NCBI GenBank assembly: GCA_039583875.1
Contig: CM077162.1
Coordinates: 163,267,826-163,331,825, forward strand
Direction of reading: 5' to 3'
Source of the DNA: Platanthera guangdongensis
Taxonomy: Eukaryota > Streptophyta > Magnoliopsida > Asparagales > Orchidaceae
Length of the DNA stretch: 64,000 nucleotides
Each line of letters begins with the position of its first letter. Positions within the stretch are counted from its first letter, which is position 1. A model generated the notes under the pieces. It ran no database searches. It had not been told where the DNA came from and saw only the letters and a list, made by a program, of their open reading frames with translations. Shown in pieces: positions 1 to 64,000 of this stretch. The position numbers and the translations under genes are program-made.

Positions 1-202
1 TCTACCCTCATCTCCTCAGCTCCCCCTCCAACCTCCTGTCTGGACTCTTCCTCCATCCTCCTCTCCATATCCTCAGCACCTCTTTTCCAGGAGATGGAGT
101 TGATCGCGGTCACGTAGCATTCCCTCGCTACCTTGGGGTCTCACTGGACTCGGACCTAGATTCCCTCGACATTAAACGTCAGGCACTGATGGAAGGAAGA
201 GA

Positions 203-721
203 TCATGCAACAGAAGGCGCTGATGAGGGGATGTTCGAAGATCGCATTGTAACTGCTAGGAGCGTCACAATGACGAACTTGTAGTTTCGGGACTGCCCCC
301 CTAGAATGACATGGAGTCCCACTCCTCCCTCCATCTCCTTCCTCTCCCTGGAGAATCTGAATAGAGGCCCATCTGAGGCCAACACCCTCCTGGAATCCAC
401 CTTCATCGCATCGAATGCCTTCTTAAAGACGACATTGACCGAGCTCCCGTTATTAATGAGGATCCAAGAGACGGTGAATTTGTCGACTGCAGCCTGGATC
501 ACCAGCGCATTGTAAAATGGATCCTCATTATCTGGCTTATCCTTCCTTGAGAAATTGATCTTCTCCTCTAGGGGTGGAGTTAGAGATGTCGAAGCAATGC
601 TCCGATAGTATATAGTATAGAGGTTTGCCATACAGGCGGCTTTTACTCCCCTCCCCCCCCCCCCCCCTCGTGGATCACCCTGATCCCTCTGCGACCTCCA
701 ACATCGGTCCGGTCCTTGCAC
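203..721 (-). pseudogene. Gypsy aspartic protease region of X
   Basis: About 172 codons are open on the minus strand. The centre reads VSWILINNGSSVNVVF, which is the aspartic protease flap-like motif of Tat-type gypsy polyproteins (normally I-L-[VI]-D-N-G-S-S). The catalytic aspartate is replaced by asparagine, so the enzyme would be inactive if this is the true sequence. It is followed by the usual AF-x-x-M and a GG-x-x-R-xx-FVIV stretch typical after this motif. The upstream part, rich in Gly and Arg, is probably out of frame because of the C-run at 651-667. Confidence 0.75.
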
Positions 722-799
722 CTGTCCTCCTCTTCCCCAGGCAGGACTTCCTTAATCCGCACTTCTTGGCGGGGTTGTTATTGTTGCTCCCAGTTTCCC

Positions 800-2094
800 C
801 TCATCTCGAGGAACTCCAGGTATGTGGTTGTGGCATGCCCCTCCTCCTTATGGAAGTCACAATAAGGAAGCTTTGCACTTCCTCCTTGCCTCCTAATCTG
901 TCGGGCTCTCCTCCTCCTCCCCAAGCCTATCGCCATAGCCTAATGTTGATTGGGGAGAGGAGGCCTCTGGCCCTGCCTCCATCCTGGAGGGTTGAACTGA
1001 CTCTGGCCCCCTTGACAGTTTTCTCCTACATGGAATGCTATCTGCTGGCCCTGGTCTTGCCACTCCTGCTTCCTCCTGCCGAGTCGATTGTTCGGCTCCT
1101 AGCGCCCCCACCTCGGTTGTTGTTGTTGTTGTTACGGCTCCCTCTGCTTGGGCTCAACCATCCGCACCTCCTGCGCCATGCCACCTCTCGGCTCCTCCTC
1201 TGCGGCCCACCTGGCCAACTTCCTCACAAACTCGGGGTTTGACACCTCCCTGTCGACTTCCTTTCTGCCCTCTCCATCAGCTCCTCGAAGGAGAGAGGCA
1301 GTGCCATTTTCAGCTCCCTCCTAAATAATCCCTACTGCAGCCCCAGGGTGAAGGCCATCATCAAGGTATGCCCTGGCATCTCCTAGACCTGGAGGACCTC
1401 CTCTTGGAACCAGTCCATGTATCTCCCTAGGGTCTCGTTCACCCCTGCTTGATGTGGAACAAATACTCGGACTCTTTCTTCCAATTCTTGTAAGTGGTGA
1501 ACCCCAGCATAAACCTCGGCGTAGGTCCTCGAAACAATAAATAGAGCTGGTCGACAGTTGGTTGAACCAATCTTTTGCCTTCTCCTTGAGGCTGATGGCA
1601 AATAACCTACATTTGAACGCTCCTGACATCTGCCGGATCGAAACCACATCCCCAAACCACTAGATATGTTGAACTGGATCATCCTTCCCAGTGTAGTAGG
1701 ACATCTCCGGCTCTCGAAACCCCTCTGGAACTGGGATGGATGAAACCAACTCACTAAAGGGGTTGTCACCTCCTACCGGGCGATCTCATACATCGATCTC
1801 GCCAACCCTACCCACACTCGCTGAGCCGGGCAATAGAACTCGCCCCGGCAGATCTCGCTACCTCCCCTCTTCTACTACCTCCTTCTCAGGTCGTCTATCG
1901 GGGGCGTTCTCGCCCTGGGCTGGGGCTGCGACAACTGGGACTGCTGGCATCGAGCACTTGACGTGAGTGTCGAGTGTGAACATGATGAGATTCTACATCT
2001 CTTGCCAGAAATCCTAGAACATCCCAAGTGTGGCGAGTGGAGGGGGAGGCGGCAAGTCGGCCCTGCCAGAACCTTGGCCTTCATCTCCAACCAT
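800..2094 (-). pseudogene. Gypsy gag remnant of X
   Basis: The capsid region is visible in pieces. A minus-strand ATG near 2094 opens a proline-rich start (MVGDEGQGSG, then a run of five prolines). Around 1790-1640 the protein reads PEGFREPEMSYYTGKDDP, then CRLFAISLKEKAKDWFNQL, the core of the Retrotrans_gag family. After a frameshift near 1520 it continues as VNETLGRYMDWFQEEVLQV (about 1440-1383). A nucleocapsid-like segment CDFHKEEGHATTTYLEF lies at about 860-800; the last zinc-binding cysteine has become tyrosine. Several stops interrupt it. Clearly a dead gag. Confidence 0.7.
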
Positions 2095-2150
2095 CGAACT
2101 CACAGAAGATTTTCGGTGATGATCGCTCTCCACGCTCACCGCACCAAAAA

Positions 2151-3029
2151 TGTTGAAACCAAAAACCGCCTTCTTGTGAAGTTCGAACACTTGGGGAAGG
2201 AGTGATCGCACACTTACTTCTCCTCACAAGCTCAGATGACCAAGAACTTAGAACCAGAAACGGACCCAAAGATCCAGTAAAGAGGTCCCACCACATACAC
2301 GAAAGATCTTAGAGTGCTTCCCCTTCTTAGTGTGTGTTGAGCTTAGGGCACCTCAGAGAGCGCTAGAAGATCAGAGAGAAGGAGAATTGGAATGCTTGAT
2401 AGCTTACCCTTTGAGGTCCCCCTTGGGTCTATTTATAGTTTTTGAAACCTGACCTGCAAATAGCGTAACTCCGCTATTCTAAATGGTTATTTGTAGCCAA
2501 ACGCGATCTGCCAACAACCAAACTGCACTGTTCTGAAAGGTTATGGGCAGGCCAACAGGGGTGGAATGGTAAAGATACAAAACACATCACAGGGCGAGTG
2601 TACCTTAAAACCTCCATTTGTATGGGGCGGCGAGTGCTCGATGGGGATAGCACTCGCCACATCCCTAGGGCTTTGGAAAGTGCAGGCTCGGCATGCCACA
2701 CTCACCTACTGCTGCTGAGAGCTAGGGGCGAGCGCGAGAGCCCCTCTTCCATCCAACCCCGCCTAGGCAAGTCGGCAAGGCTATCGAGCCCTCACCCCCC
2801 TCTCGGCTCGCCTGTAACTCGCCTCACTCAATGCCAAGGGCAAAACGCGTCGATTAAACTCACCTCAATCCATGCCAAACACAGAAGACATCGAGTGGAC
2901 TCACCTCACTCAATGCCAAAGGCGGACGACATCGAATGAACTCACATCCCTCAACGCCAAAGGAAGAAGGCGTTGAGTGCACTTGCCTCACTCAATGCCA
3001 AGGGCAGAGGTGCTGAGTGCACTGGCCTC
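2151..3029 (-). repeat. X 5' LTR, downstream part (with TATA box)
   Basis: This is the 3' side of the X LTR (minus strand), cut by insertion of A at 3029/3030. A TATA box (minus strand CTATAAATAG, near 2430-2440) is followed by a pyrimidine-rich transcribed leader. The stretch 2590-3029 carries repeated words CACTCAATGCC and GCGTTGAGTGC that form inverted pairs. The proposed end is at 2151 (CAACA on the minus strand), next to the primer-site-like sequence at 2150-2130. The last 5 bases, GCCTC at 3025-3029, are the left target-site copy of A. Confidence 0.6.
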
Positions 3030-3174
3030 TGTTGGGTACATTGGAAAATATGTACCTGATTTGAAGAAGCCTCACCCTACTTAATGATATACATCAAAAT
3101 GTATTTGATGTGTTTTGAGTTTAGTTGTGCAGGTTAAGTATTTGCAGGGAAAGCTGAAAAGTTTCTAAGTCCGT

Positions 3175-3950
3175 GTGTCGACACCCAGAAGGAAAGAGTC
3201 GACACTTAAGAAGACTTGTGTCGACACCTAGATAAGAAGTGTCAACACTTGAAGTAATTGTGTCGACACCAGGAATGCAGAGTCGACACCAGAAGGAAAG
3301 TGTCGACACATACAGTCTGTATCGACACACAATGAAGAAATGTCCAGAGAAGCTGTGTCGACACTTAGAAGCAGTGTCGACACCCAGAGGAACTTTGTCG
3401 ACATCAAAAGTGTCGACACTTGGAGGCTGTGTCGACACTCAGCAAACATCAACAAAGTTCAAGTACAAGTGTCGACACTTGGAGGCTGTGTCGACACTCA
3501 GCAAAGTTCAACAAATTCTAAGTACAAGTATCGACACAAAGGAGATGTGTCGACACTCAGTAAAAGTCTCAACATAAGAAGATTGTGTCGACACAAGGAG
3601 AAGTGTCGACACTCAGCAAAAGTATCAACACAGAAGGCATGTGTCGACACCAAGAAAATGTGTCGACACTTAGCAAGTATCAACACAAGAAGTTGTGTCG
3701 ACACAAAGGATTTGTGTCGACACTTACAAGAAATCAACTAAGTTTCAAAGAAGAAGGACTTGTGTCGACACACAGGATCAGTGTCGACACATGTTGAAGA
3801 TGCAGTGTCGAGAAGTAGATTCTACAACACAAGAAATTGTGTCGACACCATGAAGGCTAGTGTCGACACTTAGTCAACTTGTGTCGACACTTAATCTATC
3901 AGTGTCGACATTTAAAGACTGACTGTCTCGACACTTTCAGGCAGTTACAG
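3175..3950 (+). repeat. Array of about 30 GTGTCGACAC palindromes in the U3 of A
   Basis: The 10-base perfect palindrome GTGTCGACAC, or one-step variants, occurs about 30 times at spacings of roughly 15-40 bases upstream of the TATA box. Variants are often CG to CA or TG changes (GTGTCAACAC) or GTATCGACAC. Longer composite repeats, such as a unit with CTTGGAGGC(T/A)GTGTCGACAC at 3419-3490, show local duplication. Open frames across this area read only VST, CRH and SVD repeats and are not genes. Palindromic arrays in Sirevirus LTRs are known in maize with a different word; this word I do not recognise. Confidence 0.93.
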
Positions 3951-4068
3951 AAAATTCAAAAAGTGACTGGATGACTTGACAGCTGCCATTCCAGCCCGTC
4001 TACTGCAACTGTCAGAGCTGTCAGAAAGTCGTTAGAAACCGGATCAACCGGTCACCATGAAGAAGGCC

Positions 4069-4076
4069 TATATAAA
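4069..4076 (+). promoter_or_regulatory. TATA box of the A LTR
   Basis: TATATAAA follows the palindrome array by about 120 bases and precedes a purine-rich stretch that looks like a transcript leader. The same box is in the 3' LTR near 14840. Transcription would start about 30 bases downstream. Confidence 0.75.
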
Positions 4077-4445
4077 GGCCTATTACTTCAACAGAAAGAG
4101 ATGATTGAAAAGAGTTGGAAATCAACAAAGAGTTGTTGAAAGCAATCAAATAAGACCTTCAAGTGAAGATCTAAGAAGTTGGAGAGAGAGAGCTCCTTCC
4201 AAGAAGACAGCTGTTGAATCGGGCTGTAAAGAAAGTTTCAGATTGAGATCTGAATCTTAAGTTGCAGTGATTGAAGATCAGCTGCATAGAGAATCAACCC
4301 TATTGTGTTCTAAATTCAAGAAGCTTTGAAGGAAGCCAAGGAAGGTTGATCTCAGTAAAGTTCTTCCAATAACTCATCAAGAAACCTGTCAACTCTTCTC
4401 TCTTTTTCTGAGTTGTGGGTATATCCATTGTAATTTTAATTTCTT

Positions 4446-4645
4446 GTAGGATCCTTAGGGCCTGTGTGCCTGAGTGTAGGAGATACTTTTCTCTGAGTGT
4501 AGGCCTTATTGAAGGCTGAGTGTAGGTCTTTGTGAAGACTGAGTGGTAGGGTTGTGTGCCTAAGTTGTAGGAGTGGGATCACTCTGAGCTGTAGGAACCT
4601 ATTTGGGGTTCTGAGTGTAAGATCTGAGGATCTGAGGAATAGTGG
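4446..4645 (+). repeat. Hairpin array with constant CTGAG...TGTAGG linker, A 5' LTR
   Basis: Downstream of the TATA box is a chain of short inverted repeats separated by CTGAG(N)TGTAGG. Readable units are GAGA/TCTC, GCCTT/AAGGC, GTCTT/AAGAC, a weak GG/CC unit, GAGTG/CACTC, GAACC/GGTTC and GATC/GATC. Every stem differs, while the linker and the unit length of 25-30 bases are kept. The 3' LTR copy (15219-15462) has additional units. Confidence 0.85.
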
Positions 4646-4828
4646 AGAAGTTGGGCCGAATCTAGTACACTACTAGATAGGCGAAGGGGGAAAGTGGATG
4701 TACCCAGACCTTGGGGAACCACTATAAAACTGTGTGTACTCTGTGTATGTGATTGATTCTGTGTATGCTGTGTTAAAGTTCTGTGAATTCTGTGATTAAT
4801 TCTGCCTAAAGGTTTAAAAAAGATAAGG

Positions 4829-4860
4829 TCACCTATTCACCCCCCCCCCCCTCTAGGTGA
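4829..4860 (+). repeat. C-run hairpin at the end of the A 5' LTR
   Basis: TCACCTA (4829-4835) and TAGGTGA (4854-4860) form a perfect 7-base inverted repeat around a TTCAC-C-run-TC loop, 19 bases before the LTR end. In the 3' LTR the left arm is TCACTTA, which still pairs in RNA through a G-U pair. Confidence 0.85.
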
Positions 4861-4881
4861 TTAGGTACAATTACTTTGAAG

Positions 4882-4893
4882 TGTTATCAGAGG
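4882..4893 (+). other. Primer binding site of A
   Basis: TGTTATCAGAGG directly after the LTR is one base off the usual TGGTATCAGAG, complementary to the 3' end of initiator methionine tRNA, the common primer of plant Ty1/copia elements. Confidence 0.8.
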
Positions 4894-4993
4894 GAGGTTG
4901 CTCAAAAAGGACATAACTGTCTGAGTAAAAGATCCTATTGGCAGATTCAGTATAATCAAGGGCATACTCAGCATAATCAAGAAAATCAAGAAA

Positions 4994-6999
4994 ATGGGTT
5001 CAACAGAGAATCACAAAGAACTTGGATCCATGAAGTTGCCAATTTGCAGAAAGGAGATCTTTGGCATCCGGAAAGAAAGGGTTAGACTATTTATGAAAGC
5101 CTCTGACCCCAGAAACTATATCACAGTCAAAGAAGGGCCATATGTGCCAATGAAGGTATCTGTGTTAGATGCAAATCAGAGAACTCCAAAAGACTATTCT
5201 GAAATGACCAAGGATGAGATTATTCTGGCCACTATGGACAAGAGGGCTCAGAATATTATTGTGAGTGCAATAGATGATGCCACATTCCAGAATTTGATTC
5301 ACTATAAAACATCAAAGGAAACGTGAGACACACTGATAGTGTACATGGAGGGCTCCGAAGAAGTTAGACAGGATAGAAAGTCTTTGTTAAACCAAGAATA
5401 TGAGAGCTTCAGACAAGGAAGGTCTGATAGCATAACTGAGTGCTAGAAGAAATTCTATAGGATAGTTAATGAGCTAATGTCCTATGAAAGAGAATTCAGC
5501 AATTATGAGCTGAATGACAAGTTCTTGTGATCCCTAACTAAAGACTGGGATACTAAGATTTGTGCTATAAGGGAAATGGCCAAATTAGCTGACATTCCTC
5601 CTCCAACATTGTTTGGCAAACTGTTATCCTATGAGATGCAGTTGATGGTAATGAAGGAGGAGGAGAAGACTACAAGAATTGAGCATAAAGAAAGAGCTGT
5701 GGCATTCAAGACAGAAGCCACCAGGAAATATAAAAGTAAGTCTCTATCTCCACCTCCAAACGTTGTTGAGACTGAGACAGATGAGTCAGAAAGCAAGAAT
5801 TCTGAAAGTAGTGAGAGTGATGAAGATTTTGCAGCTTTCACTAGACATTTTCAGAAGTTTCTTAAGAAGAAACAATGGAGGTCTAAGCCATCCACTTCAC
5901 AGAAGTCATCAAAGAATGAAAGAAGAAAGCCCAAGATAAGTAAAACTACATCTTCAAAGATAGTCTGTTATTGTTGTAACAGATAGGGACATGTTGTTGC
6001 TGAATGTACAGAGAAGAGGAAAGATTCTACTGATAAGAAGAAGACTCAAATCAAGGGCAAAAAGGAAAGGTCCTTTATTGCTAAGAAGGACAAAAGTCTG
6101 TCTGATATGTCATCTTCAGAATCAGATTCAGAAGCTGAAGCTTACATTGGACTGTTTGCTGAAGAAGAGGAGGATGAGTTCATACAATTAATGAACTCAA
6201 TATATGAGCAAGAGGACAATCAGTGTCAGGGACTAATGGCCTTATCAGAAGGAGATAAAATCCAGGATCAGCCTGAACCAAGTCAGGTACAAAATTGTTC
6301 TGATAGTTCAATTTCTAGTACTGAGTCAGATTCAGATACATCAGTATCAAGTGATGTTAGTGAATCTGAATCTGAAGGAGATATTCATCAGTTGATTGAT
6401 GAATATAGAGTAGTGTTGCAAGCTTTGAAGAAAAGCAAATCCTTGGCCAAGAGTCAGGCTAAGGAGATTGCTAGTCTTAAAGTTGCTGCAATAGATTTTG
6501 ATAAGTTGCTTGATCAGAAATTAAATGAAATAGTCAGACTGAAGAACATTACTGTTATTCAGATGGGGACTATAACATTTAAAAATGATCAAATCAGAAA
6601 TCTGGAGATTAGTCTTCAGAAAGAGAGAGATATAGTTATAAGGTTTTCAAAACCAAAGTCTGTTCTACCTTTGATAGATGAGTTTATTTCTCAAAAGGGT
6701 AAAACTGGATTGGGGTTTACTAAACCTACCAGGACTGTAAAGTCCAAGTCTAAGGGCAAAGCCCCAGTACTCAACAAGCCTGTTGTAGACAAACAGCCAG
6801 GGTTGTACCTGAGCAAAGGTACAATAGATTTGAGTGCTGGTGTTGTGGTAAGGTAGGCCACTTTGCCATAGACTGTTGGCACAATTCTAGTGCCAAGGTG
6901 AGTAGCAATATGCCTGCTAGAAAAGCTACAGGTAGTTTTGTTAAGAGGCAAACTAACCAGTACCAAGGACCCAAGAATTCTTTGGGTTCTAAGGTTAAC
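4994..6999 (+). pseudogene. gag: Gag of A (two zinc knuckles, acidic and coiled-coil C-terminus)
   Basis: ATG at 4994 opens a single frame up to 6856 broken only by point stops at 5324 (TGA), 5444 (TAG), 5528 (TGA) and 5984 (TAG). The N-terminal half is a copia capsid (LMSYEREFSNYELNDKFL and LADIPPPTLFGKLLSYEMQL). The fourth stop lies inside a zinc knuckle CYCCNR-stop-GHVVAEC. Then comes a Ser/Glu/Asp-rich stretch (residues about 270-480) and a probable coiled coil (about 480-560). A second knuckle, CWCCGKVGHFAIDC, is at about 6835-6876 in the pol frame, so one small indel near 6830 separates gag from pol; a TAA at 7000 follows. The long acidic gag is typical of Sireviruses. Confidence 0.88.
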
Positions 7000-7002
7000 T
7001 AA

Positions 7003-8562
7003 TCTGTTTTGCAGGTGAGTCCAAGTGGCCATGCCCCAATATGGTACTTGGATAGTGGATGTTCCAGGCACATGATTGGAACTAGGGGATTGCTAAAGGA
7101 CTACACACCAATCAAGGACAGTCCTAAAGTCACCTTTGGTGGTTCTGAAAAAGGAATCATCAAAGGTTTTGGTAACATTTCTAACAACCTTATAATAATT
7201 ACTCAAGTGGCTTATGTTCAAGGTTTGAAACACAACCTCATTAGTATAAGTCAGCTGAGTGATTTAGGATATGACATCTCATTTGTCAAAGATGGTTGTC
7301 ATATCAGGAGATCAAATGATCAAGAGATCATTCTGACTAGTTATAGGAAGAGAAATGTCTATTGTCTAGATATTATATATGAGAACAATGTTTCTCCTGT
7401 ATGTCTTGTAGCTAATGAGAAAGTCTCTCATTGTGTCAAATGGCACAAGAGGCTAGCCCATCTTAACTACAAGACAATTGGCCAACTCTATAGCAAAGAG
7501 TTAGTGAATGGTCCTCAGGTTAAGTATATTAAAGATGGGATATGCTCAGCTTGTCAAAAGGGCAAGCAGACTAGATCCACCTTTAATAGCATTGAAAACA
7601 AAGATACTTTGAGGTGCTTATACCTCTTGCATATGGATCTTTTTGGTCCTATGCTAGTTCACAGCCTAGGTAGGAAGGTCTACACATTTGTAGTTGTAGA
7701 TGACTACTCAAGGTTTTCCTGGGTGTTCTTCCTTAGACAGAAATCTGAAACACCTAGTATCTTTTATAGTTTTGTCAAACAAATTCAGAATGAGTTAGAC
7801 AGTACAGTGGTTAAAATAAGAAGTGACCATGGTACTGAATTGTAGTCTGATAGTATGACAAAACTATGTGAAGAATTTGGGATATTTCAGGAATTTTCTT
7901 CACCAAGAACACCTCAGCAAAATGGCATTGCTGAAAGGAAAAATAGAACCTTGATTGAGGCTGGTAGAACCCTATTAAGTGACACATCTCTCCCTGAATA
8001 TTTCTGGGCTGAGGCAGTTAATACTGCATGTCATGTGATTAATAGGGCTACTATCACCAAAAGTCACAATAAGACACCCTATGAGATTGTGAAAGGCAGA
8101 AAACCAAATCTATCCTATTTCAGGATCTTTGGTTGTAAATGTTATATACTTAACAATGGAAAGTCTTACTTAACCAAGTTTGCTGCCAAATCCCAAGAGG
8201 GGATCTTTGTTGGGTACAGCAACAACAGTAAGGCATATAGGGTCTACAACTTGACTACTCAAGTTGTAGAAGAGTCAGTACATGTAGTGTTTGATGAAGC
8301 TAGACTCATTAACAATGAATTGTTTAGAAGTATTTGTAGCTCCACAGGTGTGACTAAGAAGATGGACAAGCTTACTATTGAAGAAGGAACTACTGCAAGT
8401 CAGCATGTGGATGATAGTGGCAGCTATCCAGGGGGAGTACTAGATACACCTGATGTAGAAGAAGACCAAGGAGTGCAGCAAGTTGAAGGAGCTGAAGGAG
8501 TACAACCTGAAGACAGACTGCCTCCTGCTAATAGACATCTAAAAGATCATCCAGCAAATTAA
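7003..8562 (+). pseudogene. pol: Protease and integrase of A
   Basis: The protein starts after the stop at 7000. Protease motif WYLDSGCSRHM is at 7042-7074, followed by the GAG-pre-integrase stretch LKHNLISISQLSDLG. The integrase zinc finger has HKRLAHL and CSACQKGKQ (7444-7568). The catalytic triad is visible as D in MDLFGP (about 7634), D in RSDHGTEL (about 7822) and E in GIAERKNRTL (about 7930), with a TAG at 7843 between the second D and E. The C-terminal part has YFRIFGCKCY and GIFVGYS, usual copia integrase motifs. It ends at a TAA at 8560 in the variable linker before RT. The frame is otherwise intact, so decay is recent relative to B and C. Confidence 0.92.
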
Positions 8563-8583
8563 ATTATTGGTGATCTCAGTCAA

Positions 8584-10173
8584 GTGGTACAAACAAGGAG
8601 CAGAAATCTAAGTTCAGTACTCTACTCCAGTTTTCTATCCCAAGTAGAGCCAAAGAAATTTGAAGAAGCCATCCTAGACCCTCATTGGATTGAGGCAATG
8701 CAAGAGGAGCTGAATCAGTTCAAAAGATGCAAAGTCTGGGAGCTTGTTCCTAAACCAAAAGACCAAAACATAATTAGAACTAAGTGGATCTTTAGGAACA
8801 AGATGAATGAACATGGAGTGATTATAAATAACAAAGCAAGACTGGTTGCAAAAGGATATAGGCAGGAAGAAGGTATTGACTTTGATCAGACCTTTGCTCC
8901 AGTAGCCAGACTGGAGGCAATAATGATGTTCTTGGCCTATGCAACCTATCAAGGGTTTAAAGTATACCAAATGGATGTTAAGTCAGCTTTTCTGAATGGA
9001 AATCTAAAGGAAGAAGTCTATGTGGAACAGCCATCAGGTTTTGTTGATTCAACTAAATCTAATTATGTCTATAGACTTAGGAAGGCTTTGTATGGGTTAA
9101 AATAAGCCCCTAGGGCTTGGTATGAAACCTTGTCTAGTTTCCTCATTGAGAATAAATTCACAAGGGGGAAAATAGACAAGACTCTATTCCTTAGGGAATC
9201 CAGAGGCAAGATCATTCTAGTCCAAATATATGTAGATGACATCATATTTGGGTCTACAGAAAATAGTCTTTGCAGAAAGTTTGCAAAACTTATGCAAGGA
9301 CAATTTGAAATGAGCAGTATGGGGGAACTTAAGTTCTTCTTGGGTCTCCAAGTTAGACAAACTGAGAATGGTTTATCCATATGCCAGTCTAAGTTCACTC
9401 TAGAATTAATAAGGAAGTATGGTATGGAATCATCCAGTACCATGAAAAATCCTATTGGGTCAAGTATGTCTCTTAGCAAAGATGATGCAGGGAAACCTGT
9501 AGATGAGACTTTGTATAGAGGGATAGTTGGCTCCCTATTGTATTTGACTGCAAGTAGACCATATATCATGTATGCTACATGTGTCTGTGCTAGATACCAA
9601 GCTTGCCCTAAAGAATCTCATTTGACAGCAGTCAAAAGAATTCTGAGATATCTAAAGGGCACTCCTTATCTAGGCCTTTGGTACCCTAGGAATGGAGACT
9701 TTGAACTGACAGGTTACTCAGATGCAGATTTTACAGGCTGCAAGGAAGATAGAAAAAGTACAACAGGTACCTGTCAATTCCTAGGTGGAAGACTGATATC
9801 TTGGAGTAGCAAGAAACAAACAAGTGTGGCTATCTCCACAGCAGAATCAGAGTATGTGGCTGCAGGAAGTTGTTGTGCTCAACCTCTATGGATACAACAT
9901 CAGCTTGAAGATTATGGTATTCAAGTAAGTAGAACACCTCTATTTTGTGATTCTACAAGTGTCATTTCTATTGCAAACAATCTTGTCTCCCATAGTAGTA
10001 CTAAGCACATAGAAATAAAATACCATTTTCTAAGAGAACATGTAGAAAAAGGAGATATTTCACTAGAGTATGTTAATACAGATAATCAGCTAGCTGACAT
10101 GTATACTAAGCCCTTAGATGAAACCAAATTCAATAGGTTCAAAATTGAATTAGGGATGATCAACTTAGATTAG
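8584..10173 (+). pseudogene. pol: Reverse transcriptase and RNase H of A
   Basis: The same frame continues. RT motifs are [24 protein letters not shown] (8970-9000) and the catalytic YVDDIIFGS (about 9229-9255), all intact. A single TAA at 9103 replaces the expected Gln of YGLKQAPRAWY. The stretch SLLYLTASRP-x-IM and the RNase H acidic residues D (YSDADFTG), E (STAESEY) and D (FCDSTS) are present, ending with QLADMYTKPLD. The natural stop is at 10171. Apart from the one nonsense codon it looks full length and catalytically complete. Confidence 0.93.
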
Positions 10174-10197
10174 TTTACAAAATTGGCTAAGTAAAAA

Positions 10198-10650
10198 GGT
10201 GTCGACGCACAGAGTTGTCTGTGTCGACACATAAAAGTGGTGTCGACACTTCAGAGAAAATGTGTCGACACATCTAGGAAGTTTGTGTCGACACTTACGA
10301 GAATTAGTGTCGACACATACAGGGTAGGTGTCAACACATCCACGGTGGTGTCGACACTTAAGATTTTCACAGAATTAGTCTAGTAAAGTCTCGACTAAGT
10401 GTCGATCTAAGTGGTGTCGACACATAAACAAGTGTCAACACATATACTCTGTCGACTATACTTATGTCGACACATAGTTGTCGAGACATTATAAGTAAGT
10501 GTCGACACTTTTCAACAGTGTCGACACAATTTGAGTATTTTGACGCGCCCTTTCATCTTCGATTCTAGAAAGGTATAAATAGGTTTTTGCCATTGTCTGT
10601 CGACACACTCACCAAATTTTCGAGACCAAACTTGTGTGTCGACACCTCTC
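10198..10650 (+). promoter_or_regulatory. Internal palindrome array with TATA box, upstream of the accessory ORF
   Basis: Directly after pol the word GTGTCGACAC and its one-step variants return roughly 20 times in 450 bases. A TATA box, TATAAATA, is at 10574-10581, about 100 bases before the ATG at 10681, and the stretch between is pyrimidine- and A-rich like a plant leader. This copies the LTR layout of palindromes, TATA box and transcript. It may be a second promoter for the accessory ORF; that function is inferred. Confidence 0.7.
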
Positions 10651-10680
10651 TTCTCTCAATTCAAATTTCTTCAAACCTTA

Positions 10681-13522
10681 ATGGCGCCCAAGCTAGAAGA
10701 GAATGTGCATGAAGGATATGAACTCGTGCAACACGCATTTGATGACGCGGAACCCGAGATCAAAGGCATGATAACCCTAATCGCAGAGACTGGATTAGAA
10801 TTTCTTGTTTCAGAACCGATCAAGATCTGGAAGAAGGAGGTACTGGAATTTCTGAATGGAGCAACACTAGATGAATCAGGACTCAAGATAAAGTCAAGAG
10901 TTCATTGGGAAAAGGTGAAGGTCTCTCCTAAGAGTCTGAGAAAGGTACTTCAACTACCAAGGACTAAGGAAGAAGATGTTTCTGCTTCAAAGACTAGAGA
11001 AGCATTAACATGGTGTGGACTGGATTCCAAACTGAAAATTGGTTCTATTTTCAACAGAAAGGGAATGAATATGCAAGGTAAATTTTTATCTGAAATTGTT
11101 GGCAAGGTTATCCTGAGAAAACCTGGAGGACATGATAGAATATCTGCTTATATGTTCAGTCTAATGACAAGAATTATCTTCCAACTTAATACTGATTGGT
11201 CTGTAGTATTGTTTGATAAGATTAAAGAGAGCCTGAAGAAACCCAATATGGGTAGGATTCTAAGTCTATACCTAGCTGGTAGTATACTAGAGGTGATGAG
11301 TCAAGCAGCTGGATCTAAGATCAACCACATAAGGAAGATGGATATGAGAATCTTCTCTAGGTGGGATAGAGTGTTAACCAAAGAAGTGCCAACACCTGAG
11401 AAGGTAACACCCCAGAAAAAGAAGAAGAAGACAGCCCATGTGGCTCAAGAATCATCAAACGGCTCTGAAGAGTATGTAGTGTTCACTCCAGATGAGGAAG
11501 AAACTGGAAATGCTGGACAATCTCCAGCAGGACAAGCATATGCACCAAGGCAAGGGGAGCTACCAACAGCTAGCTCAATTCACCTGGATCCACTCCAGGG
11601 GGGAGCCTCTACTTGTGGAAGAGCCAACTCCACTAGAGGGTGAACAAGCTACACAAACCATACTTGAGGTAATAACTGAAATCAACCAATTAGATTTCTC
11701 TATTGAGAATGAAGTTATGACTGATATATTATCTGATGTTAATCAGCAACCTCAGATTCTTAGTCAACCTCAGGATGTTGTCATAGAAGACACATCTGTT
11801 GCAAATCAAGTGATTGATGAGATAAGAGATTCTCCAACCCTTCCTCAACTAGAATTTACCCTAGAAGAGCTATTCCCAGATCTTCTACAAACGGATTTTG
11901 AGAAAGAGAAAGCTGCTGCTGAGGGGGAGAAGGCCCATGTTGAGGGGGAGCATGTGGATATTGTTGAGGAAACTGCAAGGAAGGAGACTGAGGTGCCAAA
12001 AGATGTTGAAGGGCTACAAAGGACTGAGAAGGAGTTACCTCCAAGTCCTAAGGACAGAGTGAATATTGATAGCACATCTGTATCAGAGGATGAAGAGGCT
12101 GCAAGAGCCAAGAAGAGGAAATTCCAAGTCTTTAAGAGAAGGAGCCAGAATTATAAGAAAGCTTTACAAACAATTGCACCACAGCCTGCACCACAGCCAG
12201 CCCCATCTACAGATTTCAGTTCTCTGATGGTTGCATTATAGATAAAGATGGATGAGCAAAGACAGGCTTTGCAATCTTATATGGATGAAGTGCATAAGTC
12301 ACTACAATTTGATCTGGCCCAAGACATCAAGTCAATCAGATTTGAAATGAATCTGAACAAGAAAGAGATGACTGACTGTTTCCATAAAGGAGGGAATGCA
12401 GTAGTCTATCTGGCCACTCATCAGGAGAAGATCAAAACACAAGTAGATGATATTGTAGTAAAACAAGGCTATGTCTTGGAGAACCAGCTGAGAATGAATG
12501 ATAATCTCACTGCTTCACACAATGCAATAGTAACAGAAATGAAGAATATAGCTTCTGGTCAAACTGCAGCTCTGACTACAGCCAAGGCAGAATTTGATAA
12601 AGCATTACAAGAAGGTATCACTGCTGTTACTTCTGCTCTTCAAGATTCCCAAAAGCTAATAACTGAAAAGCTCCAAAGGTTGAAACCCTTCTATAAAGAT
12701 GGAGTAAATTATCTGAATGCACAGATAAGGTTTCAGAAAGATGATCTGAGGGATCACATTGAAAGAGAAGTCATAAAGGGGGAGAGGGTGTTAGTCAAAG
12801 CAGGCTCTGATCATGCAAAGTGGATTTCAAATTCCATCAGAGCCACCCTTGGATATCCTCCATTATGTGATGATGACAATGTTGTAGAGTCTGGAATTAA
12901 TCCTGTATATCTTAGAGGGGAGCAAGCTGAAGTGGCTCAAGTAATATACCCTCCACCAAACTTTGATATGATACATCAAGAGATACAGTAAATGTATAGT
13001 CCTCCTGAAGGCAAGCAAAATGTCATCCTTGAGAAAGTGGTTCAGCCTGTGCCAGAGGCTATACTGAAAGAACAAGAAGCTTTGCTAAAAGAACAAGATA
13101 CTCAATTGTCTAAGAAGAGATTCAGAGAGCAAGCTGAACTTAGGCCTGATTTTGAACAGTGGAGCCCCACCTCCAGGAATATCATTTTGACTGCATGGAA
13201 GGCTGCCAAGGACAATATCCAGGATAGAAAAAAGTGGTATTCTGAACTGGAGTGGAGGAAGCATGAGACCAGGCAAGAGGCCATTGTACAATATAGAAGA
13301 AAGGCTAAGATGGGAAAGCTACCTCCTACTGTCCAGGAGCCTAGCAAGTACTTTCCAAAGCCTTATCATTACTTTGAAAGGTAGAAGATCAAAGCTGAAT
13401 AATTGAAAAAGAAGGATCTTAAAGGAAAGAAGCATGTTGCTGCTGAAGATGCTGAAGCCCCAGTCCAAGCAAAGATACAATCTGGAAATGGTATAGTTAT
13501 CAAGGAGCCTGAGCTGCCTTAG
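10681..13522 (+). pseudogene. Accessory (env-like position) ORF of A
   Basis: A long reading frame after pol, about 945 codons, starting MAPKLEENVHEGYELVQH at 10681. It changes frame within 11492-11643 and then runs with stops at 12239, 12989, 13382 and 13400 to a final TAG at 13520. Residues about 60-230 look globular, with a core LSEIVGKVILRKPGGHDRIS then YMFSLMTRIIF. The middle is acidic and Pro/Gln rich, with a basic patch KKRKFQVFKRRSQNYKK near residue 480. The rest is helical and coiled-coil-like (LKEQEALLKEQDTQL). I see no signal peptide or clear membrane segment, so an envelope role is not supported. The core has a counterpart in G and recalls plant transposon-associated domains of unknown function. 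Confidence 0.75.
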
Positions 13523-13800
13523 GATAGAAATTTTTCTTTAGTTTACAGTTGTAATCATTTGATTTTAAACTCTCTGTAAACTTTTGAATAATGAATATGT
13601 TGAAGTTGTTAGAACAATGTGATATATGTGTTAAATCTATTACATTACTGTTCTGAGATATTTGTGTATACATGTTTTGTTTAATACATGTTTATGTACT
13701 TACCCTGTTATATAATCCTGTTTTACATCATACTATAAATTTGTTATGTATGGTGTATATCATTGACTAAGGGTTATGACTTATCCAAATAGCGGGAGAT
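13523..13800 (+). other. 3' untranslated part and polypurine tract of A
   Basis: AT-rich sequence with no open frame. The last ten bases, AGCGGGAGAT (13791-13800), immediately before the 3' LTR, are the polypurine tract. Element G has the matching AGGGGGAGAT in the same place and orientation. Confidence 0.75.
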
Positions 13801-15711
13801 TGTTGGGTACATTGGAAAATATATACCTGATTTGAAGAAGCCTCACCCTACTCAATGATATACATCAAAATGTATTTGATGTGTTTTGAGTTTAGTTGTG
13901 CAGGTTAAGTATTTGCAGGGAAATCTGAAAAGTTTCTAAGTCCATGTGTCGACACACAGAAGGAAAGAGTCGACACTTAAGAAGACTTGTGTCGACACCT
14001 AGAGCAGAAGTGTCGACACTTGGAGTAATTGTGTCGACACCAGGAATGCAGAGTCGACACCAGAAGGAAAGTGTCGACACATACAGTCTGTGTCGACAAA
14101 CAATGAAGAAATTTCCAAAGAAGTTGTATCGACACTTAGAAGCAATATCGACACCCAGAGGAACTTTGTCGACATCAAAAGTGTCGACACTTGGAGGCAG
14201 TGTCGACACTCAGCAAACATCAACAAAGTTTAAGTACAAGTGTCGACACTTGGAGGCTGTGTCGACACTCAGCAAAGTTCAACAAATTCTAAGTACAAGT
14301 ATCGACACAAAGGAGATGTGTCGACACTCAGCAAAAGTCTCAACATAAGAAGAATGTGTCGACACAAGGAGAAGTGTCGACACTCAGCAAAAGTATCAAC
14401 ACAGAAGGCATGTGTCGACACCAAGAAGATGTGTCGACACTTAGCAAGTATCAACACAAGAAGTTGTGTCGACACAAAGGAGTTGTGTCGACACTTACAA
14501 GAAATCAACTAAGTTTCAAAGAAGAAGGACTTGTGTCGACACACAGGATCATTGTCGACACATGTTGAAGATGCAGTGTCGAGAAGCAGATTCTACAACA
14601 CAAGGAAATGTTTTGACACCATGAAGGCTAGTGTCAACACTTAGTCAACTTGTGTCGACACTTAGTCTATCAGTGTCGACACTTAAAGACTGACTGTCTC
14701 GACACTTTCAGACAGTTACAGAAAATTCAAGAAGTGACTGGATGACTTGACAGCTATCATTCCAGCCGGTCTACTGCAACTGTCAGAGCTGTCAGAAAGT
14801 TGTTAGAAACCGGATTAGCCGGTCACCATGAAGAAGGCCTATATAAAGTCCTATTACTTCAACAGAAAGAGATGATTGAAAAGAGTTGGAAATCAACAAA
14901 GAGTTGTTGAAAGCAATCAAAGAAGACCTTCAAGTGAAGATCTAAGAAGTTGGAGAGAGAGAGCTCCTTCCAAGAAAACAGCTGTTGAACCAGGTTGTAA
15001 AGAATGTTTCAGATTGAGATCTGAATCTTAAGTTGCAGTGATTGAAGATCAGCTGCATAGAGAATCAACCCTATTGTGTTCTAAATTCAAGAAGCTTTGA
15101 AGGAAGCCAAGGAAGGTTTATCTCAGCAAAGTTCTTCCAATAACTCATCAAGAAACCTGTCAACTCTTCTCTCTTTTTCTGAGTTGTGGGTATATCCATT
15201 GTAATTTTAATTTCTTGTAGGATCCTTAGGGATCTGAGTTGTAAGCCTGAAATTATAAAGGCTGAGTGGTAGGGCATGTGTGCTTGAGTGTAGGAGATAC
15301 TTTTCTCTGAGTGTAGGCCTTGTTGAAGGCTGAGTGTAGGTATTTGTGAAGACTGAGTGGTAGGGCTGTGTGCCTGAGTTGTAGGAGTGGGATCACTCTG
15401 AGCTGTAGGAACCTATTTGGGGTTCTGAGTGTAAGATCTGAGGATCTGAGGAATAGTGGAGAAGTTGGGTCGAATCTAGTACACTACTACATAGGCGAAG
15501 GGGGAAAGTGGATGTACCCAGACCTTGGGGAACCACTATAAAACTTTGTGTACTCTGTGTATGTGATTGATTCTGTGTATGCTGTGTTAAAGTTCTGTGA
15601 ATTCTGTGATTAATTCTGCATAAAAGTTTAAAAAAGATAAGGTCACTTATTCACCCCCTCCCCCCCCCCCCCCCCCCCGCCCCTCTAGGTGATTAGGTAC
15701 AATTACTTTCA
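13801..15711 (+). repeat. A 3' LTR (1911 bp)
   Basis: A near copy of 3030-4879, with the same palindrome array (13947-14710), TATA box, hairpin array (15219-15462) and C-run hairpin. It is about 60 bases longer because it has extra hairpin units after 15219. The C-run near 15656-15684 is longer and interrupted by T and G. It ends in TTTCA at 15711, followed by TCCTC. Confidence 0.92.
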
Positions 15712-15716
15712 TCCTC

Positions 15717-15927
15717 ACTCAATGCCAAGGAACTGAAGGCGTCGAGTGATCGTGCCTGACTCAATGCTAGAATCTCGACTCGGGTGACCGACTCGGAAAA
15801 CACTTGGAGGGGGCTTGATTCAGGTTTGGCTTCTGAAGATCTCGCAAACCACTAATCCTGGAGGGGAACTTGCTCATCGAATATGGGGTTGTACAGTTAG
15901 ATAGGCTTGATTGCTTCTTAGCCAACA
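15717..15927 (-). repeat. X 5' LTR, upstream part
   Basis: This continues the sequence interrupted at 3029: CCTCACTCAATGCCAAGG is the same repeated word as at 2820-3020. On the minus strand the LTR would begin TGTTGGCTAAGAAGC at 15927. Together with 2151-3029 the LTR would be about 1.09 kb. Confidence 0.6.
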
Positions 15928-15934
15928 AGATCTT

Positions 15935-16936
15935 TGTTGGAATCCATGGTCCACATCTCTTTAGTTTCACAATATCAAATCCAAAGTTGTATTTGATCAT
16001 ACTTGTGTTTGGGTATAGTTTGCAGATGTACAACTATAAAGAATTAAAGCTTCAAGTTCTGTTACCTTCCGCCGGGCGCTAACACTACCGCTGGCGCTAG
16101 CTTAGATGAATTAATTATTGCGCACAAAGTGTCTTTTATGTTATCTATCGATGAGCGCTAGGACTACCGTCGAGCACTAGCTAATTCAATGATCATCGAG
16201 TAAATTTGTTGAGAGGAAACTGCTACCGCCAAGCATTAGCTTTTACCGCGTTGCAGTATCCAAATTGGCGCAAATATATTTCAGAAAGTTTTCCTAATTT
16301 AATGGATAGTTGTCAACACTGCGTGAGAAGACCTACAGCCAAGCGCTAGCTCTACCGCCAGTGGTAGATTATTTTAACGATGAGTATAAAAGCTTGTGTT
16401 TCTTTTCCTGAGGAGACAAGAAGGAGAATTACGTGTCTAGGGTTTGTCTGCCACCTCTGTTGGTATGAACCACCATCTCCAAGCAAGGACAAGCGAAATT
16501 TCTCCCTCCCGTTCGTGATCGAAGAACTTTGGCGAGCGAATTCTCCAGCGACTATCAACGACTGATCGAGTGCATAAGGAATGATTTTTAGAATCCTCGA
16601 TCCTACACCATTCTATGGAGATTTTCTTATTTTTAGGGAGCAGTAATTCCAAACTCTTTTATTCCTATTTGTATTTTCACTTTTCTATTTTGTTTGACTG
16701 TGTGAGAAATCAGCTCGGGAGACCGTCGGATTTTTGGGAGGAATCTATGGGAAATCATCCTGGGAGTACTTCTAGATCCGGGAGCTCTAGTAAGCTCTAA
16801 GACCCTTCCTGAGAGGAAAGTGAAGAGTCGACTCACCGATCTTCTTAGAAGGAAGAGGGAGAGACAACCGGTCCTGGGAGGGTCGTTATAGAAACTAAAA
16901 GATTGTTTTATTCAACGCCTCTGATCTTCGGCGTCA
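15935..16936 (+). repeat. B 5' LTR, 3' truncated
   Basis: It aligns with the 3' LTR from TGTTGG to GCGTCA at 16936, then jumps directly into gag sequence, so a deletion removed the end of the LTR, the primer site and the N-terminus of gag. A TATA box TATAAAAG is at 16385-16392. The words CCGCCGGGCGCTA and ACCGCTGGCGCTAG at 16067-16105 and 16330-16370 form inverted pairs. Confidence 0.8.
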
Positions 16937-17038
16937 ATGAGACACGTCTAGCTTGAGCAGTGAGGACGAGGCAAATCTGTGCCTCATGGGTAAACACCAA
17001 CATGAGTTTGACAATGAATCCAGTGTCAATAACGACAC
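16937..17038 (+). pseudogene. gag: B gag fragment left of insertion E
   Basis: Translates to EDEANLCLMGKHQHEFD, the end of a copia gag acidic segment (the usual word is CLMA). It continues across E at 19898 as EVTHPTHKELYDPYEKICDKL, showing that E interrupted this gene. Confidence 0.7.
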
Positions 17039-19892
17039 TGATGGGGGTTAAAACTCCAAAAATTATTTAGGACACGCACCGCCCTGGGCGGTTTATTTCG
17101 AGAAAGCGGATTTGGTTTTATTTAGGAAGACGGGGCGCGCAGATTTATTATTTGGATATAAAATAGTTGAAATCAAGTTTTAACAAAAGGAGTCAAGTGC
17201 ACCTATCGCGTGTAGTACAAGATATTCTGGTGAGGAATATCGAGGATGTATTGTTCTCGGGGCTGGGTTGATTAATTCTACTCTTCCCTGGAGGGGACTA
17301 TTATTTTGCCAAAAATTATCATGTCGGGATATTATTTATATATAAAAAAGCAGAAAATAAAAGCATTAAAATGGTGTCGATGAATAACTTAGCGCAACTG
17401 TATCTAAAAGAATTTGAACAAAAATAAACTTTTAATAAAAAGAGATCTTAAATTTGAAATTAATTAAAGCGGAGACTTAGTCGTGAAGGTTCCACAAAAA
17501 TGAGCTCACCTATCTCTAGGACTATCGCTCACCTGAACATTAATACTAATCAACCGGGCTCTCGTCCGACGAAGGATTTCTCATAATGCCCGCATTACGC
17601 TAAAAACCCCACTATTGGGTGGGGAACCCAATCCGGTAGAATTTGTGTGCCTCCTCTCTCGAGGGTTAGTGAGGAACTCCATTTACCAAGGGGTGAACGA
17701 TCCATATGCATGGCCTATCGGCTAGCTAGCGTATGGACTACGGAAATAGATCCCACACATCGATATGTGGTTTTACGCATCATAAACCCGAGGCAAACCG
17801 TAAGTAATTTAATTAATTAGAAAAATAGGATCTTTAATTATTTAAAGTTGTTTTATTTGTCCCAATACTCTTCGATACTGAGGGCTAAGAGCGGTTAGCC
17901 ACTCATCGGAATGGGGAAGGCTGGCGGAAAGAAAGCGATAAAATGAAAGCAGTGAAACGAAAGCTGAAAATGAAAGCAGTAAAATAAAGAAGGAAAGAAA
18001 GCGGTAAATTACAAGTCCTACTCAAACGAGTAGGGAAAAATAAAAAACAGTAAATGTGAGTCCTACTCAAACGAGTAGGGAGGGAATGAAAGTGAGTCCT
18101 CCTCAAACGAGTAGGAGGAAATAAATGCACACATGTACGCACTCTACAGAAATGAAACGCACGCACTCACTCGACAGAAATGAAAACACACGCACACACT
18201 CTACATAAAGTAAAACTCTCACACACAACTTGAATAAAACACACCCACGCACTCTATAGAAATTAAAAACACACCCACACTACAGAAAATAAAACACACA
18301 CACTCTACATGAAATAAAACACACGCACTCACACACTCTACTTAAAATAAAACACACACACATACAATAGAAATTAAAATGCACACACGACTCTACATAA
18401 AATGAAAGAAAGTGATAAACACTAACTCATACATGCACGCACACATACGAAAAAAAAAAGCAAAAAAACAAATTGACTGGAAAATTAAAATGATTACATT
18501 TTTACTGGTAGATTTTGTTAGAAATGCATAAAACGAAGAAATAAAAATTAAAGGAGCAAAAGTTTTTGGAAATAAAGGGGAAATCAAAGTGCTCGAAAAA
18601 TTAAAACAAATACATTTATACCGCTAGAATGTGGTAGAAATGCAAAAAAGGAAGATAGAAAAATTAAACGAGCAAAAGTTTAAAACAAAAATTGAAGTGC
18701 TCGAAAAATTAAAATAACTATATATTCATTCTTATAACTCCGTAAAAGTGCTAAAAAGGTGAAAATAAAGTAAAAAGAACGAAAATTTTTTACAACCTAA
18801 AAAGGAAAATCTAAGTTGAAGAAAAATGAAAATTACTTTAAAAACATTTTTACCAATTTATAAGGATGAATAAACAGAACAAAAACAAAATAACGGCTAT
18901 AAAAAGCTAAGGGGAATGAGATGAAAAGCTATTATAGCAACTACTTAACAATAAAAATGAAAACATAACGTAACATTTACTCTCATACACACACACACCC
19001 ATAAAAAGATAAAAGCAAAAGTTAAAATAAATAAAAATAAGATTGCTTAGGGAGGGGCACATAGATGAAATCCAAAACCATGTAATAGGGAAAAACTACA
19101 TTTTTATTAAGGCTAAAAGATGATTACAAAGCTAAAACAAAACAAAAATAAAAGGGATAGGGAGAAAATCCCATTGCATAGCCTTGAAAAACTCCTAAGC
19201 AGCACCTCCCCTAGCAAAATGGTTCCAAAAATAGAGAACAGAAATTCATACAGCGGCTGGCTATTTTTAGGCAAAAATTTCAAAGTACACGCCCTAGGTC
19301 ACGGGTGTCTAGGGGCGTGTAACTACTGTACATGAGTCGGTATTGAGATTTGACGGTCGTTTGACTTTGCGGCTGTACATGTGGCGGGTCACGGTCGTGT
19401 CTCTATTTGTCATGGGCATGTCGGGAAGGTTGATCCGGGGACGGCGTCGTGTCAACAAGTCGTCGGCGATGTCTTGTCGGGCCAGGAGGAGAAGAACACG
19501 CCCATGTCACATTTTGACACGGGCGTGTCGGGTCCGTCCAGCAAACTTTGAGCGCAGTTCGTCGAGCGGGGGACACGGGCCTTAGTCACGACCGTTTCAC
19601 ATTTGACACGGGCCTGTCGGGGGGCGTGTTCAGCAATTTCTTTGCGGGCGCTGATTTCACAAGATTTGAAGGTTCCACACCCAGGTCACGGGCGTGACCT
19701 GAAGTATACGGGCGTGTACCATGCTGATTTTGACTTTTTCTGAAAAATTTCAAAAAACAAACAGAGGCTAAGTTAGAATAAAATTTACAAAAAAAGAAAC
19801 ATTTTATTAAAGAAAATTAACTAAAAACAACAAAAAGAAACTAAAACGACTTATTTATTGTACGTAAAAATATGTATATTTACAACTCATCA
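17039..19892 (-). mobile_element. E: 2.85 kb solo LTR-like insertion, TSD GACAC
   Basis: Exact 5-base duplications GACAC flank it at 17034-17038 and 19893-19897, and its ends are TGATG...CATCA. There is no coding region and no second copy of either end inside, so it is best read as one long solo LTR, orientation minus by its T-rich start (TGATGAGTTGTAAATA). It contains three copies of AGTCCTACTCAAACGAGTAGG (18020-18120), a CA-rich low-complexity stretch (18125-18400), A-rich sequence (18420-19050) and a cluster of CACGGGCGTGT words (19280-19710) as in long-LTR gypsy elements. The family is not recognised. Confidence 0.75.
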
Positions 19893-19897
19893 GACAC

Positions 19898-20800
19898 TGA
19901 GGTAACTCATCCCACTCACAAAGAACTTTATGATCCTTATGAAAAAATATGTGATAAATTAAATAACTTGAGTGATAAAAATAATGTTTTAAAATCTGAA
20001 AACAAAAAATGAAAAAGGATTTGAGAGTCTCAATAATGAACTGATTAAATGTGGAACAGAGAAGGTCGAGTGCCAAGAGTGCTCTCACTCTTTGAGCACA
20101 ATAAGATAATTGAAAGAGTGACTCTCCAAACTTCCTCCAGAAATGAAACTCTTGCCAAAGATAAGAAGGACTTGGAAAGGGAGCTATAAACCTCTCTTAG
20201 CCACATTGAGATTGGAAAGAAGTAATTCGCAAACCGATTTATGATGCTTGTCACAGAAAACACTGTGTTAAAAGTGAAGGTAAATGACCTGAACCGTGTC
20301 ATCCAAAAGTTTGGAATAAGCAAAAAATCTATTAATATGTTGTTGAGATATCAGTGTTAGGGATCTAGTAAGTTCGGGTTGGGAAACAAACAAGTGAAGC
20401 TACTACCTGACGGTACCACTACCGTCGGTGATAGCTGTCCTCCAGCAAATCCAATAAATAAGCTTCAAAAATGTAAAATGAATTATGATAAAGTTGGAAG
20501 CCATGCCCATCTTCTAATATGAACCCAAACACGGTGCAAAGGATGATATCCACCGCTTATGTCAAGTATGCCAAATGTAATAAGTTTGGTCATACTTTTG
20601 GCTTGCACTTGAAGAAAGGACTAATGAAAATTGCTCAAATATGGATGTCAAAGTCGACTACTTATATTATGGGTGGAACAATTTGGGTAACCAGATCTTT
20701 ATCCTCATCCATTTTAAGGTGTGTTGATTGGCTAAGGATGGGGGAACAAGTGGTACTTGGATTCTGGATGTTCCAAATACATGAATGGTGATGAAGGCAT
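19898..20800 (+). pseudogene. gag: B gag remnant, C-terminal part
   Basis: Frames with stops encode copia gag C-terminal sequence: DKLNNLSDKNNVLKSEN and later LVTENTVLKVKVNDLNRVIQ, a coiled coil usual for this region. A CNKFGHTF stretch near 20578-20600 is what is left of a zinc knuckle or spacer. At about 20400-20436 the palindromic word CCACTACCGTCGG, related to the LTR words of B, occurs. Confidence 0.6.
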
Positions 20801-22015
20801 GTTCCTTAGCTTGGAAAAGAAGAAATGAGGCATGGTGATGTTTGGGGACAATAGCGAAGGACGTATTCTAGGCATCTGCACCATAGGTAATAAAGTATTT
20901 TCTATTTCAAATGTACTGCTAGTAGAAGACTTAAAGCATAATTTAATTTCTATTAGTCAACTGTGCGATAAGGGCTTGAATGTGTTGTTTGAAACCTCTA
21001 CAAATACACGCAATATTATAGACGCTAAATTGAATACTGTGTTTCTCACTGCACATAAAAATCATAATGTCTATACAATTAGGTTTGAGAAAATATCTTC
21101 TTCTAACTTCAAATGCTTAGTTGCTAAAAATGAAGAATTGGAACTTTAACATAGGTGACTCGGTCATTCCGGGTGTAAACTAATAGTCAAACTATCGAAA
21201 GAAAAAATAATTCGTGGACTTCCAAAACTAAGCATTAGTTTGACCTCTTTATGTACTCCTTGCCAAAAGGGAAAATTCACAAAATCTTCTTTTAAAAACA
21301 AAAAATGATCTTTCCACATCTAAACCACTACAATTAATTCACATGGATCTATTTGGTACTCTTATTACAAATAATCTAGGTGGAAAATGATGCATGTTTA
21401 TGATTATAGATGATTACTCTCATTTTTGCTGGACCATTTTTCTTGTTAATAATTCTGATATATATTTTTAAAATTCTCTAATTTATTCACTAGATTGCAA
21501 AATGAAATGGAACTAAAGATAAAATGCATAAGGTCCGATCACGGGGGAGAATTTGAGAATGAAAACTTTGCAAATCTTTGTAACAATCTAAGAATTCGGC
21601 ACGAGTTTTCTGCCTCATGCACGCCATAATAAAATAGAGTTGTAGAAAGAAAGAATTGTACACTACAAGAGTTAGCACGCACAATGCTAGCCAAATTTGG
21701 CTTGCCTCAATATTTTTGGGCTGAAACGGTCAACATTGCATATTATGTGATGAATAGGATCATACTTCGCCCTATTCTAAAGTGCACCCCATATGAGCTA
21801 TATTATTATAAAAAGTCATTTGTATCTTATTTTAGAGACCTTGGCTACCCATGTTTCATTCTTAACACCAAGGATAACTTGGTAAAATTTGATGAAAAAT
21901 CTAACCTAGGATTCTTTTTAGGATATTCCTCCATGAGTCGTGCTTATATGGTCTACAATAAAGAACCTTAGTTGTAGAAGAATCAATTCATGTTCACTTT
22001 GACAAAAATACCTCA
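20745..22015 (+). pseudogene. pol: B protease and integrase remnants
   Basis: The protease motif WYLDSGCSKYMNG is at about 20753-20790. GAG-pre-integrase LLVEDLKHNLISISQLCDKG follows (20910-20970), then C-T-P-C-QKGKFTKS of the zinc finger. Integrase shows IIDDYSH, IRSDHGGEFEN (21530-21556) and VVERKNCTLQELARTMLAKFGLPQYFWAETVN (21640-21730). Several stops and at least two frameshifts break it. Confidence 0.8.
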
Positions 22016-22229
22016 AAAGAAGACCATGAGTTCAATGTAGGTGATGATGTCATATCTTAAGAAGAGGAGAGTGTGAAGAGAGATGTAGTAGGAGGAGGAG
22101 AGAACTTAGGTGATTCAGAAGGATATAACACTCCAAGTGAAAGAAATTTTTCAAAAAAATCATCCTAGAGAACTAGTAATTGGAGAGCCTTCACACGGGA
22201 TTAGAACCTGTTCATCTGTGAACGAATCA

Positions 22230-23800
22230 TTTTCAAACTTATGTTTTATATATGAAACTAAACCTAAGAACATTTCTAAAGCACTAAATGATGAGTCTTG
22301 GTTTTTGGACATAAACGAGGAACTTAATCAATTATAAAGAAATAGAGAATGGATATTAATGGAGCGCCCTAGTGACCGCCCAGTTATATGTGTTAAGTGG
22401 ATCTTCAAGAAAAACCTGATGGTGAATCTAGGATAACAAGAAATAAATCTTGGTTGGTTGCTCATTCATACTCTTAGATCGAAGGGGTAGATTTTGAGGA
22501 GTCTTTTGCACCCGTATATCGTCTTAAGTCCATTAGGATGTTCTTAGCATTTGCTAGCTTTATGAGGATAAAATTGTATCAAATTGACGTCAAGAGTGTG
22601 TTTTAAAATGGTAATATTAAAGAAGAAGTGTATGTAGAGCAACCACCAAGATTTAAAAATAGTACTCACCAAAACCATGTCCACAAACGCATAAAATTCC
22701 TATATGTATTAAAGCAGGCTCCCCGTGCCTGGTATGACAGGCTAATAGTATTTCTTGTCATGCATGGATTTAGGATGGGAAGTGCGGATACTACTTTGTT
22801 TGTAAAAAATACTGATTTAAATTTAATGATCATGTAAATTTATGTTGATGATAAAATCTTTGGTGCCACTAACGAAAAATTATGTGAAGAAATCATAATA
22901 GTGATGCAAAGTGAATTTGAAATGAGTTTAGTAAGAGAATTGACATACTTTTTAGGTTTTCAAATTTCTCAACGAGACGTTGGTATTTTTATTTGAGAAT
23001 TAAAATACATAAAAGATATGATTAAGAAATTCAATTTTGAGAATTTGAAACAAGAAAAAGTTCTTATGAGCGCATCACTAAAATTAGGGAAGGATGAAAG
23101 TGGAATTTTGGTTGACCAAACATTATTTAGAGGAATGATCTGATCATTATTATATCTGAGTGCATCTAGACCCGACATCATGTTTGTTGTGTGCCTTTGT
23201 GCTCGTTATCAAGATAATTCTAAAGAATCTCATCTAAAAGCTGTTAAACATATCTTTAGGTACCTCATAGGGTCTCAAAATCTTGGTATTTGGTATCCAC
23301 ACACCACCAACTTCACACTTCATGGGTATTCAGATTCTGATTATGCCAGGTGTTCACTTGATTGCAAAAGAACAAGTGGCAAGTGTCACTTCTTAGGGCC
23401 TGCAATAGCTTCATGGTCGAGTAGGAAACAGCATTTTGTTGCCCTCTCCACGACCGAGGCCGTATATATTGCCCTAGGAAATTGTTGCGCACAAGAACTT
23501 TGGATGTCACTGGCGTTATAGGACTTTGTTCTCTCCTTCAAAACGTTGAACTTACGTCCGACAACAAGAGTGTCATAGACTTAACGAACAATCTGGTGCA
23601 TCACTCTCGGTCTAAGCACATAGACATTCGTCGTCACTTTATTTGTGATCACATTAAGAAGGAAAATGAAAAAGTGAGCTTCATTGGCACGGTGATTAGC
23701 TTGCGGACATCTCTACAAAACCCCTCCCTGATGCTTGTTTTTCACTACTTCGATTAGAATTGGGTGTTTTGGATCTTACTGCGTGATCTCTTAACCTTGG
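22230..23800 (+). pseudogene. pol: B reverse transcriptase and RNase H remnants
   Basis: RT blocks are recognisable: WLVAHSY, EGVDFEESFAPV, YVEQPP, LKQAPRAWYDRL (22710-22740) and YVDDKIFGAT (22842-22870), so the YVDD core survives. Then LLYLSASRPDIMF, KHIFRYLIGSQNLGIWYP and RNase H YSDSDYA with STTEAVYIA. A frameshift near 23520 precedes KHIDIRRHFICDHI and the final ADISTKPLP motif. Many stops show long decay. Confidence 0.82.
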
Positions 23801-25365
23801 ATACTACTGAGTGTTTCTCTTCACTTTTTTTGATACGATAAATTGATATTACATTGCACATTTGCATCAAATCATTGTTATAAGCAAAAAATGGTTAAAT
23901 CTCGGACATTTTTCGTGAACTCGCATCTCTGTTACTTACCGCCGAGCGGTAGCACTAGCATTGGTGGTAAGTTAGTTTCTGGTATGCTTATCCAGTGTTT
24001 TTTCTTATGTTATTTATTATCCTGCATTTTTGTCGAGTGTGCATTTATTTAAGTTTGTTATATAAATAAAAATTCAATAAAAGATTGAAAAATTACAAAA
24101 ACATGTTTTTTGATTTGTTTTTCAGTTTGTTTTCTTTGATCTTTAATTATTTTAAAAATAATAATAATAACAAAAAATTATAAAAGCCCAAAAATAACAA
24201 AAAATATAGTTTGTTTTGTTTGGTTATTTTTCAAAAACAAAATTTCTTTTAACTAAAATGGCACCATCATTGTTATTAGGGCATGCATGACTCGAACTGA
24301 AAGCACAAAGATTACATACAATGTTTTATTTAAGATTGTTAATCTATGTTCACATTGTATGCTTTGTCATGTTGTGTCTAATATATTGGTACTTAGCCAC
24401 TGAGTGCTATTTGATATCAAAGAGTGTATTCGATATGCCTTTAGGTATGTATGAGGATTTAGGTAGTATAATGACTTTTCACGATTCACACATCACTAGA
24501 AATTGCACTCTAGTAGAAATTTTAAAACTTTCATGTTATAGCTCGTGATATTGTGTCTAACACGCTAGGAATGACTTGAAAAATCAATGTCATGATATTC
24601 ATGTTTCATATATTGAGTTTAGAACATTGGGCCAAAATTACAATAATGAGGTCTTTGTATATAACTTAGAGTGTATCTATCTATCTGGGTAGATTTAGAT
24701 TGATTCAAAGACCTTGAACTACACAAAATATCTATAAAATTTATAGTGAAACAAAAAATGTATACACTTTTTCTATGTTATCAAATTATGTGTCAAGGTT
24801 ACCCCCCCCCCCCAAGCACTACTCATTTCTCTTGATAAGTCTTCATTAGCATTGTAAGGATGAGCACCTTGGTCTATGGATTCGTTTTGATCTTGTACAA
24901 AGACAGTAAATTGAGTTAGGGCCCCCTTGTTCTACTCTTGGCATACTGTAGATAGAATTGTGACACAATTTTTCACTTCATCACACTTGTGTTAGCATAT
25001 TGACTTATTGAGATAACATATGTAATAATGTTTATTTCAACCTGATGTTTTTTTAGTTTGATACTATACGTACATCTATCATTATTCTATCTAACTCTTT
25101 TATGCATAATAATGGACTTAAACTACACTGACTATCTATCGCACATGTGTACTAGTATAAGATTACTATTCATGATGCTTCCAATGTTACACTACATTAA
25201 CTTTATAAATCACATGACATCGTACGCCACATCTTGTGTATTTAGTTTCATATGATGTGTCCAAATATTTCTTATGCTCTGTCATTCTTTACATCAAATG
25301 TTTTTCTTATGGTGGCTAGGTCAGTCGAAATATTTTTTTTTTCTTTCTCTCATGAGTGTGCGTTT
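23800..25365 (+). other. B 3' untranslated region, left of C
   Basis: AT-rich sequence with no supported gene. Near 23936-23975, shortly after the end of pol, lies TACCGCCGAGCGGTAGC, a palindrome of the LTR type of B. A C-run at 24802-24813 is unexplained. The last five bases, CGTTT, are the left target copy of element C. Confidence 0.5.
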
Positions 25366-28300
25366 TGTAATACCCTAATTTTCAGACCTGGAGTCACTAG
25401 AAGCTAACGCTCGGCAGCAGAGAGACCGCTGGCGGTAGGTCGTTGAGCTCAGCATTGGCTCCAGTGCGCACGATCATGGGATCCAGTGCACAAGATCACT
25501 GGTCATGCGATATTGATCATGCGCTCAATTCTCCATTTTTCTGAGTTCTGCCTGGGTCAAACGGACGACTATTAGACTTAGTGTGCACGACCACTGGTCG
25601 TGCGCCACTGCTCGTGCGCGTTTATTCTAGCTGTTCTAGAGTTCTGCCAGTGTGGATCGCACGATCATGGGATTCAGTGCGCACGACCACTAGTCGTGCA
25701 CCACTGATCGTGCGGACGAGTGTAGGTCCATCTGTTTATTTCATGGTCGTCTGATCCATCCTTAAACCCGATCCAAGGGCCCAGGATCTTCCGCCCAAAT
25801 GATTATTGTAACACCCTCATCCGTCACATGGCATATAACAGAAGGTCCAGCTGGAACCCGACTCCATATACCACAGACAGTCGGAAAGGTTACCAAATGA
25901 ATATTCAAACCATCCAATTAAGACTACTCATCCTACACAGAGCATTCTAGCGGAAGCTTTCAAAGTTGAAAGAACCCAAATCTTAAATCCAATACAAATG
26001 AATGTCCACGACTACAACCACAGGAATGAAACCCAAATACACTGAAAAAGTACATGGCCTTATGGCCTTACAAATGTTCACGTAATAAAACATGTCTTAC
26101 ATACATCGGCTCGCAGGCCGGCCACACATGATAAAAGTAAAAAACAACAATTCTACGGCCTTATAGGGCCACCATAGCAACATGGGCTCCAGCCCGCTAT
26201 TTGGTACTCTGCTCCGCAGCACCTGCAAGCACATTCCACCGCACGGTGGCAAACAAAGCAACAGTCAGCCAAAAGCCGACCAAATTATAACGACCCCGCC
26301 CCTTACTCGGGACGGCGGTGCTCTTTCCCTGCATAACATTAACCCAGCTAAACAATAAAGTGCAACTATATATTTCGCCACAGGTGTAGGCTCACTCGGC
26401 CAAACACCCCGTGCACTCAGGGAACATTAACGGTGAATCCTGACATATCAGTTTCTTCACCACCATCCCAAATATGGCAACCAAGTGAGCATTTTAGCCT
26501 TTCTGACCCTGTCTAGTCTAAGGCTCCCGACTATGCCAACGGCCAGTGCCCTTTTCGGATTTCTTGCACCGTTCCACATAGCCTAGGTCCAATTCCACTT
26601 GCTCGTTGCTCATGCCGCATATACAATTTAAGTCCTATGCGCGGGCCAAGCTTCTCTCGGATCCCAAAATTTTCCAAACAATCTCATATCCTAGTTATGA
26701 TCAAGGCCGGTTCCCAGACCGCCAAGTTAGCAGAACACGTTTCCGCTAAATTTTCCGGGTGCGCCTTGAAGCTAACCTCCAAGGATATCTGCTGCAATCT
26801 ACCGCGTAGAAACCCGAAAAACTCAAAACACGGAGTCTTCTCCGGCAAATCATATCCAATGCAACATCACCGATCCAGACGATACACATCTAGGTAGGCT
26901 TCACACACAATGCCTATGCCCGTACTTACGATTCCGGACTCTATATGCAACACAAGGGGGACTATTCATGTCAACCCCAAGGAACACCACGCACTCACCA
27001 CACACTCGTGGGAGCGGGATTCCCTATGCAGAAAGAAAGAGCTTCACATGCCCAAGTTGAGAATCGTTACCCTTGTAGTCCATTTTGGCGTTATGGAAAA
27101 ACTACGCGGACAGAACTCTTCGTAACGACCTTTCCTCCACGGATCCGCTCTCAGATTTTGAAACGGTGCTCCGATGCTCCACCGGTGGCCGGAAACCTCC
27201 TTATTCCTCTTCTCTCTAACACTTTAGAAAGAGAAAGCCTTGGAGAGAAATGAGGGATTAACTCCCCTATTCCCGGCCTTAACAGAGCAGGAAATCATCT
27301 GGGTTGTTGGATCTTAATTAAAGAAAATGAACGGCTTAGATCTGCACAAAATTTCTCAGACCTGGGCCAAACACGGCTTGGCACACGGCCGTGTCCCAGG
27401 CCGTGTGCCTCGATCCAGGCACGATCGTCGAACATAGAAAAGACACACGGGCTCAGACACGCCCGTTGCCAACCTCACACGCCCGTGTCGGGTCTCTCGA
27501 CACGCCCGTGTCCGGGGGCGTGTCACGCATAACCGCCACGGTAACGGACACGACCCAACGGGACAAGGGTACTGACACGGGTAGGCACACGCCCGTGTCA
27601 TCTAGCCATGTTCCTGTCTGTGTCCTTCTCGGGATGAAAACACCAAAAACACCAGCCAGACACGGCCTTGGACACGCCCGTGTCCTAGGCCGTGTACCCC
27701 TATACAGGCACCAAAAATCCTTTTTTCGTGACCGACTCAAATACAATTTTCGGGGCGTTACAATTATATTAGGGCTGAGAGCCGCTTCCCATTCATTTTC
27801 TTCTCATTTGGAGAGTTGACTTAGGGTTAGGTGAGAGTGAGGAGGAGGAAGGAGAAGGTCTTCCACCGCCATTGACGAAGCTTCGGAGCTCCGATCGTCA
27901 TTCTGAGACTGGATCCATGGAGAGGGCATGGAGGCACTAGTGTCAATCCATTCAAAGCAAGGATTCCTTGGCTAGGAGTAGAGGTCGTAAGGTAATGACA
28001 TTTCTTCTCTCGGTTTCTAGAATGTGTGCATAACATCTCTTTTCTTTCTTGCTTTTCAAGCTCTTGGGCACCAAATCTCTCAAATGAGAGGGGTTTGTAT
28101 CGCCATGGTTCAAGAGGAACCACCGGGTCGATTGTGTACGTCCCTGGCATGATATTGTATTAGAGATCCGCTGCGTTAGCGGATTAGGAATTGTGGGTGA
28201 AGTCGTAGTCACGACCGTTAGTCCGACTCGGTGATGTTGCATAGAGGCCTTAAGAATTTTGTAGAAATCTGTTGCGGTAAGATGTCGTTTGTGATGTATG

Positions 28301-29512
28301 TGTTTTCCCCCTTTTTGAGTAAGTATGTGTAGCCGGAACCGGACAAGGTTAGCTCCGCGTTGGCGGTAGATGGTTTTCTTGGTGCGCGGGAACGTTGCAG
28401 TACGAATGATGTATTAGGGTGGGGAAAGGCTATGAATTGTGATGTGTTAAGGTGCGGCTTTGTCTCCATGGTCGGCTGGCTATCCCGTGTAGTACAAGTT
28501 ATGTGGGGAGAGTGTCCTGGTGATACTAGTCCCCTTCTATGAGACTGAAGAGGACGCCAAGCATAGGACAAGCCCGGGCGATGAAGCCCACGAGCGGGTG
28601 GGGTCCGGTGAGGGTTCTTAGAATCGGTTTGTGTGTGAGATGAAATCCTGATGTGCAAAGTCAGAGTTTGCACACAAGCCTGAGTCTAAGACCCACGAGC
28701 AGGTGGGGCCTTAGCAAGATTTCCATGTGGCGGCATGTATGTCGTTAGGGGAATTGCAGTACCCTTTTGTTTGTGGCTTGACACCGATGGGGGAAATTTG
28801 AAGTACCCAGTTGATATGTTATGATGATGTGCTAGATGCATACGAGATAGGGTGCCTTGGGTGAATCCCGGGTTTGCATACATGCTACATAGGAGGCCCC
28901 TTTAATTATATGATCAACATAGAAAACATGTTTGTTGTTTGAGACATCCAAACCTATTTTAAAGCTTTACATGTTTATATATATATGGCATACAAAGTGC
29001 TGAATTGCAGGTTGTAGGTGTACCCCGGGATCCATTAGGGGCGGCCGGGAGGAGTTGTGTTGGTTACACAGTAGAGGTCAGCCTTTGCTAACCCACGTTA
29101 CCCCAAATTTTTACAGGGCAAGGATCGCGAGCAGGAGGAAGTGCGCCAGCCGAAAGGGCCTAAGCCTCATGAAGTGATTATCATACTTACTAGCTATTTT
29201 CTTCTTGACTGTGATGCTCCATAATTTTGGTATTTTCGGCTTGCATGCTGAGGTAGCCTAGAAGTGCTTTTGCATGTTGATGTTTGACCTTGTGGTCATG
29301 GACTTATTTTGTGTGAGGCCTTAAGGCCATTTTGATACTCCTGTTTGGTAGTGGATAACTTCTTGTTTTTGTTGGTATGTTTCCGTTGTTGCTTTACTTT
29401 GAGTTTTGAGTTGGGTAGTTAATATCATTTTTAATGCTAAACTTGTGGCATCTGTATGTTGTGGGGCCCCAGCCGACCCATATTATATGGTCATTACTGG
29501 GGAGGTGTTACA
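25366..29512 (+). repeat. C 5' LTR, split by D
   Basis: Homologous to 33807-36020 over its whole length once 25807-27767 is removed, leaving about 2.19 kb. The first 400 bases hold repeated palindromic words such as GCACGACCACTGGTCGTGC-like sequences and CACTGATCGTGCG. It ends GGTGTTACA at 29512, four bases before the primer site. Open frames on the opposite strand in both LTRs are shadows. Confidence 0.9.
25807..27762 (-). mobile_element. D: solo LTR of a Tekay-like gypsy element, TSD ATTAT
   Basis: A 1956-base unit with ends TGTAACACCC...GGGGCGTTACA and exact 5-base copies ATTAT at 25802-25806 and 27763-27767. On the minus strand it starts TGTAACGCCCCGAAAATTG, a usual start for Tekay/Del LTRs. 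Near that end (27360-27700) are many CACACGGCCGTGTC and ACACGCCCGTGTC words. There is no internal domain, so it is a solo LTR made by recombination between two LTRs. Confidence 0.88.
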
Positions 29513-29515
29513 ATT

Positions 29516-29528
29516 TGGTATCAGAGCC
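29516..29528 (+). other. Primer binding site of C
   Basis: TGGTATCAGAGCC, complementary to the 3' end of initiator methionine tRNA, follows the LTR by three bases. Confidence 0.9.
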
Positions 29529-29719
29529 AGGTTAGTGTCCAAGGTATGTCTTTGTGGACGAATGTCCTAAATGAAGTGTTTTAAGAAGTTATCCACATAG
29601 GAGTATCGTGGAATCATGGGTGTCCTGGTGTCTAGTTGTGTGACCAGAAGCAAGCCTAGTTTTCAAGTTTCATGTTGGAGGGTGATGCTAGCTGTGGTAG
29701 GTGAGTCATAGCGGTTGCC

Positions 29720-30281
29720 GGTTTCCTGGACGCATCCTGTCCATGGAAGAGTTTGGGAATGCTTTCTTGAAAAGTACATTCCTGTGTCGACGAGGTTAGC
29801 ACTTTAGAGGCAAATCCTGCACTTGGTGCAGCATGTCAAGACAGTAGACGAGTATGATCACGAGTTTACTCGGTTGGGTCGTTATGCTGAAATGACCATG
29901 ACTGACGATGTGGAGAGGGACAACCTCTTCTTCCACGGATTGAGGGATAATCTGAGACAACTCCTCATCGCCATGAAGAATGCTGGTTTCAACGAGCTGG
30001 TTGAGGCGGCCAGAACATTGGAGAGTGATTTGGAGCAAACCCAATGTCACAAGGGTTTCGCAACAAAGCTGGGAGAAGGAAAGCCTTCTCAATCTCAAGG
30101 AAGAAATGAAAGGAGTAAGTGGAAGAAGAAGTCCCATCCCTATAAGAATTCGGAGAAAGGAATAATGGCGGTGTCTAGCACTTCTCGTTTCCAACCCATG
30201 CAGCCAAGGGCGTATAACCTTGGGCAGCAGGAAGCGATCCTCCAACCCGATGTGGTGACATGTTTTGTGTTAGTTTCTTAG
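29720..30281 (+). pseudogene. gag: C gag, N-terminus and zinc knuckle missing
   Basis: The capsid fragment reads VWECFLEKYIP, then (after a frameshift near 29810) VDEYDHEFTRLGRYAEMTMTDD and FFHGLRDNLRQLL, typical of chromovirus gag. It continues into a basic tail (GRNERSKWKKKSHPY). The C-terminus ends VTCFVLVS-stop where the CCHC knuckle should begin, so that part seems deleted. The first part of gag, between primer site and 29720, is also absent. Confidence 0.78.
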
Positions 30282-30293
30282 TACCCCTCTAAG

Positions 30294-30650
30294 GTACTGT
30301 TTGATCGGGAGCATCACACTCCATCCTTGCGGAAAGATTTATCCGGAGGATTGGAGTTGAGCAATTCTTGGCAGATGCAGAGATGAAGATGCGCATGCCC
30401 AATGGATCGTCCATGACTACCCGGGCGACGGGGCGCAGTTGTTGGAGTCTGGACGGAGTTGACTTCACGGTGACAGCAGCGGTTTTACCGTTGGTGGAGT
30501 TCAATGTCATTTCAGGAATGTACTGGCCTGCAGAGAAACATGCCAGTATTGACTGCATGTTTAAGGTATTGACCCTGAGGGATGAAGTGCGACCAGAAGT
30601 TAAGTTTGAGGGCCTCAGTGGAGCGGCCTTTTCCCTGATTTCGGCTATGT
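30294..30650 (+). pseudogene. pol: C protease remnant
   Basis: KVLFD (30291-30305) is followed one frame away by GASHSILAERFIRRIGVEQFLADAEM (from about 30309), the D-x-G-A-S-H-S protease motif of chromoviruses split by a 1-base indel. The later part reads VEFNVISGMYWPAEKHASIDC, matching the conserved FDVILGMDWL region with changes. Confidence 0.72.
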
Positions 30651-30719
30651 AGTTGGTGCGGGCAGTTAACCAGGGGATATTAGCTCTTGTAGCATTGTTG
30701 GAGGTTCTCCTTTCCAAGT

Positions 30720-32150
30720 TATCACTTGGGGAAGTGCCAGTAGTGGCGGAGTACGAGGATGTGTTTCCTGTGGAGCTTTCTGGAGCACCTCCTCGACGGG
30801 AGATTGATTTCTCGTTCAAATTAGTGCAAGAAGCTAGGCCGATTCATGTTCCCCATTTAAGATGGCACCAAAGAAGTTGGTCGAACTCAAAGTACAGTTA
30901 CAGGAACTATTGGAGCAAGGGTATTTTAGACCCAGTCCTTTACTGTGGAGCGCGCCAGTGCTATTCGTGAAAAAGAAGGGTGGTAGTATGCGGTTGAGCA
31001 TAGACTACCGAGAGTTAAATAAATTGACTATCAAGAATAAGTATCTGATTCCTCGGATAGACGACATGTTCGACCAGTTGGTGGGGTCGGCAGTGTATTC
31101 CAAGTTGGATCTAAAGTCAGGGTAATATCAGTTGCGAATTCGAGACGAGGACATACCCAAGACAGCTTTTGGTACGAGGTATGGTCACTTTGAGTTCTCA
31201 GTGATGCTATTCGGGTTGATGAACGCGCCATCCATATTCATGGACTTGATGAATCGAGTATTTCAGGAGTACTTGGACTCTTTTGTAGTGGTCTTATTTG
31301 ACGCTATCTTGGTGTACTCCAAGTCGGAGGCCGAGCATGAAACTCACTTGAGAGTGGTCTTGCAAGTATTGGGAGAGAATCAGCTTTATGCAAAGTTCTT
31401 GAAGTGCGAGTTCTGGTTGGAGAAGGTGGCTTTTCTAGGCCATGTGATTAGTGGTAATGGGGTGGCGGTGGATCCAGCGAAAGTTGTAGCCATCAGAGAT
31501 TGGCCAGTTTTGAGAACCGTGGCGGAAGTCTGAAGTTTTCTTGGACTAGTCGGGTACTATAGAAGGTTTGTGGAAAACTTTTTGCAGATAGCTCTACCCC
31601 TCACCTCTCTAACTCGTAAGACCAGAAGTTTATTTGGACTCCGGAGTGCAGTCAGGCGCTTGACACTCTAAAGGGGAGGCTAATGGCAGCTCCAATCCTA
31701 AGCCTTCCTAAAGGGATTGAAGGATTTCAGATTTTTTTTAGTGACGCATCTGGATGCAGTTTGGGTTGCGTGTTGGTGCAACACGGCAGCGTGATAGCTT
31801 TTGGATCTAGGTAGCTAAAGTCTCACGAGAGGAATTACTCTGTTCATTATTTGGAGTTGGCGGCGGTAATTTTTGCTTTGAAATTATGGTGGCACTATGT
31901 GTATGGTGTGAAAGTGGAGATCTTCACGAATCACAAGAGCCTGAAGTATCTTCTAGATCAGAAGGACTTGAATGTGCAGCAGTGTAGATGAGTCGAGTTC
32001 CTTGGAGACTATGAAGTGGCGGTTCAGTATACGCCAGGCAAAACCAACGTAGTGGCAGATGCCGTGAATAGGAAATATTCTGATCAAGGGAGTTGGATCG
32101 AAGCTCATGATGAGCGGTTGATGCGGGACTGGGAATCCCTTGGCATGGAG
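30720..32150 (+). pseudogene. pol: C reverse transcriptase and RNase H
   Basis: RT begins near EYEDVFPVELSGAPPRREIDF. After a frameshift near 30860 it gives [42 protein letters not shown] and YSKLDLKSG. The stretch at 31132-31533 has [21 protein letters not shown] and [15 protein letters not shown], where the catalytic pair F-I-D-D is changed to F-D-A. The thumb region reads [17 protein letters not shown]. RNase H (31700-32070) shows FFSDASGCSLG, HYLELAAVIFALKLWWHY and TNHKSLKYL, the last with D to N. Stops at about 31123, 31531 and 31812 interrupt it. Confidence 0.88.
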
Positions 32151-32279
32151 TGTGTAGCAAGAGGCGAGTCTAGCATGGCTCGGTTGAATTGGATTGAAAT
32201 GTAGAATTACTTGTCCGATCGTATTTGGGAAGCGACCTGTTTACATGTGGAGTTCCTACCATACGTGGTGGAAACTCAA

Positions 32280-33070
32280 AAGGGAGAGAGTAGCGCCTGA
32301 GAGTTGATCGATGGGATTCTGAGGAAGGACAGAAGGATTTATGTACCACAGTTCGGCAGGCTCCGTGAGGAGTTGATGTTTGAGGCTCACTTCACAAAGT
32401 ACTCCATTCACCCGGGCAGTACAAAGATGTACTTGGATATGAAGAAATCCTTTTGGTGGCCTGGTTTGATGTGTGATGTAGCTTTGTACGTGAGTCGGTG
32501 CCAAACTTGTGCCTTAGTGAAGGCCGAGTGTCAGAAGCCGGGCGGGTTCCTGAAGCCTCTTCCTATTCCCGAGTGGAAATTGATGACATTTCCATGGATT
32601 TGGTACATGGGTTACCTAGGTCACAGCAGGGTAACGACTCGATTTGGGTGATCGTGGATCGTTTGACTAAAGTGGCTCACTTCATCCCAAATCGGAAAGA
32701 GCACAGTGTGGAGAAGCTGGTAGAGTTTCATGTTCGCAACATCGTGCGACTACATGAAATTCCTAAGATTATAGTTAGTGATCGTGATGGACGGTTCACG
32801 TCCAAGTACTGGAGGTTGGTTCAGAAGAGTCTGAGCACGAAGATGAAGTTCAGTATGGATTTCCACCCTCAAACTGATGGGCAAACCAAAAGAATGAACC
32901 GTACTATGGAGGATATGTTGAGGATGTGTTCTTTTAACTTTGGTAAGAAGTGGGAAGATCACCTCTTCTTAGTAGAGTTCGCTTATAACAACAGTTACCA
33001 AGCAAGTATAAAGATGGCACCGTACGAAGCTTTGTATGGGAGGCGGTGTCGAACACCGATGTCTTAGATA
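32280..33070 (+). pseudogene. pol: C integrase
   Basis: The zinc finger H-x-H-C-C is seen as AHFTKYSIHPGSTKMY and CQTCALVKAEC (32385-32530). A frameshift near 32590 leads to the core: SIWVIVDRLTKVAHFIP, IVSDRDGRFTSKYWRL and DFHPQTDGQTKRMNRTMEDMLR. The catalytic glutamate of the usual GQTER motif is lysine here, so the enzyme would be dead. The end reads EFAYNNSYQASIKMAPYEALYGRRCRTP, as in many plant gypsy integrases. Confidence 0.88.
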
Positions 33071-33159
33071 GAGGAGGGAGACACCAAACGTTTGGGAAGA
33101 AGTGGTAGTTGATGCACACGAGTTGGTGCGAACCATTCAATAGCGCATGAAGGTTGCTT

Positions 33160-33632
33160 AAGATCGGAAAGCAAAATATTTTAATGCTCGCCACAGGAAA
33201 GTGGAGTTCATGGTAGGCGACTGGGTCTATCTAAAGATCAAGCTGTTCAGCGGCATTTCGTGGATTCGCCGACTCAAGAAGTTGAGTCCGAGGTTTTTGG
33301 GACCTTTTGAGGTTATAGAACGGGTGGGAGAAGCAGCGTACCGGTTAGCATTGTCCACAGAGCTGAGTGGATTACACAATGTTTTCCATGTCTCCGACTT
33401 GAGGAAAGCCTTAGTGGAGGTTTGTGTGGTGATCGAATCGGCATTGGTGCTGATAGAAGATGACTTGGGGATGCGAGTTCGTCTAGTTAGTATAGAGAAT
33501 ACAGAATTTCGGCAGTTGCGGAACAAATAAGTTAAGCTCGTTAAGGTGCGTTGGGACAACTACGGGCATGACGAGTTCTCTTGGGAGCATAAGCAAGCAA
33601 TGCGCGAGAACTATCCTGAGTTATTTGTGTAA
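33160..33632 (+). pseudogene. pol: C integrase C-terminus and chromodomain
   Basis: FMVGDWVYLKI (33210-33240) and KLSPRFLGPFEVIERVGEAAYRLALS form the GPF/Y module, followed by LHNVFHVSDLRK. After a stop at 33528 the frame reads VKVRWDNYGHDEFSWEHKQAMRENYPELF to the stop at 33630, a chromodomain of the Tekay type, which in active relatives directs integration to heterochromatin. Confidence 0.82.
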
Positions 33633-33792
33633 TGCTGGGTTGAAACAGTAATCGGTGTGTAGCAACAGTATTTTGAGACGTTGCAATATTGTTTTGGTTG
33701 ATTGCCTGATTAGAAATGGTTGTTTTATTTGCTGCAATCATTTTCTTATTGTCTTCTTATATGAAGATTAATTTCGGGGATGAAATTCTTGT

Positions 33793-33806
33793 AAGGGGGG
33801 AGGAGT
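33793..33806 (+). other. Polypurine tract of C
   Basis: AAGGGGGGAGGAGT immediately precedes the 3' LTR, the start site for plus-strand synthesis. Confidence 0.82.
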
Positions 33807-36020
33807 TGTAGCACCCCAGTTTTCAGACCTGGAGTCACTAGAAGCTAACTCCCAATAGTAGAGAGACCGCTGGCGGTAGGTCGTTGAGCTCGGCATTGGA
33901 TCCAGTGCGCATGATCATGGGATATAGTGTGCACGACCACTGGTCGTGTGCCACTGATCGTGCGCTCTATTCTCCATTTTTCCGAGTTCTGCCTTGGTCA
34001 AATGCACGACCATTGGACTTAGTGTGCACGACCACTGGTAGTGCGCCACTGCTTGTGTGTGTTTATTCCAGCTATTCTAGAGTTCTGTCAGTGTGGATCG
34101 CACGATCATGGGATTTAGTGTGCACGATCATGGTATTAAGTGCGCACGACCACTGGTCGTGCGCCACTGATCGTGCGGATGGGTACAGTTCCGTCATTTT
34201 ATTTTGTGGTCATCTGATCCATCCTTAAACCCGATCCAAGGGCCCAGGATCTTCCGCCCAAATGATTATATTAGGGCTGAGAGCCCCTTCCCATTCATTT
34301 TCTTCTCATTTGGAGAGTTGACTTAGGGTTGGGTGAGAGTGAGGGGGAGGAAGCTAGAAGGTCTTCCACCGCCATTTATGAAGCTTCGGAGCTCCAATCA
34401 TCATTCTGAGACCGGATCTGTGTAGAGTGCATGGAGGCGCTCGTTTCAATCCATTAAAAGCAAGGATTCCATGGCCAGGAGGAGAGGTCATAAAGTAACG
34501 ACATTTCTTCTCTCGGTTTCTAGGATGCGTGCATAACATCTCTTTTCTTTCTTGCTTTTCAAGCTCTTGGGCACCAAATCTCTCAAATGAGAGGGGTTTG
34601 GGTCGCCATGGTTCAAGAGGAACCACCGGGTCGATTGTGTCCGTACCCGGCATGATATTGCATTAGAGATCTGCTCCGTTAGGGGATTAGGCATTGTGGG
34701 TGAAGCCGTAGTCGCGACCTTTAGTCTGACTCGGTGATGTTGCATAGCAAGCCTTAATAATTTTGTAGAAATCCATTGTGGCAATATGTCATTTGTGATG
34801 TATGTGTTTTTCCCATTTCTGAGTAAGTATGTATAGCCGGAATCGGGCAAGGTTAGCTCCGCGTTGGCAGTATATGGTTTCCTTGGTGCGCGGGAACGTT
34901 GCAGTATGAATGATGGATTAGGGTGGGGAAAGGCTATGAATTGTGATGTGCTAAGGTGCGGCTTTATCTCCGTGGTCGGCTGGTTATCCCATGACGTGCA
35001 AGTCATGTGGGGAGAGTGTCCCAGCGAGATTAGTCCCCCTCTATGAAACTGGCAAGGATGTCAAACATAGGACAAGCCCGAGTGATGAAGCCCACGAGCG
35101 GGTGGGGTCCGGCGAGGGTTCTTAGAATCAGTTTGTGTGTGAGATGGAATCCTGACGTGCGAAGTCAGAGTTTGCAGGCAAGCCCGGGTCTAAGACCCAC
35201 GAGCGGGTGGGGCCTTGGCAAGATTTCCATGTGGTGGCTTGTATACTGTTAAGGGAATTGCAGTACCGTTTTGTTTACGGCTTGACGACGATGGGGGAAA
35301 TTGGAAGTACCCAGTTGACATATTATGATGATGTTCTAGATACATACGCGATAGGGTGCCTTGGGTGAAGCCCGGGTTTGCATACATGCTGCATAGTAGG
35401 CCCCTTTAATTATATGATCAACATAGAAAACATGTTTGTTGTTTGAGACATCCAAACTTGTTTTAAAGCTTTACATGATTATATATATGTCATACGAAGT
35501 GCTGACTTGCAAGTTGTAGGTGTACCCCGAGGTCCGTTAGGGGTGGCCTGGAGGATATGTGTTGGTTACAAAGAAGAGGTCAGCCTTTGCTAACCCACGT
35601 TACCCCAAATGTTTACAGGGCAAGGATCGCGAGTGGGAGCAAGTGCGTCGGCCGAAAGGGCCTAAGCCTCATGAAGTGATTACCATGATTACTAGCTGTT
35701 TTCTTCTTGACTGTGATGCTCCATGATTTTGGTATTTTTGGCTTGCATACCGAGGTAGCCTAGGAGTGCTTTTGCATGTTGATGTTTGACCTTGTGGTCA
35801 TGGACTTATTTTGTGTAAGGCCTTAAGGCTATTTTGATACTCCTGTTTGCTAGTAGATAACTTCTTATTTTTTTTTGTTGGTATGTTTCTGTTGTTGCTT
35901 TACTCTGAGTTTTGAGTTGGGTAGTTAATATCATCTTTTAATGCTAATGTTGTGGCATTTGTATGTTGTGTGGCCCCGGCCGGACCTATATTATTTGGTC
36001 ATTACAGGGGAGGTGTTACG
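33807..36020 (+). repeat. C 3' LTR (2214 bp)
   Basis: It starts TGTAGCACCCCAG and ends GTGTTACG, where the usual CA end is mutated to CG. It is followed by the CGTTT target copy. It carries the same palindromic words as the 5' LTR (33900-34180). Confidence 0.92.
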
Positions 36021-36025
36021 CGTTT

Positions 36026-36320
36026 GTTGTGCCAAAACTTCATCTCTGATTAATCTCCAGTCACTACCGTCACTTCCCCGCCCATTCAATAATATCAAAA
36101 AGGGGAGATTAATTTGTTCATGAGCATGTCATATTCGTCACATAGAGGAAGATCACATGCAGGAGGAGCACATATGTAAGGGGCACACACATATAGGGAT
36201 GAGTCGAACTTCCGCCAATATTTAATTTATATTCCATGCTTATTGTTGAACTACATTATACCTTGCTACTAATGATTTATATCTCATGAATGAGATTTGA
36301 TATTATCAAAAGGGAGAGTT
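36026..36320 (+). other. B 3' untranslated region, right of C, with polypurine tracts
   Basis: No coding. ATCAAAAGGGAGAGTT (36305-36320) directly before the LTR is the polypurine tract. A second, near identical tract ATCAAAAAGGGGAGATTAA is at about 36093-36111, an extra copy as reported for Sirevirus-type elements. Confidence 0.7.
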
Positions 36321-37590
36321 TGTTGGAACACCCATGTCCCGCATCTCTTTGGTCTAACTATATCAAATCCCAAGTTGTATTTGATCATACTTGTGTTTGG
36401 GTATAGTATGCAGATGTACAGGTATGAAGAACCAAAGCTTCAAGTTCTGTAACCTACCGTTGGGCGCTAGCACTACCGCTGTTACTAGCTTAAAAGAATT
36501 AATTGTTGTGTGTAAAGAGTCTTCTTTGTTACCTACCAACGGGTGCTAGGACTACCGTCGGGCGCTAACCAATTCAACGATCATCGAGTCATTTTGTCGA
36601 GAGGAAACCGCTACCGCTAGGCGTTTGCTTTTACCGCACCGCTATATCCAAAAGTGGCACGAATATATTTCAGATATTTTTCCTAATTTAATGGACAGCT
36701 GTCAACACCGCATGAGAAGACCTACTGCTGGGCGCTAGCTCTACCGCCGACGGTAACTTATTTTGACGAAGAATATAAAAGTGCGTGTTTCTTTTCCTAA
36801 GGAGACAAGAAGGAGAACGCGTCTAGTGTTCGTCTGTTGCGTCTGTAGGTATGAACCACCATCTCCAAGCAAGGTCAAGTGAAATTTCTCCCTCCTATTC
36901 GTGATCGAATAAGTCCGGCGAGTGAATTCTCCAACGACCATCAGCGGCTGATCGAGTTCATGAAGAATGATTTTGAGAAGCCTCGATCACGCACCATTCT
37001 ACAGAGAATTTATTATTTTGAGGGAGCACTAATTCAAAACTCTTTTATTCTTATTTGTATTTTCACCTTTCTATTATTTTTGAGTGTGTGAGAAATCTGC
37101 TTAGGAGGCCGCTAGATTTTTTGGAGGAATCCTTGGGAAATCGTCCTGGGAGGACGTCTAGATCTACGAGATCTAGTGGGCTCTGAGACCCTTCCTGGGA
37201 GGAAGGTGAAGAGTCGGATCATTGATCTTCTTGGAAAGAAGAGAGATTCAACCAATTTTAGGAGGGTCGGTATAGAAACTAAAAGATTATTTTATTCATC
37301 ATCTCCGATCTCCAGCGTCATGGAGATCCACATTTGTTATTTTATTTTAGATTTTGAATAAAATTAAAGTTCTTTTTATATTACTGTGTATTCATGGTTG
37401 GATGTTGTTAGGGGCGTGTGCAAAGTAGAAATCAGTAATTTTGTAGTAAAAATGTTCTTTGTGACCTACCGCCACGCGGTAGCTTCCAAAACAAGTTTCC
37501 CTTGGTGAAATTCATTTTAATTCTGAACTTTCATTAAAACATTTTTGACCCCCCCCCCCCCCCCTTTAAGGTTGGCCACCAGATCCAATA
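36321..37590 (+). repeat. B 3' LTR
   Basis: Starts TGTTGGAACACCC, has TATAAAAG near 36775, the words GGGCGCTAGC and CTACCGCC in inverted pairs, and a C-run at 37551-37564 followed by TTTAAGGTTGG. The exact end is uncertain; 37590 is chosen because a related end at 63771-63805 reads CAACA at the same place. Confidence 0.72.
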
Positions 37591-37754
37591 CTCATATTTA
37601 CCTTTTGTCCTTATAATATTTCTTGTCATCAGACCTCTTGCTCTAACTTATATGTATTGCAGGTTGCACTTTGTTCACTATTTAAACATGTTATCTGAGC
37701 AACAATAACAGGTGGACACAAGACAGGATGCTGATAGTGCAGAAATCTCACTAA

Positions 37755-38420
37755 GTCTAGATGTGTTGAGTGAAGGCAGTTCACTCAACGTCAAATGGCT
37801 TTAAGCGTTGAGTAAAGCCTAGGTAGTCAAAGCCACAACATTGCCAAAGCAGAAATCTGGTTAAGTCCAGAAGCGTTGAGTGAAGGCAGTTCACTCAACG
37901 CCTAGAGCCGGAAGCATTGAGTAAGCTCAAACACTCAAAGCTAGAGAGAAGCTGACAAGAATTATGGCTAAGTCCAGAAGCATTGAGTGAAGACAGTTCA
38001 CTCAATTCCTAGAAGGAAAAGCGTTGACAGAACATAGTTCAGTCAGAGCCGCGGGGTTGTTTAACTTGGAAATTTGTCTAAGGATAGATGCATTGAGTAA
38101 AGACAACTAACTCAATGCCTATTCAACAAAAAAACTGTCTAAGGACAGAAGCATTGAGTGAAGACAGTTCACTCACCGTCTATTCAGTAAAAATGCAAAG
38201 GCAGAAAGTGTTGAGCGAAGACAACTCACTTAACGCCTTAATACAGAGAAAATCGAATAAGTCTAGATGTGTTGAGTGATGAAGGCTCACTCAACGCCTA
38301 GTTAGTAAGACTACAATTGTCGATATTCATTGAGTGATGAATGTTCACTCAACGCCTGGTGGTGTAGAATTTTGCCTAAGTGCTTTGGCGTTGAGTGACA
38401 AGTCTTCACTCAACGCCTAT
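37755..38420 (+). repeat. Palindrome region of F (GCGTTGAGTG / CACTCAACGC)
   Basis: About nine units of the pattern GTTGAGTGA-AGACAGTT-CACTCAACG, each a 9-base inverted repeat with a short spacer, separated by CTAAG-type linkers. The same word is used in the LTR of the gypsy element X at 2820-3020. Confidence 0.85.
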
Positions 38421-38981
38421 GCAAAATTGTCTGAATTTGGCTAAATCGACTGGTGCTGAGTCATGATGACATCTGCAAACATTCTAATGTTGCGGGAACG
38501 AAACAGTAGATGACAAATGGCATCGCTTGCCTGTTGTACAACAATTAATGCTAAAGAAAAGTTGCAGCTACCAACTCCATGTGGTCCCACTGCTCAAAGA
38601 GCCGTTGGATGGCGGGATACAAAAGTAGTATTCCAAGGAAGAAGAAATTAACTTTTGGAAATTGATAGCTCTGTCTTCTTCCCCTGAACAGAGTTGCAGA
38701 GCTTGAAGAACTTACCTTTGTTGTTGATCTCAAAGTTTAAGAAAGATAGCGGTTGTCATTCTCACCTTCAACAGCAAGTTCAGGGAGTTTTCTCTCTGAG
38801 GTAGAAGAAGGAACAAATCAATCCCTAGATGCAGTTACTTCATAGCTTATGCAGAACATTCTTGAGGATCCATCCTTTGAGTTGTGAAGAAGATAAGACG
38901 GAGTCATCTCAGTTCAGGAAGAGGAAGACTCAGAGATTATATCTCTAGAGTCAATTTATATCAATAACCAAAACTTCTTTT

Positions 38982-39315
38982 TGTAGGATCTTAACTGATC
39001 TGAGTGTAAGCTTAAATTATAAAGGCTGAGGTAGGATCTTTTTTATAGATCTGAGTTATAGGGTCTTTGTGCCTGAGTTGTAGGATTCTGGTTGAGAATC
39101 TGAGTTGTAGAAGAGTTTCTCTCTAAGGTAGGATCCAGTGGTGGATCTGAGTGTAGGACTTTGAGTTAAAGTCTGAGGTAGGTGTTCTGGAGAAGATCAC
39201 TGAGAGTAGGAGAATATTTCTCTGAGTGTAGGGCCTTGAGCCTAAGGTAGGACTTTGAAGAGTATGAGAGATCCCGAGGGATCTGAGTTGTAAGCTCATT
39301 GAGCTGAGTTTGAAG
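38982..39315 (+). repeat. Hairpin array of F, about 14 units
   Basis: Units of 20-30 bases separated by CTGAG(TTG)TAGG. Stems in order include GATC/GATC, GATCT/AGATC, GATTCT/AGAATC, AGAG/CTCT, GATCCA/TGGATC, GACTTT/AAAGTC, GTG/CAC, GAGAA/TTCTC, GGC/GCC, ACT/AGT, GATCC/GGATC and CTCA/TGAG. Loops are mostly 3-9 bases. The stems differ from unit to unit but nearly all pair perfectly. Confidence 0.88.
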
Positions 39316-39479
39316 TTAGCCTTGTCTAACACACTGTTAGAAAGGTGGGAGGGACAGTGGATGTACCCAAACTTTGGGGAATCACTAAAAATATATGTGT
39401 GTTGATTGTGTATTCTTAAAAGCTACCATAATAATGAGTCACAACACACCTAAGTAACAAGATAGTAGAAAAAGGCACA

Positions 39480-39518
39480 AAAACACATTCACCCCCCCCC
39501 CCCCCTTCTAGGTGTTTT
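39480..39518 (+). repeat. C-run hairpin of F
   Basis: AAAACAC (39480-39486) pairs with GTGTTTT (39512-39518) around the loop ATTCAC-C-run-TTCTAG. The stem sequence is unlike that of A or G. Confidence 0.8.
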
Positions 39519-39724
39519 AGCTATTCCTGAAACTAAAGACTTTCAGCTCCTGCTCTGTCATTCACACAAGTAATTCATACATGATAGGGATTCCGACAAG
39601 CATTTACTAGTAATGAGTGATCTGCAATGTTCTTGATTTTCATCCAGCAACATTGGTGATGTGTCCCCTACGACGTCCCCCCCCCCAACTCAATCAATAC
39701 CCCCTTTTCCAATGTCTATAAATA

Positions 39725-40560
39725 ATGGGGGGTATTAAGGCGTTGCTTTTTGCAAACCCAAACTTCCTCACTACCGCTTCTCATGGGCTCTGCTTAGTTT
39801 TTTTTTCTTTAGTAATATTCAAGAAGCCTATTACAGATCGTGCCTACTTGGATGACTTTCAGGATTTCTTTAACACACCTGAGAGCAGATTCGGTGTGAG
39901 GCTTCCTCATCACAATGAGAAAATCAACACCTTCTTCCCCAATCGACTCATCCTCTCCATTCGCCATTTTTAAGTTCGCATGCGACTTCCTCTCTGTCCA
40001 GAGCTCTTCCAAATATTCTAGTATTACGAACTAGTGTCGACCCAGATCAACCCCAATAGTGTTGTGATCATCATTGGGTTCCTCACCTTTTTGAGGTCAG
40101 ATAATATCTCCTTCGACCTCGCCACCTTCAAGAGGATTTTCAAATTTGGGGGTACTAAAGAAGGGGTGAACTACTTCTATATCCACACATGCACCATCAT
40201 TAGTATGGTGAATAAGGTGCACCGCTGGACAGAGTGCTTCGTCATCATTTGTAGACCCTTAAACAACATTCATTTTGCCCCATAATAATTGCCAGAGAAG
40301 ATCTTTGCTCTCCCAACTCTACGTGATGACTCAAAGGAGTAGTGGAAAGCCTTCCGTGGGTAGAAGTTTGACGTCACTTAGTAGCAGCGTGAAATTGACA
40401 AGCTTGCCTTTGTCTTCCCTGGGGAAGGTATACATTTGGCGAACATCTGAACTACTCACATATTTTACTATTTACATGATTACTTTTGGATCATTTTTAC
40501 TACTAACATTTTACGTGTTTCTATTGTAGCTTCTTGTATTGTTCCGTGAGAGCCTCTCCA
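39725..40560 (+). pseudogene. K: gag-like gene remnant, first part
   Basis: Broken frames read MRLPLCPELFQIF, then VSTQINPNSVVIIIGFLTFLRSDNIS and FKRIFKFGGTKEGVNYFYIH (39975-40200). The pattern (reduced RLP-P, a Q-x-NPN-x-W/V, I-I-GFL, F-x-LF, WYF-like end) resembles the plant putative gypsy-type transposon domain often called Transposase_28; this is from memory and not verified. Stops and frameshifts are frequent. It continues, after removal of G, at 53416. Confidence 0.5.
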
Positions 40561-40616
40561 ACTAGCAAAAGACCCAACTCCCCCTCCGCCAAGCACGGGA
40601 TATTAGGAAAGCGAGG

Positions 40617-42583
40617 TGAAAGTGCAGGTTAGATCTGAAATACTCTAGAGGGGGGTGAATAGAGTATTGTGCTTACTTCAAAACTTTTTACAACTTTTGT
40701 TGTAAGCCTAGGTGAACAGGTCAACAAGTGAAATAAACTAAGCACAGCAAACTAAATAATCACAGAACAACACAGAACAACACAGCCAAAACAAAAAGAA
40801 GGGCAACCAGACGACACAAGAAATTTTATAGTGGTTCCCCAACCTGGGTACATCCACTCTTCTACCACCCTGGTAGAAATCCACTCAGGTTTTTGATCAG
40901 GTGCCTGACACCAATAAGCTTTTGTTCATGTTCTCAAAAACCAAATCTCAAGACTTTTGGAAAGAGACTTGCAACCAGAATAACTTTGAATGGAATTAAA
41001 ACCTTGTACAGGAATTGGAAATAAGGATATGGTGTCTTCTCTTTCTCAAAACAGTTGAGAAGACTTGTTGATTGATTGTAGCAGATTTTACTCCCCCTGA
41101 GATCTTGAACTAATCAGGAATGTTGGAGCACTGCTTTAGGGTTATAGGTCTTCAAAGACCTAGAATGCCTGGACCAGAATTAGCTTCAGGAACTTCTTCG
41201 ACAGATAGTGTTTGTTGTCCTTTGAAGTAGTCCTGTAGAGTTAGAAAGAAGAAGACTCTTGATAGAATTTGATTGTTCTTCTTCTTCTTGAAAATGTTCT
41301 CTGGTCAGGCTGATTGTAGTAGAACTTTTTGATTTGAGTATGATTGTTCTTATGTGCAATCTGAGTGTCAGTCTGATTATCTGTATTGCAGGTGTTGTGT
41401 TCTGTTACTCTTTCATTCTATTCTCTTATGTTTTATTCTATTCTAACTGAGGAGCATTCAAAATTTGAATGTTGAGCAGTAATTGTAGTCGGCCTTGGAA
41501 GGAAGCGGCAATCAATAGTTTCCCTAACTGTCCCATGGAAAAACGGCATGTGATAATCCAAGATTAATGCGCATTCCAACGGTAACATTCCGAGAAGATC
41601 TGGCATTAATTGCTCAGGAATCATTGCCAAAAAACGGGACGGGAAACAGAAGAAGACCTAGTCTGGAATCGTCGACCGAAGAACACAATTCGTCGAGCTG
41701 AGTTTGAGTTCGTCGAGCTGAGCTTGAGTTCATCGAGTTGAGCTTGAGAGAGTTCGTCGACCAGACAATCTTCATTCGTTGAACAGACAATCTTCATTAG
41801 TCGAGCTGAGAACCATCATTTGTCGAGCTGATAATTATCACTGTTAGACAGTATTCGTCGAACTGAGTTTCAAATTCGTCGAGTGAAGAAAGTTTGTGGA
41901 CTTAGCCAAATATTTTGCATCTGCTGATATCCAATGTCAACATAAGTTGGTGTCAACTGATTGATCTTGGTGTCGACTCAAATCTTCTGGTGTCGACATG
42001 AACTGGTGTTGACTAATATCCTGGTGTCGACATAAATCCTCTGGTTTCGACATAAATTGGCTGGTGTCGACACATGACCTAAGTGTCGACACAAATACTC
42101 TGAGTTCAGATTTCGTCGAGTAGAGTACTACATTCGTCGAACTGGGAAGCTGACTTCGTCGACCTAAGAAGCTGAGAACTTGAGGTCCAAGTTCGTCGAG
42201 ATTAGAATCTAATTCGTCGACCAAAGTTTGAAGCTGGACTTATAAAAATTCTGAAGTTATCCTGACTTTAGCTTGATGTAGACACTGAGAGTTCGTAAAA
42301 CAGAGAACTAAGATCATCGAGCTCAGCACTGAGAATTGTCTCACGATCGTCGAGGGCAGAACTCCTTTCGTCAAGCTGAGTTCGACGAACGTCGAACTCA
42401 CTTTACTTAGTCTTGAAGTCCTCTAAGTCTGAAGTCTCTGATGGTCTTGTTGAAGGCTGGTCCATCTGAAGTTGAACCTAAGGACTTGACCTAGACTTTA
42501 AGACACAAACTTGACCCTGGCTATACATGATGGGTCACATCCTAAGTCAGTAAACCTAGCCCAAATCAACTAGGGATCCAACA
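40617..42583 (-). repeat. G 3' LTR (1967 bp)
   Basis: On the minus strand it starts TGTTGGATCCCTAG at 42583 and ends CCTGCACTTTCA at 40617. It contains the TTCGTCGA-type array (41690-42395) with a GTGTCGACA cluster (41940-42105) inside, and near its end the hairpin AATACTCTA/TAGAGTATT (40639-40668) with a C-run loop. Confidence 0.92.
41690..42395 (-). repeat. Palindrome array of the G LTR, two different words
   Basis: The outer parts are repeats of TTCGTCGA(GCTGAG), some as TTCGTCGAA palindromes. The centre (41940-42105) has about nine GTGTCGACA words, as in element A. The right LTR has the same arrangement at 52498-53222. Confidence 0.88.
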
Positions 42584-42600
42584 ATCTCCCCCTATTTGGG
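42584..42600 (-). other. Polypurine tract of G
   Basis: Minus strand CCAAATAGGGGGAGATTG directly precedes the 3' LTR; element A has CCAAATAGCGGGAGATTG at the same place. Confidence 0.82.
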
Positions 42601-42780
42601 TGAGGTCACTAACAAAGACTCAAAATAGAGATAAACAGAAAAATAAAGCAAGAAAAGAAATATATCTGGCAGAGAATTAACAACACATGCAGTAGATATA
42701 TATATATATACACAGCTTTGTTTAAACAGATAGCATAGTTTGAAAAACAAAAACAGACAGAATTTGAAACAACATGAAGA

Positions 42781-45587
42781 TTACTTCTTTTGCTTCTTCT
42801 GCTTGTACCTGTCTTGTGAAGTCTGCTCTCCTGGCTTCTTAAAGATGATTTCTCTCTTTGGATCTGAAGCCTGATCCTTTGTCATAGTCATATCAACTGC
42901 CCCAATAATGTTCAATGATGTAGCTCTGGGGACAACTACTTCTGGATGCAGCTTCATATAATCATCAACATTAAACAATTTATTACATTTGTCAAACCTT
43001 TTCAGCTCTTCCTTTCTATACTTTGACATTGTTGTTAATCCAGAGATATCTTTGCCTTCAGCCTTGGCTTTATTGATTAAAGATAGTCCAATTAATTCCT
43101 GATATCTAGCCATTCTTGCAGTATTTGCAGTTTCAGGATCTTCAAATGGAATTGGAGGAGAGTATGGTCTTTTTGGACTTTCAGCTTGTTGTACTTCAGA
43201 AATATGTTGCTACTGCTGCTGATGCTTTTGTTGACTACCTGAGGATGGCTGCCTCTACTGGCTGCTTCTAGATGATCTCCCTAACTGTCTCTGATAAGTT
43301 TGCATTGGGGCAGATCTCTGGGAGCTAGAGCCACTAGCACCAGCTGCTGGAGGAGGAGGAGGTGGTGGTTCCTTTCTAAATCTGTGAACTAGAGGAGGGG
43401 AATATCTCCTGCTTCTCTTTCTTTCCTTCTGTTGGTTCTTGGATAGCCACATCCATGCAGGCATCCCCTTGTATGGAGTAACATTGCGCAGAATATAATA
43501 GAGAGTGTTTGCAGTGGGATTTGGCTTGGGAGCTGGAGGAGGAGGAGCCTTCCTTTTCTTGGACAGCATTTTCTTTTTCTTACTAGCAGCATCTTCATTT
43601 GATTCATCATCATCATGTTCACTGTCAGAGTCAGAACCCTGAGGGTTATCATGCAGGGCATCCAAAGCTTTTAAAACTTTATCAGAAATAACAGCCTTTT
43701 TTGTAGAAGCAGGGGCAGAAGTTGAGGATTATGGAACTGGAGCTTCAGCAACATGAGAGGAGGGAGCTGCACAGGAAACAAAAACAATAGGGACAGAGCT
43801 TTTAGCTGCTGCCTTATTTTCTTCTTCAATATCAGCTAGAGTTAGATCATCCAAATTAGGCATGGGAGAGTCATCCATAACAAAGCTTGGGGCTGAAATT
43901 ATTTTTGGAATGACTGTAGGTAATGGAACCACAACTGGAGGAGCAAAACTATCATAGAGTTGCTTAGCAACTGCTGGACTTATTAGCCAGGTGTAGGGTA
44001 CAATATCCAAATGTGGCTTAGCAGAGGGTAACTGTACAAAAAGAGTATCAAAATTTTTCAACAAAGCAGACAAATTAACTGTGTGATTTAGCTGGAAATC
44101 ACCAGCATGTTTTATTTGCTCAACTGACTCATCCAAATCAATGTCAGTGTCCATAAAATGAATTAACTCAATCATCTCAGAATCAAAATCTGTCAAAATT
44201 TCTACATCTTCAACTGAATCTGCATCTGCTGGAGAGGGAACTACTTTTGTGACTGCTGATGTTGCATCTGCTGCAACTTCATCATTGAGCATCTCCCCCT
44301 GCCTGGGTTCAGGAATACCTGGAGCCAGGCCCCTGAATGAAGAGGGGGCGGTAGAGAGGGCAGAAATCTGGGTAGATAGAGAATTGATGGAGGTCACAAG
44401 AGGTGTAATGGCCTCTTGGATGAGAGATTTGATGAGGGGAGTGAGCAAGGATATGATGGTAGATTTATCAAATGGGTAAGGGGAAGAGGATGGAATAACA
44501 TGAGTGGATGGAGATGAAGATGGAATGTTGGCATCTGGCATGACAGAGTCTGTGGGTATGTTGTAAGATGGAATGGATGACAAATGAGGGGGAAGAGGAG
44601 ACTGAGGAGGTGTAGGAATAGATGTCTTATGAGGTGAAGCAGGGGGTGTGGGAATGTTGGTAATATCAAGAGGTGGAGATGGAGGTGGAGTAGGCACATG
44701 AGGATGTTGTGGGGATTTATGTGTGGTAATAAGGATTGAAGAGGAGTGGAGTTGTTTGGCTGGAGGTGCAGGAAGAGATGAAGGAGATGGAAGGGCCTCT
44801 TCTGCAGGGTGGGGAGCGGCTTTTACAGCCCTGGTGCTCACAGAATTTTGGATGGAAGAGGAAGAAGCCTTTGAGGGCTTAGAGATAGTCCTCTCCCACC
44901 TACCAAACAGAGCGCAGGTGAGGGGCTTGCTGGCGTTTATGAAGATGTTCGGGGAGACCATACATTCAGCAGCCTTCTCTTGAAGAACAATTCCCAAAAT
45001 TCTGTCGAAGCAGACTTCCTTCTTACTATTTTTTTCTTTATCAATTCAAAGAAGATTGTGCCCTAGTTGACACGTCTCTTGTTCACCACAGCGCACATAA
45101 CCAGGAACTGGTAGCAGGTTATGTAATCATACGCTGAGTGCTTGCCCATCAGCACTTTTCCTATAATGTCTGCCAGAAACTGGTACGCGGCAGACAGTCG
45201 CTTCTTCAACAGTTTGTTAGGGTTGCTTCCTGTAAACCCCATTAGTTTCAGCATATCACCAAACTCTTCAGAGTCCATTTCCATGTTATCTTATCCATTG
45301 ACTAAGCCAAAAATCTCAGACAGAATTGCGGGAGATAGGGAAACCGCAGTAGTCCCGATGGTGCCTGTCAGAACATCTTCCGCAGAAACAGTAGATGTAT
45401 ACACCCATTGTCGGATTTCTGTCGCATGTATTTTAATTCCTATGGTCATGAAGTCCTTTAGATTGAGTACTTCCAGCAGTTCCAAAATATGCAAAAAGAT
45501 GGGGTCAGAATGTTGAAAGGAATCGAAATCCATATCGAAACCAGTATCGAATTTCATTGTCGCGAGGGTGCTTGCTGGAATCGCCAT
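42781..45587 (-). pseudogene. Accessory ORF of G
   Basis: Frames from ATG 45587 (MAIPASTLATMKFDTGFDMD) down to 42781 encode a long protein after pol, broken at 45291, 45063 (then an in-frame gap to 44997), 43729 and 43255. The core FLADIIGKVLMGKHSAYDYITCYQFLVMCAVVN corresponds to FLSEIVGKVILRKPGGHDRISAYMFSLMTRIIF of A, so both descend from one gene. The middle (44850-44400) is very rich in Pro and Ser, and the end is basic (KKKKMLSKKRKAPPPP and KQKKQKK at the end). No membrane segment is apparent. The 20 bases before the ATG on the minus strand end TTTTCTTGCAGGTCACC, which looks like a splice acceptor. Confidence 0.72.
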
Positions 45588-45674
45588 TGGTGACCTGCAA
45601 GAAAATCACAGAGAAAAACGGAGATCAAGAGCAAAATAACTGAAAGCGCGGGACGGAGGTCGAAGAAAACCTAG

Positions 45675-45990
45675 ATATAAGATTTTCAGAATATGAATCG
45701 ACAATCTCCGTTCCACGAAAAAAAGAAATTCTTCGAACTGAGCTTGACGAAATAAATTATGGATAGATAATTCGTCGATCTCATCGAGAAGAATCGAAAA
45801 CAGTTCATCGAACTCCGTTTGATGAATTATCTTCTGAAGCAAAGTTCGTCGATCTCCGGTCGATGAAAATTGTTTCCACACACAGAGAATTCATCGATCT
45901 CCGGTCGACGATAATCTCTCAAACTTTACCTAATTCGTCGAACTCCGTTCGACGAACTCTGGAAAATTCGTCGAATGCAGACAGAAGTTA
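45675..45990 (-). repeat. Palindrome block between pol and accessory ORF of G
   Basis: About ten TTCGTCGA(A/T) and matching TCGACGAA words lie between the end of pol (about 46010) and the accessory ATG (45587), the same position as the GTGTCGACAC block in A. A weak TATA-like TTATATCT lies on the minus strand near 45680. Confidence 0.75.
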
Positions 45991-46009
45991 ATTTAACTCT
46001 TCTCCATTG

Positions 46010-47460
46010 ATCATTCCCAATTGATTTATAAAGAACAGATGAGTTTTCTTATCCAAGGGCTTGGTGAAAATGTCTGCTCTCTGTAAAATAGTAGGAATAT
46101 GGATTAAGTTAATTTTCTTTTTGTCTACATTATCTCTAATGAAATGATGTCTTATTTCAATATGTTTAGTCCTAGAATGGTGAACTAGATTCTATGCTAT
46201 AGCAATAACACTAGTATTATCACAAAATAATGTTGAATTATTTAAGTTGACACCATAGTCTAGGAGTTGGTTTTTTATCCATAACATTTGTGAACAGCAG
46301 CTGCCAGCAGCCATGTATTCTGCTTCTGTAGTTGATGTAAACACAGATGTCTGTTTTTTACAAAACCAGGAGACAAGTCTCATACCAAGGAACTGGCAAG
46401 TTCCAGAGGTACTTTTTCTGTCCACTCTACATCCAGCATAGTCAGCATCTGAGTATCCAGTTAACTCAAACTCTAACTCTGCAGGATACCAAAGTCCTAG
46501 ATTAGGGCAACTCTTTATATATCTCAAAAATCATTTTAGGAAAATAAGTTGAGATTCTTTAGGGTTCACTTGGAACCTAGCACAAAGGCATGTGGCAAAC
46601 ATTATGTCAGGTCTGCTAGCTGTTAGGTATAATAGGGATCCAACAATTACCCTATAATGCTTCTGATCTACAGGTTTCCCTGCTGCATCAGAATCCACAA
46701 CAGCATTTGTAGCCATAGGGGTTTTCATTCCTGAAGCATCACTCATCCCAAACTTCTTAATAAGCTCTTTAGCATACTTAGCTTGGGAGAGGAAGACACC
46801 ATCATGGAGCTGCTTCACTTGGAGACTAAGGAAGTAGGAAAGCTCACCCATGCTACTCATCTCAAATTTAGAATGCATGAGGTCAGCAAACCTCTTGTAT
46901 AATTTGGGATCAGTAGACCAAAAAATAATGTCATATACATATATTTGTACTAACAATATTTAGTCCTTATGATGTCTAGTGAAAAGTGTTTTATCTATGG
47001 TTCCTCTTGTAAATTCATGCTCTAAAAGAAAGCCTGCTAGGGTCTCATACCAAGATCTTGGAGCTTGCTTTAAACCATAGAGAGCTTTATACAATTTAAA
47101 AACAAAAGAGGGTTGAGTTGGAGAGATAAAACCTGGAGGTTGTTCTACATAAACCTCTTCTTGAAGTACTCAATTCAGAAATGCACTTTTGACATCCATC
47201 TGGTAGACCTTGAATCTCTTGTAAGCTGCATAGGCAAGGAATATCCTAATGGCCTCTAACCTTGCAACAGGGGCAAAAGTTTTGTCATAGTCTATTCCTT
47301 CCTCTTGTGTGTAGACTTGAGCAACAAGCCTAGCCTTGTACCTCACTATGTTGTCTTGAGCATCCAACTTGTTCCTGCAGACTCATTTGGTTCCAATAAC
47401 TGGGTTGTTATGGGGTCTTGGAACCAAGTCTCAAACTCTACATCTCCCAAACTAGTTTAG
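46010..47460 (-). pseudogene. pol: Reverse transcriptase and RNase H of G
   Basis: One frame with stops. [38 protein letters not shown] and MDVKSAFLN (47340-47170) are followed by a stop, then PRSWYETL, and LVQIYVYDIIFWS (about 46950-46915), where the catalytic YVDD is changed to YVYD. Then SLLYLTASRPDIMFATCLCARF, RYIKSCPNLGLWYP, RNase H YSDADYAG, STTEAEYMAAGSCC and FCDNTSVIAIA. After a stop at 46192 KHIEIRHHFIRDN-like sequence and the DIFTKPL motif end the gene near 46030. Confidence 0.88.
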
Positions 47461-47481
47461 TTCCTCTTGCATTGCAATGAT

Positions 47482-49160
47482 CTAGTGGGGATCTTGCTTA
47501 GCTTCATGGATGGTGAGAGGTTCAATTTGAGAGAGAAAACAGGCATGCATCAAGTCTTGGTTGAGTTGATGCCTTGTTTGTACACCTGCTGAAATGCCTC
47601 CAATCATTTGAGATCTGGGGTGATCTCTAAGTGTGACAAGATCAGTTGGTGGAGTTGGTTGAGCAACAGCTTCTGTAATTAATTCCTCTTGGGGAATGGT
47701 ACTAGTTATTGAGGGAAGTTCAGCCACTTCCTCTTGAATTTCTTCTTCACTATCTTCAGCAACCTGTGGAGTAGGATGGGTTGATACCTCTTGGGTAAGG
47801 TTTAGTCCATTCATAGATTCACACAGTGGTGGAACCTGCAAAAAGCTATTGGTAGAAATCTCTTTCTCCTTATAAGACATGTTAGCTTCATCAAAAGATA
47901 CATGAACAGATTCTTCAATTTTAAGGGTGGATTTATTAAAAACCCTATTGGCCTTGCTTACTTGTGAATATCCTAGAAAAATCCCTTCTTCAGCCTTAGC
48001 CTCAAACTTTCTAATGTATCTCTCGTTATTTGTGTGAATGTAGCAAATACAATCAAAAACTTTAAAATATGTGATTTTAGGTTTCTTCTCTTTAAGTAAT
48101 TCATAGGGGGTCTTATTTTTCAGTTTATGTATAAGGCTTCTATTCAGGACATAGTTGGCAGTATTTACAGCTTCTACCCAAAAGGATAGAGGCATGTAAG
48201 CATCTGCCAATAATGTGCCTGCAGATTCAATGAGTGTCCTATTTTTCCTTTCAGCAACCTCATTTTGTTAGGGAGTTCTAGGAGCTGAGAAGCACTGTCT
48301 GATACCTTCCTTCTCACAGAACTCATGCATAAGAAGAGACTCAAACTCTGTGTCATGATCACTTCTGATCAATGCAACATGAGTAGAGAACTCAATCTGT
48401 ATAGTCCTGAGAAAATCTGTAAGAACCTTGAATGTATCTGACTTAGTTCTCAGAAAGGCTACCCAACTGAATCTAGAGAAGTCATCAACAATCACTAAAG
48501 TATAAGACTTCCCTCCTAGGCTTTGCACTGCAATGGGTCCAAACAGATCCACATGAAGCAAATATAAAATCCTAGGTGAATCACTTTTATTAATGGATTT
48601 AAAACTAGTTTTGGTTTGCTTGCCTAATTGACAGGCTCTGCATAGGCTTTCCTTCTTGTAGGGGCCAGAAGGTAAACCTCTAACAAGGTTGTCTTTAGAT
48701 AACCTAGATATATTCTTAAGGTTTACATATCCTAATCTTTTATGCCATAACTCATTTTGATTACTAGTAACATTCAGTAAGCAGATATCAGTTGTGGTAG
48801 ATATAAAATCCACTAGATATATGTTGTCTTGTCTAAGTCCAATTAAAACAGTTTTGTTTTTATTATCAATAATAGAACAGGAAGTAGAGTTAAAATGTAC
48901 CTGATAACCTTCATCATATAATTAACTTATGGATATAAGGTTATGTTTAAGTCCTCTTACATATGTTACTTTCTTGAAAGTCACTGCTCCAATCTTCACT
49001 GCCCCATATCCTTCTGCTTGACCATTGTTGGAATCTCCAAAATTCACCTTTGGTCCTAGCTTGGGCTTGTAGTTTGACAAATTTGCCTTGCTGCCTGTCA
49101 TGTGTTTGGAGCACCCACTGTCCAAGTATCAGGTCTGACTTACCCTTGTACAGCTCTTCA
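47482..49160 (-). pseudogene. pol: Protease and integrase of G
   Basis: The protease motif MDSGCSKHMTG is at 49125-49093, just after a stop that replaces the usual preceding residues. VRGLKHNLISIS ends at a stop at 48922. Integrase has WHKRLGYVNL, CRACQLGKQTKTSF, the catalytic D in HVDLFGP, D in IRSDHDTEFES and E in EVAERKNRTL; a TAA replaces the first Gln of TPQQNE at 48268. VFNKSTLKIEESVHVSFDE and a linker with many acidic residues follow to the stop at 47482, where TAG stands for the Trp of PHW. Confidence 0.88.
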
Positions 49161-49384
49161 CCTATACCTGTAATGAAAAACAAAACTCAATTGTTCTTGA
49201 CCCAGGTTACCTTGGATCCTTTATTTGGTTGAAATGAAAAGCTGGAAATAACTGATAATGCAGGTTGAGATTTATAACCTAAGGGGTGATATCTCCTTGG
49301 TGGAATAACCCAATCAGCTATTGGATTAAATGTCTTATTAGTTGGCTTACAATTTTTGTAAGAGAAATGATTTAGGTTTGGTCT

Positions 49385-49635
49385 TTCTGGGTTCGACGAA
49401 TTGTTGTAAGTTCGTCGACCAGATTTCGACGAATAGGGATGAGAACGTCGATCTCTGCTCAGAGAATGACTGTAATCATTTTCTGTGCCCTAAGTTCGTC
49501 GACCTCTGCTCGACAAACCATACACAGTTCGTCGATCGTAGTTAGACGAATTGTTATTACCAAAATTTGCGTTCCGCGTTCGTCGATTTGGGTTAGACGA
49601 ACTGGCTACATTTCGTCAATCTGCGTTCGACGAAT
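49385..49635 (-). repeat. TTCGTCGA palindrome block at the gag-protease junction of G
   Basis: About 250 bases with some ten TTCGTCGA or TCGACGAA words inside the coding part, reading SSN-x-DRRT-type peptides on the minus strand. Element A has no such block here. Confidence 0.75.
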
Positions 49636-49636
49636 G

Positions 49637-51271
49637 CTACTGAACTTTATTTTTATTGACTATTTTCTGATTTTTGTTTCTCTTGTCTATAGGTTTAGGA
49701 TTGTTTTCAGATAATGGTTTGTTTATTAACTTTTCTTTTCCCTTTGCAGAAATAAACTTGATGGGGGTTGAAAGAATATTCTTCTTTATTATGGGGGGTA
49801 AACTTGATGAAGCACCCAAGCCCAGCTTGCCATTTAATCTGGCATTCACTGTGCTTGTAATGTCCATCAACTTGAGGCTTCTCCCATTGAGAGATTGCTC
49901 AAGTTGTTTAGCCTCACATAATTCAGATTTTAGTTTAATTATTTGTTCATTAGCTAAGGTTAATTTATCTATTAGCTTAATATTTTCTGAATTTACAGAT
50001 TCAAGACTTTCTAGTCTTTCTCTAAGAGTTTTTATTTCCTTTTCTGAATTGATTAGGTCTAAGCACATAGATTTGAATTCAGTTTTAAATAAATCAGAAC
50101 TAAAGTCAAAGCTATAAATAACCTGATCTACCTCTGAGTCTGAGGCAGCTTCATCTTCAAATTCTTCTTCTGATCCAGAGTTGCTCCTGGAGGCATCAAT
50201 TGCCATTAGGCAGACCTCCTTGGATCTAGCTTCTTCCTCTTCTTCACTTGAACTGGAAGAGGATGTTTCTTCTTCAGTGTCACTCCAAGTCTCAGCAACA
50301 AATCCCTTGTCTTTCTTTTTATATTTGCTGGTGGAGGGTCTGCTGTTGTGTCTTCTCCTGGAATGCTTCTCTCTGCTCTTGTCCTTCTTCTGATTTTCTG
50401 GACATTCTGAGATGTAATGTCCAGGCTTTCTGCAACCAAAGCACACAACCTACTTGGTTGGTGTCTTGTCATATTTGGGCTTATCATCCTGTCTGGATGA
50501 CTTCCTTCTGAAATCCTTCCTTGCCATCTTGTAGAACCTTTCGGCAAAGAGGCTCATGAGTTCTTCATTTGAAGTTGATGTCTCACTTTCTTCAGATGCT
50601 TTGAAGGCTATGCTGTGCTCCTTTCTAACTGGAGTTGTTGCCTTCTGTTCTGCTGCCTCTCTTGATTTGATCAGCTGCTCATAGGACTTCAATTTGCCTA
50701 GTAGAGACTCAGTTGATATCTCATTGAGGCTTCTGGCTTCTTTGATAGGCCAGATTCTGGAATCCCAAGAGCTTGGGAAGCACGTCAATATCTTGTCATT
50801 CACCTCTGTCAAGGTGATGTCCTTATCCAGGGTTTTGTGCTCATTGATGATTGTGCTCAATCTGTTGTACATTTCTGCCACTGATTCATTCTCATCCTTT
50901 TTAAAGTTCTCATACAGGGATATGAGATTGGATCTTCTGTCCTTTCTTTAATCTGCAGAGCCAGCTACCATTTGGTTGAGGGAATCCCAAATGGCTTTGG
51001 CTGAGGTACACTCAGCCACCTTCTGGAATATGTCATCTGACATAGTTTGTGCTAATATATTCATTGCCTTAGCATCTGCCATCTTGGCTTTCTTGTAGGC
51101 ATCATTATTTTCTAGAGGAGGCACTGCAGTCATGTTGGTAGAAGTACTGGTAGAAGGTGCAGGTGCTGGAGGTACACCTGTCAAGATAACAGAAAAGATA
51201 TCCTCATCAATAGAATTCATGTATAACCTGATTCTTGCCTTCCAGATGGCAAACTTGTTAAGATTGCACAC
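49637..51271 (-). pseudogene. gag: Gag of G
   Basis: One frame with stops at 50948 and 50450. The capsid part reads MCNLNKFAIWKARIRLYMNSIDED and TSAKAIWDSLNQM, then VNDKILTCFPSSWDSRIWPIKEA. The zinc knuckle CFGCRKPGHYISEC is complete (50443-50402). The C-terminal half is Ser/Glu rich (50330-50150) and then coiled coil (NSEKEIKTLRERLESLESV and following, 50060-49880), the Sirevirus gag pattern seen in A. Confidence 0.9.
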
Positions 51272-51429
51272 TGGAGGTCTGATTCTTGCATAGTCTTTGT
51301 TTTGGGCCGTGTCTGTGAAGAGATAAATCTAATAACAAACTTAAAACAAACAGATCTAACTAGAGGGATATTTGTCGTTCAGGTGTTAGCCTGTACAACC
51401 AATAAGGTAGGGTATTTTAACCAACCTTC

Positions 51430-51441
51430 CTCTGATACCAA
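51430..51441 (-). other. Primer binding site of G
   Basis: Minus strand TGGTATCAGAGG, complementary to the 3' end of initiator methionine tRNA, one base after the LTR. Confidence 0.88.
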
Positions 51442-51442
51442 T

Positions 51443-53410
51443 TAAAAGTGCAGGTTAGATCTGAAATACTCTAGAGGGGGGTGAATAGAGTATTGTGCTT
51501 ACTTCAAAATGTTTTACAACTTTTGTTGTAAGCCTAGGTGAACAGGTCAATAAGTGAAATAAACTAAGCACAACAAACTAAATAATCAAAAACCAACAAG
51601 AACAACACAACCAAAACAAAAAGAAGGGCAGCCAGACGACACAAGAAATTTTATACTGGTTCCCCAACCTTGGTACATCCACTCTTCTACCACCCTGGTA
51701 GGAATCCACTCAGGTTTTTGATCAGGTGTCTGACACCAATGAGCTTTTGTTCAGGTGCTCAAAAACAAAATCTCAAGTCTTTGGAAGGAGACTTGCAACT
51801 ATAATAATTTTGAAGGGAATTAAAACCTTGTACAGGAATTGGAAATAAGGAGATGGTGTCTTCTCTTTCTCAAAACAGCTGAGAAGACTTGTGGATTGAT
51901 TGTAGCAGATTTTGCTCCTCCTGAGATCTTGAACTAATCAGGAATGCTGGAGCACTACTTCAGGGTGATAGGTCTTCAAAGACCTAGAATACCTTGACCA
52001 TAATTAGCTTCAGAAACTTCTTTGACAAATACTGTTTGTTGTCCTTTGAAGTAGTCCTGTAGAGTTAGAAATAAGAAGACTCTTGATAGAATTTGATTGT
52101 TCTTCTTCTTCTTCTTGAAAATGTTCTCTGGTCAGGCTGATTGCAGTAGAACTTTTTGATTTGAGTATGATTGTTCTTCTGTGCAATCTGAGTGTCAGTC
52201 TGATTGTCTGTATTGCTGGTGTTGTGTTTTGTTACTCCTTCATTCTATTCTCTTCTGTTCTATTCTATTCTAACTGAGGAGCATTCAAAATTTGAATGTT
52301 GAGCAGTAATTATAGTCGGACTTGGAAGGAAGCGGCAATCAATAGTTTCCCTAACTGTCCCATGGAAAAATGGCATGTGATAATCCAAGATTAATGCGCG
52401 TTCCAACGGTAACATTCCGAGAAGATCTGGCATTAATTTCTCAGGAATCATCGCCAATAAACTGGACGGGAAACAGAAGAAGACCTAGTCTGGAATCGTC
52501 GACCGAAGAACACAATTCGTCGAGCTGAGTTTGAGTTCGTCGAGCTGAGCTTGAGTTCGTCGAGCTGAGCTTGAGAGAGTTCGTCAACCAGACAATCTTC
52601 ATTCATCGAACAGACAATCTTCATTAGTCGAGCTGAGAACCATCATTTGTCGAGCTGATAATTATCACTGTTAGACAGTATTTTTCGAACTGAGTTTCAA
52701 ATTCGTCGAGTGAAGAGAGTTTGTGGACTTAGCCAAATATTCTGTATCTGCTGATATCCAGTGTCGACATAAGCTGGTGTCGACTGATTGATCTTGGTGT
52801 CGACTCAAATCTTCTGGTGTCGACATGAACTGGTGTTGACTAATATCCTGGTGTCGACACAAATCCTCTGGTGTCGACATAAATTGACTGGTGTCGACAC
52901 ATGCCCTAAGTGTCGACACAAATACTCTGAGTTCAGATTTATTCGAGTAGAGTACTACATTCATCGACCTGGGAAGCTGACTTCGTCGACCTGAGAAGCT
53001 GAGAACTTGAGGTCTAAGTTCGTCGAGCTCAGAATCTAATTCGTCGAACAAAGTTTGAAGCTGGACTTAGAAAAATTCTGAAGTTGTCCTGACTTTAGCT
53101 TGATGTAGAAACTGAGAGTTCGTCGAATAGAGAACTTAGATCATCGAGCTCAGCACTGAGAATTGTCTCACGATCGTCGAGCGCAGAACTCCTTTCATCG
53201 AGCTGAGTTCAACGAACGTCGAACTCACTGTAATTAGTCTTGAAGTCCTCTAAGTCTGAAGTCTCTAATGGTCTTGTTGAAGGCTGGTCCATCTGAAGTT
53301 GAACCTAAGGACTTGACCTAGACTTTAAGACACAAACTTGACCCTGGATATACATGATGGGTCACATCCTAAGTCAGTGAACCTAGCCCAAATCAATTAG
53401 GGATCCAACA
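51443..53410 (-). repeat. G 5' LTR (1968 bp)
   Basis: A near copy of 40617-42583, same ends and arrays, with AATACTCTA (51465-51473) and TAGAGTATT (51486-51494). Several differences from the other LTR are CG to CA or TG changes in the palindromes. Confidence 0.92.
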
Positions 53411-53415
53411 CGAGG

Positions 53416-54029
53416 TTAGGACATCATTTAACCTTATCGCGGGAATGATGTCTATCCCTGAGAATCCTATGGATGAGGAATCCACCTCAAGACCTTCTAC
53501 CATTATCGCGATGTGGGAGCCCAAGTGCGAGGTGTCCTCATGGCCAAAGTGTCGGCATAAGGAGTGCGCCCAGTAGCACATGAATGATGGCGATGAGGAA
53601 GGATCCGGGGTCCCATCCTCATACCCCAATTTTGTTCGTAGGGTCAGTGAGATAGACCGCTTCGGTCTCCCATTGGTCACCTGGGATGACAAGGAGAAAG
53701 TCATCCACTCGTGCACAATCTTACCTCCATGGTTGGAGGATAGGGAAGATAAGGGCGCAGGATTCCAAGTCGCCTTCAGTGTTTATGGTCATGAGGATGC
53801 AATTGCACTGCAGGAGTCCTCTCCTAACTCCTTGGCAAATAAGACCTTATGCTTGGCCCTACGAATGGTATATCTCGCACAATATATGACAAGGCAGCAG
53901 CTGGCAGCCGATGCAAAGATTAAGATCGTTAGCGACTTCAACAAAAAAACTTCAAAATTTGCTAGGAGAATCTAAGGTGAAGGTCATTGAGTGTTAGCCC
54001 TACGAGGTGATAGTGGTTAGCAATATATA
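53416..54029 (+). pseudogene. K: gene remnant, middle part
   Basis: This is the target sequence between G and H and directly continues 40616. An open frame at 53580-53975 starts MNDGDEEGSGVPSSYPNFVRR and contains ALRMVYLAQYMTRQQLAADAKIK. I do not recognise it; by position it would be the C-terminal half of the K protein or an intron-bearing copy. Confidence 0.4.
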
Positions 54030-54527
54030 ATGACTGTGAGAAATGAGCGAGAAGACCACTAAAACAAATTGCACTTATAGTAAGGACCTAAATCGTTACA
54101 ATAAGTACCAAAAATCGTTACAAAAACTCTTTGGTAACGAAAAAACTTTATGTAACGGTCGTACTCTAAAGCTCGACGCTAAAACTTCTTGTAACGAATG
54201 TATGAGTGTCGTTACAAATATATTAATTGTAACAAACGATATTTCATCACCCAAAAAAGATTCTTCCTCACAATAAATTAGTTACAGTAGTACAAATTTT
54301 GATAATAAAATAGTGCAAATTAAAGGTTTCAATTATTTTTGTATTGATGGCCTGACGCCCGCCCGCAGGCCCGCTCGCCCGCCCAGCTGATTTCAAACAT
54401 TCATTGTGGAATGGGCAATATAAACCTGAAATTCAAGTTTTAACTGGCGGTGTGGAACTAAAAAGAGGCGAGTACAATAAGAAGTTGGGTTTTTAAAATT
54501 CGCTTTAAAATGCTACTCCTAGGAATC

Positions 54528-56271
54528 TGAAAGAATTGGTTCCTAAACACCTAGAGGGGGGTAAATAGGTTCAATTCTTTTTCCTTCTAAGGCAGAATAT
54601 TAATTCAGTTAATTAATAGAAACATATAGTTCTACAGTTATCACAACACAGAAATAACAATACCATACACAATCACAGATGACACATTGATTTATAGTGG
54701 TTCCCCAAGGTCTGGGTACATCCACTTTTCCCCCTTCGCCTATCTAGCAGTGTGCTAGATTCGGCCTAACTTCTTTCCTTCTCCTCAGATCCGCAGATCT
54801 TACAGCTCAGAACCCAAACAAGGCTCCTACAACTCAGAGTGAGTCCACACTCCTACAGCTCAGGCAATCTGCCCTATCTCGGCCTTCAACAAGGCCTACA
54901 ACTCAGAGATGAAAATCTTCTACAACTCAGGCTCTCAGCCTTACCTCAGCCTTCAACAAGGCCTACCACTCAGAGAACTTAATCTCCTACAACTCAGCCT
55001 TTATAAATCAGGCTTACAACTCAGATCTTAAAAAGATCCTACTGAAAATATATGTAAATTTGAAATTTACCACCACCCTGCTTGAGAGAGAAAGGATGGA
55101 AGGTTTCTTGATCAGTTCCTGAAAGAATCTGATGTTAGAGATCAACCTGTCTTAGCTTTCTTCAAAGCTTCTTGAATCTGAACACGGTAGGGTTGATCTC
55201 CTTTGAAGTTGATCTTCAATCAGCTTCTTTTTTGAAATTCAAAAATCAATCTGAATTCTTTTTGGCAGACTGTTTCAGAATCTGCACTTAAGAGACTTGT
55301 TGATGTAAGTCCCTTTCTTCACTTGAATAGATGGAGCTCTCTCTCTCCAAATTCTTCTAAAGATTCTTCTGAATTCTTCTTTGAATTCTCTTGACAAACT
55401 CTGAGTAGATCACCACTTAAGAATATCTTCTTAGATCTTCTGTTGAAAATCTTCTTCTGTTTTTCGTGTTTTTTTATCTCATCTATTATATATCATCTGT
55501 TGATAGAGAATGTCTTTATATAAACTTCCTCTATGGTAACCGGCTGATCCGATTTCTAACGAACTTCTGACAGCTCTGACAGCTTCAGTAGACTTGTTGA
55601 ATATCACAGCTGTCAAGTCTTCAGTCACTTCTTGAAACTCTGTCTCTGTTAGCAAAGTGTTGAGACTGAACTTCATCATGTGTCGACACAAGTAGACTAA
55701 GTGTCGACACAAGCATTGATGGTGTCGACACAGCTCCCTTGGTGTTGACACTGCTTCTCGACACAGCTTCTGTAGAATGTGTCGACACTAGTTCTGTGTG
55801 TCGACACAGTCACTTCTTCTCTTCACAAAAAAAAATAACTTTGTTGAAACTCTGCTATGTGTCGACACAAGTCCTGTGTGTCGACACAGTTGATGTCGAC
55901 AAAGTCTTCTGTGTATCGACACTGCCTCTGTGTGTCGACACAGTTGATGTCGACTAAGCTTTTCTGTGTGTCGGCACTGCCTCTGTGTGTCGACACAGTT
56001 TCTTCTGGTGTCGACACAGCCTTTCCAAGTGTCGACACAATTGACTACAGGTGTCGACACAGCTTTTCTCCAGTGTCGACACAAGCCTTCATAAGTGTCA
56101 ACACAGCTTCTTCTGGTGTCGACTCATGGACTTAGAAACTTTTCTTGCATTCCTGTATTTTCTTAACCTGCACATATAAACTAAAAACAACATCAAATAC
56201 ATATTGATGCATATCATTGAGTAAGGTGAGGCTTATTCAAATCTGGTACATATTTTCCAATGTACCCAACA
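54528..56271 (-). mobile_element. J: solo LTR of an A-type Sirevirus, TSD GAATC
   Basis: 1744 bases with exact GAATC copies at 54523-54527 and 56272-56276. On the minus strand it starts TGTTGGGTACATTGG, as A, and has the GTGTCGACAC array (55678-56125), a TATATAAA box near 55520, a hairpin array (54790-55040) and a C-run hairpin (54549-54570). It is related to A but clearly diverged. No internal region is present. Confidence 0.92.
54790..55040 (-). repeat. Hairpin array of J
   Basis: On the minus strand the linker CTGAG(TTG)TAGG separates stems GATCTT/AAGATC, AGCCT/AGGCT, GAGA/TCTC, GCCTT/AAGGC (twice), GGC/GCC, GAGTG/CACTC and GAGCC/GGTTC. The last corresponds to GAACC/GGTTC in A with a change that keeps pairing as G-U. 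Confidence 0.82.
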
Positions 56272-56544
56272 GAATCGAACCTGCATTAATGAGTATAAAT
56301 CCAAAGCCCTACTCCACTAAGTCAACTTACCTTTGATGAAAATTACAGAAACATATTTTATATATAATATATCTAGTTATATTTATTAGTAAATAACATT
56401 AAACATTTTAATTAAAAAACTAATATTTATCTTTATTAATATAATACTCTATTACTCTTACTCATTTTTATTAGCTTATATACATTGTTATAATATTTAA
56501 TTAATTTTAATTTTAAATTAAATTTTAATTAAAATTAATTAATT

Positions 56545-56930
56545 TTAATTTTAATTTATTAGCTTATATACTCTATTTCACGACACTGTTCACCCGCAAA
56601 ATGTTTTATTTTTTTTATTATTTTATCAATTTAATTTTTAAACATTTTCAATTTAAATTTGTAATTATTTAATGTTTTTATTTAACTTTTTAATGTAAAT
56701 AAAATTTAATTATTTTTCAATTCAACAAATTTTAATTTTATTTTTCAATGTAATTTTAATTTTAATTTAAATTAATTAATTTTAATTTTAATTTATTAGA
56801 TTATATACTCTATTTCACGGCATTATTCACCCGCAAAATGTTTTATTTTTTTTATTATTTTTTCAATTTAATTTTTTAATATTTCAATTTAAATTTGTAA
56901 TTAATTAATTTTCAATTTAATTTTTTAATG
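56545..56930. repeat. AT-rich tandem duplication in I
   Basis: Two copies of a unit of about 237 bases, each with CACCCGCAAAATG (56591 and 56829) inside TTTTAATTTTAATTTATTAG-type sequence. It lies only in the CACTA element. Confidence 0.75.
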
Positions 56931-58014
56931 CAAATAAACTTTAATTATTGTTCAATTCAATAAATTTTAATTTTAATTTTTCAATAAATTTTTTAATTTA
57001 ATGTAATTAATTTTAATGTGAAAAAACTTTAATTATTTTTAAATTCAATTATTAATTAATTTTTTAATTTAAATAAACTTTAATTTGAATGGCCATACAA
57101 AAGTAATTGAATATTTTGATAATAAAATAGTACAAAATTTGATAATAAAATATGATATATTTATTGTAACAAAATTTTAATAAAAAAATATTACTAATAG
57201 TAAAGAAAATTTGTTTGTCATAAAACATTTTCATGATGTGGTTACAATTGATACATATTGTGAGGAAAATTTACTATTTGTAACTTAACATTAATGTTGT
57301 TACAAATACTAACATTTATAGTAACAAATTAATTATTATTGTAACAAAATATAAAATATTCGTTACAAAAAATTACTAATTGGTAACAACAGAAAAAAAA
57401 ATTGTTACTAAATATATCTATAAGTAACAAACTGTGGTTTAGTTATTTTTCAGTCTTTACGACAGGTGCAGTTTGTTGTAGTGGATGGCAAAAATAAAAT
57501 AAATAGCAAATTTTATTGCTCCAAAAAGATAGATAATACATAGGTATGCCCCCATATTTATATGAAACGGGGAAGATGAGAGAATACAATAAGAGATGTG
57601 GGACTAAAAAAGTATCTGCCAATTCTCTCCGCCTGACTGTGGGCTAACCGCCAGATCGCTCTTGCTAACCGCCAGTCTGCCAGACCGTCGGCAATTTGTC
57701 TGTTGGCAGTAGCGGTTACAATCCTTTCCGCTCTACGACTAACCGCCAGAACGCTGCTGCGGTAAACCGACAGACCGTAGTTGCGGGAAGCCCTCAGACC
57801 GCTACTACAAAGACAAGCCCCCAGAGCAGTGTGCTGGACAATCTTCCAGACCGTATAACTAGTTGTCAGACCGACTGTAGCAGTAAACCACCAAATCGCA
57901 GATGCGGGAAGCCCCTAGACTGCATCTGCTAGGATTTTCTCCCAAACAACAAGACCGCCTAAACTAACTGTCAGACCGCCCGAACTGCTAGCCACCCGGC
58001 TCTAACACTCCCCC

Positions 58015-59500
58015 TCAAGCTGGAGCGTATATGTCAATCATGCCCAGCTTGCTACAAACATCTGTGGCCGAAACTAGCTTTGTGAAAAGGTCTGCTAGTT
58101 CTTTATCAGAAGTGACGAAGGAAGTACAGATCTGATTCTTCAACACCTCTTCCCTAATGAAATGGCAATCCACCTCAATGTGCTTTGTACTCTCATGAAA
58201 GATAGGATTCTTTGATATGTAAATGACGGCTTTGTTATCACAGAACATAAGGAGAGAATGATCGTACACTTCTCCCAAGTCAATCATAAGAGCCCGTAAT
58301 CATTTCAACACACTGGTGGTTGAGTCCACGCTCTTATATTCAGCTTCAACACTAGACCTTGAAACCACTACATGCTTCTAACTTTTTCAGGCAACAAGAT
58401 TTCCTCCTACAAAGGTGCAAAACCCCGATGTAGACTTTCTATATTCCTTGTTATCAGTATAGCTGACATCAGAGAATGCTTCAATCCTCAAATGACCATT
58501 CTTCTGAAACAACAAGCCCTTTCCTGGAGACCCTTTCACATACTCCAGAATCTTCATGGCAGACCGAAGATGACACTCTCTAGGACTCTACATAAATTGA
58601 CTGATCTTCCCAACTGTATAACAGATATCTAGTCTAGTGACAGTCAAATATATGAGTTTGCCTACAAGACGTCTATATAAAGTGAAATCTGGAAGAAGAG
58701 GAGAATCTTTAGTCCACCTCTTATCATCTCTAATCATCATCGGGCAACGAGCAGGTTTTGTGCAAAGAAGATCGGTTTCCTTTAAGAGATCTAGCACATA
58801 CTTTTACTGTGAAAGGACCACTGAGTTCCTCTTCCGTGAAATCTTAATTCCCATAAAGTACTTCGGAGTTCCCATATCCTTAGTAACAAAATGTTGTCAA
58901 AGATGTCTTTTGGCTAGATCAATGCCTTCTTTATCATCATCAATCAGAAGAATGTCATCAACATAGACAATAAAAACCACAAGGCCTTTAGTAGTCTTGT
59001 GTATATATAGAGAATGATCAGCAGAGCCTCAATTGAACCCAATAAAAGAAATAATTCCACTAAACTTGTCAAACCAATCTCGTGGATTTTATTTTAGGCC
59101 ATAAATTGCCCTCCGCAGCTTGCATACCTGAGACTCCCGCTGAGCAACATAGCCTGGAGGTTCTCCATACAAACTACCTCTTGCAAATCCCCATAGAGAA
59201 AAGCATTCTTCACATCTAACTGAGATATCTCCCAGTTGCGATCAACATCTATAGAGAAGAGAACATGTATAGTGCTAATGCGGGCAACAAGAGAGAAGGT
59301 ATCAAAGAAGTCTACCCCATATGTCTGAGTAAATCCTTTGGCACAAGTCGTGCCTTATAGCGATCAACCGAGCCATAGAGAAGATATTTCACCACAAATA
59401 CCCACCGACAACCAACCACATCAATGCCCAAAGGTGGGGGTATAAGATTTCAAGTCTCTCTTTTAGTTAACATTTTTGTTTCTTCATCCATAACAACTTT
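58015..59500 (-). pseudogene. pol: H reverse transcriptase and RNase H
   Basis: On the minus strand VYVDDILLIDDD (about 58960-58925) is the intact RT core. YVLDLLKETDLLCTKPARCPM and YRRLVGKLIYLTVTRLDICYTVGKISQFM follow to a stop near 58588. RNase H is truncated to FCDNKAVIYISKNPIFHESTKHIEVDCHFIREEV and ELADLFTKLV, ending GMIDIYAPA at 58015. Stops and frameshifts throughout. Confidence 0.82.
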
Positions 59501-59524
59501 ACACTGTGGACTAGCAAGGGCCTC

Positions 59525-61130
59525 CTAATAAGTAGCTGGGATGACAGTAGAAGAGATAGAAAGAGCAAAATGCTTACCATTCGGTGAAAGCTGAACATAT
59601 GAGATAACATCATAAATAGGATGGAGAGTACATTGTCGAATGCTTTTCCGCGGGGCAGTGGGAAGATCAAGGTCATTATTGACCGGAGGAGGCAATGCAC
59701 TATCAGAAGAAACAGAAGGCCCTGGAACAGGTACAGAAGGCTCCAAAGGCAACACATTAGGCTCTAGAGAAAGAAACAGGGCAACAAGAGCAGATGAGGA
59801 AAGAATAGGCTCTGGCAGAGATGCCGAGATAATAGGCAGAGAAGAAGAAGCGTCGGAGGGTAAGAGAGAGGCAGTAAGAGACAAATATGAAGTATCTTCA
59901 AATAAGATAACATCCGTTGAAACATACTATTTGCGCAGAAGTGGATCAATACATCGATACCCCTTTTGAGTAGGATAATAGCTAAGGAATATGTGTTTAA
60001 CCGAATGGGGAGAAGGTTTGTCACGTCTAGGAGAAGGGACGTGGACAAAAGTCGTACGCCCAAAAATTTAAGTGGCAAAGGAAATGGTTCGACCTCTGGA
60101 TATAAAATAGAAAATGGAGTCTTTCCCTGAAGAACAGACGAGGAAATACAGTTAATAAGATAGCAGGAGAGAAGAACCGCATGACCCCAATAAGACCAAG
60201 GGACATTCATTTGCAAGGAAAGATTGCGAGCAACATCTAGAAGATGATGATTCTTGCTTTCAGCAAAGATATTCTGTTGAGATGTATATGGATAACTTGT
60301 TTGATGAACCAACCCCTTGCTTGCACATAAGTCATAGAATTGACGTCAGACATATTTCTTGGCATTATCAGTACCAATAACCTGAATATCACATGAAATT
60401 GTGTGGAAATCTCATTATAAAAGGTACCAAATACAGAGTACAGCTCAGAATGGTCCTTCAAGAGATATAGCCAAGTACTTCTAGAGAAATCATTAATGAA
60501 AGTAACAAAGTACAAACTACCTCTACCGAAAGTGGCAGTTGGACAAGGACCACATATGTCAGAGTGAACAAGTTGAAAAGGACGCGAAGAACTACGTCCC
60601 TTCTGAGCTGGGAAAGAATGTCGATGATGTTTACCAAGCTGACAAGCCTCACAATTCAGACGAAGATCCTTTGAAGGCAGGTTTGGAAAAAGTTGATGAA
60701 TAAGGCGAGAAGGAGGATGACCAAGATGATGATGACATGGCTGAACAAAGGAAGAAGAAGAAAGAGAAACGTCTTGATCAAGAAAAAAGAGGCCACCACT
60801 TGCAGTCCCAGTAGCAATAGTATCTTTGGAGACAGAATCAGAAAAAGAACAAGTAGTGCCAGTAAAAGTAATCGTGCAATTCGTCTGAGTGCAGAGAGCA
60901 TTAATAAAGAGTAAATTGCAAGAGAAAGTTGGGACATAGAGAGTTTCCTTGAGCAGCAAAGATGAGGAGAGATGCACAGTCCCACTACCATGAATAGAAG
61001 CAAAAGTCTCATCTGCAATAACAACATGAGATAGCCGGTTCTAGGCAGTCAAAGAGGAAAACAAGCAAAAGTTTCCTGTCATATGGCAAGCGGCACCAGA
61101 TTTAATAAGCCACTTGTCAGAGGAGGCAAG
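59525..61130 (-). pseudogene. pol: H protease and integrase
   Basis: Protease remnant WLIKSGAACHMTG (about 61125-61080) has the catalytic Asp of DSGA changed to Lys-Ser. The integrase zinc finger reads HHHLGHP and CEACQLGKHHRHSFP; FQLVHSDICGP holds the first catalytic D and FINDFSRSTWLYLLKDHSE follows. A frameshift near 60390 precedes HQTSYPYTSQQNIFAESKNHHLLDVARNLSLQMNVPWSYWG, with E in FAESKN. The tail has RKSIRQCTLHPIYDVISYVQLSP (59670-59590), usual before RT. Confidence 0.82.
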
Positions 61131-61369
61131 GACACAAGCTATAGAGGAGAAAATAGAAACCATCTCCACGAGGAAAGAAATCAGAAAGAAGAGAGCTAAC
61201 CGCTCGGTTAGAAATAAACCGTACAAGATCAAGAAGGCAAACCAGTCACAGTAAGAAAGAGAACAAACGGAAGAAACCAACAGAAAAATTCAAACCGCAC
61301 AGTTTGAGAAGAAGCCGGAAATGACAACGTCGCAGCGAAAAGCGAAGGCAGCGAAGAAACCGCACGAGA

Positions 61370-61700
61370 ACACCACACAGTCATGATGTCAACAAACCAA
61401 CGGCAAGAAAAAGGATCCATAACCAAAAATACGGAGCCTGCAGCGGATAGAGATGCCACGGTGACAAGAAAAGGGGAGAAGCTGCCCAATCACGGTGACA
61501 ACACACTAGCGGCAAGAAAGGTGTCACGACCAAAGGGCAGAACAATAGAGATGTCGCGCGAAGAAGATAGAGAGAATGCACGAGAAGAAAAAGAAAGATA
61601 AGGGAAAGATACTGCATAGTCAAGGTGACAACACACCAGCAACAAGGTAGATGACGCGACCTAAATGCGGAACTCCCAGCAGAGAAGAGCAGCAGCGAAA
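61370..61700. repeat. Degenerate tandem repeat in place of H gag
   Basis: Three related units begin near 61378, 61484 and 61616 with the shared start CA(C/A)GGTGACAACACACCAGC-type sequence, then CGGCAAGAAA, CGACCAAA and ATAGAGATG. The region between primer site and protease is only about 750 bases and shows no capsid or zinc-knuckle motif. Confidence 0.6.
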
Positions 61701-61875
61701 AACGGCGACAAAGACATGGAAACCGCGCAAATAGAGCACGCATAAAGAAGAGATCGCATGAGAGCGACAAGACAAGGAGGGAAGGGAGGGAAGCAAGCCG
61801 GAAGAAGCCACGCGGGAAGCAAAACGTGCGTTTAGAAAAACAAGCCGCAATCTTATTGGAGCAATGGATCAGTTT

Positions 61876-61887
61876 CCTCTGATACCA
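61876..61887 (-). other. Primer binding site of H
   Basis: Minus strand TGGTATCAGAGG adjoins the LTR directly. Confidence 0.88.
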
Positions 61888-62422
61888 TGTGAGAAATGAG
61901 CGAGAAGACGACAAAAAGTAAATAAACTACAAATTTTATTGCTCCAAAAAGATAGATAATGCATAGGTATGCCACCATATTTATATGAAACGGGGGAGAT
62001 GATAGAATACAATAAGAGATGTGGGACTAAAAAAGTATCTGTCAATTCTATCTGCCTGACCGCCGACTGACCGCCAGATTGCTCGTGCTAACCGCCAGTC
62101 TGCCAACAAGTTGCATGTTCGCAGCAGTTGTTACCATCCTTTCTGCTATGTGACTAATCGTCAGACCACTGCAACGGTAAACCACCAGACCGTAGTTGCG
62201 GGAAGCCCTTAGACCGCAACTGCAAAGACAAGCCACCAGACCAGTCTGCTGGGCAATCTTCCAGATCGCATAACTAGTTGACAAACTGACTGTAGGGATA
62301 AACCACCAAACCACAGATGTGGGAAGCTCCCAGACCGCATCTGCAAGGATTTGCTCCCAGACAACAAGACCTCCTGGACAAACTGCTAGGCCGCCCGACC
62401 TGCTAGCCACCAAACTCTAACA
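61888..62422 (-). repeat. H 5' LTR (535 bp)
   Basis: Complete and uninterrupted; used to define the left LTR and the CACTA insertion. It has the ACCGCCAGACCG-type words at 62050-62400. Confidence 0.9.
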
Positions 62423-62454
62423 ATGACATTTTCTGAGTTACCGAGAATGCTTCA

Positions 62455-62863
62455 CCCATTATCATACTAACGACTAGTAGTTGTTTTTTTACAGGAATCC
62501 GAGCTAGTTATTGTATTGTGTATATTGTAGCCTAAAGAGGAACTGAGGGAAAGCCAGGTCGTAATAAACGGATCCCAGATTAGGACCGTTGTACTGGAGT
62601 CGCACAAGCAATCGCAAACTCACCCTGAGGTGAGCACTACTAGCATGGGTAAGAAGATCCGGTTGGATTCCCTGGAGATGTCAACGTTGTGGATGGAGAT
62701 CACCAGAACCACCGACAATGTCCTTTTTAATGAGCTCTATATCGATGGCCTACTTCCACCCTTCGTCGATGATCTAACCCCTGAGGATGTCATCCTAGAG
62801 CTTCACTTTGAAGAGGACGATTCTCCCGACCCTCTGAAGTCCTCAGGAGTATATGAAGATTAA
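62455..62863 (+). pseudogene. K: gene remnant, last part
   Basis: After H the target continues. TTTTTTTACAG at 62483-62493 looks like a splice acceptor, followed by ESELVIVLCIL and, from 62630, MSTTSMGKKIRLDSLEMSTLWMEITRTTDNVLFNELYIDGLLPP ending at a TAA at 62861. The acidic end (LHFEEDDSPDPLKSSGVYED) would suit a protein C-terminus. Function not recognised; linked to K by position. Confidence 0.4.
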
Positions 62864-62949
62864 GATTCAGAGGATGAGGATAAGGATGCCAACAAGGATA
62901 CTGGTGATGGCGAGGATGGCAATTTGATGTCGGTGCTTGTTTGCTTTCT

Positions 62950-63215
62950 TAATGTGCGTCTATAGTAATACCTGCTAGGCTTTCTGGGCTCGATGGAGAT
63001 GAGTGCCCACTAGGCTCATTGGCTTGACAATGATGAGTGTTTGCTAGCCTCATAAGATCATCAGTGATGAGTGTATGTTAGGCTCAAAGGCTCTCTTCGG
63101 CGATGAGTGTTCTTTGTGCTCATAGGATAGTCGGTAATAAGTGTCTGCTTAGCTCATAGGCTCGATGACGATGAGTGTCTACTAGGCTCATAGGCTGATC
63201 GGGGCTACTCGCAAC
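62950..63215 (+). repeat. Minisatellite of about six units
   Basis: Units of 40-50 bases with the core GATGAGTGTCTACTAGGCTC then ATAGGCTCG occur at about 62995, 63038, 63065, 63108, 63145 and 63170. They are degenerate and have no coding meaning that I can see. Confidence 0.75.
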
Positions 63216-63750
63216 ACTTGCGGCTTCCAACATATGAGTAGTTATTCATACATGCCCCCTATGCTCGTATACTCTCCTACAAAGGTAGATAGTGTTAAGT
63301 GGGTCGTATAGGACTCCCACACTAAAGTATTAGCTCCTTCTCATTTTGAGACCATTTGCCCAGCTACTAAAGAATTCAACAAAGAGTTAATTGCATCAAC
63401 TTTTTTGATGATGAATGATCTTTCTTTAACATGAAGAAGGTCTTCATTTCCTCAGGTTGGAAGGTTGGCTCTTAGCTCTCTCTCGATAACATTTATATCC
63501 AGATGAGATGTGTAATTGGGGGGGGGGGGTCATCGGTCAACATGCAAGGGGAAGCTAATCTCGGCCATCATTGCTGAGGCTTGGACTTAAAAGGATGAAT
63601 TAAAATACCTGACGCACTATCTCATCATCTATTCTGAGTGTTATGAGTGTTGAGCTAGAGGCCCATTTCCTAACTAGATCGTGGAGATTGATCATCTACA
63701 TCAATGAATTATCATTTGGATAAAACTAATTTTAATTTTTAAACTAATCT
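63216..63750. other. Unassigned non-coding sequence
   Basis: I see no gene or complete element here. There is a G-run of ten at 63520-63529 and some similarity in base style to the end of copia LTRs from about 63600. Confidence 0.4.
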
Positions 63751-63753
63751 GCA

Positions 63754-64000
63754 AACCTTATTCACCCCCCCCCCCCCCCTCTAAGGTTGGTCATCCAATT
63801 CAACAAGACACACCACAATCCAATCAAAATACAAGCACACATTAATTTATAGTGGTTTCTCGAGATGGGTATGCCCACTCCCTCCCCCCCCCCTCCGCCT
63901 ATCTAGAAGTGTGTTAGACTCGACAAAACTCCAACCAAAACTTAGATCCACAAATCCTACAACTCAGAGACCAAGTCTCCTATATTAGAGGCATAGGATG
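63754..64000 (-). repeat. L: fragment of a Sirevirus-type LTR at the window edge
   Basis: From about 63840 the sequence reads, on the minus strand, in order from the window edge: hairpin unit GAGAC/GTCTC with linker CTGAGTTGTAGG, GATT/GATC, a stretch like CTAGATAGGCG, GAGTGGGCATACCCA and ACCACTATAAATT. It is an A/J-type LTR in minus orientation. The C-run hairpin next to it (AACCTTA 63754-63760, TAAGGTT 63782-63788) is in the opposite orientation. Confidence 0.7.

Follow-up and report, generated by a model that had tools for sequence, protein, structure and literature searches.

Retrotransposons form much of many plant genomes, yet, to our knowledge, little has been established about the cis-acting RNA signals that serve their packaging, dimerisation and reverse transcription in plants. 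In HIV-1, the R hairpin TAR occurs in LTR-derived RNA and, as cTAR, in its cDNA. The array reported here would likewise be hairpin structure in LTR-derived RNA and cDNA, but TAR is one long hairpin and the array is a chain. The RM boxes of Sireviruses consist of a single sequence repeated upstream of the TATA box and, in the accessible part of their description, are discussed as regulatory DNA (PMC2829016). Many palindromes in a Sirevirus LTR are common to both systems; the hairpin array, however, follows the TATA box in two elements (A and L), and its stems differ while its linker is constant (compared with the same sections of PMC2829016). This position, together with 17 distinct 5' arms among 37 units, led us to reject identity with an RM palindrome array; palindrome arrays (GTGTCGACAC and others) are present in the window as well. 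The miRNA-like hairpin regions of maize Copia LTRs, partly Sirevirus, also place structure within Copia LTRs, but they were identified through their low folding energy and are associated with small RNAs and methylation, and the available portion of that report describes no constant-linker modular array (PMC10760457). Retroviral 5' leader packaging signals have in common with the array a row of stem-loops and unpaired guanosines at a junction; as outlined in the part of the source at hand, they comprise four stem-loops with their own roles, whereas the array has 8-14 similar modules in variable number (PMC13257266). RNA structures that have multiplied through duplication and carry short unpaired repeats are likewise found in flavivirus and pestivirus 3'UTRs, but these belong to the 3' end of RNA viruses and, to judge from the accessible text, apparently include no single-linker chain of mini-hairpins (PMC3960163). 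We rate Sirevirus RM palindromes and multi-stem-loop leaders as the nearest known features, and place the array among structured retroelement leaders; a literature search conducted mainly on titles and abstracts, with few subscription journals covered, found no description of such an array.

The window, i.e., the whole stretch of DNA analysed, comprises 64,000 nt of Platanthera guangdongensis (GCA_039583875.1, CM077162.1, 163,267,826-163,331,825, forward strand). It holds five arrays in the LTRs of elements A, F, L and M, those in the 5' and 3' LTRs of A (A5 and A3) being copies of each other:

38986..39305, + strand: F array, 14 hairpin units with linkers GAG-N-GTA
4458..4633, + strand: A5 array, 8 units, lacking the first two units of A3 except for a remnant of unit 1
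15220..15447, + strand: A3 array, 10 units
54787..55039, - strand: L array, 11 units
63944..63980, - strand: M array, last 2 units; the remainder would fall past the window end

The four hosts are Sirevirus-like Ty1/copia LTR groups, an assignment made from protein domains for A and from the LTRs for F, L and M. The domains of A follow the copia order, with integrase before reverse transcriptase (Pol_BBD, gag_pre-integrs, rve, SH3_retrovirus, RVT_2); the rve match scores 32.0 bits against a cut-off of 32.6. A C-run followed by TCTAG, corresponding to the polyC-rich integrase signal of Sireviruses, occurs in sense near the LTR end in A, F, J and L; M lacks it in this orientation, the C-run of its LTR being on the strand opposite its array. 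In J, a further element, ATTGGTATCAGAGG differs by one mismatch from the 9-base Sirevirus PBS TATCAGAGC, and in A TATCAGAGG follows a degenerate form of the CA/ATTGG junction. Element A looks broken, because the frame opened by its likely gag ATG, located at 4994 (+), is 35 codons long and its pol domains are spread over several separate open frames. It seems to be inserted into the palindrome array of another LTR, with ACTCAATGCC motifs on both sides (2816-3030, 15705-15730). L (54528-56271, -) resembles a solo LTR with GATTC on either side, and J (40640-53420, -) an element with CCTCG at both borders.

An earlier note on this DNA had described about 14 minihairpins in F, and 14 units were indeed counted on the + strand, each a stem-loop-stem' usually with GTA in front and GAG behind:

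38986-39001, + strand: unit 1
39009-39027, + strand: unit 2
39034-39052, + strand: unit 3
39061-39074, + strand: unit 4, 3 flush pairs
39083-39101, + strand: unit 5
39110-39124, + strand: unit 6, A.C at pair 1
39131-39148, + strand: unit 7
39156-39174, + strand: unit 8
39181-39201, + strand: unit 9, 3 flush pairs
39209-39223, + strand: unit 10
39231-39243, + strand: unit 11, 3 flush pairs
39250-39265, + strand: unit 12, poor (-0.8 kcal/mol alone)
39269-39284, + strand: unit 13, stem GATCC/GGATC
39293-39305, + strand: unit 14

All six stem pairs that had been named (GATCCA/TGGATC, GACTTT/AAAGTC, GATTCT/AGAATC, GATCT/AGATC, GAGAA/TTCTC, GATCC/GGATC) are found in F as placed. Stems are mostly 4-6 bp, units are spaced 19-28 nt from start to start, and a flush stem of at least 4 pairs is formed by 8/14 F units (G-U allowed, unit 13 scored in the wrong register). 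Stems were said to share no sequence and yet to pair; the pairing is kept, but pair 1 is G-C in 33/37 units and pair 2 is A-T in 22/37. Similarly, the constant unpaired part of the linker given as CTGAG(TTG)TAGG is GAG-N(0-2)-GTA, the longer form including bases that belong to the stem closure. Linkers start with GAG in 31/33 cases and end with GTA in 30/33.

That this pairing exceeds chance was borne out by every control in F: the Watson-Crick stem lengths sum to 46, against a mean of 5.2 and a maximum of 19 when unit cores were shuffled (n=5,000), and a mean of 17.9 and a maximum of 30 when 3' arms were exchanged among units (5,000 trials). The related claim, that pairing is kept while letters change, holds across 37 pooled units (F 14, A3 10, L 11, M 2; A5 omitted because it is almost the same as A3). 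At pairs 2-4, which the constant pair encloses, own-partner pairing amounts to 102/111, against a mean of 41.9 and a maximum of 68 in 20,000 within-array arm permutations, trials that overstate independence because the units share descent by duplication. When each distinct 5' arm was represented by a single unit (17 units), 43/51 positions pair (permutation mean 15.9, maximum 30). Pair 2 is Watson-Crick in 37/37 units and uses all four types, followed by 33/37 at pair 3, 32/37 at pair 4 and 20/27 at pair 5; pairs 2-5 each covary at a level reached by 0/5,000 permutations, pair 1 being uninformative since it is constant. Unit kinship is not a sufficient explanation, because complementarity exists at the correct offset only: sliding the partner by 1-3 bases left 4/74 to 40/111 paired, compared with 100/111 unslid (an earlier segmentation, with F unit 13 in the wrong register).

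A strict detector (TA, A or G, a stem of at least 4 flush Watson-Crick pairs, T, then GAG or AAG), run on both strands of the 64 kb, gave 29 matches, all within the five arrays (A5 6, A3 7, F 7, L 8, M 1), and block-shuffled windows (n=20) gave 0-6 each. The weak spot is A3 without the constant pair, where 3/9 units have stems of at least 4 pairs, a count reached by 6/5,000 shuffles; M, with 2 units, is too small for a chance test of its own. Shuffles, arm permutations, the detector and pair covariation together rule out chance pairing. An ordinary tandem repeat is ruled out as well, since stems differ with pairing kept. TRF reported one 14-nt stretch of 2.9 copies and nothing more in the F array, and a 23-nt unit of 2.5-2.8 copies in A, where some adjacent units are alike. 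A search of the window against Rfam returned 0 matches at the gathering threshold.

The A and L arrays are not fully independent, because their LTRs are related (about 75-83% alike over matched pieces). Gaps in the A-L alignment are whole units. Among nine orthologous A/L units, with the letters of three of the nine taken from A5 rather than A3, two have a compensatory pair, three pairs are altered one-sidedly with pairing intact, and A leaves one innermost position without a partner; in A3 itself, pair 3 of GGTATTTGTGAAGACT is disrupted. The two-unit loss in the A 5' LTR looks like a deletion between TAGGG repeats.

Since pairing and linker are kept while stem letters and unit number are free, we read the linkers as repeated sites and the hairpins as spacers. 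Our preferred explanation, held tentatively and at somewhat less than an even chance, is that selection maintains the array as a modular secondary structure within the transcribed 5' leader, its linkers being recognised sites, putatively for Gag. Each module would be a small hairpin located in R and/or U5 of this Sirevirus-like Ty1/copia group, its stem letters drifting with compensation so that pairing alone would matter. The G/U-rich linker GAG-N-GUA, kept in sequence and mostly unpaired, would be the recognised part, presenting a row of about 8-14 equal sites that the hairpins would keep open at regular spacing. The likeliest binder would be the element's own CCHC zinc-knuckle Gag, choosing full-length RNA for the particle. 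The diversity of the stems may be explained by the loss that tandem copies of one stem would suffer through slippage and template switching during reverse transcription. Gag binding is our first candidate because, in the sections available, Sirevirus Gag is described as carrying a CCHC zinc knuckle (PMC2829016) and a lentiviral packaging region as leaving guanosines unpaired where stem-loops meet, which is interpreted as a Gag site (PMC13257266). The earlier note had likewise suggested that the hairpins could bind Gag, drive packaging or dimerisation, or shield the genome RNA, all of them putative roles here. The array may represent a novel type of RNA element in retroelements, a hairpin-linker chain offering equal binding sites to a putative Gag or host protein and lengthening or shortening by single units within one group of plant retrotransposons, a proposal that we regard as plausible but short of probable. 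Because it is modular and covaries clearly, the array gives probing and deletion studies a well-defined object; it is also a natural experiment that keeps structure while leaving sequence free.

Stem quality bears on a mutational origin. Watson-Crick pairs occupy 135/148 stem cells, and the mismatches (G.T 5, A.C 3, other 5) point to no clear strand of selection. Such near-perfect stems lacking a strand preference could arise without selection if reverse transcriptase, to which these elements are exposed in each reverse transcription, perfected imperfect inverted repeats by intra-strand template switching. We regard this by-product as improbable, since it leaves the conservation of the linker, the avoidance of ATG and the gain or loss of whole units unexplained.

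The surroundings of the array are ordered. From upstream to downstream, A shows a palindrome array, TATA box, leader of ~380 nt, hairpin array, terminal stem-loop, conserved box, GT-rich stretch, polyC signal and LTR end; in both A and L the array sits between the TATA box and the conserved stem-loop and box:

4068..4078, + strand: TATA box of the A 5' LTR, CTATATAAAGG
14839..14849, + strand: TATA box of the A 3' LTR
55515..55522, - strand: TATA box of L, TATATAAA
38616..38625, + strand: degenerate TATA-like motif of F, GATACAAAAG, weakly assigned by eye and not reliably placed by alignment
4661..4677, + strand: terminal stem-loop of the A 5' LTR, TCTAGTACACTACTAGA
15475..15491, + strand: terminal stem-loop of the A 3' LTR, one pair broken
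54743..54759, - strand: terminal stem-loop of L, TCTAGCACACTGCTAGA, compensatory to A
39325..39341, + strand: terminal stem-loop of F, TCTAACACACTGTTAGA
4694..4728, + strand: conserved box of the A 5' LTR, whose ATG opens a 9-codon uORF and which ends in ACTATAAA
15508..15542, + strand: conserved box of the A 3' LTR
54691..54725, - strand: conserved box of L, with a 9-codon uORF
39357..39391, + strand: conserved box of F, a hairpin, with A-rich CTAAAAA in place of CTATAAA
40825..40857, - strand: conserved box of the J 3' LTR, the comparison family, with no array upstream

The terminal stem-loop shows compensatory changes among A, L and F and has two pairs broken in M. Over the five sequences of stem-loop and box, support from covariation is weak: 2 pairs are changed on both sides (matched by 135/500 shuffles), and 15/500 shuffles match the covariation score and 436/500 the further pair types. 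In A, L and J the box (GTGGATGTACCC..GGGGAACCACTATAAA) forms a hairpin with a TATAAA motif at its end; its folding is poorer in F and M. Despite sharing this downstream box, the J LTRs have no array by detector or by eye. Box patterns and a piece of the A reverse transcriptase had no match in viral_contigs, nor the box pattern any in genome_contigs; both collections are non-plant, and the result therefore says nothing on spread.

Far-upstream elements of the UGUA type are CFIm-type sites, and the array could be a 3'-end processing platform in which unpaired UGUA or UUGUA linkers, brought close by the hairpins, play this part for a poly(A) signal within the box. TGTA ends 21/33 linkers, and in A the distance from the array end to ACTATAAA is 88 nt. 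Nevertheless, TGTA is found in just 6/13 F linkers and GAG is better kept (31/33 overall), F has CTAAAAA instead of CTATAAA, and an array in R would stand at both RNA ends, so that we hold this function to be rather unlikely. Use of the TATAAA motif downstream of the array in A and L for polyadenylation would place the array in R; if R of Sire elements is 10 bp, as the consulted part of one report estimates (PMC3601003), the array would lie in U5.

Folding the arrays locally gave a more favorable picture than folding them whole. With pairs limited to 28 nt, z scores of the sense RNA are -2.4 (F), -3.3 (A3), -2.4 (A5), -4.3 (L) and -0.9 (M), and those of the antisense RNA -4.0, -4.4, -2.9, -4.3 and -1.8; DNA parameters applied locally to both strands give -4.2 to -6.0 for F, A3, A5 and L, and -1.6 and -2.0 for M. 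Unlimited sense RNA folds are no better than dinucleotide shuffles in F (z -0.46) and A3 (-0.39) and modestly better in L (-1.80); the J stretch has z -1.09 and antisense F -2.50. In full-length folds the designed pairs have a mean probability of 0.30-0.38 in sense and 0.54-0.67 in antisense, and linkers are unpaired with probability 0.60-0.73 and 0.83-0.97, respectively. Shuffling the insides of units never left the linkers as unpaired (0/15 in each of 3 arrays). The G/U-richness of the sense linkers favors mispairing wherever folding is not kept local. The cDNA strand, as modeled, may thus be the working form.

The general hairpin-richness of LTR DNA was considered as a source of these scores. 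The J and F-upstream stretches are weak (z -0.9 to -1.6, equalled by 9-38 of 200 shuffles) and the stretch downstream of A5 has z above 0, but the leader upstream of A5 is itself structured (z -2.8 to -4.2), so that structure is not confined to the array. The leader ahead of the array is rich in small hairpins in both A (4085-4450, +) and L (55040-55475, -), and an A/L consensus fold of it, biased because predicted on the same alignment, has 78 pairs, of which 14 are compensatory, 8 one-sided and 10 broken.

A chain that forms locally on both strands under DNA parameters in F, A3, A5 and L, and whose best full-length folds come from the antisense strand, invites a role in minus-strand transfer. 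The array, in R, would let the genomic RNA 3' end and the minus-strand strong-stop DNA form matching hairpins and, much as HIV TAR and cTAR do, zip together through their differing loops and stems in one register, which the differing stems would fix; the TATAAA motif and GT-rich stretch after the array in A would mean R. We consider this model unlikely, as it leaves linker conservation unexplained, J does without such an array, and the 10-bp estimate of R, as given in the part of the source seen, would move the array to U5 (PMC3601003). Several of these observations count against the preferred Gag-site explanation as well, namely the weak full-length sense folds, the better antisense chain, the local z scores that are stronger with DNA parameters than for sense RNA, the structured leader ahead of the array in A, and the presence in J of the box without the array; the stem mismatches, which favor neither strand clearly, weigh on the same side.

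The earlier note had placed the array in an LTR transcript downstream of the TATA box, and sense ATG avoidance from the TATA box through the array lends this support. Between the TATA end and the box there are 1 sense ATG in A5 (10.6 expected), 3 in A3 (12.2), 2 in L (12.3) and 3 in F (10.1, counted from the weakly assigned TATA), expectations being derived from dinucleotide shuffles, of which 0, 0, 0 and 1, respectively, out of 500 each are as low. CAT is near expectation (A5 3 vs 4.4, A3 5 vs 5.5, L 7 vs 8.5, F 6 vs 6.1). In A5 and L these ATGs are found within about 35 nt of the TATA box, close to the presumed start site or ahead of it. When counted from a later start (just after the ATG at 4101 in A5, ~50 nt past the TATA box in L), ATG ranks first for depletion among the 64 triplets in A5, A3, L and F (long stretch), and second in the short F stretch; no ATG depletion is seen in U3 of A5, L and F over the stretches counted. 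The J stretch has 5 ATG against 9.0 expected (20/300 shuffles as low). The three longest ATG-free runs of both strands are sense leaders:

4102..4697, + strand: A 5' LTR, 597 nt, longest run of the + strand
54722..55481, - strand: L, 761 nt, longest run of the - strand
40930-41415, - strand: J, 487 nt

Against full specificity, the minus strand has ATG-free runs of 486 and 392 nt facing the arrays of A5 and F, in a C-poor setting. The array is probably a transcribed 5' leader: with ATG rare in sense and CAT near expectation, the leader is probably present in sense RNA and scanned by ribosomes. ATG avoidance could also mark the start sites of such LTRs.

A leader of this kind might act in translation, the long ATG-poor chain of weak hairpins slowing or routing scanning ribosomes ahead of short uORFs and gag. 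The runs of 597 nt (A5) and 761 nt (L) are each followed by the 9-codon box uORF, and in A uORFs of 1 and 3 codons come next, then the likely gag ATG at 4994. The 487-nt run of J is free of ATG without any array, however, and ATG avoidance does not therefore need the array; we judge a translational device improbable.

Some minor observations concern the edges of the arrays and the LTR end. Directly ahead of the F, A and L arrays, a T-rich stretch with TAG or CAG as its last bases resembles a plant 3' splice site:

38970-38986, + strand: T-rich stretch before the F array
4440-4447, + strand: T-rich stretch before the A5 array
55040-55060, - strand: T-rich stretch before the L array

Some linkers (GAGGTAAG, GAGGTAG) resemble 5' splice sites. 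Near the LTR 3' end, the C-run lies within a hairpin loop, and the stems around it vary from group to group and yet pair (J ATACTCTA/TAGAGTAT, A CACCTA/TAGGTG, M CCTTA/TAAGG):

4825-4875, + strand: C-run hairpin
39475-39525, + strand: C-run hairpin
54535-54590, - strand: C-run hairpin
40630-40680, - strand: C-run hairpin
63748-63800: C-run hairpin of M, seemingly inverted, since its strand is not that of the array
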